NCBI GenBank assembly: GCA_030789695.1
Contig: CM061130.1
Location: 11,275,860-11,339,859, forward strand
DNA length: 64,000 nucleotides
Direction of reading: 5' to 3'
Origin: Scilla litardierei
Taxonomy: Eukaryota; Streptophyta; Magnoliopsida; Asparagales; Asparagaceae
Shown: positions 1 through 64,000 of the stretch, one piece after another
How the letters are laid out: every line of letters begins with the position of its first letter
How positions within the stretch are numbered: position 1 is the stretch's first letter
Made by a program: the position numbers and the translations under genes
Notes under the pieces: model-generated
What the model was told of the DNA's origin: nothing
Seen by the model: only the letters and a program-made list of their open reading frames with translations
Databases searched by the model: none

Positions 1-889
1 CTCTTTTGGCTGTCGAGCTGTTAGTCGGTCCATGTTGAATCACCGACTGACTAGTTGATGAACTAGTCGGTCAGTGATCCTTCTTAGACCGACTAGTCTG
101 CTTCAGATTAGAGCCGTTGGAGATTTGAAAGCGACGTTTCTTTCTCTCTTTTCCCTTGATCCTTTAAATACCTGGAGGGGTTATTTCATAGGATCTAAGG
201 CTGCTATTTCCAGAGTTCTATTGATTAAAAAAAAGAGAAGCTTTCAACTCTCATCTTCAAGCTCTCCCATTCTCAAGAATCTCTCCGTCACTCTTATTCA
301 TCAAGAGAGATTCATTGATTGTGAGCCTTCCAAGCCAAGGGCTTGATTCTAGGTCATCCATCTCATCCCTAGGCTTCCATTGCTGGTCATCTTCTTGAAG
401 CTAGGGTTTGGTGACTCTTCCTCCATCAAAATCCTCTTTGCCCTAATTTGGTAAGAAATCTCAAGGCATAGGTATTTTGTTGGTAAGCATTTCATTTCAG
501 TTATATTTGAATTGTATACTCTCGGTTGTGAGAGGTTTTGCGTGATCCCGGGTTGTGGGATTCACGGTCATCGATTGTAGGTCGATTGCACTTGTGAGGT
601 TTTCGCAAGTAGTCATAGTGGAAATCTTGAGTTAGGTTTTCTAACTCAAGTATCCGGAAGGGATCCGGGTGGTTGGGACGTAGGATCACCGGGAACAAGT
701 CGGTGAGACTTGGGTGGATCCGAATCCATTAAACCATTTGTTTGTGTTTGCATTTATTCTTGTTGATCGTTGTCTATTCCGCATTGTTGTTTCTTAATTG
801 CACGATAATTAGGAATAACTCTCCCTATTATTTAAAAGTACTATTCACCCCCCTCTAGTACATGTGCAGTGGCTTCCTAGGGCACTACA
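1..889 (+). repeat. 5' LTR of copia-A (3' half only)
   Basis: This matches 5348-6237 almost base for base and ends in CACTACA two bases before the primer site. It keeps the fifth unit of the CCGACTAG array (about 24-106). The pyrimidine-rich stretch and CTCTAG close to the end are typical of copia LTRs. The short frames at 74-346 and 862-1251 are LTR sequence, not genes. Confidence 0.93.
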
Positions 890-891
890 AT

Positions 892-903
892 TGGTATCAG
901 AGC
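892..903 (+). other. Primer binding site of copia-A (initiator tRNA-Met)
   Basis: TGGTATCAGAGC lies two bases after the LTR end. It is the complement of the 3' end of plant initiator tRNA-Met and the usual primer site of plant copia elements. Confidence 0.93.
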
Positions 904-940
904 CAAGGTTCAAAGCTACACATAGCCAAAGTTCAAAGCT

Positions 941-3250
941 ATGACGAACAACGACTACAACGTCTTCAAGAACCGCGATGGAGCTTCTTCAGTTATGGAA
1001 GGACTATCCTCAGTCAGGCCTCCACACTTCAACGGTACCAACTATGGGTACTGGAAATGCAGGATGCAAATTTTCCTCCAGAGCGCTTCACTATGGAGAG
1101 CCACCATGACGGAGTATGTCGAGCCTTCCGAAGAAGATTTCACGAAGTGGACTCCCGCGGAGGTCGCCACGGAAGTAGCCAATGCCAAGGCAATGAATGC
1201 CTTGAATTGGGCGTTGGAGCCCGAGGACTTCAACAAGATATGCACATGTAAGAGTGCATATCAAATATGGAACCAACTCCTCATATTGCACAAAGGATCG
1301 AGTACGGTAAAAGATTCTAAACTCGTCGTTGCTAATAAAGAATTTGAGTTGTTTCATATGGAGCAGGGCGAAACCATGAAGGATTATTATGCTCGCTTCG
1401 TGGATATATCCAACGACTTGGAAGCTCTTGGGAAAACCTACACCCAAAAGGAGAAATGCTCAAAGATTATCGACGGTCTTCCATCATGTTAGGAAAAGCG
1501 TACCTTCGCCATCGAGGAAGGTAATGACATGAATAAATATACCGTCGTACAACTAATGGGTACCTTGTTGTCCTATGAGGTACACAAGGATAGTAAGATC
1601 CAGATGAGGGAAAAGATGAAGGCGTACTTGAAGCAATAAGAGCCAAAGAAAAAGGCGATTGCATTCAAGGCCGCTCCATCTACCGATAATGAAGAATCGG
1701 AAGACGAATTGGACATGGAATCCATTGCATGTATGGCAAGGAAGTTCGATCGATTCTTCCGAAAAGGTAAATTTTTGAGTAAATCTAAAGTTATTTTGAC
1801 TAATGCTTCTACTCCCGTGTGTTATAAATGCAACAAGCTAGGACACATCAAACCGGATTGTCCTCTCTACCAACACAAGGAGAAGGGGAAGGCATCTAAG
1901 TACGACAAGTCGAGAAAGCACAAGAAAGGGCTTGTTGGCACATTCACCGACTCCGAAGAGGATTCCTCAAGTGGAGAGTCGGATGATGGAAGAGTGGAGA
2001 AAGCAAAAATTTGCTTCATGGCTAATGATGAGGAAAAAATTCAAGAGTCCTCATTCGATGATAGCGAGGATGGTAGCGAGGATGAAAGTGGAGAACCTAC
2101 TATTGATGAAATGAGGTTAGCAAACCAAGAAATTTGGTCTAAATTTACTAAATTAGTAGATAGATATAATAAGACCAAAGATGAACTTGTTAGCCTCCGA
2201 ACCACTCCTAAGTCTACCATCACCAACAATGACACCATTGTTGAGACACTCGCCAATGAGAAAGCAAGTTTGCTTACTCATAATGGCTTGTTGAGAAATG
2301 AGGTGAAGAACCTCAAATCTCAACTTGAGCATGTTCATTTTGAGAAATCGGATGAACACAAGATGGCGGATTTGACTTCTCAAAACTCAACCTTGAGTAT
2401 TGAGAATAAGAATCTCAAATCTCGTGTTTATGCACTCACATCGCAAGTATCCACTTTGGATGCTTCGATGCATTCTCTCAAAGAGAAGTATGAGTGCACA
2501 TTAGGCTGTATCAATGATTTCAATAAAGGTAAGGGCCATTTGGATAATATCCTAAACGACTTACTTCCGGCCAAACACCACATTGGCTTGGGGTATAAGA
2601 TGGGAGACTCATCCAAATCTCCTACCACCTTTGTTAGGCCGACATCCGATGCCTCGACGAGTGTGAGCAAACACCCTATTGGTAGTTCTCCTACCAATAG
2701 TGCTTCCACTTCGTACACACTCCCGATTGGAAAGAAACCCACTATGGGTAGACCCTCAAAGAGGGGTCATGCATTTTTGTACTCACATGCTATGCCATGT
2801 AGGAACACATATCCTACTCCACCGGTGCATGCAAATAATGATTTTTATGCTCCGCACCCACATGCACGTAATCATGCTCATGCACATCCTAATGCTTATG
2901 TTCACACATCTAATCCACATGTGAATGCCTTCTCTCATAATCATCCTCATGCATACACACCTCATACTTATCCACGTATGTATGCTACACCACATCATGG
3001 ATCTCATGCTCATCATAATGCTATTGCTAGATCTCATGCTCCTAGGCCACATGCACCACATAGAAATCAACCTTTTGTGCATGCAACCACTAGGAAGAGG
3101 ATTCCCAAAATTTACAATATTTGGGGTCCCAAGAACACTAGCAATCACGATATGAATGTTTATGTGCAATCCTATATTAATGATGTTATTTTGAATGATG
3201 ATTATGTTGGAAAGTCAAGTTCCTCTTGGACTTGGTTTCCGAAGGGTTAG
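941..3250 (+). pseudogene. gag: Copia-A gag, broken by two in-frame stops
   Basis: A single frame of about 770 codons runs from the ATG at 941 to the stop at 3248-3250, interrupted only by TAG at 1490 and TAA at 1637. The N-terminal half is a UBN2-type copia Gag, starting around 'PPHFNGTNYGYWKCRM'. A zinc knuckle CYKCNKLGHIKPDC begins at codon 294. An acidic Ser/Glu/Asp stretch and a long Lys/Leu/Glu coiled-coil-like part follow. A histidine-rich tract lies around codons 610-710, and the tail ends in 'SWTWFPKG'. Gag would form the cytoplasmic particle that packages element RNA. Both stops could arise by simple transitions, so the gene looks recently lost. The His-rich tract is unusual for Gag. 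Confidence 0.88.
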
Positions 3251-4497
3251 TTCCTTTAACTCTTCAATGCTTGGTACCATGAGTTTATGATCATGTTATG
3301 GGTACCAAGGCATATGTTTATAAAATTGATTTTGATTATATTAATTTATGGGTTACAATAATTTTTATTTCGTATTTCAAATTTGTTGTCTAACCCATTG
3401 GATCCAAAAGGATTTTTGGATACCAAAATGAAGTTTTCTAGGTTCAATCCACCGTGAGATACCAACCCTACCAACTCCTCAATTTGCGAAGACTTTCATT
3501 CAAACGGAGTTGATGGTGCTTAGGTAATGCACCAATGTAGGGGGAGCTTAATGTTGTAAGTATGATATTACATTTGGTATCCATGAGGGTTGAATGCATG
3601 CTTGGTTAGAATCTATTTCTTTACATTGGTATCATTTTGTTTCTCCTAGCATGATACAATTGTGAATGCCATAAATGCTTTGAAATTCATATCTATTTTT
3701 GGCATGACATGTTCTTAAAAGTTATTATGATGATTTTCGTATTACCTTTATCACCTTGTCACTTCTCATCGCACACTTCACTTAGTTTTGATGTGCTTTT
3801 ACTTAATGTTCATTTTCGATCGATATTGTGACATTTGATATTCTATGATGTGCACCACTCTTCTGATGGTTCATTCCTTTGTGCACATTTTATGTATGTC
3901 TCTGATATTGATTTCGTCGCTCGACGATTTATTTTGATTCAATAGCTTTAGTTGTATGAAAACATAGAATTGTTTTCCATGCACTAAAATAGCTATAAAT
4001 GTTGATATTGGAGAATAAATTCCTTTCATCAATACGTGAATTTACAATTGGTATTTTGATGACTACATTTTTCGTTTTTCGACTAAGGTCTCTTTGGCAC
4101 ACCTTTAATATGTTTTGGTATTTTACTTTGGTGTCATTGGACCGAGGTTGTATTCTTCGACTCCCGTGTTTCATGTATTATTTGACCATGATCTGTTATC
4201 ATTGACTTCCTCCCGCACTTTTTGGATTATGCCAAAGGGGGAGAGATATAATAATGGCATGTGCTAAATGATAGTTTTGCATGAATCTAATTTGATATGT
4301 TAGATTCAGGGGGAGTTAAGAAAATATAAATGTATTTCAAATTCGATAACTGGATTTGTATTTTTAATTTTCTCGCCTGATTGATGCATATGTTTATTAT
4401 TTCATATGGAATTAATGTGTCATCAATGCAGGGGGAGTAAGTAAATTTCATTTAGTACATTATTATTGATTATTATTTATGTTGGTTTGTCATCACC
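3251..4497 (+). other. Non-coding 3' region of copia-A with repeated purine tracts
   Basis: About 1.25 kb with no credible coding frame stands where pol would be. It contains at least four GGGGGAG purine tracts before the one next to the LTR (near 3539, 4236, 4309 and 4431). They resemble extra polypurine tracts. Confidence 0.75.
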
Positions 4498-4511
4498 AAA
4501 AAGGGGGAGAA
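4498..4511 (+). other. Polypurine tract of copia-A
   Basis: AAAAAGGGGGAGAA lies immediately before the TGTTGAG start of the 3' LTR. This is the expected plus-strand primer site. Confidence 0.9.
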
Positions 4512-6237
4512 TGTTGAGTAGTGGACTCCCCGTATTTGGTTTTGGATGATGAGCAAACATAAATAAATCGTGAACTAACAATTTGTGAGCACAGTTATGG
4601 AGATCATCGCAAAATTCACGAGAACACTCAAAGCGACATCTTAAGACTTCTCAAAGCTCGTATTCATTGCCTAAAGCTTCGTTGAAGTTTTTGGACCTTT
4701 TTGGAAGTCATGAAGATTTGATCGAAGCTTGCGAAGACCGTTCCTTAAGGTTTTATTCATAGTCTTTTAGCTTCGATTTATAGAATGTTAAGCCTTGAGT
4801 AATTCTTACATGTCTATCTTCATATCGCTCATATCTTAGAGCTAGGATTATCTTAGAAGCCATTAAGAAACTTTCCCGAAGCATATCGCTTCTTCCCTCG
4901 GCTTCTAGTGCATCTTAGTTGGTTCAAGTAGAGTCACCAACCGACTAGATGACGATCTAGTCGGTCGGCAACTCTTCATGAACCGACTAGATTTCCTAAC
5001 TCATTTCAGCTCAGCCATGTCGATCAATTAGTCGGTCAAAGAAGGTTCACCGACCGACTAGATGACGATCTAGTCGGTTAGGAATCCTTCTCAGACCGAC
5101 TAGTTGAGCTTGCCTCTATACAGCCTGAGTTACTGTTTACAGTTAGTTGGTCCAAGAACATTCATCGACCAACTAGTTGTGAAACTAGTCGGTCAGCATT
5201 TGTTCTTAGACCGACTAGTGTAACTTGTATTCAGCTTCGTGCATTTCTCTCTTAGTCGGTCAAAGAACACTCACCGACCGACTAGTTGGCAAACTAGTCG
5301 GTTGGCAAGTCTTCTTAGACCGACTAGTTCATGTTGCCTGGAAATCACTCTTTTGGCTGTCGAGCTGTTAGTCGGTCCATGTTGAATCACCGACCGACTA
5401 GTTGATGAACTAGTCGGTCAGTGATCCTTCTTAGACCGACTAGTCTGCTGCAGATTAGAGCCGTTGGAGATTTGAAAGCGACGTTTCTTTCTCTCTTTTC
5501 CCTTGATCCTTTAAATACCTGGAGGGGTTATTTCATAGGATCTAAGGCTGCTATTTCCAGAGTTCTATTGATTATAAAAAAGAGAAGCTTTCAACTCTCA
5601 TCTTCAAGCTCTTCCATTCTTAAGAATCTCTCCCTCACTCTTATTCCTCAAGAGAGATTCATTGATTGTGAGCCTTCCAAGCCAAGGGCTTGATTCTAGG
5701 TCATCCATCTCATCCCTAGGCTTCCATTGCTGGTCATCTTCTTGTAGCTAGGGTTTGGTGACTCTTCCTCCATCAAAATCCTCTTTGCCCTAATTTGGTA
5801 AGAAATCTCAAGGCATAGGTATTTTGTTGGTAAGCATTTCATTTCAGTTATATTTGAATTGTATACTCTCGGTTGTGAGAGGTTTTGCGTGATCCCGGGT
5901 TGTGGGATTCACGATCATCGATTGTAGGTCGATTGCACTTGTGAGGTTTTCGCAAGTAGTCATAGTGGAAATCTTGAGTTAGGGTTTCTAACTCAAGTAT
6001 CCGGAAGGGATCCGGGTGGTTGGGACGTAGGATCACCGGGAACAAGTCGGGGAGACTTGGGTGGATCCGAACCCATTAAACCATTTGTTTGTGTTTGCAT
6101 TTATTCTTGTTGATCGTTGTCTATTCCGCATTGTTGTTTGTTAATTGCACGATAATTAGGAATAACTCTCCCTATTATTTAAAAGTACTATTCACCCCCC
6201 CTCTAGTACATGTGCAGTGGCTTCCTAGGGCACTACA
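4512..6237 (+). repeat. 3' LTR of copia-A (1726 bp)
   Basis: It starts TGTTGAGTAG after the polypurine tract and ends CACTACA at the junction with Athila reverse-transcriptase sequence. The middle carries the CCGACTAG array (4915-5445); the last 900 bases match 1-889. Confidence 0.93.
4915..5445 (+). repeat. Five-unit array of CCGACTAG half-sites in the copia-A LTR
   Basis: Five units start near 4915, 5029, 5143, 5252 and 5368, a period of about 109-116 bp. Most contain four half-sites in alternating orientation: TAGTCGGTC, ACCGACTAG, CTAGTCGGTC, GACCGACTAG. The middle two face each other across 7-8 bases and can form a hairpin. Bases between half-sites vary more than the half-sites. Confidence 0.88.
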
Positions 6238-6998
6238 TTCTCCTGGTCATCGTTATGAATAGGGATTTGGAGGAATCCGGAGTACCCGTCCATGAAACAG
6301 AAATAGTTGTGCTTTGCCAGCCTCTCGAGCATCTGATCAATGAAAGGGAGAGGGTAGTGATCCTTCCTCGTGGCTTTGTTCTGCTTTCTATAGTCAATAC
6401 ACATCCGGTACCCTGTGACGGTCCTCGTAGGTATCAGCTCGTTCTTCTCATTGCGAACCACCGTCATTCCTCCTTTCTTGGGTACGACGTGCACTGGGCT
6501 AACCCAGCGACTATCGGAGATAGGGTATATGATACCGGCATGTAGAAGCCTAACAATCTCCTTTTTCACCACCTCCATCATTATGGGATTTAGCCTCCGC
6601 TGCGGCTCAATCGAAGAGGCCTGCTCATCCTCAAGCAGGATTCTATGGGAGCAGAGGCCCAAGCTAACTCCTTTCAAGTCTTCAATTGCATACCCGAAAA
6701 CACCCTTGAACTTTTTCAAAACACCAAGAAGTCTGGTCATTTGGTCTTCGGGTAGCGAGGAGTTCAATGTGACCGGCAGGGTCGAGTTCTTCCCCAAATA
6801 TTCATACTTTAGTCCTGGGGGCAACTCTTTCATTTCAACCTCATGAGGTCCCGACGCATATTTCTCAAGCTGAGTGTCCTCTAGTGAAAGGACTTCTTCG
6901 TGGATTTCTTGAAAGCCAGCATCCGGAACTTCACTCCCAGCCATGGTTCCGCATGGCAAAGTCTCGCAAGGTATCGTGGGGATGACCAAGGGAGGCAT
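6238..6998 (-). pseudogene. pol: Athila-like (Ty3/gypsy) reverse transcriptase, N-terminal fragment
   Basis: On the minus strand the frame shows the gypsy RT signatures 'SRWVSPVHVVPKKGGMTVV', 'CIDYRKQNKATRKDHYPLPF', 'IDQMLERLA' and 'FMDGYSGFLQIPI'. The insert 'NELIPTRTVTGYRMCIDYRK' is typical of Athila/Tat enzymes. The frame is cut right after 'DDQEN' by the copia-A 3' LTR, so the YxDD catalytic motif, RNase H and integrase are missing here; they may lie beyond the left window edge. The upstream part (6700-6998) is the protease-RT linker. Identification as Athila-lineage RT is firm. Confidence 0.88.
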
Positions 6999-7735
6999 TG
7001 GGTCTCTTTCAAGCTCTTAATAATTATCCGGGAAGAAGGCTTCTATGTGAAAATAGGTTTCAACTGTCGATGGTTCCCCACAACTGCTTCTAGCTTCCTC
7101 ATTGTCCAAAGATCCGGGATGCTCGATAGAAGTCTGCAAGGAATAGATCGGTTCCTGACCAACGTAACCGACAGATTCAGCCTGATGGTTCTCCTAACAA
7201 AACTCCGCGAACAATTCTTCCTCACCAAACTCTGAACCAGGCAAGTCGATATACGCCACTTCATCATGAGGAAAGAGAGTTGTCGTGGCAGGATGCTGCT
7301 GCATATCATGATACCTCTTCTGATTTTCCACAGCGGCAGCCAGAAGGGATAGTATATTCGAAGTATTTAGGGATTCTGCCAAGCTTTGTGCCAAACAGCG
7401 GATGTGGTGCGAGTGATCCCAGATATCTCCCGAAACTGCATGCATCATCTTCGTCGCTCGAGCAGAATACCTATGAGAAGAGAGAGAGAGAACTGCACAT
7501 ATAGCAAACATGTCAAAAGCATCGGTTGCATAAACGGGAGGCAAGGAATAGTGGTGGAGGCACGGCGACTCAGTAAATCAATTCTATACAACTAATATTT
7601 ACAGTATGTACAAGTAAAATCAAAAAGTGTAGAATGCGAAAATTATCGCGAGGTAGGGATGAGAGCTAGACACAAGGGTTCATGAAATCCTAAAGTAACA
7701 AGCACGTTGCCTCCCAGCAACGGCGTCATAAAGCT
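6999..7735 (-). other. Collapsed interior and leader of the Athila-A element with degenerate primer site
   Basis: Only about 740 bases separate the RT fragment from the LTR, so gag and protease are deleted. A minus-strand frame at 7194-7544 has no family I recognise. From about 7640 the sequence matches the Athila-B leader (about 21519-21621). A tRNA-Asp-like primer site lies at about 7710-7730 on the minus strand, changed to TGACGCCGTTGCTGGGAGG. Confidence 0.7.
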
Positions 7736-7906
7736 TGACGTCCCCCGCTTATGCGCGTGTTTGATGTGTGCAATAATACGATTGGGGGCGTGAGATTTAA
7801 ATATTTGTAACCGCAAGCGCACGGTGTTGTAGTGTGGCTTGGGGGTCGAACTCAGGGAGGCGTGGATGTGCTTGTGTCAAGGAGGATCAAATTCACTCCA
7901 TGCATA
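7736..7906 (-). repeat. Truncated Athila LTR (3' end)
   Basis: It starts TGACG on the plus strand, as the Athila-B LTRs do, and matches their first 170 bases (12433-12600 and 21622-21790). The match stops abruptly at 7906. Confidence 0.82.
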
Positions 7907-7966
7907 GTTCACGATATTTATGTTTGTTCATCATCAAAACCAAATCCGGGGAATTAATACTCAACA
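7907..7966 (-). repeat. 60-bp scar of a copia-A-type LTR terminus
   Basis: The sequence is close to the reverse complement of the first ~60 bases of the copia-A LTR (4512-4580) and ends ...CTCAACA. Only the LTR tip survives, joined directly to Athila LTR sequence. Confidence 0.75.
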
Positions 7967-8145
7967 CAATTAACATATGATATGTGTTTTAACGTAATTA
8001 AACCAGTTTCAAATGGAATACTTTCAGTTATTTGTGCTCGTGCAAGTCCATGTTGGAGTAAGTAAAGTGTTCTCGATACACACTATCATCGAGGGTTTAC
8101 CGTGACGCCTTCTTGACATCCCTAACCTGGAAAATCGTCAAGATG
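7967..8145 (+). repeat. Dispersed repeat, copy 1
   Basis: About 170 bp closely resembles 27289-27450 (shared ATATGATATGTGTTTTAACG, TATTTGTGCTC and ACACACTATCATCG). Family unknown. From 8146 to 8640 I see only a short tandem duplication of ATCTGTATTCGATGGT near 8270-8310. Confidence 0.75.
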
Positions 8146-8639
8146 CTTGCCTCCATTGGTGTGGTATGGAGGTAGCTGTAATATGTTCAAGACAAACTTA
8201 CGAACCCTACTATATAGACCAACCCCACCCAAAGTGTTTGTCTAGTCATCGATAGGTTCCATCCCATCTGTATTCGATGGTTTCACATCTGTATTCGATG
8301 GTATCACATGTTCATTTCGAGGGTTGTGTCCTACCCTCTGTTCCGTTTTGGTTCAATTGATGACATACAGAGAAAATTTGTTCTTTTATCAAAGAAGCAT
8401 TAACATGAAATGTCTATTTTAATCAATCACAACAGGCATTATAAGAGCATGCATTTTGGTTACTAAGTTTGACGAGCATGTTCAAATAAGGTTTTAGCAT
8501 CAGATTAAGCAGTTTGTCCTAACATTCAATTACAATAAATACTTGCATGGAGGCGATGGTGGATGTCCCGGTGATCGCAACAGAAGACGCAATTTATCTG
8601 CGACGTATAGATTCGCGTATGAGACTACTCGTTTTACGC

Positions 8640-8934
8640 TAACAGAATCATATTGACTTATAAACTAACAATATTAACCAGTTTACTAATATTATTAACC
8701 TAATAACAAAACATCTAATTACTAACATTATTTACATTACTACTAATATTATGTTACCATTACTAATTGTGTTATAATATATTTACTAACTTATATGTTT
8801 TCTACTAACTTACTTGCCGAACTAACATACAGATTCTTTTAACAAAACTAATATTAAACTAACAGCTAACATGTTGTAAAATTAATACTAACAAATATAT
8901 ATTATACTATGCTAACAAATTATACTAACATGTA

Positions 8935-8984
<50 letters not shown>

Positions 8985-9240
8985 CATCATTATTTATACT
9001 AACATGTGTTTAATATATATGTACTAACATTTTTATAGAACTAATATTACTAACTTAGCATTAAACTAACAGTATAACAACTTACAGATATACTAATATT
9101 TCGATAATACTGGTTTTAATTATACTAACATGTAAATATACTAATATTAACATTATTAAGACTAACATCTAACTGTTATATATTATTAATTAATACTAAT
9201 AATAGTAACTAATATTAACACATAAAAACATACAGGTTGT
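8640..9240. repeat. AT-rich ACTAA(C/T)AT repeat tract with (AT)n microsatellite
   Basis: Dozens of irregularly spaced ACTAACAT and ACTAATATT words cover 600 bp, with a pure AT dinucleotide run at about 8937-8983. No coding frame. Confidence 0.8.
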
Positions 9241-9244
9241 GTCG

Positions 9245-9850
9245 AGGGTGTGCTCCCGCAGGTTGAAGATAGCAGCGACTACGACGGGGTGACTGGGCTG
9301 GACGGCGGCGGCCCTGTGGTGACTGGGCGTGCAACGCTAACAGAAGATGTCCGGAGAGCGCTGGGCTCCCTGCAGGTGAAAGGAGGGTGCGGGCTTGGAG
9401 GGTTGCAGCGGCGAGGGCTGATAGGGTTTCGGGGCTGGGGGTTCATGTCGAATGGGAGTGCAGTGAGGCTATAGATGGTCGGAGGGAAGGAGGCGTCGGG
9501 TGACTGGGGGCTGCGCGCGGCAGTCGAAGGGGCATGGGGCTGTTTGCAGGTGGTCGGAAGGGGAGGGGGATCTGGGCGCTGCAGTCGGAGTTAGTTGCAT
9601 GGGGTGGTGCGGCAGTCGAAGGGAGAGGACACCGCCAGTGGAGAGTCGGATGTCGGACTGAAGGGGGAGGAGTCGGAGAGGTGCATGGGTTGTGGGATGT
9701 GGTGTGGAAGAGGATCAGTCAGAAAGGTGGCCTGGGTTGGGGTAGGGCACGACGGCGCCGAGAGGAACGCCGGAGCAGTCGGAGGTCCGGGCGTGCGGCG
9801 TGGGGTGCTGGGTCGTGAGGGTTTTGGTGAGGGATCTTAGGGGATGTATG
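9245..9850. other. G-rich, strand-skewed island without a recognised gene
   Basis: Composition jumps from very AT-rich to GC-rich with strong G excess on the plus strand. CAGTCGGA/CAGTCGAAGG words recur. Open frames at 9250-9474 and 9534-9840 look compositional (Gly/Arg/Trp-rich, no motif). Confidence 0.5.
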
Positions 9851-11547
9851 CAGCTGTGTAAAGAACAGAGCCTAGGATTTTTTTTTGATTGGCTTTTATT
9901 ATTTGTAGAGATTTGTGCCTGAGTGAAAGCCTGGGGGATTTCTCTATTAGTTCTTGCACGGAGAGAGACTTGAAGGCCTGGCTATAGGATGCACACGAGA
10001 AAATAAGAAGAGAACAAAGTGGTGGCTGGCTTAGGAATAAGTTAGGGTTTGTGTGTAAAAATGAAATGATTTGTGTTAAATTAGAAAGGTTTAAAACTTA
10101 GAAGAAAAGGAAATAACAAGGGAGTTATTGTAATTAAAATAGGTTTCATTGCTATAGGAAAAGTCTCCTAGGAGTTTAAGGAAGGGGATTTGAACTCAAA
10201 TTTGAAATAATTAGTTAATGAAATTATATAATAATAAGTTTACATATAGTTATAGCTAATTAAAATGTGTAAATAAGTATGAGCATATAAAGCTAATTAA
10301 ATACATGCGTATACGAATACATATATAAGTATATATACAGAAAATCACAAGGCCAAAAATAGGATACGATCAAAATACGTATTATTAAATACCAGCCGTT
10401 ACACTATTAATATTAATAAACATATATAATTTAATTTAAAGACAAATTATGTTTTAATAGTAATTTATAATTTATAATTTGTTAAGAGTATATATACTTG
10501 TTATAGAAGTTATAACACAACATGAGTTATAGCACTAATTAGTATACATATATTTTGTATGGGCCGTCTCATCTCATATACAATAATATCCATATGAACT
10601 GATTCACACTTTTGTTGTTAAACAGAGCAAAGGAAACTTATGCAATAATTTGTTGTAGAAACTGATACACGCGGGGTGGGGTACCTCATTGTTTCGTGGG
10701 CAATAAAGTAAGTGGGTCATTCCATCATGCTTAGTGTCACAACCTTCCAACATCGGAGGGTGGGGTTAATGATTAGTGTCACCGCCTTCAGACATGTAGG
10801 CGGGGTTGCGGTTACCCAGGTGAGGGCCCCTGAGGTAATGATGACGCCAAAAAATGAAAGAAAGTGTGCCCTCAGACATGAGTCACACAATAGTTTAGTT
10901 GCTAATATTTTGTTGACTGTTATCAATAAAAACGTGTAAATTAATATATATATTGCTCTCTTGTCTACCATGCCATTAATTCATCGTGATTAGCATTTTC
11001 ATTTCATTAATATTATGTTGTCAATTTCATTCCATATTCTATTATTCCCCAGCCAAACCATAATTAGAGGACATGATTGCTTGGGAACCTACATGAGAAT
11101 TTTTCACTGACAGACATTGTATTTATTTTTCTTAATGTAATGTCTGTTAGACCCTGAGGGTGAGTTTGCAGACCCCGCTGCTGAGTCAGACGAGTTCGTT
11201 GAGGGGCGAGACTTTCCAGAGGACTAGAACATTGTAGCTCTTGTTTCTTTTACCATGTAGTTTTATTAATCGCATGGACGTTGGTTTGTACTGGCCATAA
11301 TGCCCATTTTCCTTCCAATTGCTTTTAAGGCTTTTCGATTTGGTTGTAATAATTAAACCGCTACTCTGGACCTGGGCTGTAATAATTTAGTTTATTATCT
11401 GTGTTGTTATTTTGGAGAATCTGCATATTGTGTATACCAGACGCTTATCATAGATGAATCAAAAGAGGGGGAAAAACTCACCCTCTTTGACTTAGCTACG
11501 AGCGGGCTTGTCCCGTCTCGCTTCCTAGTATTTTGGGAAGTTGGGCA
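9851..11547. other. AT-rich intergenic sequence, no gene recognised
   Basis: Mostly AT-rich and low in coding signal. A short plus-strand frame ending at about 11229 ('SDEFVEGRDFPED', then stop) could be the tail of a decayed coding region. The stretch 10670-10870 is richer in GC but unidentified. Confidence 0.4.
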
Positions 11548-11885
11548 TGACATCTTTAGTTTTTGTGTTATAAAAATTACATAAAAATTTATAAAATTAA
11601 AAGAAATAAGGGTGTAAAAAAACAAATGGACCTATTTGTCTCGCGAGCCCAACCCACCCAATATAGCCTGTCATTGATTGGAGTTGCGTGTCGAGTTGTC
11701 TCCAAATACGGGTTTAGCGGATCCTCTATGTTGCAACTCCGATTAGGCCTAACTCAAACCGCCTATAGGATGACGGGTTGGTCAATCCCGGCCCATTCGT
11801 TATCTCCCCCGTTAAAAACCCTCTATTTATTATGAAAATTAGAGGGAGAGAAGCAAATTGATCCCTAGACACTACTTTCTATTTA
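11548..11885 (+). repeat. Copy of an F-box gene upstream region, lacking its gene
   Basis: It resembles 25895-26220, which lies just upstream of the F-box pseudogene (shared GAGCCCAACCCACCCAA, CCCATTCGT, CCCGTTAAAA and CTACTTTCTATTT). This copy has about 65 extra bases (about 11700-11768). Homology stops at about 11885, where LTR-like sequence begins. Confidence 0.72.
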
Positions 11886-12427
11886 TAGAGTTTGAAGAAT
11901 GAATTTAAGTTTCAAAAACCTTTAACTTTAGCTCCTCAAATCAAGCAAGCGAGTAAATGAGGGAGCGAATTCTGGAAGGTCAAACACGCAGCTGGTAGTC
12001 GACTCCCAAGGCAGGTAGTTGACTCTCAGTGAGTTTTCATTGAAAACTCTGCTCATACTGGTAGTCGACTCTCTCCTTTGATAGTCGACTCACAGAGCAT
12101 ATTTTCATTGAAACTCAGCTGAAAAAGATAAGTAATAAACTCCTGGGTATTTGGATATTGACTACGAAGTTAAATAAAATAACAATGCTCTCAACGAGTT
12201 TTAAAACGAGTTTGAAAAACTTTGTTTCGAAAATGTTTGTGCGTGTGCGCACACAATAAACCTTGGCTTTAACATATTCCTAACCGAACAAGTCACACAC
12301 TAGACTAAGTAGAAGACTTTTGAAGCCGATCAGATATAGATGTAGATGCACGCTTCACTTTGAATTTGATTTCCTCTTTGATTAAGCTTGAGCACGTTCC
12401 ATGAGCTTCACCTTTGAGCTTCACTTT
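11886..12427 (-). repeat. Truncated LTR with AGTCGACT motifs, outer layer of the nest (left part)
   Basis: It contains at least four GTAGTCGACTC-type palindromes (about 11993-12095) and resembles the organisation of the minus-strand LTR at 54351-55849. It probably continues at 24658-24815, beyond the nested insertions. Orientation is inferred from that comparison. Confidence 0.55.
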
Positions 12428-12432
12428 ATAAG

Positions 12433-14000
12433 TGACGCGCCCCAGGTGTGTAGCGGTAGATGTGTGCAATAATACGATCGGGAGCGTGAGATTTAAATAT
12501 TTGTAACCGCAAGCGCACGGTGTTGTAGTGTGGCTTGGGGGTCGAACTCAGGGAGGCGTGGATGTGCTTGTGTCAAAGAGGATCAAACTCACCCCATGTG
12601 CGAGCTAGCCCGGATCAGATGGTGGTTTGTCACGGTAAATGGAATGCAAGGTATAGACAATATAAAGGAAAACCCCGGGACTTTGGTTTCCACCCTATCG
12701 AGCGACTCTCGCCGATACGGCCTACGGGTAGGATAGCGATCGGAATTAGGGCCTAATGGTGAGACGTTGCCTCTGAAAGTGGTACCGGCGTCCCATGGGC
12801 CCGATATTCCGGTCGGTGCCCAGGATGATACACCGGACTTCCCGGGTTCGATCAGTGGGCACTCCCGTGTCCATTAACACTGATCGAATCCGGGAGCACT
12901 AAGCTCGCAACGATAACTCCCAACGTCTCATCCTGCCGCTCTCGCGCGCTAGGATTCGGCATCTACGCTAAGGGCGTGAGCTATGGCTAGGGAGTCAACC
13001 GCCAAGTTTATTCCCCCTTGGACCGACGGTCAAAGGCGGTCTTTTTCCTGCCGATTACAATAAAACACCCCGCGTAACCGTTAGATTACTAATCCTTATC
13101 GATTTCCTAGTCCTATGGACGCATCGGGAAAATCCCACGAAGGGGTTTCCGCCAAAATCCCAGATTTAGTAAAAAGCGATCTAAACAGAAATCGACCGTA
13201 AAAATCATGATCAGACAATAGAAATGCAATGGTAGTACAGCAATTAAGATAATACTAAAGTTTGACAAAGATCTGAAAACTTACAAAAACTGGGAAATTA
13301 CAGCCGTCACAAAATGAAGAAAACAGTAAAAAATAACCAACTTTCGTTTCTGGAAAACCTAGGGTTCTATATATAGGAAAAGATATCACCCGATCGGTTG
13401 ACAAGTCAACCGATCGGGTGATCAGAACCAAACTTCGGCAGCGAGATGCGGGACTTCACCCGGTCAGGATGAACCGGTCGGTTGAAGCGTGGATGTGACC
13501 GGTTGGATCTTGGCGCCGACCGGGTGAGGAGACCGGTTGGATCTTCGTGTCTTGGCCTTGGAGATTCAGCTACAGGTGAACCGATCGGGTGAAAGTCACC
13601 CGATCGGTTGGTAATCAGCTTCGAATTCCAGAGAGTTTGGGCTTTTGACCCGGTCACTGAACCGACCGGGTGACTTCTTGTGAGCTCCAAGCTGCGTCCG
13701 GGTGGTGCACGCGTGCATCACCCGATCGGTTGAAGATGATCAACCGATCGGGTGAGGGGCTGAAATATGCTATCTTCGTCGTTTGACCCCCTGGGTCACG
13801 CGTGACTCCTCCCGTTGCTCCGGGGACTTATGATATCTTCATTAAATGTCCCCTATGTGGACAATCTCCTGCAAACATGGAAAAACAAAGAAAAGTGAAA
13901 GAAAACGAGAAAATACGAGAAACGGGTACGAGACGGCGGAAAATAACGGAAAAACACAAAAGAAAACGTGCGTGAACATATGAAATATAAACGCACGTCA
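12433..14000 (-). repeat. 3' LTR of Athila-B
   Basis: It begins TGACGCGCCCC and ends ACGCACGTCA on the plus strand, giving TG...CA termini. About thirteen copies of an ACCGATCGGGTGA/CACCCGATCGGTT motif lie in both orientations at 13385-13760. Confidence 0.92.
13385..13760. repeat. CCGATCGG palindromic-motif cluster in the 3' LTR
   Basis: Near-palindromic 14-mers with core CCGATCGG (variants CCGGTCGG, CCGACCGG) occur as inverted pairs separated by a few bases, for example at 13386-13422 and 13718-13757. Confidence 0.85.
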
Positions 14001-14018
14001 AAATCCCCCAAGCTGAAC
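14001..14018 (-). other. Polypurine tract of Athila-B
   Basis: Read on the minus strand, AGCTTGGGGGATTT lies directly before the LTR start TGACGTGCG. Two further AGCTTGGGGG-type tracts lie at about 15293 and 15554, each beside a short inverted repeat. Confidence 0.8.
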
Positions 14019-15640
14019 CCTTCCTCGTCCTCGAGGAAGACGAGTGAGGGTAGGAGCTCGGAGGGAGAAAATAGAGAGAAAGAGAGAAAAAGAAAACTCT
14101 ATATCCTAGATCACCCGTCAGGGCCAACAAAATCAAAAACGACACACCAAGCAAGCAAACGCCAAATCACATCACTAAACCAAGGAATACGAGTCCAGAC
14201 AAGTGCCGTGGGCCCACGCGGTGAAGCGCGAGTGAGTGTGGTCGTGCGCTAGCAGTCCGTGTCACTATCTACGATGTGCGATAAAGCTCGATATACACAA
14301 ATCCAGGAAATGACCCAAATATCGATTCGAATTGAATAAAGCGGTGAATATATGTAGTTCAAGCATGCATGAGAATAGAGAGAGAATCGAAACATATCAT
14401 GCGTCGGGGACTCCACAACTAGGGTTAAGGAAATCACCACACTAAAGCCTAGATAATAGCTAAAAAGTTCCTAAGCCAAGTGTTTTCGAAACCGATGGGG
14501 GTTGAGATGATGTGGAGAAGAACACTCGGTGCAAATTCTCGCCTTCCCTTTATTCTCGGCAAGTAGGAAAAGATATTCACACGGGAATTTTTTTTGGGTT
14601 TTGGGTATTTGTATATTTTTTTGGATTTTTTGCTATACAATTTTTTTCTTTCTTTTCTTTTCTTTTTGGGTTTTTCTTTTCTTTTCTCTTTTTTTTTTGG
14701 ATTTTTGGGTTTTTGGCTATACACATGTGTACTCTCCCAAGTGGGAGAACGGTACACGACGAGGGGATTTGCACCAAGTAAAACAAAAAAGAAATCGGAA
14801 TCTAAACACTTGGGCAAAGGAAACTATTCTCGCTAATTAGAGCATGGGCTAAATGGGTTATCCTAGTCCTTAATTGTGGAATCCCGACACATGCGAAATG
14901 AAGCATACGATATATATAATCATGCACACAGAAACAGACAAGAGAAGCAAATACCGCATTATTCATATCGAAGCGTGATAATCTAGGGGTCATTCCTGGA
15001 CAGGTATATAAAGTAAAATCACAAAGCAGAAGCACACCAAACAGCTAGGCACGACACACGACTCACAAAAAGCTAAGTGGACCCACGATGCATGAAATGC
15101 AAGAGGACTCGATATCCTAGGGTTAGTGAGTGTGATTATCGATGCCATGCTAGGTGTGTGTGATTTTGTGGCAATTCATCATATAGGGTTCATTTCTAGG
15201 AGGAGATAAAAAGAAGAAAAGAAAATTTTAAAACACGATGAAAACGACACAAAAACAAAAAAGAAAGACTCAAATGACGCACAAAGTGCGACTCCCCCAA
15301 GCTGAAGCTTGCATTGCCCTCAATGCAATAAGAGTGAGTACGGGAGGGCAATGAAAATGGGGGGAATACGCACTGACACAAAAAGAAATGAAAAACATGG
15401 AAAACACAGATACGAAACTGAAAATAAAGAAAAATCAAAATCAAACCACACGACATAAAAATAGAAAAAGAAAGAAAGAAAATGATACGACACGACAAAT
15501 GAAACAAGCACACACACAAAGAAGACAAAACACGACGACACAGCAAAATAGACTTCCCCCAAGCTAGACATGACAATGCTAGCAATGAGATATGATCGTG
15601 AAAGTGCAGAGATATGCAAGGGGGAGGTCAAAAAACAAAG
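14019..15640 (-). other. Non-coding 3' region of Athila-B with low-complexity tracts
   Basis: No credible gene. The region 14580-14720 is a T/G-rich run (A/C-rich on the element strand), which explains the Lys-rich minus-strand frame at 14449-14817. Frames at 15196-15649 are also compositional. Confidence 0.6.
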
Positions 15641-15652
15641 TGGAATCAAAAA

Positions 15653-17734
15653 TCAGGAGAAGGCGAGTCCTCGCCCTCCTCGGAAGAGGGTGTGGCTGGG
15701 TGGTTGGGGGATGCGGGGGGTGTGCGGAGAAGTGGGGACAGAGGTGGGGGAATAGGTGCAGTGGTGGTGTGAACGATGGGTAGAGTGTCGGTGGAGGTGG
15801 GTGGTGGTGGAAGTACGACGATCAAAGACGGTGGTAGAAGGGATAGAAATGGGGAGAGAAGACGTGATGGTGACGGTAGTGGGTGGGGGTGGGAGAGATT
15901 TGGAGCGCACCGGCAATTTCTTGCGGCGCACATATGAAGTGACGGTGGAGGAGGTAGAAGGTGGTGTGGGTGCGATAGAAGTGGTCATGAGAGTAGAGGT
16001 GGATACGGGGATGGGAATAGATATGGGAGGGGGAGATGATCGCCTAGGTGGTGGTGGATGGGGGGTGGTGGATGGGTGGGATGGTGGAGGAGAAGATCGT
16101 CGAGGGGGTGAAGGTGGTGGTGAGGGTGGTGGTGTGGGTGGTGGTGGTCCGTGGAGGTGAGTGAGAAGGCGAAGGATGGCAGCCACGTTCCTCTCAAGTG
16201 TGAGGAAGCATGGGTGAGTGAGAAAGGAGGATGGTGATGGGTCCGAGGGGGCAGAGGACATGGCAAGATCACGGAGGGCTACGACCTCCCTCTCAAGAGC
16301 AAGACGGGCAGAGACCTGGCGGCGACCAAAGGAAGTGGACTGACGTGAAGCGGAAGTGGTGCCGGCAAGTGATGTGGAAGTAGTGCCGGTGGCAGTGGTC
16401 ATGCCGGCACTGGACACAAGGCCAGAGATGGCCGCAAAAAGATGCTCAGAAGTGATGGGGCCAGGAGCAGAAACAGGGTGACTCGGGCCAGCCCCGGTAT
16501 CTCCCCGGGACGCAGGAATATCCCGCTCGCCTAAGTGGGCGGCAGGGGAAGGTGATCTGCGTGCGTCCGGGGGAAGGAATGGAAGGTGCAACCCCGCTAG
16601 AAACTCGGGATCGGGCGGAAAAGTCCAATCCGCCACGATAGCAACAGTCATGCGAGCGGGGTTGGGGAGAATGGTGTAGGGGCGAGGGGGGTGGCCGTAA
16701 TTGAAATCGAAACGCCCATCGGGGCGGGGCTTAATCATATGAATGTGCCGCAGGACGTCAAGATCTAGACGTGAGGGTCCTGCGGTGACGGGAAGATCAC
16801 GGGGGATGAGGATATTAAACTGGGGGTAAGAAGCAATAATAGTGATAATGCCCCCACAACAGATCTTGCCCTTCCCGGCCCTGCTAATCTCGAGAAGCTT
16901 GTAAACAAGCCAATCGCCGGCATGGACAGGGACAGTCGGGGCCCTAAAGCTAATCCCATCATCATCACGAACAAAGGGGAAAGTCATGGCCTAGAGAATA
17001 AAAAGATCAGGGATAGTCACGGTGCCTGACTCGTCCCTGGGGAAAATGCAGAGGATATGATCCTATGGGCCAGACGAAATATGGGATGGATGATGGAGGA
17101 GGCCTTGGCCTTACCTCGGGGATAGCGACGGAGTATGGTGAGGCGGAACCAAAAGTTATCGACGTCAAATTCCGGGGGGGTATCCGTAGTGTCGGATAGC
17201 GTCATTCCCTAGAATAGGGAAACCAAATATATTGTTGATGGTATCCAGGTTGGTGCGGATGGTTTTGTTACGCACCCGGAAAATGACAGTCGACCCCGAC
17301 TCACAAACGAGTGAGGAAAGAAATTGTAGGGTGAGTGACGGGTAGGATACAGCAGAGGCATTCAGGAAGGCCAACCAACCTAAGTTAGCAAAAAGAGTTT
17401 CGACCTTGGTGAAGACACCGAGGTCGACGAGTGATTCGGTGTGGGCAAACTTGGTTGATAGATGCCCCCGAGCATCTAGTCTACAATAAAAGTCTTTCTG
17501 CTCTTGGTTCCTAAATAGGTACCCATGCGGGCCCAACATGGGGTCCACAGGGGGGATAACAGGTGGGGGAGGGGCTAGTGTCAGTTCACGTGTGTGGGGA
17601 GGAGGACGTGTTTGTTTCCGTCTCTTTCGAGACGGTTCCTCCTCCCGCAAGATACCCTTCCCCTTATCTCTATCCCGGGCCATGTGTGCGTGTGAGTGAT
17701 GCAAATGAGTGTGAAATACTATCGAAGTGCACAC
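15653..17734 (-). pseudogene. Athila ORF (env-position ORF), frameshifted
   Basis: On the minus strand an ORF from 17734 carries a basic N-terminus and then 'YLFRNQEQKDFYCRLDARGH', 'LGWLAFLNASAVSYPSLTLQ' and 'NNIFGFPILGND', the pattern of the Athila ORF / plant transposon protein family. The frame shifts near 17170-17205 ('NFWFRLTILRRYPRGKAKA') and again near 17000. It continues from 16987 with 'IITIIASYPQFNILIPRDLP' and a Pro/Ser/Thr-rich C-terminus. In complete Athila elements an ORF of unproven, possibly envelope-like, function lies between pol and the 3' LTR, as here. No membrane segment is obvious. Family assignment is from motif pattern only. Confidence 0.65.
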
Positions 17735-17779
17735 ACACGAACAATTAAGCGAATTAAATATCTAGGGTAAAAATTGAAA

Positions 17780-18120
17780 TTTGAGAAGTGGAGCGAAGTT
17801 ACCCAGTAGAGATTCGAGTTCTTCGCTTGTAGTTGACCCAATGCCGTGCAATGGGAGAAGTGTGGAGCCGCGACACTCTTCTTCAGCAAAAATTCGAAAG
17901 TAGGGGTGGATATTGTGGATTAGGGCTAGAAAAATGCGAAATAGGAGAGAGGGAGAGAGAGAAAGAGATGGAGAGATGGAAGGTGGAGGTGGAGAGAGAG
18001 GCTAATGGAGGAGTGGAGGAAGTGGGAGAGGAGTTTTCGGCCGTTGGGAGAGGTTGGAAGGCGAAACGACGGCGAAGAAAGCGATCGGGCGAGGGGCTGT
18101 GAACGGGTGGGTCGGGGGAT
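17780..18120. other. Purine-rich stretch upstream of the Athila ORF
   Basis: GAGAGA/GGAGG-rich on the plus strand; the frame at 17833-18102 is compositional. It may be untranslated leader of the ORF on the minus strand. Confidence 0.4.
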
Positions 18121-18135
18121 ATTTATAGGGTTTAA

Positions 18136-18495
18136 GTCGAACCGATCGGGTGAGAAGTCACCCGATCGGTTGACTTTAGGTCGAAATTTTAAGCTGAAAA
18201 AACGCTACAGGCGAACCGGTCGGGTGATAACTCACCCGATCGGTTGGCCGCTCCACAGATTTTTCCCGAAAGTTTAGGGTTTCTCACCCGGTCCCTCAAC
18301 CGGTCTTGCTTCTTGTCACCCGATCGGTTGACAAATTTCTGAAATTTTCCCGAGAGTTTCCCCAGGTCACCCGGTCTGCCAACCGGTCTCTTCTTTCCTC
18401 ACCCGGTCGGTTCATTAAGTGGCAGACATGGCCGTTAGCTGATACATCCCAACCGATCGGTTGAGTTATCAACCGATCGGTTGGGGCCTTGTTTT
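18136..18495. repeat. Internal CCGATCGG motif block of Athila-B
   Basis: The same ACCGATCGGGTGA/CACCCGATCGGTTG motifs as in the LTRs recur here, between protease and the ORF. This suggests the block was copied from LTR sequence or is maintained under a shared constraint. Confidence 0.85.
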
Positions 18496-18680
18496 CTGCA
18501 AAAACCCACAAATCGCCTAAGTTCCACAACGGAAGTTCTTGCGGCTGGATTTATTTATAAAAATAGATAAAATAAAGTTAAAAATAATCCTAAAAATTGA
18601 AACAAAAGTTTAGAGCATGGGTTGCCTCCCATGAAGCGCTTTTGTTTAACGTCGTTTAGCTCGACGCCCGTTGATGATGT

Positions 18681-20177
18681 TCATGGTGGGCGATACGGGT
18701 GATGCCCAAAATCCGGCATCTCTTCAACTCCAGAGCTTATGGCTATTGGTGTAGTCGGCGGCTGTAAGAAGATTCGCTCAACTACCCTCCCTTTGTCGAC
18801 AGGATCCGGGGGCTTCTCCCTCAAATTGGCGTCTACCGCCATCTTTTTCAGGATCCGGACCTCATCACCGGTGAGGTCCATGGGTTCTTTCCCTTTTCTC
18901 CTCGTAGGAGGAGCCTTAGGGAATCCGGGAGGGATCACATGTCGCGCGACCGCCCCATCAGCAACTTCTTTCTTTGGGGAGCCAACTTGCTCTCCAAGGT
19001 CCCCCAAGCTATCGGGGGGATTCCTCGAGAGTACTTCCCAGGCACTTGTTTCAACAGCTCTATCTTCTTCGTTCTCCAACATACTGATACTAGGATCGTC
19101 CGGGGGGTTTGGGTGCTTCATCGACAACCCTAAGTCAAATTCGACTCTTTCTTCGCCGACATTGAGGGAAAGCTTCCCATTCTTCACGTCTATCAAAACT
19201 CCGGCGGTTGCCATAAAGGGTCGTCCCAGGATAATAGGAGTATGCTTGTCTTCCGGCATGTCCATCACCACAAAATCAACCGGTACTTGTACTCCTCTCA
19301 CATCGACGGGGAGGTCGTCCACTACTCCCACCGGGTACTTGACCGAACGGTCAACAAGTTGTAATGTCATGCCGGTGGGCTCTAAGTCTCCCATCCCTAT
19401 TCTCTTGTACAGCGATAGGGGCATTAAGCTGACGCTCGCTCCTAGATCGACGAGCGCCCTCTGGATTTGCACTTCCCCAATAGAGCAAGGGATGGAGAAA
19501 CTTCCTGGGTCTTTGAGCTTGGGCGGATTTGCGCGCTGAATGAGGGCGCTGCACTCCGCCGTTAACACGACCTTCTCTTTTCTAGATCCCCGTGTCACCA
19601 AGTCTTTCAGAAATTTGGCATATGAGGGAATTGTCTCGATGGCCTCGAGGAAGGGGATTTGTAAGCTCAGATCTTTCACCATGGCAAAGAATTTGCCATA
19701 CTTCTCATCGATTTTGGCTTTGGCAAGCCGTTGTGGGAAAGGCACAATGGGCTTGAATACTCTTAGGTTCCCTTCCTCATCCTTCTTCTTCTCCTCTCTA
19801 TGAACTCCCTCCGGAGTAGTTGGCTTGGGCGACGAAGCACCGTCGTCATTTAATTTCTCAATTGGTTGTTCCACGACCAACGGTGCTTCCGGTCCTTTGG
19901 GGGGCATTCTCGTGGGTATTTGTGTTCCGCTCCTCAAGACGATGGCGGACACGTTCTCATGCTCATGCGTGAGCGCCAAGGTCCGATTTAACCCCCTCGG
20001 GTTCACCTCAGGCTGTGGCGGTAAAAGATTCTGCGGTCTCTGAAGGTTCGCCACTTGCAACCCCAGCTGGGTCACCTGATCAGTGAGGACTCTTTGTCCC
20101 ATCTCCAGCTTCAGATTTATCTTCTCCTGGTTGGCGATGTATTGAGTCAAGAGGGACTCAACCGGAGAGATGGCCCT
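18681..20177 (-). pseudogene. pro: Athila-B protease region of gag-pro
   Basis: The frame continues from gag after one TAG and runs to 18681. It contains the retroviral-type aspartic protease signature 'ALVDLGASVSLMPLSLYKRI' (DLGA active site, the usual Athila/Tat form), and the flap and C-terminal elements 'GVQVPVDFVVMDMPEDKHTP' and 'IILGRPFMATAGVLIDV'. Upstream lies a Gln/Leu-rich coiled-coil-like segment and a charged linker. It would cleave Gag-Pro in the particle. The frame ends with no RT after it; downstream is GGTTGCCTCCCATGAAGCGC-like sequence near 18620. Confidence 0.8.
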
Positions 20178-21417
20178 CTACTGGCCGTATTGCTGCTGGG
20201 TGGGCTTCTGATTCCTAGGAGCATACTGTTGATACTGTTGTGGAGGTTGTTGCTGCTGAAATTGCTGCTGCTGAAACTGCTGCTGAGGCCTAGCCGGCTG
20301 ATATATCTGCTGTTGTTGCTGAGCCGGCTGTTGATAAGGCGCTCGGTAGCTAAGGTTGGGATGATTCCGGTTGTTGGGAGAGTAGGCCGGGTTGGAGTTG
20401 GTTCGTGGTGGAAAAGGCGCATTCCCTGTAGGATTGTAAAATAATGCGCTCGCCTGATCCAACGGTGGTGAGATGTCACCACCGTCGAACTCTCCAAAAA
20501 CTTCGGATTCCACCGCAGTAATCTGTTGTGAACCGGCGCCACCGGCGCCTACCATCAATGCGGAGATCTGGGTCGACAGCAAGTCAAACTTGCTTGACAA
20601 TTTGTCGACGTCCTCGACCCTATGGATGCCCCCAGATCTAGGTGTGGCCCTCTCGTCACACCACCGCTCATTGTTAGATGCCATATTTTCAAGAATCTGT
20701 CCGGCATCTTCTTCGCTTCTCGACATAAAGGACCCTCCAGCCGCGGCGTCCATGGAAGATTTCAAATCGTCCCTCAACCCATTATAGAACAGATTTATGA
20801 TCTGCCACTTGGGGAGCTCATGGTGGGGACATCTTCTCTGCATCTCCTTGTATCTCGTCCAAGCTTCATGCAAGGACTCGTGGCTGGCCTGGGAGAAGGA
20901 GGAGATCTCACTCCTCAGCTTCATGGTCTTCCCCGGGGGAAAGAACTTTGTCAGAAAAGCATTGGAGAGCTTCTCCCAGGTGTTGAATGTGTTGGGGTCC
21001 TTCCCCCTAAGCCACAGCTTGGCCTTATCTCGCAGGGAGAAGGGGAACAGCTTCAGTCGGATCGCCTCAGTTGTGACACCGTTTATTCCGAAAGGTGTCA
21101 CATTTCTCCAAGAAGGAGTCTAAATGTTCAATCGGGCTCTCCATGGGTGCACCCGAAAATTGATCCTGTTGGATCCACGTCACCAAAGATGGCTTAAGCT
21201 CGAAGCTTTGGGCCGTAATAGCTGGAGGATGGATGGCGGAGGTGGACTCGATGGAAGGCATCGAGTACTCCAGCAGAGACTTGTGAGGTGGGGTGTTCTC
21301 CCCCATGGTTTCAGGATCCTCTCTTCTTCGCTTCTCGGCGGCCAAACGCCTTAGGGTGGCATTTATCTCTGGATCAATGGGGATCAAGTCGTCGAGACTT
21401 CTTGAACTCCTGCGCAT
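20178..21417 (-). pseudogene. gag: Athila-B gag
   Basis: From an ATG at 21417 (minus strand) the N-terminus 'MRRSSRSLDDLIPIDPEINA' leads to 'APMESPIEHLDSFLEKCDT'. A one-base insertion near 21085-21095 then shifts the frame. The next frame (21101 downwards) gives the classic retrotransposon Gag core 'IRLKLFPFSLRDKAKLWL', 'FLTKFFPPGKTMKLRSEI' and 'WTRYKEMQRRCPHHELP'. The C-terminal part is Gln/Pro-rich. A single TAG at 20178-20180 separates this from the in-frame protease region. Gag would build the particle; the frameshift means this copy does not make it intact. Confidence 0.85.
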
Positions 21418-21621
21418 GAAAAACAACAAACACCCGTGAAGCGAAAAGTGGGAAAGAAACAGATAAGATAAGAAAAAAATAAAAATAAAAAATAAGAAAA
21501 TAAAAAGGAAAAAGAAGAATGCGAAAATTATCGCGAGGTAGGGATGAGAGCTAGACACAAGGGTTCATGAAATCCAAAAATAACAAGCACGTTGCCTCCC
21601 CGACAACGGCGCCATAAAGCT
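21418..21621 (-). other. Athila-B 5' leader with tRNA-Asp-like primer binding site
   Basis: Read on the minus strand, TGGCGCCGTTGTCGGGGAGG (21614 downwards) lies seven bases after the LTR end. This is the usual Athila/Tat primer site. Confidence 0.85.
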
Positions 21622-23213
21622 TGACGCCCCCCTGGATGTGTAGCGGTAGATGTGTGCAATAATACGATCGGGGGCGTGAGATTTAAATATTTGTAACCGC
21701 AAGCGCACGGTGTTGTAGTGTGGCTTGGGGGTCGAACTCAGGGAGGCGTGGATGTGCTTGTGTCAAAGAGGATCAAACTCACCCCATGGGCGAGCTAGCC
21801 CGGATCAGATGGTGGTTTGTCACGGTAAATGGAATGCAAGGTATAGACAATATAAAGGAAAAACCCGGGTACTTTGGTTTCCACCCTATCGAACGACTCT
21901 CGCCGATACGGCCTACGGGTAGGATAGCGATCGAAATTAGGGCCTAATGGTGAGACGTTGCCTCTGAAAGTGGTACCGACGTCCCATGGGCCCGATATTC
22001 CGGTCGGTGCCCAGGATGATACGCCGGACTTCCCGGGTTCGATCAGTGGGCACTCCCGTGTCCATTAACACTGATCGACTTCGGGAGCACTAAGCTCGCA
22101 ACGATAACTCCCAACGTCTCATCCTGCCGCTCCCGCGCACTAGGATTCGGCGTCTACGCTAAGGGCGTGAGCTATGGCTAGGGAGTCAACCGCCAAGTTT
22201 ATTCCCCCTTGGCCCGACGGTCAAAGGCGGTCTTTTTCCCGTCGATGATAATAAAACACCCCGCGTAACCGTTAGATTCCTAATCCCTATCGATTTCCTA
22301 GTCCTATGGACGCATCGGGAAAAGCCCACGAAGGGGTTTCCGCCAAATCCCAGATTTGGGAACTACTCACACATATTTAGTAAAAAGCGATCTAAACAGA
22401 AATCGACCGTAAAAATCTTGATCAGACAATAGAAATGCAATGGCAGTAAAGCAATTAAGATAATACTAAAGTTTGGCAAAGATATGAAAACTTACAAAAA
22501 CTGGGAAATTACAGCCGTCACAAAATGAAGAAAACAGTAAAAAATAACCAACTTTCGTTTCTGGAAAACCTAGGGTTCTATATATAGGAAAAGATATCAC
22601 CCGATCGGTTGACAAGTCAACCGGTCGGGTGATCAGAACCAAACTTCGGCAGCGAGATGCGGGACTTCACCCGGTCAGGATGAAACAGTCGGTTGAAGCG
22701 TGGATGTGACCGGTTGGATCTTGGCGCCGACCGGGTGAGGAGACCGGTAGAGCTGACCGTGTCTTGGCTCCAGAGATTCAACTACAGGTGAACCGATCGG
22801 GTGAAAGTCACCTGTTCGGTTGGCAATCAGCTTCGATTTCCAGAGAGTTTGTGCTTTTGACCCGGTCACTGAACCGACCGGGTGACTTCTCGTGATCTCC
22901 AAGCTGCGTCCGGGTGGTGCACGCGTGCATCACCCGATCGGTTGAAGATGATCAACCGATCGGGTGAGGGGCTGAAATATGCTATCTTCGTCGTTTGACC
23001 CCCTTGGGTCACGCGTGACTCCTCCCGTTGCTCCGGGGACTTATGATATCTTCATTAAATGTCCCATATGCGGACAATCTCCTGCAAACATGGAAAAACA
23101 AAAAAAAGTGAAAGAAAACGAGAAAATACGAGAAACGGGTACGAGACGGCGGAAAATAACGGAAAAACACAAAAGAAAACGTGCATGAACGTATGAAATA
23201 TAAACGCACGTCA
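21622..23213 (-). repeat. 5' LTR of Athila-B (1592 bp)
   Basis: It matches 12433-14000 throughout, with scattered substitutions, an extra GGGAACTACTCACACATAT-like segment near 22368-22387, and the same CCGATCGG motif cluster at about 22595-22965. Confidence 0.92.
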
Positions 23214-23424
23214 ATAAGGGACCCTGCAGGGCTACACACACACACTAGAGGGGAGATGAATACTGTAATAGCAGGCAAAGTGCTTAATTAAAAGTTACTA
23301 AAATGAAAGCACAATAAGCAGCGAAAATTAAACAGAGTGCTCAACAACAACAATCACAAACACAAAGATTTTACCCTGGTTTCCCAAAACTTGGGTACAT
23401 CCAGCCACACCAGTATTCACTAGA

Positions 23425-23700
23425 ATTCCTACAAAGAGAAGTGAATACATATCCCACAAAGAGATACCTCACCAAGAGGATTTTTCCCTACACAAGGACC
23501 CAACCAACCCTACAGAGGGGTCAAACTCCCATCTAGAGAATTACTAACTCCCACTCAGAGAATTAGGGTTAGCCTTACACTAGGACACCAAACTCCCACT
23601 AAGAGAGTTACTCCCACAAAGAGAGTTATTCTCACTAAGAGAATATCCTAATCCCACAAAGAGATAAACTCCAACAAAGAGCCACAAAGAGAATTAGTGT
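23425..23700 (-). repeat. Array of ACTCCCAC(A/T)AAGAGA words in the solo LTR
   Basis: About nine degenerate copies of a 17-20-bp word (CTCCCACTAAGAGAGTT and variants) in one orientation. Confidence 0.7.
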
Positions 23701-24334
23701 TTCGAACATAAAACAAAAGGAAACAACACTTACCTATGCCTTGATATGATCTTACCAATACGATGAAGAAAGCATGCAAGTGAATGATCAAGTGCTTGAG
23801 ATTAGCTTTGGTTGCACTTGATGATCTTTCTCTCTTCTAGGAATGAATCCTAACACTTCTCACTTGAGTGTATGAAATGAAGAGAAGAAAGATGTTCCCC
23901 AAGAAAGCAATGAGAATTAGATCTCTTGGAGAATTTCCCCATGAGCTAGCTTCAATGCATGAAGAGAAATATGCTCATGAGAGGGAAATGGGAGAGGTTG
24001 GGAGTGGCTATTGATTCATAAAGACATTTAATAATAACCAAGTGTTCTAAATGAACTAAGCCAACTCCTATATATAGGAAGCCCAAAAGAACCAATAAAA
24101 CTAGCCAAAAACCAATTGGGCTATCTGAACCTATTGGGTTGGATTCTATGATAATCCTAAGGCTCACTAAGATGGTGAAATGCATATGCATGAGAGTATG
24201 ACCATCTATCAAGGCATTACAATAATCCTAGACTCAAAAAGAGAAATGTAAGTAATTGAAATTACATAGATTACATATAGCATCTCCTAGAATCTAAGTC
24301 TTCAAGCTCACGATACCTTGATGCTCCCCATCAT

Positions 24335-24545
24335 CTCCAAGCTTTGGCACTCCTTGATGAGCTTCCCTTCATCAATCTCCAAGCTTTGGTAATGCTCCTC
24401 TAGATGTCCATCCATCATCATGCTCCAAGCTTTGGCTTCATTAGATGATCTTCATGACGTCATCCAAGCTTGAGCACACCATCACTCTTGTAGGTCTTTA
24501 AGATATCCCTTGTAATATCCTCCAAGCATTATGTTTTGTCTCATC
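24335..24545 (-). repeat. CTCCAAGCTTTGG repeats in the solo LTR
   Basis: Three full copies near 24338, 24375 and 24420 and two partial ones near 24465 and 24525. The core CCAAGCTTTGG is almost palindromic. Confidence 0.7.
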
Positions 24546-24657
24546 AACATTTAATCATTAAGATAAACTGAGACTAAAACATAAGATTGATTAGCACACT
24601 AACATAATGTATTGACCATCATCAAAACAACGTTATTCTTGAACCCAAGAACTAACA

Positions 24658-24815
24658 CACTTGTGCTTGATGTAGAGCTATCAAATTGTCTTCATCGTTT
24701 GAGTGTGGTTGAGCTTTTTCGGAGTATGTGTAAAGTAAAAGCTTTACTTAATCACACAACCTGCACACATTAGATAATGTAATTAGTACCTTAAACAGCA
24801 TTTGGTGTGCGCATC
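24658..24815 (-). repeat. Probable continuation of the outer AGTCGACT-type LTR
   Basis: It follows the solo LTR and ends at GTGTGCGCATCATCAAAACT, which on the minus strand looks like the beginning of a copia LTR. Joining to 11886-12427 is inferred from the nest geometry. Confidence 0.45.
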
Positions 24816-25380
24816 ATCAAAACTACTTAGGGGTGGGATTCGATTTCACATCATCATTGGCATTCCTTTGGTTGAATAACTTGCCAAATAAGATCGCTCA
24901 TGTTTCTGAGATCTTTACACAAAAAGGTGTAGCTAGAAGAGGCTATTTGAGTGAAGTTATTGCTCGATAAGCTTTCGGTGCTGCCGGAGTTGGCGGCCAA
25001 GATGCTACTGATGTTGACTTGGATGATGTGATTGATGGAGAAGAGCAGAGGAGCAGCTGAAAGGTCTGTGGATTTTGCTATTCACTCTACGGCAAAAGAT
25101 TCAAGTAGATATATGGAAGCCATTCTTGTGATGCATATGCAAGCTCGAACTGTGGATGACACTGAAGCGATTCTAATAGAATAATGGTTTCATGAACGTC
25201 TAACTTTTGTTTGATTTCACTTTCAGTTGGTTATGTTTTGTTGACTTTATGAAGTTTTGGTGTTCTTTTGTTATTTTGTTGTTGGGCGTATTTGAAATTC
25301 TGAATGTATTAGAGAGTTATCTTAATTAGGTGACATTTGGCGCAACATAGTTCTCAAGAGATGTGCTAAATTAAGGACAT
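24816..25380 (+). other. Decayed coding-like sequence, family not recognised
   Basis: Plus-strand stretches such as 'AIHSTAKDSSRYMEAILVMH' (about 25079-25138) read like an eroded coding region, interrupted by stops. No domain identified. Confidence 0.3.
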
Positions 25381-25800
25381 TGCTTGTGGAAAGCTGTACT
25401 TGGGGTTTTACCAAACATCGGCCAACGTGATCGGTATGTAGGCACTCGATAGGTACAGTTGGAAGCATGCGAAGGGAGTGTCCATCCAGATCGACATGAT
25501 TCGTCCGGTATGAGAGGTGAGTGTCTCAAAGGAGTCAATGGATTCATAATAAATCCCTAGCCAGTGTTGATAAGGATGAACTTGTTAGAGTAACTAGTGT
25601 TATCCAACCAATAACTATAGATTGCATGTGACTCAATGCTTTAAAGATGTAGTGGGCATTGACAGTTTCCGTGCCATAGATATCTTGGCGACCGTCTTAA
25701 CCAAATGGACTAGACTGTACAGTAGATGTCATCTCAATTGTTTGTTGTGAAAAGATTCTATTGTATTTTTGATTAAGAGTTCAATTTGATTTCTTTTTCT
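25381..25800 (+). repeat. LTR-like fragment related to the LTR at 52407
   Basis: It shares ACTCGATAGGT(G/A)(T/C)AGT, CATAATAA(G/A)TC and the general order of words with 52975-53230. Truncated at both ends. Confidence 0.55.
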
Positions 25801-25894
25801 CCTTGTTATTATATTTTTGTGAATAGATTCTATTACATGGTGTGATTATGACTATAAATATCCACCCTTCATTTTTTGTGTCAGATGTAATAAT

Positions 25895-26253
25895 TTTTTG
25901 TCCTTAGTTTTTGTGTTATTAATAATTTTTTATATTTAGTTTTTGTGTTATTAATAATGTTGTGTATTATTGAATAAAAATTTATAAAATTAAATGAAAA
26001 AAGGGTGTCAAAAATATATAAAAAAAATCGATCTGTTTGTCTTTCGAGCCCAACCCACCCAACATAGCCTGTCATGAATTGGAGCTGCGTGTCGAGTTGC
26101 CTACGAGTGTCGGGTTGGTCAATCCTGGCCCATTCGTCGCCTCGCCCGTTAAAACCCTCTATTTTTTGTGAAAATTAGAAGGAGAAGCGCAAATTGATCC
26201 CAAAAACCTACTTTCTATTTGAAATTTTTTGAGATTTATTTCATCGCCATCTC
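25895..26253 (+). promoter_or_regulatory. Upstream region of the F-box pseudogene
   Basis: It lies directly upstream of the F-box ATG at 26254 and is duplicated at 11548-11885. No TATA box could be placed with confidence. Confidence 0.45.
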
Positions 26254-26908
26254 ATGACGCCAACAAAAACGACGGCGGCGACGGGGTTGGACGATCTCAC
26301 AGAGGACACCATCGCCGAGATCCTCGCTCGTCTCCCAACGAAAGACGCCGTGCGTACGAGCGTCCTCTCCCGATCATGGCGCCACCGATGAAAATCGATC
26401 CCCGACCTCGATCTCTCCTTCGCCCCCCCTCGATGCCGTCAACAAAACCGTCTGACTGCACTCGGCCCCCGTCCGCCTCTTCAAACTCCAAATCGATGCC
26501 AAAAAGGTCGTCCCGTCGACCTTTGAGCCGTCCTTCTTCGCCATTGCCAACCGCTCTTCCATCAGCCTCGGCACCATTGACCTCTCATCGAGGAACACCT
26601 GCCAGCTCTCGCTCTGCGTCATCGCCCTTTGTTGCCCCCTTCTAACCCTAATCAAACTCTCTGCCTGCTTAATCGAGAAACTCCATCGCGCTACTGCTAC
26701 TACGACTACTACTACGAGAGCTATTTTCTCCGATTTCCAAACTATAGACATCACCGGCATCACCTTTGCTCACGATTACGTCGACTTGGACAGCACGGGC
26801 TACCTCTCGAATCCGATGTACATCCACGCATGCCTGAAACTTGAGAAGCTGACTCTGAAACTCCGCGACGAAGGTATCGTCTACCCTGAAAACCATAATA
26901 CGACTAAA
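26254..26908 (+). pseudogene. F-box/LRR-type protein pseudogene
   Basis: From the ATG at 26254 the frame reads 'LDDLTEDTIAEILARLPTKD' and 'AVRTSVLSRSWRHR', a clear plant F-box, then hits TGA where Trp is usual (26389-26391). Later pieces in shifted frames ('VRLFKLQIDAKKV', 'LKLEKLTLKLRDEGIVYPEN') resemble the LRR/FBD part of plant F-box proteins. The C-terminus is missing. A working protein would be the substrate-recognition subunit of an SCF ubiquitin ligase. This copy is dead: nonsense codon plus at least two frameshifts. Confidence 0.82.
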
Positions 26909-27288
26909 TAAATTTAGACATCAATATCTCTCTAGTCTTTAGCAGGGAGAATCTCAGTGTCCGTATAGCCCTGATCAGCTGGGTCTACCGCCAAGGTGGG
27001 ATCTTCAAAAGCAGGGTCTTCAACGTAGCCTGACCCTTAACCTAACATATATTTCACATTTACATGTGAAATATATGTCAGCGAGAAAGCTCGACAAGAT
27101 TTTATAGTAATGAAAGGCATTAACTTGCAATTTAAGGAAACAAGAATGTTAGAACATATGAGAGCAGGTGCATAGTCAAAAACGAGAACATGCTGAAAGT
27201 AAGGCATGAGCTTCATCAACAATTACTATATTTTTGGATTTTAAATGAGGTAAACAAGTGCATAACATTGAAATATGAGCATGCTGCA

Positions 27289-27450
27289 ACAATTAACATA
27301 TGATATGTGTTTTAACGGAATTAACACAGTTACAAATGGAATAATTTCAGTTATTTGTGCTCATGCAAGTTTATGTCGGAGTAAGTAAAGTGTTCTTGAT
27401 ACACACTATCATCGGAGGTTTACCGTAACACCTTCTTGACATCTGTAATG
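27289..27450 (+). repeat. Dispersed repeat, copy 2
   Basis: Matches 7967-8145, same orientation, with roughly 10 percent differences by eye. Confidence 0.75.
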
Positions 27451-28870
27451 ACCTGCTCCTGGGGCACGTTACTTATTTGATTATTTCGCAGGTCTGCAGG
27501 TTACCAGTGAAACCAAAATAGCCACGACGCAGAGATGTACAAAAATACTCAAACCATCATACATTATTACAGTCCATAATTTAAGATACAACATCAATAA
27601 CACTCTCTCACCAAATACATGGAAGTAAAGTACAGAAATGAAACACATAGACGGTACATCACACATACACTTCAAATATAAAAGTCGGCAGTCTCAGGAT
27701 CGAGCTACGGCTCTATGAACTCAGGAGTATTTAAGTCAACATGTGCATCGTCTGCGGTGCCACTAAGATGGAACCGTAGGTAAGTCACAACAATTCTAGC
27801 AATAGAAATAGAGTACTGCAAAAGTATGGAACAGGCTATAGTAAACAAAAGATGGTCATGCATGTGCAAAAAGTAAAGTAAGAACAGACATGCATATACA
27901 AACGAAAAGTAAAGTACTGGTGGATGCTCAAGTGTGGTAAGTAAAGTGCATGTAATGCATAAAGTAAAGGTGACTGTGCAAGTACAAAAGTAACGTACAA
28001 GAGCAACAACTGTGGCATGGCATATGGTAACAACAATGTTTTAACCAACATGCAATGTGATGACAATAATAAGACAACCAGGTAGATGTAATAACACTAA
28101 AAGGACAAGTAAGTAAAAGTAAAGCTAGAAACTATGTGACTTATATAGGAAAGTACAGTGTGCAGCCATTGAGCCCATCTGCTGCCAAGGGGGCACTCAC
28201 TCGGGCGGATCTCAAATCACTTTAGACAGTACATTTCATTTAGACGGTCGGTACGGTACGGTGCAATGCGTAGATGGCTCGCGGTCGCTCCCGCACTTTC
28301 TCTAATATAAGTTACCCCAAAAACCCAGTGAAGTGCTAACTACTTATAAGCATTCAATTTCAATAAGACGTTCCACAGTATACCATTCACTCATTACTTT
28401 TCAATACGGTACGTCAATCCGTTGTTTTAAAGGCAAAGACTCTAATGACGGTTGTGATAGACCGACTAACATACCAATAAAGTTATGCAAAATAGTCTCA
28501 CTCCAAAGATGTTCAAAGGCATTAACAACACTCCAAAGAGTTTTGCTTGTTGAAAAGTCAAGGTAGAAGCCTCAACAGAGAATGTCAGTCCTGAGCAATG
28601 CTTTGAAGTCCAACAACTATGATACCGATCCATGCTTCGAGCATACGGTAATTCCATAAAGTACACTATCTCAATTTCTAAAGTTAGAATTTATTGTTAC
28701 TTACACTATCGAGATCGTCGTAGTAAGACGAGGTTGGAGCTGGAGCGCGAGGATTGGTACATGCAAACATAAGAAACAATCGGTTAAAGCAAACACTATT
28801 TTTTATTTATTAAACTTGGTCGTTTTGATTTTTAAAACTGGTTGAAACGGTGTCGAAAAACGTTCTAAAT
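27451..28870. other. Unclassified repeat-like intergenic sequence
   Basis: The start TGTAATGACCTGCTCC and the structured, moderately GC-rich text recall gypsy LTR or UTR sequence, but no partner copy lies in the window. AAGTAAAGT words recur at 27840-28140. No gene seen. Confidence 0.35.
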
Positions 28871-28874
28871 TTTT

Positions 28875-28975
28875 CTATAGGCTAGATATGATGAAAATAA
28901 TTTTACTGTGGGAGAAAATAATTTTACTGGTTGAAACGGTGACACGGAATTATTTTCATCATATCTAGCCTATAG
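28875..28975. repeat. Perfect 28-bp inverted repeat beside the giant palindrome
   Basis: Arms 28875-28902 and 28948-28975 are exact reverse complements (CTATAGGCTAGATATGATGA...). The loop is 45 bp. TGGTTGAAACGGTG is also directly repeated at about 28840 and 28928. Confidence 0.9.
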
Positions 28976-28988
28976 CAAATCAGCGCGG

Positions 28989-29780
28989 CCGTGTCACCTG
29001 AAGCTGTTGGGGCGTGAAAAGGATTGACATGGCCGCGTTGATTTGCGGCACAACCGTGCTCGATGCAGCCACATTTTCCTAACCCTAGTTTTTAGCGCCG
29101 ACACGGCCGTGCAGATTTGCGGCACAGCCGTGCGCTTCCAAATTTCTGTATAGGCTATAAATAGAGTGAGTTCGATAGAGAGAGGAATCCAGTTTTTAAT
29201 TCTGTGGTTTTCTAGGGTTCCCATTATGGGGCTTTTCTTCCATGCTTTGTAAGACCCTTAATTTCTATTTTCTTGTAATGGATCTTTATTTCTTTCAATT
29301 GCATAGCTCTTAATTTCTTCTTTGTTGCTCTTGTGATATTTTTTTACTATTTGTTATTTGTTGTTTATTGTGATGTTTAGTGAGTAGATCTTTGTGCCTA
29401 GGGTAAAACTAAACCCTAGTGTAGATTATTCATGTGGGTTGATCGCCTCAAAGATCGTCCTATTAGATTATTGCTAGGGTTTTGTTTGGATGTGCTTTCG
29501 CATCAACCCATCTCATTGGAGGGTTGATTATCTAATGCTAGGCGCCCATCTCATTGGAGGGTTGATTATCTAATGCTAGGCGCCGACAAAGCATTGGGCA
29601 CACTCATTAGAACTACTAATATAGGGATTTCCGAGGAACCATCGGGTGCCCTATAGAGCTCTAAGCACTACCCGTCGTTCCCTCTTCCATGGTAGATGTC
29701 GAGAGAGAAGGTGTATCGAGGTTGAACCCTCGTAGACGGCTCTATTCTATCTGGAACAATTCTTCTCCATGCAGATAAGG
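28989..29780 (+). repeat. Gypsy-type LTR part with CACGGCCGTG motifs, left arm
   Basis: GC-rich ACGGCCGTG motifs (28983-29140) are followed by a TATA box and AT-rich sequence with AAACCCTAGTGTAGATTATT, typical of a plant LTR read rightward. A direct duplication of CCCATCTCATTGGAGGGTTG lies at 29507-29575. Confidence 0.6.
29156..29164 (+). promoter_or_regulatory. Candidate TATA box of the LTR (left arm)
   Basis: TATAAATAG follows the CACGGCCGTG cluster. Its mirror copy lies at 45269-45277 on the minus strand. Confidence 0.5.
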
Positions 29781-29820
29781 CTTGCAAAATTTTAGCAATT
29801 GCATTGAAGTTGCGTAAAAT

Positions 29821-30870
29821 CAGTTTTCATAACCACAAGGCTGCTCTCCCAAGAATATGCCGAGTAAAGCTCCACAAGAATACACCCAGTGCTCAATATA
29901 TCACATGGATAACTCCATCCAAGCCGGGAACCGATCCCATAATTAAGCACTTAGGTAAACCAAGTAAAGCGGTAGAATGTTCTAGTTATCAAACCTACAC
30001 ATACCTAGTTTCGAGAAAATTGATGCAAAGATGAAAGAAACTTGTGGAAGAATTGTCACACACATGCTACACATTCCAATAGTTGTCTTGCAAGCTCACG
30101 GACAAGATCAATTTGAAACGAGCGGTAACTGTTTTTATGTAGAAAATCATATAAGCTTGCACCAAGCTTCTCAAAGACCTGTTGACATAATGTGAATTCA
30201 GCAATATGTTTTAACCCCTCAATGCTAGGTGGGAAATTGGGGAAAACATTACAAATTGATCGTAATACTTACAATACATATATGGTTACGATAGTTGTTC
30301 CGTATTTGTGCACAACTGCAAAAATAGACTGGCTGATATATATTAATGTGAATTCGATCTGCAAATCAAAGAGAAAACATAATGTTTGAAACCAACACAA
30401 ATACGTACAATGATATTCAAGATAGAGCCACCATCGTATTCCTTGTGACGCTACATAAAGAGAGGAGAGCATTTAAGGTGTAATTACAGCGAGAAGTTAA
30501 ATTCTCTCCAAGAACAAACATGTAATGATAATCTTTATCATCTTCTAACGAGAACACAATAACCAAAACAGAATTAAACACACCAGGGGCAGCATCACAA
30601 AAATACCAGCATCCAAATTACTGGATCCATAGTATCGACAATCACAAAAAAAATTTCCTGAAAACATACCCCATTGAATTAACAGGTCTAAGAAGAAATC
30701 AACAAAATCCAACCGATAACAAAAGAAAAGGCCATTAAAAATTAAAAAAATTAAAAATAGATGGATATCTTGGGGGTTTTGTGGGACTACATCCCAACCT
30801 AAACTCGCCCTCTTCCTCGGCCTGCGATCAATGTGAGCGTGAGGGACTTCGGTAGCGCACTCCATCTCCA
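29821..30870 (-). pseudogene. LAMMER (AFC2-like) protein kinase fragments, left arm
   Basis: Three exon-like pieces occur in order on the minus strand. About 30770-30870 reads 'ECATEVPHAHIDRRPRKRAS' and 'LGWDVVPQ', the conserved start of plant AFC kinases, but the first ATG is GTG. 30056-30185 reads 'EKLGASLYDFLHKNSYRSF' and 'QIDLVRELARQLLECVA', a catalytic-domain segment before the HRD loop. 29821-29938 reads 'LGWSYPCDI' and 'STGCILVELYS', the substrate-binding lobe. The HRD and DFG exons are absent. Intact AFC kinases are nuclear and phosphorylate SR splicing factors. This is a captured, inactive fragment. Confidence 0.85.
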
Positions 30871-31149
30871 CGGTCAAAAGACGAAAACTTTACCCTTTTC
30901 AATCTGAAAAAACAAAAAGGAAAAAATATCTTCTTCTCCAAACACCGAACCGAAGGTTCAGTGTATATAGAAATCCATTTCTTAAAAAGATAGACAACGA
31001 AAAGAAAATCAAAATAACAGGAACCATTAAATGCAAACAAAGTATCTGGGGCATCTTTAATCAACAACTGTAAACAAATTACAAAGAATGACGTGTAGTC
31101 TTGACAGTTACAGAATTGATCAAGAATATTTGAAGCTAAATTCTCTAGA

Positions 31150-32110
31150 TCATAAAGGAGGAGTCTCGACGGTGGGGAAGACTATCGGTGATCGAAGCGG
31201 GCGAGTCGCCGGGGAGCACCTCCATCCGATAAACTGTGGCTCGAAGCGACTGTTCTCCAGCAGCAGCACTCGCCCATGCACCCAAAACAGCAGCTCCACC
31301 TTGAAGCTGTCGAATCTTATCGGCCTCGGCATCTCTCGGCAGACCATGGTCTTGTCCTCCTGCCTCCAGCTTGCGACCTAGGTGCCATCTCCGCTCACTG
31401 TTGGAACATCAGTCGGTGGTACAACCTGCACGTTGAACAGCTCAAGATGTTCCCACGTAACAGGCTGCAAGTCCTTCAGAGTGAAGAGCTGCACGGTGTA
31501 GGTGGCCTCGTTAACCGCAACCAGGCCCAGTGCTCCCATGGCCCTGCACAGTTGCATTCTTAGCTGGAAGGGGCGATCGATGTGCCTCACAAGAACATCG
31601 GGGGGCATATGCAATAGGGACATGTACGACCAGCGGAGGGATGGGTCAGGTTCCCAACGCAGAGGCCCTCTAAACTCAAACTCAAAGCTAAGGACGGATT
31701 CCGGCGAAGTTTCGTTGGGAGAATCGGTGACCAGCCAGAAGAAGGTTAACCCGCAAGATATCCTGCTGTGGGGGACTATATTAATTTCATCAAATGGGGC
31801 AAAAGCGAACCTTTCGCGGTCGTGATGGGACCGCCAACTTCCGGAAACCGAATTGAAGGTCTCGAAGGAGTAGCCGATGTCCTTGCGTGAGGCGCAAACT
31901 ACTAGAAACTGGGGCTGCGGCTGCCGGACGGCGGCAAGAACGACATGCCTATCATCGGGACCGGCACCGGAATAAAGAAGGGACGTCGACGGCGGATCAG
32001 TTATGCGGTCGTAGCGGGGGATGGACGGGTTGCCTACGTACAATGTCGACGTGGCATTCCCTAGGCAGGCGACGAGTCCTTCGCAAGAAGAGTAGACGGT
32101 GACGTTAGTG
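31150..32110 (-). pseudogene. F-box-associated-type protein fragment, left arm
   Basis: On the minus strand a long frame (about 32104 to 31378) reads 'SSCEGLVACLGNATSTLYVG' and 'NPSIPRYDRITDPPSTSLL', the pattern of plant F-box-associated beta-propeller-like domains. It ends at a TAG (31378-31380) where the right arm has TGG, then continues in frame to about 31150. The N-terminal F-box itself is not seen. I am unsure of the subfamily. This copy keeps a CGA where the right arm has TGA. Confidence 0.6.
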
Positions 32111-33112
32111 TAGAAACTAAAGATCTAGATTAATGTATTCAAGCCAAATAATACAGATCTAGATATACCACATGCTGAATCTTAAAACGTCACCTACTCT
32201 GTTTAGCGGAAGCGTACCTGAATCCATCGCTAATAGTCTGAAAGAGATCCTGACGATAACGTGGCGGATGATCTCCAGAACAGCACGAATCAACCGTTGG
32301 AGAAATCCTTTGGCTTTCTCCCGGTTTCTCTCCTAGCGACGGGGCGTAGAAAAGACGGCTAACTTGTTCGTGTGCTCCGGGGATCATGACCACATATATA
32401 TAGGGGCTAGCCTCCTTAGCCCTAGGGTTTCCAATTCGTCCCATCAACGAATTGAAGCCCAATAGTCACCACACATAAAGGCCCACAACCTATATGACTC
32501 ATTTAAGCCCACTCAACTTAATAAATGAGATAACTTATACATTGGGCTTTAATATGACAGTGTAGCACTATATAATTATATTCGCATATTAGCCCAACGT
32601 TGGATTAAGATCCAACTGTGTTGGATAAGTTCCAACAGTTAGCCCTCCGGAATATGGGTTCAGTTGGATTGGGCGGCCGCAGTATCACGGCTTCGAGAAG
32701 ATGGTTGACGTGGTGGTAGATGTGTGTAGTAGCGCAGTCCTCCATTTGGTTTTATGTAAATTGGATTTGACGAAGACGAAGACGACAATATTCGTTATTT
32801 CTTTCTTGATGATTTCTTGGGTTTAATGGAAGCAACTGAGGGATGAAGGAGCTGGAATTATATTACTCTCTATTTAATTAGATGGTCGTATTTATTTTGC
32901 ACCCAATACGGTTTTGCGGGTTCCAGTAGACGGGCCGTAACTACATGTCCAGTTAGATAAAAAGTGATAATTGGGCCCCTCTGGTTAATTTGTTGGAAGA
33001 CGGTGACTAATAATTAGTAGTTAGCCATCCTGACTAATTAGTAGTCAGACACATCACTACTCATGGCTATGGCTGCTGGAGTGAAGTCCCTGAGAAAGCA
33101 GGCAGTCTGTCC

Positions 33113-34309
33113 TCTCATTGCATATCACATACTTGCATGCATCAACAAAATTTCTTGTTTCTTCCAGTGAGGACCCATGGGAGCATTTTTAAGATATGTT
33201 TGAGATCATTCAAATGATTGTCAAATGAATTCTAGCCATTATTTCATTCATTACTATATATTTGTCATTCTTTATCAATTTTCGACCGACATTACTACAT
33301 TAATTTTGAAAGCTAAATTGTTTTGATATGGAATGAAAAATTTTGTTTTCATTTTAATCCACACAAAAATAAAGTTATTGAAGTCTTAAGTGAGGCATAT
33401 CATATAGAGTCAATGGTAGATTATACTTCTTATCAGCTTAGATAGAGTCTGGCGTCGATATACATTTTCTTATATATCATATATAATATAGTTTGAATAT
33501 ATGCATGCCATTATTTTGTCGATATTTTCAATATATAAGCAAAGCATTCTTAATATTAATTTTAGCCAGCAATTCATTACCCAAGTCATGCACTACGAAT
33601 TCTAGCCAGCAATTCATGCACATTGCTGCTCGCAAAGACATCGGCAGGCAAAGATGCAACATTCGATTCCCCCAAGTACCCCCGGTCTTGATAAACAGGC
33701 GGCAACCCTTGCCGCAAAGATCCAGCTTTGCTGTGAGCAAAGCAAGATCGCTCTGCATTTGAAGCTTCCCAACCACAGTCTCTCCATACAAGCATTGCTC
33801 GGCCAGCGAAATGTGTCGTGCCCTGTTGTGAGATATACGTGTATTCTACTATATACACGTGGTATTTCTACCTACGATGCATACATAGGCATGAAATAAA
33901 CGTGGATATCGCTGTATGCAACGTAGTGCAAGGGGGATTGGGCCGTAATACGTTGCTAAGGGAAGAGAATGCGAAATATGAATGCGGAAGAAGTGCGAAT
34001 TACGCCGTGTGTATTATATAACGCGTATGTATTAGACGTGCGTGTGTAATGCATGTATGCATGCATGGATGTGCATGAATGTGTGTAGGGACAGCCATGC
34101 TAGTGTGAAAAGGGGTTAGGGGTTAATGGCAACCCCCGTAAATTTTTAGAAAGGTGAGAGGCAAAATGGTCATTTGGACTAAAGGAGGTGTGTGTATATA
34201 GTAAAGTGGTGTGTACATAAAGTAATGGCAAACTTGTAAATACCTAAAAGTTGAGGGGCATTTTGGGAGGATATTTTAGTCATTTTAAGGGGTGTGTAGA
34301 AAACTCTTT
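33113..34309. other. Spacer between the inverted arms
   Basis: About 1.2 kb of single-copy-looking sequence. A moderately GC-rich stretch (33600-33830) has overlapping open frames on both strands with no motif I recognise. CCAGCAATTCAT is repeated at 33567 and 33606. 33980-34090 is rich in ATGCATG and GTGTG words. No TIR-like ends seen at the spacer edges. Confidence 0.5.
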
Positions 34310-35279
34310 GGACAGACTGCCTGCTTTCTCAGGGACTTTACACCAGCAGCCATAGCCATGAGTAGTGATGTGTCAGACTACTAATTAGTCAGGATGGCTA
34401 ACTACTAATTATTAGTCACCACTTCCAACAAATTAACCAGAGGGACCCAATTATCACTTTTTATTTAACTGGACATGTAGTTACGGCCCGTCTACTGGAT
34501 ACCGGCAAAACCATAATGGGTGCAAATAAATACGACCATCTAATTAAATAGAGAGTAGTATAATTCCAGCTCCTTCTTTCTCCCTCAGTTGCTTCCATTA
34601 GACCCAAGAAATCATCAAGAAAGAAATAGCGAATCTTGTCGTCTTCGTCTTCGTCAAATCCAATTTACATAAAACCAACTGGAGGACCACGCTACTACAC
34701 ACATCTACAACCACGTCAACCATCTTCTCGAAGCCGTGATACTGCGGCCGCCCAATCCAACTGAACCCATATTCCGGAGGGCTAACTGTTGGAACTTATC
34801 CAACACAGTTGGATCTTAATCCAACGTTGGGCTAATATGCGAATATAATTATATAGTGCTACACTGTCATATTAAAGCCCAATGTATAAGTTATCTCATT
34901 TATTAAGTTGAGTGGGCTTAAATGAGTCATATAGGTTGTGGGCCTTTATGTGTGGTGACTATTGGGCTTCAATTCGTTGATGGGCCGAATTGGAAACCCT
35001 AGGGCTAAGGAGGCTAGCCCCTATATATATGCGGTCATGATCCCCGGAGCACACGAACAAGTTAGCCGTCTTTTCTACGCCCCGTCGCTAGGAGAGAAAC
35101 CGGGAGAAAGCCAAAAAATTTCTCCAACGGTTGATTCGTGCTGTTCTGGAGATCATCCGCCACGTTATCGTCAGGATCTCTTTTAGACTATTAGCGATGG
35201 ATTCAGGTACGCTTCCGCTAAACAGAGTAGGTAACGTTTTAAGATTCAGCATGCGGTATATCTATATCTGTATTATTTG

Positions 35280-35755
35280 GTTTGAATACATTAGTCTAGA
35301 TCTTTAGTTTCTACACTAATGTCACCGTCTACTCTTCTTGCGAAGGACTCGTCGCCTGCCTAGGGAATGCCACGTCGACATTGTACGTAGGTAACCCGTC
35401 CATCCCCCGCTACGGCCGCATAACTGATCCGCCGTCGACGTCCCTTCTTTATTCCGGTGCCGGTCCCGATGATAGGCATGTCGTTCTTGCCGCCGTCCGG
35501 CAGCCCAGCCCCAGTTTCTAGTAGTTTGTGCCTCACACAAGTACATCGGCTACTCCTTCGAGACCTTCAATTCGGTTTCTGGAAGTTGGCGGTCCCATCA
35601 CGACCACGAAAGGTTCGCTTTTGCCCCATTTGATGAAATTAATATTGTCCCCCACAGTGGGATATCTTGCGGGTTAACCTTCTTCTGGCTGGTCACCGAT
35701 TCTCCCAACATAACTACGCCAGAATCCATCCTTAGCTTTGAGTTTGAGTTTAGAG
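35280..35755 (+). pseudogene. F-box-associated-type fragment, right arm, N-terminal part
   Basis: Mirror copy of about 32110-31670 on the left arm. A one-base deletion near 35508 (CAGCCCAGCC against CAGCCGCAGCC) breaks the frame, and copia-D is inserted at TAGAG. Confidence 0.6.
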
Positions 35756-37667
35756 TGTTAGGAGCAACGACCTAGGATCTTGGTTTGATGATGACAAACG
35801 TGTCGTTATATCTGATGTGTGTGTTTAGTGTGTTTCAGGATTTCATCCCTCACTATTTGGAGGAATTGCTATTCATATAGCATCTTAGGAGAGGAAGGAA
35901 GCGTGTGTGCAAAGGAAATATGGGATGAGATGGAGAGGATCTCTTTGGATTGAGTCAAATCAATTACGGATCAACAATTGGAACTTACGCACTCATATTG
36001 AGTATATTCGTGTTTCAATTCTTTGTTTTGTGTGTGCAGGTGCAAGGCCGGCCTATATAAAGCACCTAAAAAAATTGCAAAACAAAAGGAAACAGGAGAA
36101 AAGATCACATGCCATAAAAAGGAGGGTAGGCCCACATTTTTTTGCTTGATGGAGAGCAGGCCGAATTTTAGCCCAGGCCGGTTCTTTGGCATTTGCTCCT
36201 CTCTTTAAAAACCCCTTATGATCTCAAATATATATATATATATATATCTCAATACCCTAAGGGAAAAACAAAACAAAGAGACATAGAGATCCGAAAAAAA
36301 AGAGGGCAATTTTTTCGGTTTGTTTTTTTTTGCTGCCGCAAGATTGGAAATTGCTTGGTGCCAATTTTTTTTATTTCCAAGAGCTGAATTCATTTTTTTT
36401 ATAGGGTTTTGTTGACAACCGAGAAAAAACAAAGGATCCAATCAAATTTTTGTTTGGTGGAGACATTTTTGTGTTAGGAGCACTCACAGACTTCCAAAGG
36501 GGGGCTTCAAGTTGTTGTTTGCATTTTTTGTCTATGCTTGGCCGAAAATTCCAAGAGAGCTCCTCCATTAAAAACGTGTGTCTTTTAATCTCCTTTGAAG
36601 AAACCCTAGGATAGGCAGCCTTATATTTTTAAAGGTGTTCGTTTTTTTTTGTGTCCGTGTGTTTTTTTTTTCGGCAGCTGCACTAATTTTCTCCAAAAAG
36701 AGCAAAAGATCAAAGGCCCTCTGTTTTGTTTTTCATTTACAACATTTTATAGTGGGGCACGTTTCTCTTGGAGAATTCTACAAGCTGTCGTAATTTGCTT
36801 TTGAGGCAGAGCCGTACTTCAACGATCAAGGACGTCCCAAAATCATGAAGAGCACATAACTGCCGAAAGTTGTTCTCTATACGTTGAAAGGCTCAAAGCA
36901 CAGGGAGTATTATTTTTAACTCTTTGCAAATTTCAAAGTATCGTTTAACCTGCATCCTTATGTGTTTTGTTGCTTTGTTGACAGGCCGTACAAATTGAGA
37001 AAGAGAGGCGCACGCAAAAACCCCACTTCAAAATTCCAAGAGCACTGACTATATTGTTGCAACAGTGTAGGGAGGGCGCAACATCAGAGAGTGTCGCAAC
37101 CTGAGTTGCTGAGGAGACGAGAGACGGGACATCCACATCTACGTCAGACGAGATCTGACCCGTGCTGATTGACGAGGACATCACCGCTACACAAACTGAG
37201 ATTCCTAAACTCTATTTATTATTATTTTGTGTAGTTGTTGTGTTAGATCCTCGTAGGGGAAACTTTACCATCTTTTGTGTTATTTTGGGACTTGTCTAGT
37301 TGGGGCTAGACAAGTGGGACCCAGCTAGTTTGGGACTAGCTGGTAGAAAGCTTTACTAGGATTGATAGCGAGAGAAAACACAGTGAGTGGGGTACTGAGA
37401 GCCTGGCGAGTGTAGAGACGTAGAGGGTGCTCTGAGCGTGCTCTAACTTGTGGTTTTGTACCTATTGCGCTATTCAATACTAGTTCTGCTTTGGGGGCTG
37501 GAGTAGGTCGTTGGGACGACCGAACCAGGGTAAATCTGCTGTGTACTCTGTGTCTACCTTTCATTACTCTGGTTGTGCTTTTAACTGCGTGTGCTTTCTC
37601 GTGAGTTGCACGAGAATTTTTTATTAGCCTATTCACCCCCCCTCTAGGCTAGGATCCAGATCCAACA
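35756..37667 (+). repeat. 5' LTR of copia-D
   Basis: TGTTAGGAGCAACGACC start, CTCTAGGCTAGGATCCAG near the end. It contains a pure TA run at about 36225-36247, where the 3' LTR has TCTC repeats. Confidence 0.95.
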
Positions 37668-37669
37668 AG

Positions 37670-37681
37670 TGGTATCAGAGC
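37670..37681 (+). other. Primer binding site of copia-D (initiator tRNA-Met)
   Basis: TGGTATCAGAGC two bases after the 5' LTR. Confidence 0.95.
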
Positions 37682-37703
37682 AGGTTTTTGGGATCTAGCC
37701 TAG

Positions 37704-39575
37704 ATGAATAACCATATGGATAGTGCTTTTGCTGAGGGTCAGTCTGTTTCCCGTCCCCCTAGGTTTACCGGAGGTGATTATGCTTATTGGAAAAATCGTA
37801 TGAAAATCTACCTTATTTCTGTTGATTACAAGGCTTGGCAAATAATTGAAAAAGGATATAAACTGCCTGTAATTAAAGTAGAAAATGCTGAGATTGAAAA
37901 CCCAAATGACAAATGGGATGATAATGATTGGAAATCTTATTCTTTAAATGCTAAAGCTATGAATGCTCTCATTTGTGCACTTGATAAATCTGAATATAAT
38001 AGAATCTCACATTGTCTAACTGCGCAGGAAATATGGCATACTTTGGAGGTGACGCACGAGGGAACGTCACAGGTGAAGGAGTCTAGACATGCACTTCTGA
38101 GCACAGAATACGAGGGATTTCACATGCTACCATCAGAGACCATATCAGAAATGTTTGCGAGATTCACCAACATCGTCTACAAGTCTAGCTCGCTCGGTAA
38201 GCCATATTCTAGCCTTGAACAGGTGAGAAAGATATTAAGAGCACTGCCAAGCTCTTTCAGACCAAAGGTCCCCGCCATCCAGGAAGCAAAGGTATTGTCT
38301 CAATTGAAGGTGGAGGACCTTATTGGTAATTTGATGTCCCATGAGTTGGAATTACAAAATGTTGAAGCAAGAGAGAAACCTGAGGAGAAAGAGAAAGCCA
38401 TAAAGCCCCTTGCTTTGCAAGCTAGCGAAGAAGAGGATGATGATGAAGACATAGCGCTAATGGTGAGAAACTTCAGAAAGTTCATCAAGACCAAGCATGG
38501 GAGAAACGAAATGGCACCCAGGTTTAATCGTTCTAACTTTAATAATTCTTCCAAGCAATTTAATGATCAGAAATCTACTGATAGAATGCAATGTTTTAAA
38601 TGCAAGGGAAGAGGACATCTGATGAAGGATTGCCCAAATGAAACTGCTCAGCTCGCTAAAGGAAAAGGAAAAGCGAAGGTATTAACATGGGATATGGATA
38701 GCGAAGCTGAAAGCGAGGAGGAACATGAAGCCCATTCTTGCATGGCTTTGATGGGCATCCAAGATGAGACACCGTCAGGTAGCAAAGCTGAACTTCTTAA
38801 AATTTGTGAAGAAATGCAAAATCAAATAGTAGATCATGAGTTCACTATTGAATGTCTCCAAAATCAAAACTATGACATGCAAGTTAGAGATGATAAGGTG
38901 TTTAAAGAGAATGAAAAACTTAAAATTGAACTTAATGCATGTAAGTCTACTATTGAAATCATGAAGAAGGAAAAAGAAAGCTTTGATGAAAATGCTCCTT
39001 GTATTTCGTGTTCCTCTTTATTAAATCAAAATAGCATACTTAAACAAGATTTAATGAAGCTCGAAGCTGAAAAAGAATATGAAATAAGAGAGCTTAAGGA
39101 TAAATTTTGCATGCTAGATAATGACTTTAAAAGAAAAATGATTGAATTCGAGAAGAGGGAAGAGGAAAACAAGAGGGTTTTTATAAGTAAATGCACGATG
39201 CTTGTGGAAGAGAATAAACAATTAAAAATCAAAGTCTCTCATCTTGAATTGGCCATTAAGAAATTCTCTATAGGAAAACAATCGTTGGACACAATTTTAG
39301 AGAATCAATTATATGGCAATAATAGAAGAGGACTTGGTTTTGGTCTGAAAAACGTTGAAAAGCAAAAATTCAAGAAATTCCACAATGTACCCTCTATTGC
39401 AAAGAACAAATTTGCAAAGTGCTTTACTTGTGATAGTGTAGGCCACACATCATATTATTGCAAATTTAGGAACACTAATATCAAGTTTAAACAAGTGTGG
39501 GTTCCTAAAACAATATTGGCTAACACTAGTGGACCTTGTTGGATTCCAAGGTCACACTTAACACCTTTCATTTAG
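37704..39575 (+). CDS. gag: Gag of copia-D, intact (623 aa)
   Basis: The ATG at 37704 lies 23 bases after the primer site and opens an uninterrupted frame. Residues ~14-230 form a UBN2-type copia Gag domain ('PPRFTGGDYAYWKNRMKIYL', then 'AKAMNALICALDKSEYNRIS'). A zinc knuckle CFKCKGRGHLMKDC starts at residue 297. Residues ~350-540 are Lys/Glu/Leu-rich and look like a long coiled coil. A second knuckle CFTCDSVGHTSYYC starts at residue 573, followed by 'VWVPK', the motif that in full copia polyproteins precedes integrase. The frame stops shortly after. Gag would form particles and bind RNA; the intact frame suggests recent activity or selection. Enzymes would have to come from a relative. Confidence 0.93.
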   Translation: MNNHMDSAFAEGQSVSRPPRFTGGDYAYWKNRMKIYLISVDYKAWQIIEKGYKLPVIKVENAEIENPNDKWDDNDWKSYSLNAKAMNALICALDKSEYNRISHCLTAQEIWHTLEVTHEGTSQVKESRHALLSTEYEGFHMLPSETISEMFARFTNIVYKSSSLGKPYSSLEQVRKILRALPSSFRPKVPAIQEAKVLSQLKVEDLIGNLMSHELELQNVEAREKPEEKEKAIKPLALQASEEEDDDEDIALMVRNFRKFIKTKHGRNEMAPRFNRSNFNNSSKQFNDQKSTDRMQCFKCKGRGHLMKDCPNETAQLAKGKGKAKVLTWDMDSEAESEEEHEAHSCMALMGIQDETPSGSKAELLKICEEMQNQIVDHEFTIECLQNQNYDMQVRDDKVFKENEKLKIELNACKSTIEIMKKEKESFDENAPCISCSSLLNQNSILKQDLMKLEAEKEYEIRELKDKFCMLDNDFKRKMIEFEKREEENKRVFISKCTMLVEENKQLKIKVSHLELAIKKFSIGKQSLDTILENQLYGNNRRGLGFGLKNVEKQKFKKFHNVPSIAKNKFAKCFTCDSVGHTSYYCKFRNTNIKFKQVWVPKTILANTSGPCWIPRSHLTPFI

Positions 39576-40828
39576 GTATGATGGAGTTTTGACGAGGAGC
39601 GATATATTCAATGTCTCATTCTTATAGCTCCTTCGTCAAAAGGCGACGAGAAGGTATAATATTTATCCATCTTTGCATATTCATTGCATACCTTCATAGA
39701 TAGTTTTTGTGTGCTTGTTTTATTTTGTTTTGAGTGCTTGCATGCATGATTTTTAATGTTTTTATTTCTGAAAAAAAAACAAAAACAAAACAAAAACAAA
39801 AAAAATTTGAGCTTAAAAGAATACCCTTAATGTTTTATCCTAAGTGGTATTGTATGAATGATTAAATCTATCCCTTGTAGAAGTTAATTCATTATTGTTG
39901 TAGCTACATGAACACGTTGTTATCTTTTTAATAGCCATGACATGTCTCATAAATTTCGAATTTGACTTCTACACCTACATTTGCACTTTCACGATAATAG
40001 ACTTTTTAGTGCTTTTGGAGATTCTTTTGAAGAATAGTGGAAAGTGAATGTAGGAATGATTAAATTCTGAATTCTTTAAGGGATATGAAGTGTTTAGCCA
40101 TGAATTAAAATTGAGCAAAAAAATTGCAAATGAAAAATATATGAAAATTGCTCTGTATGAAAAATGGATACACTTCATGGCTAATACACAACCCACGAGT
40201 ATCCAACTTGTGCTAAATGGGTAATCATTAGCGTTGGTGTATATAACTCGTCAAGCAATGCCACCCCGCATTTAAAAGTCCTTTTAGGCCATGTTTCGGG
40301 GTTTGGTAACTTGAACTCATCCTTGATGAGGTGGGAAAAATCAATCCTACTGATATTCATGAAAAATTGGAAAATGTGGATTGATTTGGTTGAATTTCTA
40401 AAATTGAATCTCATCTTGCACTTTATTGTCTATATCATCACACTTACACAAAGGTGGAGAAGCCTTGTTATGAAATCCTATGAGCTTGGATTGTCTATTT
40501 TGTGGAAAACTCATGCAAATTTCACGCTACATTTAATAATGGTTTATTTTTGCATGGAATATTTTTGTGACTTCATTAATCCACTTTTGGTGATTACAAA
40601 GGGGGAGAAAGAGAAAGAAAATATTTTGGCAGCTTTGAGCTTTGATGTTGATATTTTTTGTTGAAGGGGGAGCTTGAGAGAAGGGGGAGCATGCTTTTAT
40701 ATTTACTATTTGTTGTGCATGCTTTATAATGCTTGACTCATCCATACATTCTATTGCATTACACCCTTCAACACACTTCACACATCCATATTTTTTTTGC
40801 TCAAATCTTTTATAGGTTTGTCATCACC
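39576..40828 (+). other. Non-coding 3' region of copia-D
   Basis: About 1.25 kb without coding sequence, matching copia-A in length and position. GGGGGAG tracts occur near 40601, 40666 and 40684 besides the tract next to the LTR. Confidence 0.8.
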
Positions 40829-40841
40829 AAAAGGGGGAGAT
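40829..40841 (+). other. Polypurine tract of copia-D
   Basis: AAAAGGGGGAGAT directly before the 3' LTR; preceded by TTTGTCATCACC, which is also found before the copia-A tract. Confidence 0.92.
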
Positions 40842-42752
40842 TGTTAGGAGCAACGACCTAGGATCTTGGTTTGATGATGACAAACGTGTCGTTATATCTA
40901 ATGTGTGTGTTTAGTGTGTTTCAGGATTTCATCCCTCACTATTTGGAGGAATTGCTATTCATATAGCATCTTAGGAGAGGAAGGAAGCGTGTGTGCAAAG
41001 GAAATATGGGATGAGATGGAGAGGATCTCTTTGGATTGAGTCAAATCAATTACGGATCAACAATTGGAACTCATGCACTCATATTGAGTATATTCGTGTT
41101 TCAATTCTTTGTTCTGTGTGTGCAGGTGCAAGGCCGGCCTATATAAAGCACCTAAAAAAAATTGCAAAACAAAAGGAAACATGAGAAAAGATCACATGCC
41201 ATAAAAAGGAGGGTAGGCCCACATTTTTGCTTGATGGTGAGCATGCCGAATTTTAGCCCAGGCCGGTTCTTTGGCATTTGCTCCTCTCTTTAAAAACCCC
41301 TTATGATCTCAAATATATATCTCTCTCTATCTCTCAATACCCTAAGGGAAAAACAAAACAAAGAGACACAGAGATCCGAAAAAAAGAGGGCAATTTTTTC
41401 GGTTTGTTTTTTTTTGCTGCCGCAAGATTGGAAATTGCTTGGTGCCAATTTTTTTTATTTCCAAGAGCCGAATTCATTTTTTAATAGGGTTTTGTTGACA
41501 ACCGAGAAAAAACAAAGGATCCAATCAAATTTTTGTTTGGTGGAGACATTTTTGTGTTAGGAGCACTCACAGACTTCCAAAGGGGGGCTTCAAGTTGTTG
41601 TTTGCATTTTTTGTCTATGCTTGGCCGAAAATTCCAAGAGAGCTCCTCCATTAAAAACGTGTGTCTTTTAATCTCCTTTGAAGAAACCCTAGGATAGGCA
41701 GCCTTATATTTTTAAAGGTGTTCGTTTTTTTTGTGTGTCCGTGTGTTTTTTTTTCGGCAGCCGCACTAATTTTCTCCAAAAAGAGCAAAAGATCAAAGGC
41801 CCTCTGTTTTGTTTTTCATTTGCAACATTTTATAGTGGGGCACGTTTCTCTTGGAGAATTCTACAAGCTGTCGTAATTTGCTTTTGAGGCAGAGCCGTAC
41901 TTCACCGATCAAGGATGTCCCAAAATCATGAAGAGCACATAACTGCCGAAAGTTGTTCTCTATACGTTGAAAGGCTCAAAGCACAGGGAGTATTATTTTT
42001 AACTCTTTGCAAATTTCAAAGTATCGTTTAACCTGCATCCTTATGTGTTTTGTTGCTTTGTTGACAGGCCGTACAAATTGAGAAAGAGAGGCGCACGCAA
42101 AAACCCCACTTCAAAATTCCAAGAGCACTGACTATATTGTTGCAACAGTGTAGGGAGGGCGCAACATCAGAGAGTGTCGCAACCTGAGTTGCTGAGGAGA
42201 CGAGAGACGGGACATCCACATCTACGTCAGACGAGATCTGACCCGTGCTGATTGACGAGGACATCGCCGCTACACAAACTGAGATTTCTAAACTCTATTT
42301 ATTATTATTTTGTGTAGTTGTTGTGTTAGATCCTCGTAGGGGAAACTTTACCATCTTTTGTGTTATTTTGGGACTTGTCTAGTTGGGGCTAGACAAGTGG
42401 GACCCAGCTAGTTTGGGACTAGCTGGTAGAAAGCTTTACTAGGATTGATAGCGAGAGAAAACACAGTGAGTGGGGTACTGAGAGCCTGGCGAGTGTAGAG
42501 ACGTAGAGGGTGCTCTGAGCGTGCTCTAACTTGTGGTTTTGTACCTATTGCGCTATTCAATACTAGTTCTGCTTTGGGGGCTGGAGTAGGTCGTTGGGAC
42601 GACCGAACCAGGGTAAATCTGCTGTGTACTCTGTGTCTACCTTTCATTACTCTGGTTGTGCTTTTAACTGCGTGTGCTTTCTCGTGAGTTGCACGAGAAT
42701 TTTTTATTAGCCTATTCACCCCCCCCCTCTAGGCTAGGATCTAGATCCAACA
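40842..42752 (+). repeat. 3' LTR of copia-D
   Basis: Near-identical to 35756-37667; right target duplication TAGAG follows at 42753-42757. Confidence 0.95.
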
Positions 42753-42757
42753 TAGAG

Positions 42758-43260
42758 GGCCTCTGCGTTGGGAACCGGACCCATCCCTCCGCTGGTCGTA
42801 CATGTCGCTATTGCATATGCCCCCCGATGTTCTTGTGAGGCACAGCGATCGCCCCTTCCAACTAAGAATGCAACTGGGCAGGGCCATGGGAGCACTGGGC
42901 CTGGTTGCGGTTAACGAGGCCACCTACACCGTGCAGCTCTTCACTCTGAAGGACTTGCGGACTGTTACGTGGGAACGTCTTGAGATGTTCAACGTGCAAG
43001 TTGTACCACCGGCTGATGTTCCAGCAGCGAGCAGGGATGGTGCCTGGGTCGCAAGCTGGAGGCCGAAGGACAAGACCATGGTCTGCCGAGAGATACCGAG
43101 GCCGAAAAGATTCGACAGCTTCAAGGTGGAGCTGCAGTTTTGGGTGCATGGGTGAGTGCTGCTGCTGGAGAACGTTCGCTTCGAGCCACATGTTTATCGG
43201 ATGGAGGTGCTCCCTGACGACTGGCCCGCTTCGATCACCGATGGTCTTCCCCATCGTCGA
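42758..43260 (+). pseudogene. F-box-associated-type fragment, right arm, C-terminal part
   Basis: It resumes the frame cut by copia-D: 'SLLHMPPDVLVRHSDRPFQL', then 'LGLVAVNEATYTVQLFTLKD'. A Trp codon is intact where the left arm has TAG, but TGA at 43153-43155 replaces the left-arm CGA. Both copies are therefore disabled by different changes. Confidence 0.65.
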
Positions 43261-43552
43261 GACTCATCATTTAGATCTAGAGAATTTAGCTTCAAATCTT
43301 CTTGATCAATTCTGTAACTGTCAAGACTACACGTCATTCTTTGTAATTTGTTTATAGTTGTTGATTAAAGATGCCCCAGATACTTTGTTCGCATTTAATG
43401 GTTCCTGTGATTTTGATTTTCTTTTCGTTGTCTATCTTTTTAAGAAATGGATTTCTATATACATCGAACCTTCGGTTCGGTGTTTGGAGAAGAAGATATT
43501 TTCTCCTTTTTGTTTTTTCAGATTGAAAGGGTAAAGTTTTCGTCTTTTGACC

Positions 43553-44620
43553 ATGGAAATGGAGTGCGCTACCGAAGTCTCTCACGCTCACATTGATCGC
43601 AGGCCGAGGAAGAGGGCGAGTTTAGGTTGGGATGTAGTCCCATAAAACCCCAAGATATCCATCTATTTTTATTTTTTTAATTTTTAATGGCCTTTTCTTT
43701 TGTTATCGGTTGGATTTTGTTGATTTCTTCTTAGACCTGTTAATTCAATAGGGTATGTTTTCAGGAATTTTTTTTGTGATTGTCGATACTATGGATCCAG
43801 TAATTTGGATGCTGGTATTTTTGTGATGCTACCCTTGGTGTGTTTAATTCTGTTTTGGTTATGTGTTCTCGCTAGAAGATGATAAAGATTGTCATTACAT
43901 GTTTGCGCTTGGAGAGAATTTAACTTCTCGCTGTAATTACACCTTAAATGCTCTCCGCTCTTTATGTAGCGTCACAAGGAATACGATGTTGTCTCTATCT
44001 TGAATATCACTGTACGTATTTGTGTTGGTTTCTAACGTTATGTTTTTCTCTTTGATTTGCAGATCGAATTCACATTAATATATATCAGCCAGTCTATTTT
44101 TGCAGTTGTGCACAAATACGGAACTGGATAGTCAACTATCGTAACCATATATGTATTGTAAGTATTATGATCAATTTGTAATGTTTTCCCCAATTTCCCA
44201 CCTAGCATTGGTGGGTTAAAACATATTGCTGAATTCACATTATGTCAACAAGTTTTTGAGAAGCTTGGTGCAAGCTTATATGATTTTCTACATAAAAACA
44301 GTTACCGCTCGTTTCCCATTGATCTTGTCCATGAGCTTGCAAGACAACTATTGGAATGTGTAGCATGTGTGTGACAATTCTTCCACAAGTTTCTTTCATC
44401 TTTGCATCAATTTTCTCGAAACTAGGTATGTGTAGGCTTGATAACTAGAACATTCTACTGCTTTACTTGGTTTACCTAAGTGCTTAATTATGTGATCGGT
44501 TTCGGGCTTGGATGGAGTTATCCATTTGATATATTATATTGAGCACTGGGTGTATTCTTGTGGAGCTTTGCTCGGCATTTTCTTGGGAGAGCAGCCTTAT
44601 GGTTATGAAAACTGATTTTC
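43553..44620 (+). pseudogene. LAMMER (AFC2-like) kinase fragments, right arm
   Basis: Mirror of 29821-30870. The first exon (43553-43645) starts at ATG and reads 'MEMECATEVSHAHIDRRPRK' before a TAA in place of the left-arm CAA. The catalytic segment lies at about 44250-44373 and the 'LGWSYP' segment at about 44500-44620, the latter more eroded than on the left. The HRD and DFG exons are missing here too, so they were absent before the inverted duplication. Confidence 0.85.
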
Positions 44621-44679
44621 TGCAACTTCAATGCAATTGCTAAAATTTTGCAAGCCTTGTCTGCATGGAGAAGCATTGT

Positions 44680-45895
44680 TCCAGATAAAATAGAGCCGTC
44701 TACGAGGGTTCAACCTCGACACACGTTCTCTCTCGACGTCTGCCATGGAAGAGGGAACGACAGGTAGTGCTTAGACCTCTATAGGGCACCCGATGATTCC
44801 TCGGAAATCCCTATATTAGTAGTTCTATGAGTGTGCCCGATGCTTTGTCGGCGCCTAGCATTCGATAATCAACCCTCCAATGAGATGGACGCCTAGCATT
44901 TGATAATCAACCCTCCAATGAGATGGGTTGATGCGAAAGCACATCCAAACAAAACCCTAGCAATAATCTAATAGGACGATCTTTGAGGCGATCAACCCAC
45001 ATAAATAATCTACACTAGGGTTTAGTTTTACCCTAGGCACAAAGATCTACTCACTAAACATCACAATAAACAACAAATAACAAATAGGGAAAAATATCAC
45101 AAGAGCAACAAAGAAGAAATTAAGAGCAATGCAATTGAAAGAAATAAAGATTCATTACAAGAAAATAGAAATTAAGGGTCTTACAAAGCATGGAAGAAAA
45201 GCCCCAAAGGGGGAGCCCTAGAAAAACACAGAACTAAAAACTGGATTCCTCTCTCTATCGCACTCACTCTATTTATAGCATATACAGAAATTTGGGAGCG
45301 CACTGCCGTGCCGCAAATCTGCTCGGCCGTGTCGGCGCTAAAAACTAGGGTTTGGAAAATGCAGCTGCATCGAGCACGGTCGTGCCGCAAATCAGCGCGG
45401 CCGTGTCAATCCGTTTTCACGCCCCAGCAGCTCCAGGTGACACGGTCGTGTGAACAACCTATCTTGTGTCTGAATTTCAACACGCCCGTGTTGCACGGCC
45501 GTGTTGCCAATCTGCCCTCTGTCTTAAATTGGACACGGCTGTGTGATGAATCCGCACGGCCGTGTCACTAATGCTGACACTCCCCCTTTGGTTTATAGTA
45601 TGACACGGCCGTGTGAGGTGCACACATGGCCGTGTTGCCTGCTCTTTGGCCCATTTCTTTCTCTTTTGATCTCCGATCTTTGTTATTCTTTGTTGCCTTA
45701 TCTCCCATACTCCACACATCACCAAATCGCATCGTTTTGTGCATGAATTCCCTGAAATACACGAAGCATATCCCAGAAGCGTAAAATAGACAAAAGTGGG
45801 TAAAAACAGGTAAAATAGGGAGAGTGGTATAGAATAAACATGGAAAATAAAGGGTGAAAGGGACGGAACTAGGTGCGTAAAATACGCTTAACTCA
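44680..45895 (-). repeat. Gypsy-type LTR with ACACGGCCGTGT motifs, right arm and beyond
   Basis: The part to 45450 mirrors the left arm. The unduplicated part holds more motifs (about 45480-45640), up to GCGTAAAATACGC near 45876, which resembles the start region of Athila/Tat LTRs on the minus strand. A TATA box lies at 45269-45277. The outer edge at about 45895 is a guess. Confidence 0.55.
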
Positions 45896-46036
45896 AATCT
45901 CATTTCACGTTGCATTTCTGACATGGCAAAAGTTTTCAAAAATGAAGCATCCAGATAATATTGGCCATTGTCTATCTTGCCTTTCTTATAACAGTATAAC
46001 TCTAGTCGGATCCTTGTTGACATTGTCACGGGATTA
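45893..46036 (-). pseudogene. Short coding-like segment, not recognised
   Basis: A minus-strand frame reads 'RIRLELYCYKKGKIDNGQYY', then 'LDASFLKTFAMSEMQREM', with good protein-like composition. It could be a third captured exon or a remnant of a host gene. Function unknown. Confidence 0.3.
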
Positions 46037-46049
46037 TTTACAATAATTA

Positions 46050-46680
46050 TTCCCTTTTCTATTTTTAGAACACGGCTTTCTTTTTGTATATGTACTATTG
46101 CCTCGCTGCATTGACTAAAGTGGTTGGTTCTGCAGTCAGCAGCAACTATTTATTGATTTATTCTGAATTTCCTTGCCTTTTATTAACTTCAAATAAAAAT
46201 TGGCAGCTTGAGCACTGGATAGGCTTGGGCTGCTTTTGACTTGTTGTTTGTTGTAACCTTGCATGACGGAGAAGGTTAGTGCATGGTAATTCTATGAGCT
46301 GGAAAGTTAAAAAAGGCAAGCCAAATGATAGTTTGATACGATTTGGTATAGATTTGGAGCAAAAAGATAGGATTTTTGTTGGTTTATTGTTTGAAACTAC
46401 TAGATTTGGCCTCACTTTGAGAGGAATGCTACTCTTGTAAAACTTGCATACATACATAAATAGATCCATGCATGTGCATGCACAAATGTTTGCATACACA
46501 CAGCACAATAAACACACAAATACCTGCCCATATAAATTTTGTTATACTTTTTAAAATATATTCCATTAGATTTGTTGTACATATTTTAAAAAACCCTAAA
46601 ATACAAAGTTTGGTATGAACCCTGGCCCTTGATCAAGTCAATACAAAAATTCTATTCCTCTAAAATCATTATATATATAT
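46050..46680. other. AT-rich intergenic sequence
   Basis: No gene or repeat recognised. Confidence 0.4.
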
Positions 46681-46682
46681 AG

Positions 46683-46842
46683 AATAATGGGTATCATATG
46701 ACATGGGAGGCATCTCCTCATATACCAAGACACAAAAAGTGGGGTGGTACAACAAGTACAAGCCCATGCGGGCTTGTACCACCCCACTTTTTGTGTCTTG
46801 TACATGAGGAGATGCCTCCCATGTCATATGATACCAATTATT
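46683..46842. mobile_element. Hairpin (foldback) MITE-like element
   Basis: Two arms of about 66 bp are reverse complements with four or five mismatches. They share TATCATATGACATGGGAGGC, GACACAAAAAGTGGGGTGGT and the end word AATAAT. The loop itself is the palindrome GTACAAGCCC-ATGC-GGGCTTGTAC. It lies between TA-rich sequences, so a target duplication cannot be told apart. Confidence 0.8.
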
Positions 46843-46911
46843 TTATATATATACTAGGCATTACTCGTGCCCATAGGGCACGGATACCCATTATTATTCC
46901 CCCCAAAATAA

Positions 46912-46948
<37 letters not shown>

Positions 46949-47280
46949 TATATATATAACAATTGAGGACTTTGTCTTATGTGGCATGTTTGTCCTATGT
47001 GGCAATGTCACATCGTCGCATGAGATGCCACATGGGACACTCTCCTAAAAAACCCACCCCCTCCCTCGACACACACCCAAAACCAAAACACCCAACAACA
47101 TACCCCCAATCAAAATACCCCCAAAACAACAAGACAATAACCACACTCACACCCACTCTTCTCATTTTCACCAGGGTTTGCACACAATGAAACACCCATG
47201 TGGGTCTTGCGTCATGAGAGTGTGGGTTGGTCTTTGGGATTCTGTGCACTTTGTGCACGTGTTATTTCTAGTATATATGT
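46843..47280. mobile_element. Possible TIR element with CTAG...CGTGC ends
   Basis: The left end TATATACTAGGCATTACTCG and the right end (reverse complement ATATATACTAGAAATAACAC) form imperfect inverted repeats of about 36 bp. A TA microsatellite occupies 46912-46958. No transposase. Confidence 0.4.
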
Positions 47281-47679
47281 GTGTTATTTCTAGTATATAT
47301 GTATATGTAATGGCTTAATTAATAATCAAATGACATCAGATTCACCTCAACTTTTGTATTTTTGAGTTCTAGGTCAAATAGATAACATCCAAATACATAA
47401 AAAGATTAAAACATTAAAAACTTTTTGGCCAATAATACCAAGTGTTAGGTGCAACCTATCCTCGCTTGAAAATTTATGCATGTGTATGGATAATGGGAAA
47501 CATATCACATATGTGCTTAAGCCACATATACGACTCAAAAAGTTCAATCTTCATTGTATTATATAATAATTGTATCGTTAATTTTGATCTTTATGTGCTA
47601 AAACCCAAACATCAAAAGCAGGTGACCCCCAAAACTTTGACTGTCGATCTAGTGGGACGATAAAAATTGTTATTGTTGT

Positions 47680-47890
47680 AAAACCATGTGCACATGAGTA
47701 CATTGGAGAGTGGGTATATGTGCAAGTGCACACGTGCACATGCACGGGTGTGCAAGTGGTGTGTGTAAGTGTGGATGTGTGTATGCGTATGTGTGAGAAA
47801 CATAAAGAGTGTGTGTGAATCAATGATGTGCATATGTGCGTGTGCGTACGAATATACTCGTGCATGTGTATGTATGTGAATGTGCATTCA
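47680..47890. repeat. GT-rich low-complexity tract
   Basis: GTGTG/GCATGTG words dominate; His/Thr-rich frames on the minus strand are artefacts. Confidence 0.7.
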
Positions 47891-47929
47891 CATTAGCATA
47901 ACCAGTATTTTTTTTTTACCTTGATATAA

Positions 47930-48420
47930 AGAATTTTTTTTAAAAAATACCAAAACAAAAAAATTTAACGTTAATAAGTAACATGCAACAAAAAATTAAA
48001 CATTAAATAATATCAAAAATGCAAAAATTATATTTCTGCTAACGTGTTTCCCTCTTCCCCTTTATAAACAAGTCTAGCATAGGTTTACGTAAAATCATAA
48101 CAAAAAATTAAACGTTAAATAATATCTAACATGCAAAAATGATAATAAGTAACAAGTAATAATGAATAAAAAATGACAACAGTGGTGATCGAAACATACC
48201 AAACCAAAAAATTTAGACGTTAATAAGTAACATGCAACAAAGAATTAAACGTTAAATAATATCCAAAATGCAAAAAAATATTTCTGCTCTCATTTCCCTC
48301 TTCCCATCTCGTAACAAGTCTATCATAGGTTTACACAAAATCATAATAAAAAATTAAACATTAAATAATACCCAACATTCAAAAATTGATAAGAAGTAAC
48401 AAATAATAATGAATAAAAAA
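47930..48420. repeat. AT-rich minor repeats upstream of the tandem duplication
   Basis: TTAATAAGTAACATGCAACA, AATTAAACATTAAATAATA and TTTCTGCT(A/C) segments recur two to four times at about 230-bp spacing. Confidence 0.65.
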
Positions 48421-48560
48421 TAACAGTAGCGCCTTACCCATTGGGACATAAAGAGATGTTGCATAAACAATACTCAACAAGCAAAACAATAATAATTAGT
48501 AACAACTAATAATGAATACAACAATAATAATAAGTAACAACTAATACTGAATAAAAATGA

Positions 48561-48632
48561 GTACATTTAGGATTGAACCCAGAACCGCTGATTGCTCAAG
48601 CTAAGGGATTATCCATTGTGCCATAAAGAGAT
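48561..48632 (-). repeat. tRNA-like module b (unit 1)
   Basis: On the minus strand TGGCACAATGGATAA resembles an A box and GGTTCAATCC a B box, at tRNA-like spacing. A second copy lies at 49299-49372. No complete acceptor stem, so not a tRNA gene. Confidence 0.5.
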
Positions 48633-48697
48633 GGTTGTTAAACTATACACAACATACAAAAAATGATAAGAATAACGAATAATAATGAAAAAAAATC

Positions 48698-48772
48698 GGT
48701 TGCAGCGAGGATTGAACACAGAACCTCGTATTTCAAGACTGGCGCCTTTTTCACTGGGCTTAAAGAAATGGC
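48698..48772 (-). repeat. tRNA-like module c (unit 1)
   Basis: On the minus strand TAAGCCCAGTGAAAAAGGCG resembles a D arm and GTGTTCAATCCTCG a T arm. A second copy lies at 49438-49511, and a truncated D-arm relative (TGTCCCAATGGGTAAGGCGC) at 48426-48458. Confidence 0.5.
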
Positions 48773-49958
48773 AAAAATATATGGTAAATTTTTTTATGTT
48801 AACTTCTTGCCCTGGGCAAGTGCTATATAGTTTTGCCCCTATGCACGCACACGTGCATGCACGCACACTTGCATGCATGTGTGTGAAGGAGAGGGTGTGC
48901 ATCCATATGTGTGTGCACATTCGCGCGTGCATGTGTGCATGTGTATGTATGCATCTCTCTCTCTGTGTGTGTGTGTGTTTGTGTGTGCATGTACGCCTGT
49001 TAGCATGTCTGTGAGTATAAGCAGGGGCTGGCCCTGGACTATGGCCGGGCCCAGAAGAGCCAAGAACTAATAGTCAATGGAAAAATAAATAGATTATAGA
49101 AATTTGTGAAAGTAAAGAATAGTAAAGTTATAAATATAAATCTTTGAAATTTGTTTAGTTTGATTTTTCTATATTATATAATGAATTCATTTAGATGAAC
49201 AAACAATGTCACTTTTAAATTTATTAGATTTAATAAGTAACAACTAATAATGAATAAAACAATAATAATAAGTAACAACTAATACTGAATAAAAATGAGT
49301 ACATTGGGGATCGCAACCAGAACCTCTGATGTCTTAAACTAAGGGATTATCCATTGTGCCATAAAGAGATGGTTGTTAAACTATACACAACATACAAAAA
49401 CTGATAAGAATAACGAAAAATAATAAATAAAAACCGGTTGCAGCGAGGATTGAACATAGAACCTCGTGAATTTCAAGACTGGTGCCTTTTTCACTGGGCT
49501 TAAAGAGATGGCAAAAATATATGTAAATTTTTTATGTTATTTTCTTTCCTTGGGTAGCTGCCCAGGGCAAGTGCTATATAGTTATGCCCCTGTGCACACA
49601 CATGTGCTTGCATGCACACATGCACACACATGTGTGTGTGTGTGAAGGAGAGGGTGTGCATCCATATATGTGTGTACATGCGCGCGTGCATTTGTATGTA
49701 TGCTTCTCTCTCTCTCTGTGTGTGTGTGTGTCTGTGTGTATGCATGTACGTGTGTGAGCATGTCTGTGAGTATAAGCAGGGGCTGGCACATGAACATAAT
49801 CAATGGAAAAATAAATAGATTATAGAAATTTGTGAAAGTAAAGAATGTAAAGTTATAAATATAAATCTTTGAAATTTGTTTAGTTTGATTTTTCTATATT
49901 ATATAATGAATTCATCTAGATGAACAAACAATGTCACTTTTAAATTTATTAGATTTAA

Positions 49959-50451
49959 GAGGAATAAAGTTTTTCTCATTGTTTTCTTTGCAAATAAGGA
50001 ATCTATTTTCGTTTAAATGATTGAGCAAGTCGAAGGATTACTAGCTTTTCGGAAAAATTATTGGGAATGCTAATTAGTAGAAACACAAAATAGGAATATA
50101 CAATGCTAGTATTGACAATTTTGACAATTTTTGCTAGAACACATACTGAAACACAAACAATAGGCAAAACACACACGTCATATTAACTATATAAAATTGA
50201 AAATTAATGAGGGAAAGGGCCATGGCCCTACTAGCCTCCCCCCATAATTTTGACCCTATTCGTGAGCAACCAAGAGTGACTATATGAAAGTGAGCGTATG
50301 TGTAAATGTGCATTAGTAAGGGTGTGAGGATATGCATGAGAAAACAAGAAAGGGTGCATGAGTGGAAGTGTATTTGTGTCTGCACACATGCTTGTTTGCA
50401 TGCACGGAAGTTCGGGTGTGTGTGTGTATTTGTGCATTCACATATGCATGC
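49959..50451. other. AT-rich intergenic with a CA/GT-rich end
   Basis: No gene recognised; 50280-50450 is another GTG/CAT-rich low-complexity stretch. Confidence 0.45.
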
Positions 50452-50459
50452 ATGGCTAG

Positions 50460-51388
50460 TAGGGGAGAGCACGGTCTCAAACCGGCGGTTTGAGATCTAA
50501 ACCGAACCAGACCGTATAAGTAGCAGTTTTTCACAGGCCAGATCAAACCAGACCGCCAGAACGACGGTTTCCGAGCCGACGAAAACCACTGGGAGGGGTT
50601 TGGTTCGGTTTGGAACCGCGGTTCAGACATATGATGACAGAAGATTCCATCGTATACCCAATTTTGCTAAAATAGACTTTGTCATTAAAATAATTTCATG
50701 ACATGGACTTTGTCAACTAGGAAAAATTAGGCACTGCATCGCTTGCAGGAGTTCTAACTACGACTGCGACAGGTGCAGTTATTATTGTTTTATGTATTTT
50801 CATTTTTCTATAGCAGTTAGGGTGCATTCATCACTAGAAGTTGTATCAAAATGTTATTTGATGCTGAATTACGTTGATCATATTAATTCATTGATGTTTC
50901 TACAGATAGAAACATCCCATACTATCTCATTGTCAACTAAGCACATCCCATTTTCTTCTCCAGGTTAAAGAAGGCTATATGATGCATTAAGTGCATGGAG
51001 AATTAACGATGCTCATACGGGAAAAAACGAATGCAGTCTGAACTCTGAAGAGTGAAGTTCAGAGTTCAGACTGGAGATTGAAGGGGGCAGATGGCCAAAT
51101 AGGGCTGGCGCGGCGCCGCTCAATCTAAAGGCCTTAGGCTAGGGTTCCTAGGGACTAGGGTTAAAATCCCAACAGATTTCCAGCACAATATATAATATAT
51201 GTTAGGAGTCGGTTCGGTTCGGTTTAAGCGGTTTCGACAGGGTGAAACCAAATCAGACCATATAAGTGGCGGTTTCCAACGATTGAGACCAAACCAGACC
51301 GGTGGAGAGCGTTTCTGTTCGGTTTTTGGCTCGGTCTGGCTCGGTCCGGTTCGGTTCGGGCGGTTTGAGCAAACCGTGCTAACCCCTA
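50460..51388. mobile_element. Non-autonomous hAT-type element (929 bp)
   Basis: The ends TAGGGGAGAGCACGGT and ACCGTGCTAACCCCTA are inverted. They are flanked by ATGGCTAG (50452-50459) and ATTGCTAG (51389-51396), an 8-bp target duplication with one mismatch. Subterminal regions (50475-50630, 51205-51370) hold many GGTTCGGTT and AAACCAGACCG words in opposite orientation. No transposase frame. TAGGGG ends plus an 8-bp duplication are hAT features. Confidence 0.88.
51034..51073. repeat. Perfect 16-bp hairpin inside the hAT element
   Basis: CAGTCTGAACTCTGAA and TTCAGAGTTCAGACTG flank an 8-base loop. Confidence 0.9.
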
Positions 51389-51396
51389 ATTGCTAG

Positions 51397-52406
51397 AAGT
51401 GGATGTATGCATGTGTGCATGGAAGTGGAATTCTTGAGTCCGTGCTAACGCACATGAATGAAAGTGGGTGTGTGCTTGGGTACATGCATGTGTGAGTGGA
51501 AGGGTGTTGGTGTATTAGCAAACTAAAATTATCTAGGATGTATATTTTGCAGCCTGCCATTAAATGCACAGTTGATTCTTTGTTATTATAGTGATCCTAA
51601 TTGGTTTTTGTTTTATTCATTCACAAGTCAATATTGAAGAGCTGGCCGAGGGATTGAGACATGAAGATGGTGAGGATGGCCAAAATATCAACACCAGATT
51701 AGAGATAGAGTGACTTTGTACATGTTTTAGGATTTATGTTGGATATGAGACCTATGGATTTTATTCGTGTTTTTGGGGATATGGTATTATTTTGGATTTC
51801 AAGTTAACAAATTTATGCTGATAAGATCATCGATGTTTGATTGTTCAATTTGGTTTATTTATTGTTGTTTTCATTTGTATGATATTCGTGTCATTGGTTA
51901 TGCGAAAAATATAGTGTGAAGAAATTTTAAAACAATTTTTTTAAAAAACATTCTCCATCGATTTGTCCTTGATAAATTCCAAAAAAGAAAAGAATTTATC
52001 TTCGTCATCAAGCAATGGTGAAAGATGATTTCCCCATGGAAAAAGCAACATTACAGATGGGTGGAGCTTGAAGAAATAACATTTCAATTTTAAATTATTT
52101 TTGAGGAATATTTCGTCTCCAGGCCATGAAGAATGTTTGAATTTTTTTCCCAAAAACAATATTTTCCAAAGTTGTTTTGCAATAGGGAAAGAAATTTTTA
52201 ATTTTTTTTTTCAATTTTTCCTTTTTTCTCAAGGAAAAATCATATTTGCCACATCCAAGATATGAAATTTTATATTTTCATTAAAAATTAATATTCATGG
52301 TTAAACCATGGAAAACAATTTATGGAAAAAGAATCTTTCCCCACAGATTCATATTTTTCCATAAGCAATCGTAATCATATTGGAATGATCCATTTTTTAT
52401 AAATTA
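51397..52406. other. AT-rich intergenic, one exon-like scrap
   Basis: 51631-51714 can be read as 'NIEELAEGLRHEDGEDGQ' ending in a stop, possibly a terminal exon, but without context. Otherwise nothing recognised. Confidence 0.3.
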
Positions 52407-54350
52407 TGTTGGGATATGTATGCCCTTAAGACAATTATTGTAATTGATACGTCTTGTTCAAAATAATAGTATGACTTTTGATAATATTTATCTATGTGAT
52501 TTCTTGATACATTATGTGTATATGTGATATTAATATATAATTGTATGGATAAAGTCGTTGAATTATATAAGGTCATTAGAATCATGATGAGATCATAATA
52601 ATAAAACCTAATCGATCCGCTTAAGCACAATTCAAAATATTCCTGATCGTAGAAATGTCGATACATGACATTGATATTCTGGATTGACGAGCATATACTG
52701 ATCTTTAGAATTAGCATGGTAGTGGCTGGTCTCATAACTATTCAATGTTGAAACATTGTGAGACATGGACAATACACATGTTCTTGTTGAAGAACAAGTT
52801 CACAAAATGACTAACCTAGAAGCTTCTATATTGAAATATATTCTCACGGTAAAAAGAAGCTTTCATGTGTAACTGGTGCGGATTAGTCTTTAGACTTGAG
52901 ACATGCTAAAGAATCTTACATGTAAGAGGGTTATGCTTTGGCTTTTATGGACTAGTGATGAGTGCGATCATTGTTAGATACTCGATAGGTGTAGTCCTAA
53001 ACATGCAAAGGAAGGTGATGATTAAGATGTGATTTGTCTCTTCCGATTTGGGAGGTTAGTGTCATAGGAACGTAGTATAGATCCATAATAAGTCTTTAGT
53101 AAAGGTAGTATGGATTTGGTGTAATAAGTTTGATCCATCTTTGATTATGGTATTGCATGTTAGACTCATGTCATTAAGGTGTTATTTGGGGTTTGATAGA
53201 TTTCCATACCACATCCACTTTATTGACATAGTTATGACGAAAAGGTTGGATTGCATGATAGTTGTCGTTGACATGCCCAAATTTTCGTTGAAGGAGAGTC
53301 TATTTTAACACAAACTAAAAAATAACGATTTTGAAAAGGGTTGTCTTCATATACAGCTAGCATCATTGTTGAACTGTGACATGATCATAGAGTGCGATCA
53401 AGTCATTGTCGAAGTAGGAAACATGCTTTTACAGTCTCAACGACAATGAACTCGTCACGATAATCAAGGGAAATGAATTTGATGTATATAAGATATACAT
53501 AAGGATTCATAAAGAGTTGTAATCGTCTTGATTGTAAGAAAGGAGCTCGTCGCAAAATGTTATGAATGCATATATAAAGTATTCGTAAAGAGTTACATAT
53601 ACTTCATCCTAAAAGAAAGATCAAAACCATGCAAAAACAGGTCCAATACATCCCGTATGATGAAATGTTGTCATCAAAAAATTGGCCAGTCGGTCAACGA
53701 TCAACGATCGGCTGGTCCTTGGCTTGTGGCTAGCTACGTGTTCGCTGAGCCAACCATGATTGTTGGTAGAGGCTAGTAACCGCCATCTAGTGACGAGCGA
53801 TGGTGGACGACAGTGGTTAGTCACCACCATAGTATGAGCCTGGTTTGAGGGGTTTTGGTTTAGCTTTGATCCAATTGTTGGATCAAGATTAAACCTAAAA
53901 TATAAAGTTTGATGCAAACTAGAACTCATAAGTATTATAGGATTTCTTAGTTATCATTCTTTAATCTCATATGTAATTGGATAAAGCTAACTAGAACTCC
54001 TAATGATGAAAGATATCATTTGATCCTAGCGCTATTTAAAGGGGTCCATCCTCCTCCCAAATGTATCCAACACTAAGAAAAATCAAGAGAGAAAAATATC
54101 ATCAAATTTTGAGGTTAAACTTTTTTATCCAAAAGAACAGTTTTTCCTTCTCTTTCTCCCAAGTCCTAGTAATGCTTGCGACCAGTTCGAGCTCTTGGAT
54201 GGTTCTTGGAGTGTGAGGAGTTTCTTCATCAATGTAAAACTACTGTCACGTCTTATCGGTGAGGAGATAAGAGATCTTCACCTGAATTTTTTAGAAGATC
54301 AGATATCACGTAAGAATATCCACGCAAAGATATAATATGCTGTGGATCAT
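52407..54350 (+). repeat. Copia-type LTR, probably truncated at its 3' end
   Basis: It starts TGTTGGGATATGTATGCCCT, a start widely seen in plant copia LTRs, and continues for about 1.9 kb without coding sequence. Part of it is related to 25381-25800. It meets the next LTR at 54351 with no recognisable CA end. Confidence 0.6.
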
Positions 54351-55849
54351 GTAGATGGCATCTAAACATTAGAAGGGGTGATTAGTGTTTTTCAAATATA
54401 ATGCTTAATTAAAAACTTATTCACTCTAGATATGCCTAAGTCTCCCAAGAGTGTTGCATCTTTAGGTACTTAATCAAAAATACTAACTACTTGCAATGCA
54501 CATCAAAAATAAAACACAAGTGCAAGAAAAAAAAGAGAAGAGAGACAATGATTACACTGCAAACAAAGGCAGTTGATCCTAGTTCATCCTCACTGGGTTA
54601 TGTCTAGTCCCTAAACTCCGTTGGGCTTGAATCTACAAACTTGTCTCAACAATTGAGGGCTTCTAACCAATTACAAGTGCCACTTCTCCAATATGTGGTT
54701 TTCTACAACGAAACAACAAACCTCACCACGTGAAGACCTCGTGCAAGAGGTTTTCCAAATCACAAATACAATTGAACCGAATGTCACCACACCCTTATGT
54801 GAATTTACAAATCTTTCTCTTGATGAAGAAAAAGAATCGCAACCTTCCTACAGCCAATGAGTTGAAGCTCTTGAGAGTATGTAAATGTGGCTATGGAAAA
54901 TTTTCTTTGATCTCAAATAAATAAAGGCTGAAACAAAGAGATCAAAGAAACTCTAATTTGTGTTCTTAAATGAGTCAAGATTAAGCTTGAGAGAATCGCA
55001 AATTAGCAAGGCAAAATAATGGCTTAAAAGCTATTTAAAGGAATGAAAACTATTGCCTTGAAAATCTTTTGAGTGAGCTTAGAAAATCTTGAAAACTTAG
55101 ATTATTTGCTCAAAAAAATTTCTTACAAAGCCCTCAGTAATCTTAGCATAAATATGGAGTAAAAATCATTGAAAACAGCTCCTTAAAATATACCTCCAAT
55201 GGAAAAATCGACAACTCTCCATAAATTACGGAACTGTGTCGAGTTGGCCCATTGGGCAGAAGTAGTCGACTCCTATACAATTCGTATTCAACTCCCCCAA
55301 ACAACTGTAGTCGACTCCCAAGTCTACTGTAGTTGACTCCTTTTGAGGACAGAGCATACTCAATATTTTCCAATAGGAATTAGGAAGTAGTCGACTCTTA
55401 TACAAATGTTAGTCGACTCCTTTTTGGATATATGAAAAAATATCTTAAACGAGCGCTAAAATCAACCTAATTATTTTCAAAATGTTTTCAAAATTATTTG
55501 TGGTAGTTTAAAATATTATCTAAGTGTGTGTGCAAGCTTCAACTAATAACCCTAACATTCTAACACACGGGTACAAAAATTGACACACTACTCACACTTT
55601 ATTTTGGAGTCTTGGCGTCTTCTTTTAGCTTGACCAACTTGGCTTGAATTCTTGCACCTCCATGAGTTCTTGACTTGAGCTTTGATCTTCTATTTGAGTT
55701 TCCAAATCATCAATCTAGCAAGCTTGAATAAATTCCATGACTTCGTTGACTTGATTTTCTACACTCACAAATCTTCATAACAAACTTATTACAAGCAGAA
55801 ATTGTTTTCTTTATCATCATAATTAACCTTGGGGTAATGCAATAACCAA
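54351..55849 (-). repeat. Copia-type LTR with AGTCGACT motifs (minus strand)
   Basis: On the minus strand it starts TGTTGGTTATTGC at 55849 and ends near GTTTAGATGCCATCTACA (54351). Palindromic GTAGTCGACTCC words occur at about 55230-55425. No matching target duplication, no internal region. Confidence 0.6.
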
Positions 55850-58765
55850 CATAATTTTTATTCTTCATTATTTAATTATGGATTCTTTAGTTTGTTTGGT
55901 ATTTATGCTTGGATTATAAAATTGTTAAAATTCAATGCTTCCTTCTGTTCTAATTTGATAAGAAATCCTAATAGTATAAATTTATAGATTGGAGATTTGC
56001 TTGTGTGGAAATATTTTTTTCCACATGGAATTACATATTTCCAGATAGATTGGCTCCGGTGGTAAGACTGATTTTCAAACTCACACTTGTGGTACATATA
56101 CGTATATGTATACAATTAGATTTTGTAATTTTTGTTTATTTTTTAAACAAACACTTGATGCTCTAATTAAAAAATTGTCAATCCAAATCAAAATTAATTC
56201 CATTGGATGTAACCTAACACTTTACAACCATCTACAAGTCAGTATGTTTTTTTCCATGTAGCAAGTGAAATTGATAAGTCAATTTAATAAAGTTCTTAAA
56301 CATTGAAAGTGTTGTTTGATGTATAGGTTAAACATACCCAAATCATTTGAATTTTTATTTTCTAATAATTTATACTGGTTAGATCACATCCAACTTAATG
56401 GATTACATATATGCATGCATGCATAAAAATGATAAATTGAGATGGTGATATGATGAGATAAAAATTATTGTATTTTTTAAATTAATAATTTGAACCATTC
56501 ATCTTAATCTAGCCATAAAGAGGTCTTTATGTATTAAATTTTTTATTACTCTAAGCTTTCTTCAAATGCATCAAGTGTTCTCAAGATGGACATCTTATGA
56601 GCTTCCTATAAATGTGACTAAGTTGGAATGGATTGATCTGTAGGTTGTTACTTGTTAGGGTTTAAAATGTCTATTTCAGTGCGTGCGCGGGGGGGGGGGG
56701 GGGAATATATATTGATATGTTCTTCAAAGATAAATGGTACTGATTGTTTGGTGTTGCTGATTGAGTTAGCTCATGATAAAAATCTTTGCTTAACATCTCA
56801 ACATATCATCAAGTCATATATATGGCTACAATTTGAGTGAGACATCATTATCTAATAGATCCTTGTTGTTGTTATGCAACAATAGAGGTGAGTTCTCTAT
56901 TATAACAGGATCTTATGGGAAGCACTCAACACTCAAAAAGTTAGCTAGGTGACAAGTTAGATCTTTTCCCTAGATCTAATCTCTGGTGATCTGATAATGG
57001 TGATATCTAGCAAAGATCAAGATCGACAAGAAAAATAGATTAACTGACCATCCATAAGTGATTATCAAACAAGATGGCCCAAGATATGGTAGTAGAGGCA
57101 AAGACAAGTTAAAGATCATCTCAATGCATGACACATCCATTGAGTGGGTGGCAACATTTTTGGCCAATGGGAATCATCCTACAACCCCTAAAGGGGCTTA
57201 TGATCTTTTTCAAAGGATGCAAGATGTTGATGTTTTGTCTCAAGGTAGAGGCAGCAGCAGAACAAGGTTACCATCTTATTGGAGTGCGTAGAATGGTCTA
57301 AAAGGGTCTCGGTGCAATTTTGAGAAGGACCAAGAGGAGCCATAATACTAAACCTACAATCAAGAAGGGAAAATGGAGCTCAAAAACCTTCCTAAGTTCC
57401 TCACCTCCCGGAAGAAATTTATGTGAGGAAGTTTGAAATTTATTACCATCTAAAGTTTATACATCCAGAACGAAGGTATTTTAGTGGCCTTTATGCAAAA
57501 ATCTTAAAGGATGTGGTGGATGCAAATGTCCAATGATGGTTGAATAACTTTACTAGCTACATCTACATGGAATCCAAAGCCTTTTGCACGCATTTAAAGG
57601 CATGTGTAGTAATGTTTTGGAAGGCTACCTGCTTATTGGAAATTCACTTAGGCAAAAATGGATATTTCTTTTTCAAATTCAAAGACAAGTGAATACAATT
57701 GGGTTGTACATGTGTCCTTAGTTTTTTGATGGGTGGCTCACTGTGTTGTGGAAATGGTAACCGAATAGTGTTCATTGGTAACATTTGCTATCTTAAATAT
57801 AGGTTGTGTTATGCAGATATTCTTAGCAAGCAGCTAGCTTTGTTGATGTCCATCTTTATACCACATATGCAAAAGCCTCATGGGAGCAGCTTTCATTCAC
57901 TACGTGTTTCATAAAAGTCGAGACAATGAACTTTTCATTATCAAAAATTGCTCTGGAACTTGAAGATGGAGAGAGCATCAATATTGATGTGGAGTGTGAG
58001 GCGGTTTTCCTGGATGTATGAGGTGAAAGTGATTTGGACACTATGACTACCACTGTCCAATAGAAGTGGTATGAGTGGAAGGAAAAAAAATATTTCCAAT
58101 GACATGCCATCAAGTCCAAGCGTTAAAGAGGCTTATAATGATATTCCATAGTCTAAGTATAGACTAAAAGGTGATGGAAATTTAGGTGACATCATGAGAT
58201 ACAAGCTAAGGATAATTTGATGAACACTTCAATTAAAGAGGCAGCATGCCTCTATGTGGGTTGGTCTGTAAGAAAGAATCAGATGACTTTGATCACTTAT
58301 CATTTCAGTGTCATGGGTGTATGAGGAGGACGTGTCTACAAAATCTAATAATGTATGAGGAGGAAGTGTCTACAAAATCTATTAATGTTCATAATGTTGT
58401 AGTGACACGTCTTCTAGATGTAGATGCCACCTTGATAATTACTGAAGAGTATATGAAGTGGGTTTCAGATGATCTGCCTACAATCATTACTGTGAAAATT
58501 TCAGAGACATCAGTTCATACACAAAGAATCTAATGACAAGATGGATAAAAATAAGAAGGATTGATCAATCACCATCAGATTTATTGAGGAGAACACAACA
58601 AAAAATAAGGGAAAGAATTATTTTGGCTTTTGGAAGTGATTTTTATAAATGAATGAGCTATAACAATGTATTTGGTTGTGTTATTCTATATGAGAGTGCG
58701 ATATGCCTTGTAAAAGAGATAATTTTAATTTTGTATCTTACTTCTAACTTGCAACATTTCAACTT
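55850..58765. other. AT-rich intergenic with decayed frames and a G run
   Basis: A run of about 16 G lies near 56687-56702. Between 57050 and 58530 some plus-strand frames (57058-57291, 58246-58533) read protein-like but match no family I know. No intact gene. Confidence 0.35.
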
Positions 58766-59280
58766 GGGGGATGTTTGGTTCCTCCAAACCCCACTTGAAA
58801 ATGGGTTTTCAAGGATGCCACACGGCCTTCCTATTAGATTTCCAACAATTCTTTCTGTTCCTTGTGTTTGTTTCACTCGAAAATGGGGTTTAAAGTGTCC
58901 ATTTTTGAAATCTACTTTAGGTTTTTATCAAATTGTTTTTGAAGCTTTTTGACCAAAACCCATTGGAAGCTGACACAAAGGGATTACTAAATTATTACAA
59001 CAAGAATCTTCTATCTCTCCACCATCTCTCTCTTTAAAATGAATTTTTGAGTTTAATAGTAATAAAAATAACACCATTCATGCATTTTCAAAAAATGTTC
59101 TATCTCTTTTCTTCCAAAACAAGCAGAAAACTTTTATAAACGTGTTTTACTTCACACATTTTCTGAAATTTTTTTGAAAAACAAATGATGGATAGTGGTT
59201 TTTAAGAAATGCTCAAAAAGGTATTTCTAAGCTATACCAATTTTTTTTTGAAAATGGGTTTCTAAGAGCCAAACAGCCCC
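58766..59280. mobile_element. Tourist/PIF-Harbinger-like MITE
   Basis: The ends GGGGATGTTTGGTTCC and (reverse complement) GGGGCTGTTTGGCTCTT are inverted. Both are followed inward by AAAATGGGTTT. Flanks TTG and TTA nearly give the 3-bp duplication expected. No transposase. Confidence 0.6.
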
Positions 59281-60534
59281 TTAATTACCAGTAATAACGC
59301 GAAATTGTTACATTTGAAATTATGCTTGTATACTAATTTTGAATGTCTTATAATTTCCTACATTTCAATATCTTTATATATGTAAGCACAAGTTGAGATT
59401 GTTTGAGTCATAATTTTAATATTCATAAGTCCAAACACATCCCATTTATATAACAGGCTTGAATTTATAAACCCAAACCCATTTTGACTTAGGTCATAAT
59501 TAGATGTAAGGATAAAATGGGCCAATGCCAGACCAATCAAAGGGTGAATCCGGCCACAGCCTAAATTTTTTGACACTTTAATGCAAGCTTACCTTTAACG
59601 CTGTGCTTTGTACATAGAGGCCATATTTCTAGGCATTTGACCCATCCATGACCTAACTTTTTTACATGCATTTTCAAAGAGTAACAAGATTATTGAATGT
59701 ATTGAACTTAAAAAAAATAATTACCGAAATTTTTAATGAAATCTATCATAATTTGGTATTAAGTAAAACACTAGATATAATATCTTCATACATTATTGCA
59801 TCCGAATATTAGTTTCAAGGGTTGAAAGGTAATGGTTACACGAGTCATGTCCAAGCACGGCCTAATACCGATGCCAGCCAATCATGCCACTTTATTGGCA
59901 ATGTTTGGCAAAATGAGTTTGGGCAATAGTAACCTCAATCCCCGTCGGACTCTTCCAAACGGATATTTTGGAGCAAAGATCTTAGGACTTGGATAGAATT
60001 CGTTTGGTAAATTTTAAAAGTATTTTTTACTTTGCCTCTTTTTTGGGACAAAACCCAACTCCAACCCCAGCGTGTCATCAATACTCGGCATACTTCATGA
60101 TTTATCTGATAAAAGTCTAAAAATTTGTAACAGCAGACAAGTTTTACATTATGAACACTCGATTCAAAATTCAGAATTCATGTATATTGAATCAAATAAT
60201 GGATATGTTCATACAATTTTAGTAATAAATTTGGATTGAATAATGTATATTGAATCAAATAATGTAAATTGAATGACCACAGTAATAAATTTGGATCAAC
60301 TTATTTCTTTGTTATAACTTTCCAATAAATAAGGACTTTTAAAGACATCATAATCCCCAATAATGGATATGTTCATAAAATTTTAATAATAAATGAAATA
60401 TATTCTTTTTCATATCCTCAAAACCTTTGTAAATTTTTTTAAAGAAAAGACTTTATTTTTGAGGTGTTATGTCAAAATATCTAAATTTGAACATCCCTCG
60501 ACTATATTTACTTCTTTCTACAAAGGGTAGATTT
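59281..60534. other. AT-rich intergenic, nothing recognised
   Basis: ATGTATATTGAATCAAATAATG is partly duplicated near 60180-60260. No gene. Confidence 0.4.
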
Positions 60535-60640
60535 CAGAAACTCCTCTCAAACTTTACAACATTTCTTAAAAATTTCCCTAAACTATGAAACACTTAAGGA
60601 AACCCCTCGAACTTTGCTCGCTTTTTGAAAAAAGTCCATT
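60535..60640. repeat. Three-unit ~30-bp degenerate tandem array
   Basis: Units run CCCCT(A/C)AA(C)T...TTTTTGAAAA; the same family as 61369-61554. Confidence 0.6.
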
Positions 60641-61368
60641 GACTTTCCCCCCCGGAAAAGTACACATGGGGTCAACATGATTATTTTATGGGACCGTAAT
60701 CCCCTTTCTATCTCTTTTATGTATGCTATCACATTAACCTATCACTTATTTATTATTTCAATAACTTTTATCTTGATTATTTTATTGGTTTGAAAGAATA
60801 TGTTTGTAGATCCACCATATTGAAGAACCCAAGTCATCTATTTGGGGATGCCCAAGACGAAAAGGTTGGGATCATGGGTATTTTGAGTGGGTTCCCAATT
60901 CTACCATCTATGGGAGGAAGCTGTTTTAGAACCATCGAAGGAGATAGATGAGATGCTTCCAAAGAAACGAGAAGAGATAACTAATCTAATAGATGAAACA
61001 AAAGAAACCAGATTAAGAGATGATAGAATGTTTGAAAACCAAGTAATTAGTAGATAAATATAGGAGAGGTTGACGTTTGCAAATTTATGTGTAATTTGTA
61101 GGATCCTGGTAGGATTCACGCTAGGTAAGATGCAATGAATATGTAAGGTGTTGTACTTCTATATACAAAGCTATAAGTATTTCTCTGCTAAGGTAAGTTC
61201 CTTTTTTATAATTGAATTTGTAAAATCTGTTGATTCATAGACTTGCTAATTTTGTTCTCTTTCTAATGTTGTCATGCTGCATAGCAATGAGGGTTGCAAT
61301 GCTGCCGGCCATGGATGTAGATAATCCCTTTTACTTTCTGAGATGTTTGACAGAGAACTATCTCAAAT

Positions 61369-61554
61369 CTCCCAAGTACTTTCTAAGTTTTATCAGGAAA
61401 CTTCCAATTACTTTCATAGTACTTTCAGAAAACCCCTAAATACTGGAACGATATTTTTAGAAAACCCCAAATACTATGTGGATATTTCATAAAAACCCCA
61501 ATTTATTTTATAGTATTTTCAAAAAACCACCATAATTTGGAGAATATTTTAAAA
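61369..61554. repeat. Six-unit 29-32-bp degenerate tandem array
   Basis: Six successive units with the plan CCCCAAATACT...ATATTTTCAGAAAA. It is directly followed (61559-61655) by a shorter AACACATTCCA(A/G)AAAATCC array. Confidence 0.75.
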
Positions 61555-61655
61555 ACAAACACATTCCAAAATTAGGCTTTTGCATTCCAGAAAAATCCAA
61601 CACATTCCAGGAAAATACAACACATCCCACACATTCCAAAAAATCCAACACATTC

Positions 61656-62480
61656 CAATATTCAATGTACTTTTCTTTCCTGTTATCTTTTCGCAAACAA
61701 TGCCTTTAATAGATTAGGTGTTAGCATTGGCACACAACTTGCAAAAACAGAAGCAATATATGCTGGCATACACCATATGAACAAAAATAATCTAGCAACA
61801 ATATTTACATTGCTTAGTCCCAATGGGCAATGTTTACAACCTAATAGATCACAACTGTGAAGTGCATAGCCATCTGATAGGAAATAGTTCATAAACCATT
61901 AACAGAGAACATGTAATGGTTATCAACTTCAACAAGTACACCAGCTTATAGTTCACAATCCAAGTCACAATGAAAATTTCACAAATAGAGTTCTTGGTTT
62001 GGTTTGCATGGCACAAAACAAGCAAACACCATATGCAATTTAAACATTTGAAGACTAAGTAGGAATTGTTGCTTGACCCTCACCATGTGAGGTTTGAGAT
62101 AAGTTTTGCAAATGTACCACTAAATGTCATTATACTGCACAAGCATAATGTGTAAGAAGACAACATGAACAAAATACAATATTGTAGGTTTCTTCAAGGT
62201 CGGTCTTATATATCTAGAGATAACCCTCTTGAATCTACTTCTTGTGCCCATTGTAGCTCCTTACAAATGCATATCTACTCTAACTTGATTTTTTGTTGTC
62301 TGATTAGAGGGTGGTTGTTGTTGTTTACGAGGGTGTTCACCGTTAATCCTCATCTCAGCACCAATAGTTATGCCAGAACCTCCACCACTTTGCAAATTAG
62401 TGGTCTCCATTCCTTCATTCCTATTGTACATAAGCACACCCCCTTATGTATAGCAGATTGCCTCAATTTGTACTAATGCA
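61656..62480. other. Intergenic, possible MULE-derived sequence
   Basis: Minus-strand scraps around 62165-62300 may belong to the MULE relic that follows; otherwise nothing recognised. Confidence 0.3.
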
Positions 62481-62482
62481 AA

Positions 62483-62900
62483 AACCATCCGCCTCTCCAA
62501 CATTGGCTCATTTAGATCCTTTTGAGCATCGTACTTAGGCCATTGAACTTCAAAGTTGATATCTTCGTCATTTAATTGCACCAAGCTATGCAAGGTCTAA
62601 CTGTCATCACAGTCTGATTCAATATTATCCAAATTGAGGTTGCATTTATCTCTACATAATATTTCAACATTCTTATACTTCTTAGGTCTTCCTTTGCCAG
62701 CATTTACCTTCTTAGTTTCAGTTACTTCAACTTCAGCATGTACCTTCATCTACCCATCCTCCATCTTTACCAACTACAACATCATCAGCTACAGTATCTT
62801 TATGTATATCTGCGCCTTCAACATTTTCCCTATCTACATCTTCTCCAAATTCTTTAGTTCTAATATCATTAGTTTTAGATTTGGATTTTCTGGTGATAGA
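62483..62900 (-). pseudogene. MuDR-like (MULE) transposase N-terminal relic
   Basis: The minus strand reads 'GRPKKYKNVEILCRDKCN', then after a stop 'DEDINFEVQWPKYDAQKDLN' and 'EPMLERRMVFA'. This resembles the segment of plant MULE proteins before the zinc-knuckle/MuDR domain (acidic stretch, then 'F/WP..D...P.le.gM.F'). Several stops interrupt it, and the catalytic DDE part is absent. Assignment rests on that short pattern. Confidence 0.45.
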
Positions 62901-63720
62901 TTCTAGGGTTTGTTTGAGGGGTAAAAGAGGGATTTTTGTGGAGAAAACACCCCCGGAAAGCCAAAAATCACATATTTGCTCCTAAAGCTCCTGCGCGCCT
63001 CCTTCGCTGGTAGGTGATAATCGTAGTCGTATCATTTTGCTCCATCTTTCTGATGCGTTCCGCTAGGGTTTTGATGGTAAAAAGGGGATTTTTATTGCAC
63101 AAATCAGATCTGAAATTCTAAAAGCGTTACTACAAAACAAAACAACTACTTGCTAAATAACTCCTACGAATAGATAGAACAACTCACTTGAGATTACTCT
63201 AAGGGAAATAGGAAAATTCCTAATACAAATTATCTAGAGATTAAACAAATAAACTAAAGAAAGTTCTCTCAATTTTTACATCCTCTCTAGGGCCGGCTCA
63301 ACCCCCTTTAAATAGAAAACTCCCATATTTGTTATTTTACTCAAATATCCCTCCACCCAAAAATCAGCCACATCTCTTTCTCTGCATCTCCCCTAGCTCT
63401 ATTCCATTGCATTAACTCCTTATCAACCCCTTCATTACTTGGATAATAATTACTATCATTGTCATTGTCTTCTTCTACATCCCCCACATCCCTCTATTAG
63501 TTTCCTTATTTTTCTTCCTAACATTCTACACGACTCCTTATATGCATGTCAGGTAGCTTCATCATACAATCCTTCCTAAGCATCTCCATGGCTTGGCTCA
63601 ATGTTAGATTTTGAGGCATCGCTCATCATTTTTGTCGTTGTTCATGCACTCCAGTTCCACCAATATTATCATGAACATATTGGCTTCATCATTTTTGTCT
63701 AAATCTTATTCACATAATTA
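62901..63720. other. Intergenic, nothing firmly recognised
   Basis: Pyrimidine-rich stretches (63300-63600) give no coding frame of interest. Confidence 0.4.
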
Positions 63721-63730
63721 ACTTGCACCT

Positions 63731-63833
63731 GGTTGGCTTCATCATCGGGCAAGCAATATGCATGCAGTAGCTCCGTCCTCCGTCCTGGTTGGCTTCATCA
63801 TCAGGCAAGCAATATGCATGCAGTAGCTCCGTA
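63731..63833. repeat. Tandem duplication, 56-bp period
   Basis: GGTTGGCTTCATCATC(G/A)GGC...CAGTAGCTCCGT occurs at 63731 and again at 63787 with one visible difference. Confidence 0.9.
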
Positions 63834-64000
63834 TAACATGTCACTGTCTATAAATGTTTAATGTATAGCACTACATTCACGTTGACATCTAAATGTGTAA
63901 GTAGCTGCATGACTGTTACGTCATTGTGTAAATCTGCACTAACCCAATGTTCATGGTCATATGTGGTAGCTTCTCACAAACTTTGTCATTAACAGCCAAT

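Follow-up and report, generated by a model that had tools for sequence, protein, structure and literature searches.

A 4.1-kb inverted duplication in Scilla litardierei, split by a Copia-type element and most likely a decaying structural variant

Plant hairpin RNAs are known to arise from inverted gene scraps, and to our knowledge the birth and death of such hairpin loci are seldom visible. The Arabidopsis loci IR71 and IR2039 are described as long inverted repeats whose transcripts could fold to near-perfect double-stranded RNA, and the present locus resembles them in this; however, a precursor RNA and siRNAs have been measured for IR71 and IR2039, while the present locus is known from its sequence and has one arm split by 7 kb (PMC4687873). 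The W22 form of the maize Tpd1 hairpin is also a long inverted repeat with inserted transposon sequence, as found here. The mexicana (teosinte) form is described as uninterrupted, with 22-nt RNAs that target Tdr1, unlike the present split locus (PMC11390486). In Populus euphratica, inverted partial copies of ARR17 lie in retrotransposon-rich DNA, a setting like that of the present locus; what sets the poplar case apart is the report of 24-nt siRNAs together with methylation of a target gene (PMC9636151). Neighbouring inverted pseudogene pairs in rice have loops of similar size to ours (1,283 nt in one case), however, the stem reported is 185 nt, with small RNAs mapping to it and, in that account, no parent-gene small RNAs observed (PMC2708354).

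The window analysed here, a stretch of 64,000 nucleotides, contains two arms in inverted orientation. Both inverted pieces have a BLASTN E value of 0.0 and chance is excluded. The layout is as follows.

28986-33112, minus strand: left arm, 4127 bp (BLASTN and MAFFT)
33113-34309, no strand: spacer, 1197 bp, between the aligned arm ends
34310-35755, plus strand: right arm, inner part, partner of 31668-33112, 96.5% identity over 1449 columns (BLASTN)
42753-45448, plus strand: right arm, outer part, partner of 28986-31672, 94.8% identity over 2704 columns, gaps counted (BLASTN)

The original prediction, a 4.1-kb inverted duplication around a 1.2-kb spacer, is borne out by arms of 4127 and 4137 bp (the right-arm length leaves out the insertion and one target-site copy) and a spacer of 1197 bp. 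The outer ends had been placed at 28989 and 45450, which is essentially right (28986 and 45448), but the right arm is interrupted by an element that went unmentioned. The total span is 16.5 kb because a 6,997-bp LTR retrotransposon splits the right arm at 35755/42753. The arm-to-arm alignment that had been suggested was run and gives 160 substitutions at 4116 aligned sites (96.1% identical; K2P 0.0400) with 18 indels. The duplication is near-perfect, but the 7-kb insertion makes the right arm discontinuous. BLASTN against the window found no further arm copies.

The inserted element has the following features.

35756-42752, plus strand: Copia-type LTR element in the right arm, 6,997 bp, LTRs 35756-37667 and 40842-42752, TG...CA
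35751-35755 and 42753-42757: target-site duplication TAGAG
37670-37681, plus strand: primer-binding-site-like TGGTATCAGAGC after the first LTR, assigned by sequence
37704-39575, plus strand: gag frame, 623 aa, Retrotran_gag_2 E = 2.6e-29 and zf-CCHC E = 3.8e-6 (Pfam)

Both a primer-binding site and a polypurine tract are present, recognised by look, and the former resembles the initiator-tRNA type. The gag protein has relatives at up to 41% identity (110 matches, with scoring confined to the 7985 candidates that had most words in common), and those with names in the list of matches are from flowering plants. Only 1264 nt separate the gag stop from the second LTR, and the search of frames of at least 90 aa gave no Pfam match to pol (protease, integrase, reverse transcriptase). 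The element thus appears to be non-autonomous, gag being the only gene found. Its LTR pair has a K2P of 0.0116, about 3.4 times below the arm divergence of 0.0400, and the insertion is placed later than the duplication because of this difference. It divides the stem into an inner part of 1.45 kb and an outer part of 2.7 kb.

Outside the element, the arms are, to judge from the matches below, a mosaic of scraps comprising an F-box-associated-like frame, two LAMMER-kinase pieces and LTR-like sequence.

28994-29257, minus strand: LTR-like sequence at the outer end of the left arm, CACGGCCGTG-type motif
29792-29950, minus strand: LAMMER-kinase piece 2, phmmer against CLK4 6fyv_A residues 208-231, E = 1.1e-4
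30056-30268, minus strand: LAMMER-kinase piece 1, phmmer against CLK4 6fyv_A residues 94-131, E = 8.2e-6
31378-32124, minus strand: F-box-associated-like frame of the left arm, Pfam PF24750, sub-threshold, E = 0.061
33528-33845, minus strand: DUF7032 gene scrap in the spacer, Pfam PF23005, E = 1.2e-9, 38.3 bits against a cut-off of 27

The LAMMER-kinase content that had been read from the letters was recovered by phmmer as two pieces, but it is incomplete. The pieces are exon-sized and lie 141 nt apart in both arms, where the CLK4 chain has 76 residues. All 8 scored database proteins match piece 1 at 68-90% identity, those named being from Musa, Vicia faba and Camellia. No complete kinase domain was found in either arm. 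The same catalytic stretch is absent from both, a shared lesion, and was therefore lost before the duplication. The F-box-associated label fares less well. It has one weak match to the PF24750 propeller (12.9 bits, below the cut-off of 25), but no F-box domain was found in the arm frames searched with Pfam, and a protein search with the frame gave 298 candidates and none at E <= 0.001. The frame is broken separately in each arm by private lesions: in the left arm it stops at a TAG where codon comparison finds TGG in the right arm, and in the right arm it has a 1-nt deletion, a TGA in its tail and the 7-kb insertion. For the main frame pS is 0.072 and pN is 0.037, a difference that could reflect mild constraint; for its tail the values are pS 0 and pN 0.086. 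The LTR label at the arm end was given by look, from the motif and not from a library match; an 87-aa frame in this sequence had no Pfam match. In the right arm, and on that side only, the LTR-like sequence continues beyond the arm end. A third gene scrap, DUF7032, lies in the spacer.

The outer left junction is built from copies of nearby sequence.

28837-28913, plus strand: left flank, template of three fillers, exact matches of 16, 28 and 16 nt (28837-28852; 28875-28902, inverted; 28893-28908)
28914-28996, plus strand: putative break-repair scar, five copied segments chained, the last 11 nt shared with the left arm
45387-45445, plus strand: arm-end template of two left-junction fillers, exact matches of 22 nt and 10 nt

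In order, 28914-28929 is a copy of 28893-28908, 28926-28941 a copy of 28837-28852, 28938-28947 is identical to 45436-45445, 28948-28975 corresponds to 28875-28902 in reverse complement, and 28975-28996 equals 45387-45408. All 83 of 83 nt fall within stretches of 10 nt or longer shared with 28800-28913 or 45380-45448. In the random-zone control 83 nt was reached in 0 of 4926 zones and 60 nt in 2. The number of repeats of at least 14 nt in the junction zone is not exceptional, being equalled in 41 of 1486 random zones. The junction has the look of a break-repair scar. In Arabidopsis, fillers templated by either break end are described as marks of polymerase-theta repair and, as at this junction, are short nearby copies in both orientations; however, those come from induced breaks and T-DNA junctions, while here an old natural junction lies beside a 4-kb inverted copy (PMC10923293). 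Short inverted templated insertions through foldback are reported as demonstrated in yeast (PMC11724301). Apart from the arm and a single 12-mer inside the spacer, the inner junctions showed no filler of at least 11 nt. No target-site duplication or direct repeat abuts the two outer arm ends, and a mobile-element origin recognised by such a duplication was rejected.

We consider it probable that the locus is an inverted duplication of an ordinary kind, produced by error-prone repair of a break, since split by a retrotransposon and now decaying. It would have begun as intergenic plant DNA, a mosaic of scraps from genes and LTRs, that was copied in inverted orientation about the neighbouring 1.2 kb, most likely in error-prone double-strand-break repair with template switching, polymerase-theta-like or replicative. 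Both arms would then have drifted as non-coding DNA until the non-autonomous Copia-type element landed in the right arm and divided the stem. Since the LTR-like arm-end sequence continues on the right side only, the left arm is probably the newer of the two. Against reading the filler chain as the founding event, it could instead stem from a deletion that shortened the left arm at a later time: the start of the left arm itself would also serve as template for the two arm-end fillers (10 of 10 nt for one and 20 of 22 nt for the other). A gene-capturing DNA transposon of the foldback or Mutator-like kind, bounded by very long terminal inverted repeats, would account for scraps of three gene families in arms and spacer, as gene-capturing elements carry scraps of several gene families. 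However, no matching duplication lies directly beside the outer ends, the arm-end sequence runs on past the right end, and Pfam gave no transposase match in the subset of arm and spacer frames searched, so that we hold this origin highly improbable. Least credible is an assembly artefact in which one locus, or two haplotypes, had been wrongly joined in inverted orientation; the 160 substitutions and 18 indels between the arms and the filler-type junction are unlike a chimeric or hairpin read, and the insertion with its target-site duplication is confined to one arm. On the break-repair reading, the order of scrap decay, inverted copying with a filler-type scar, drift, and splitting of an arm by an element can be read from the DNA, and the locus is a useful dated example and no new system.

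Is the locus a working hairpin? A transcript through the spacer had been expected to form kilobases of double-stranded RNA. A long duplex could form, as 1712 of 4107 left-arm 21-mers have an exact match in the complement of the right arm, but a continuous kilobase-scale stem is broken by the 7-kb element; only the inner 1445/1446 bp are uninterrupted and face each other directly over the 1.2-kb spacer. In principle a long RNA hairpin could form. An active one would require a spacer transcript that folds on the inner 1.45-kb stem and is cleaved by Dicer-like enzymes, its small RNAs acting on sequences related to the F-box-like frame or to other parts of the arms. In its favour are the 734 of 1425 inner 21-mers that pair perfectly, the location of the longest identical run in the inner part, and the precedents of the maize Tpd1 hairpin (PMC11390486) and the inverted ARR17 scraps of Populus euphratica (PMC9636151). 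However, the reading frames of each arm lead outward, so that a normal sense transcript of an arm would not reach across the spacer; the Copia-type element, in plus orientation, also points away from the spacer; and the W22 Tpd1 hairpin, interrupted by two large transposons, is reported to have given no small RNA (PMC11390486). We regard an active hairpin as unlikely. The proposed silencing role is possible but finds no support, as the arm frames point away from the spacer, and the kinase is a poor candidate target, as its pieces lie wholly beyond the Copia-type element. The matches listed in our literature search for such a hairpin included no LAMMER kinase, which is no proof of absence. Most likely the locus is today a decaying structural variant, with any small RNA incidental and, we infer, no function. 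The lesson is that a long inverted repeat is not to be equated with a silencing locus before continuity and transcription are checked.

The identical run is 275 bp long (p = 0.0005 uniform, 0.0094 context-weighted) and hints at conversion or constraint. The emptiest windows of 300, 500 and 700 nt have context-weighted p values of 0.033, 0.025 and 0.104, and gene conversion between the arms is suggestive only. It is very doubtful that the inner 1.45-kb stem is still a working hairpin whose 275-bp tract was conserved by conversion and whose output the Copia insertion trimmed from a kinase-containing to an inner half. If true, it would be a natural case of a transposon editing a hairpin's target list. 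An Rfam scan of the window gave 0 matches, as did a tRNA scan with a tool set to the bacterial code. Methylation-type decay was considered and not concluded: between the arms, C-to-T changes are more frequent at CG than at CHH sites (p = 0.0005) but not clearly so at CHG sites (p = 0.075), in classes chosen post hoc, and an LTR pair in the window is similar.

Self-comparison of the window gave three long matches in the region, which together form a single inverted duplication with its right arm split by an LTR element:

28986-31672 against 42753-45448, inverted match, outer part
31668-33112 against 34310-35755, inverted match, inner part
35752-37667 and 40838-42752, direct pair, covering the LTRs of the inserted element

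A second comparison gave the same picture in 16 ungapped inverted pieces. The arms measure 4127 and 4137 bp around a spacer at 33113-34309, and the element interrupts the right one. Over 4116 aligned sites the arms differ by 160 substitutions, with 18 indels (K2P 0.040).

The two inverted matches overlap by 5 nt, and these 5 nt are the element's target-site duplication, TAGAG (35751-35755 and 42753-42757). The LTRs are 1912 and 1911 bp long, with TGTTAGG at the 5' end and CCAACA at the 3' end. We take TGGTATCAGAGC, after the first LTR, to be a primer-site-like sequence, and the AAAAGGGGGAGA tract ahead of the second LTR to be a putative polypurine tract. A 623-aa frame encodes a Copia-type gag (E = 2.6e-29). 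The second LTR begins only 1264 nt past the gag stop, and a search of the element's frames of at least 90 aa gave no pol domain. The LTR pair has a K2P of 0.0116, about 3.4-fold below the divergence of the arms, so the element inserted after the duplication had formed.

On the strand leading from the spacer outward, each arm starts with an unmatched inner stretch, followed by an F-box-associated-like frame, then two LAMMER-kinase pieces and finally LTR-like sequence. The first kinase piece matches CLK4 residues 94-131 (E = 8.2e-6) and is 68-90% identical to each of the 8 database proteins that were scored (the named records include Musa, Vicia faba and Camellia); the second matches residues 208-231 (E = 1.1e-4). 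Both arms have 141 nt between the pieces rather than the 228 nt needed for 76 CLK4 residues, so the missing kinase stretch was lost before duplication. The F-box label is putative and comes from one sub-threshold match. In the left arm a TAG breaks the frame (TGG at the right-arm site); the right-arm frame has lost 1 nt, has a TGA in its tail and is interrupted by the element. Of the changes that separate the arms, 13 synonymous and 21 non-synonymous ones fall in the main frame (pS 0.072, pN 0.037) and 0 and 15 in the tail (pS 0, pN 0.086). Main frame and tail combined are near neutral; the main frame taken alone leans to constraint. The spacer holds a DUF7032 scrap (E = 1.2e-9). A 38-nt unit occurs in two copies within each arm (29507-29584 and 44852-44926) and thus predates the duplication.

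Of the two copies, the left arm is probably the more recent, since the LTR-like sequence of the arm end continues past the arm only on the right side. No target-site duplication was found abutting the outer ends of the inverted duplication. The left junction is a chain of fillers:

28914-28929, copy of 28893-28908
28926-28941, copy of 28837-28852
28938-28947, equal to 45436-45445
28948-28975, reverse complement of 28875-28902
28975-28996, equal to 45387-45408; enters the left arm and shares its first 11 nt

Successive fillers overlap by 4, 4, 0 and 1 nt. Matches of at least 10 nt cover 83 of the 83 nt. Among 4926 random zones (left from 5000 after 74 overlapping ones were removed), coverage never came to 83 and came to 60 in two. 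Any 10-mer of 45380-45448 was present in only 43 of 4896 zones, and the best five zones shown lie in the adjoining stretch 45531-45557. A coarser control showed no significance: as many repeats of at least 14 nt were present in 41 of 1486 zones. The chain resembles the fillers from both break ends described for Arabidopsis polymerase-theta repair in excerpts of PMC10923293. The start of the left arm itself is also a fitting source for both arm-end fillers (10 of 10 and 20 of 22 nt), so the scar may date from later trimming instead of the founding event.

An assembly artefact would not readily produce this inverted duplication, given the 4% divergence between arms, the presence of the insertion and its target-site duplication in a single arm, and the filler-type junction. 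Conversion between the arms may have occurred: the inner stem has an identical run of 275 bp, which exceeds expectation (p = 0.0005 uniform, 0.0094 context-weighted), but the emptiest 700-nt window between the arms was not significant after context weighting (p = 0.104).

The proposal that a giant hairpin here feeds siRNAs is, by analogy, of a known kind, since small RNAs arise from inverted gene scraps in Populus euphratica (PMC9636151), rice (PMC2708354) and Arabidopsis (PMC4687873, PMC1820830), and from maize Tpd1, as excerpts of these papers describe. At Tpd1 the uninterrupted mexicana hairpin yields 22-nt RNAs, whereas the W22 locus with two large transposons yields none (excerpts of PMC11390486). 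At this locus the insertion makes the candidate silencing role less likely. In favour of such a role, perfect 21-mers still number 734 of 1425 in the inner stem and 963 of 2667 in the outer part. Against it, the kinase pieces are on the far side of the 7-kb insertion, and the reading frames of both arms are oriented outward from the spacer, as is the right-arm element.

Elsewhere the window holds further elements:

1-6237, second Copia-type element, LTRs 1-889 and 5348-6237 (98.5% identical, K2P 0.0148)
6228-7016, minus strand, reverse-transcriptase scrap, 26.8 bits, just under the Pfam cut-off of 29.6
12433-23214, minus strand, Athila-type element, LTR pair K2P 0.038, ATHILA ORF-1 match, protease and gag frames

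The second Copia-type element has gag frames at 926-1489 and 1640-3247; its first LTR reaches the window edge and its end adjoins the reverse-transcriptase scrap. A 182-nt near-palindrome at 46672-46853 (88% self-complementary) resembles a small hairpin element, and two adjacent tandem duplications lie at 47943-49958, their units roughly 246 nt (86%) and roughly 740 nt (85%) long.
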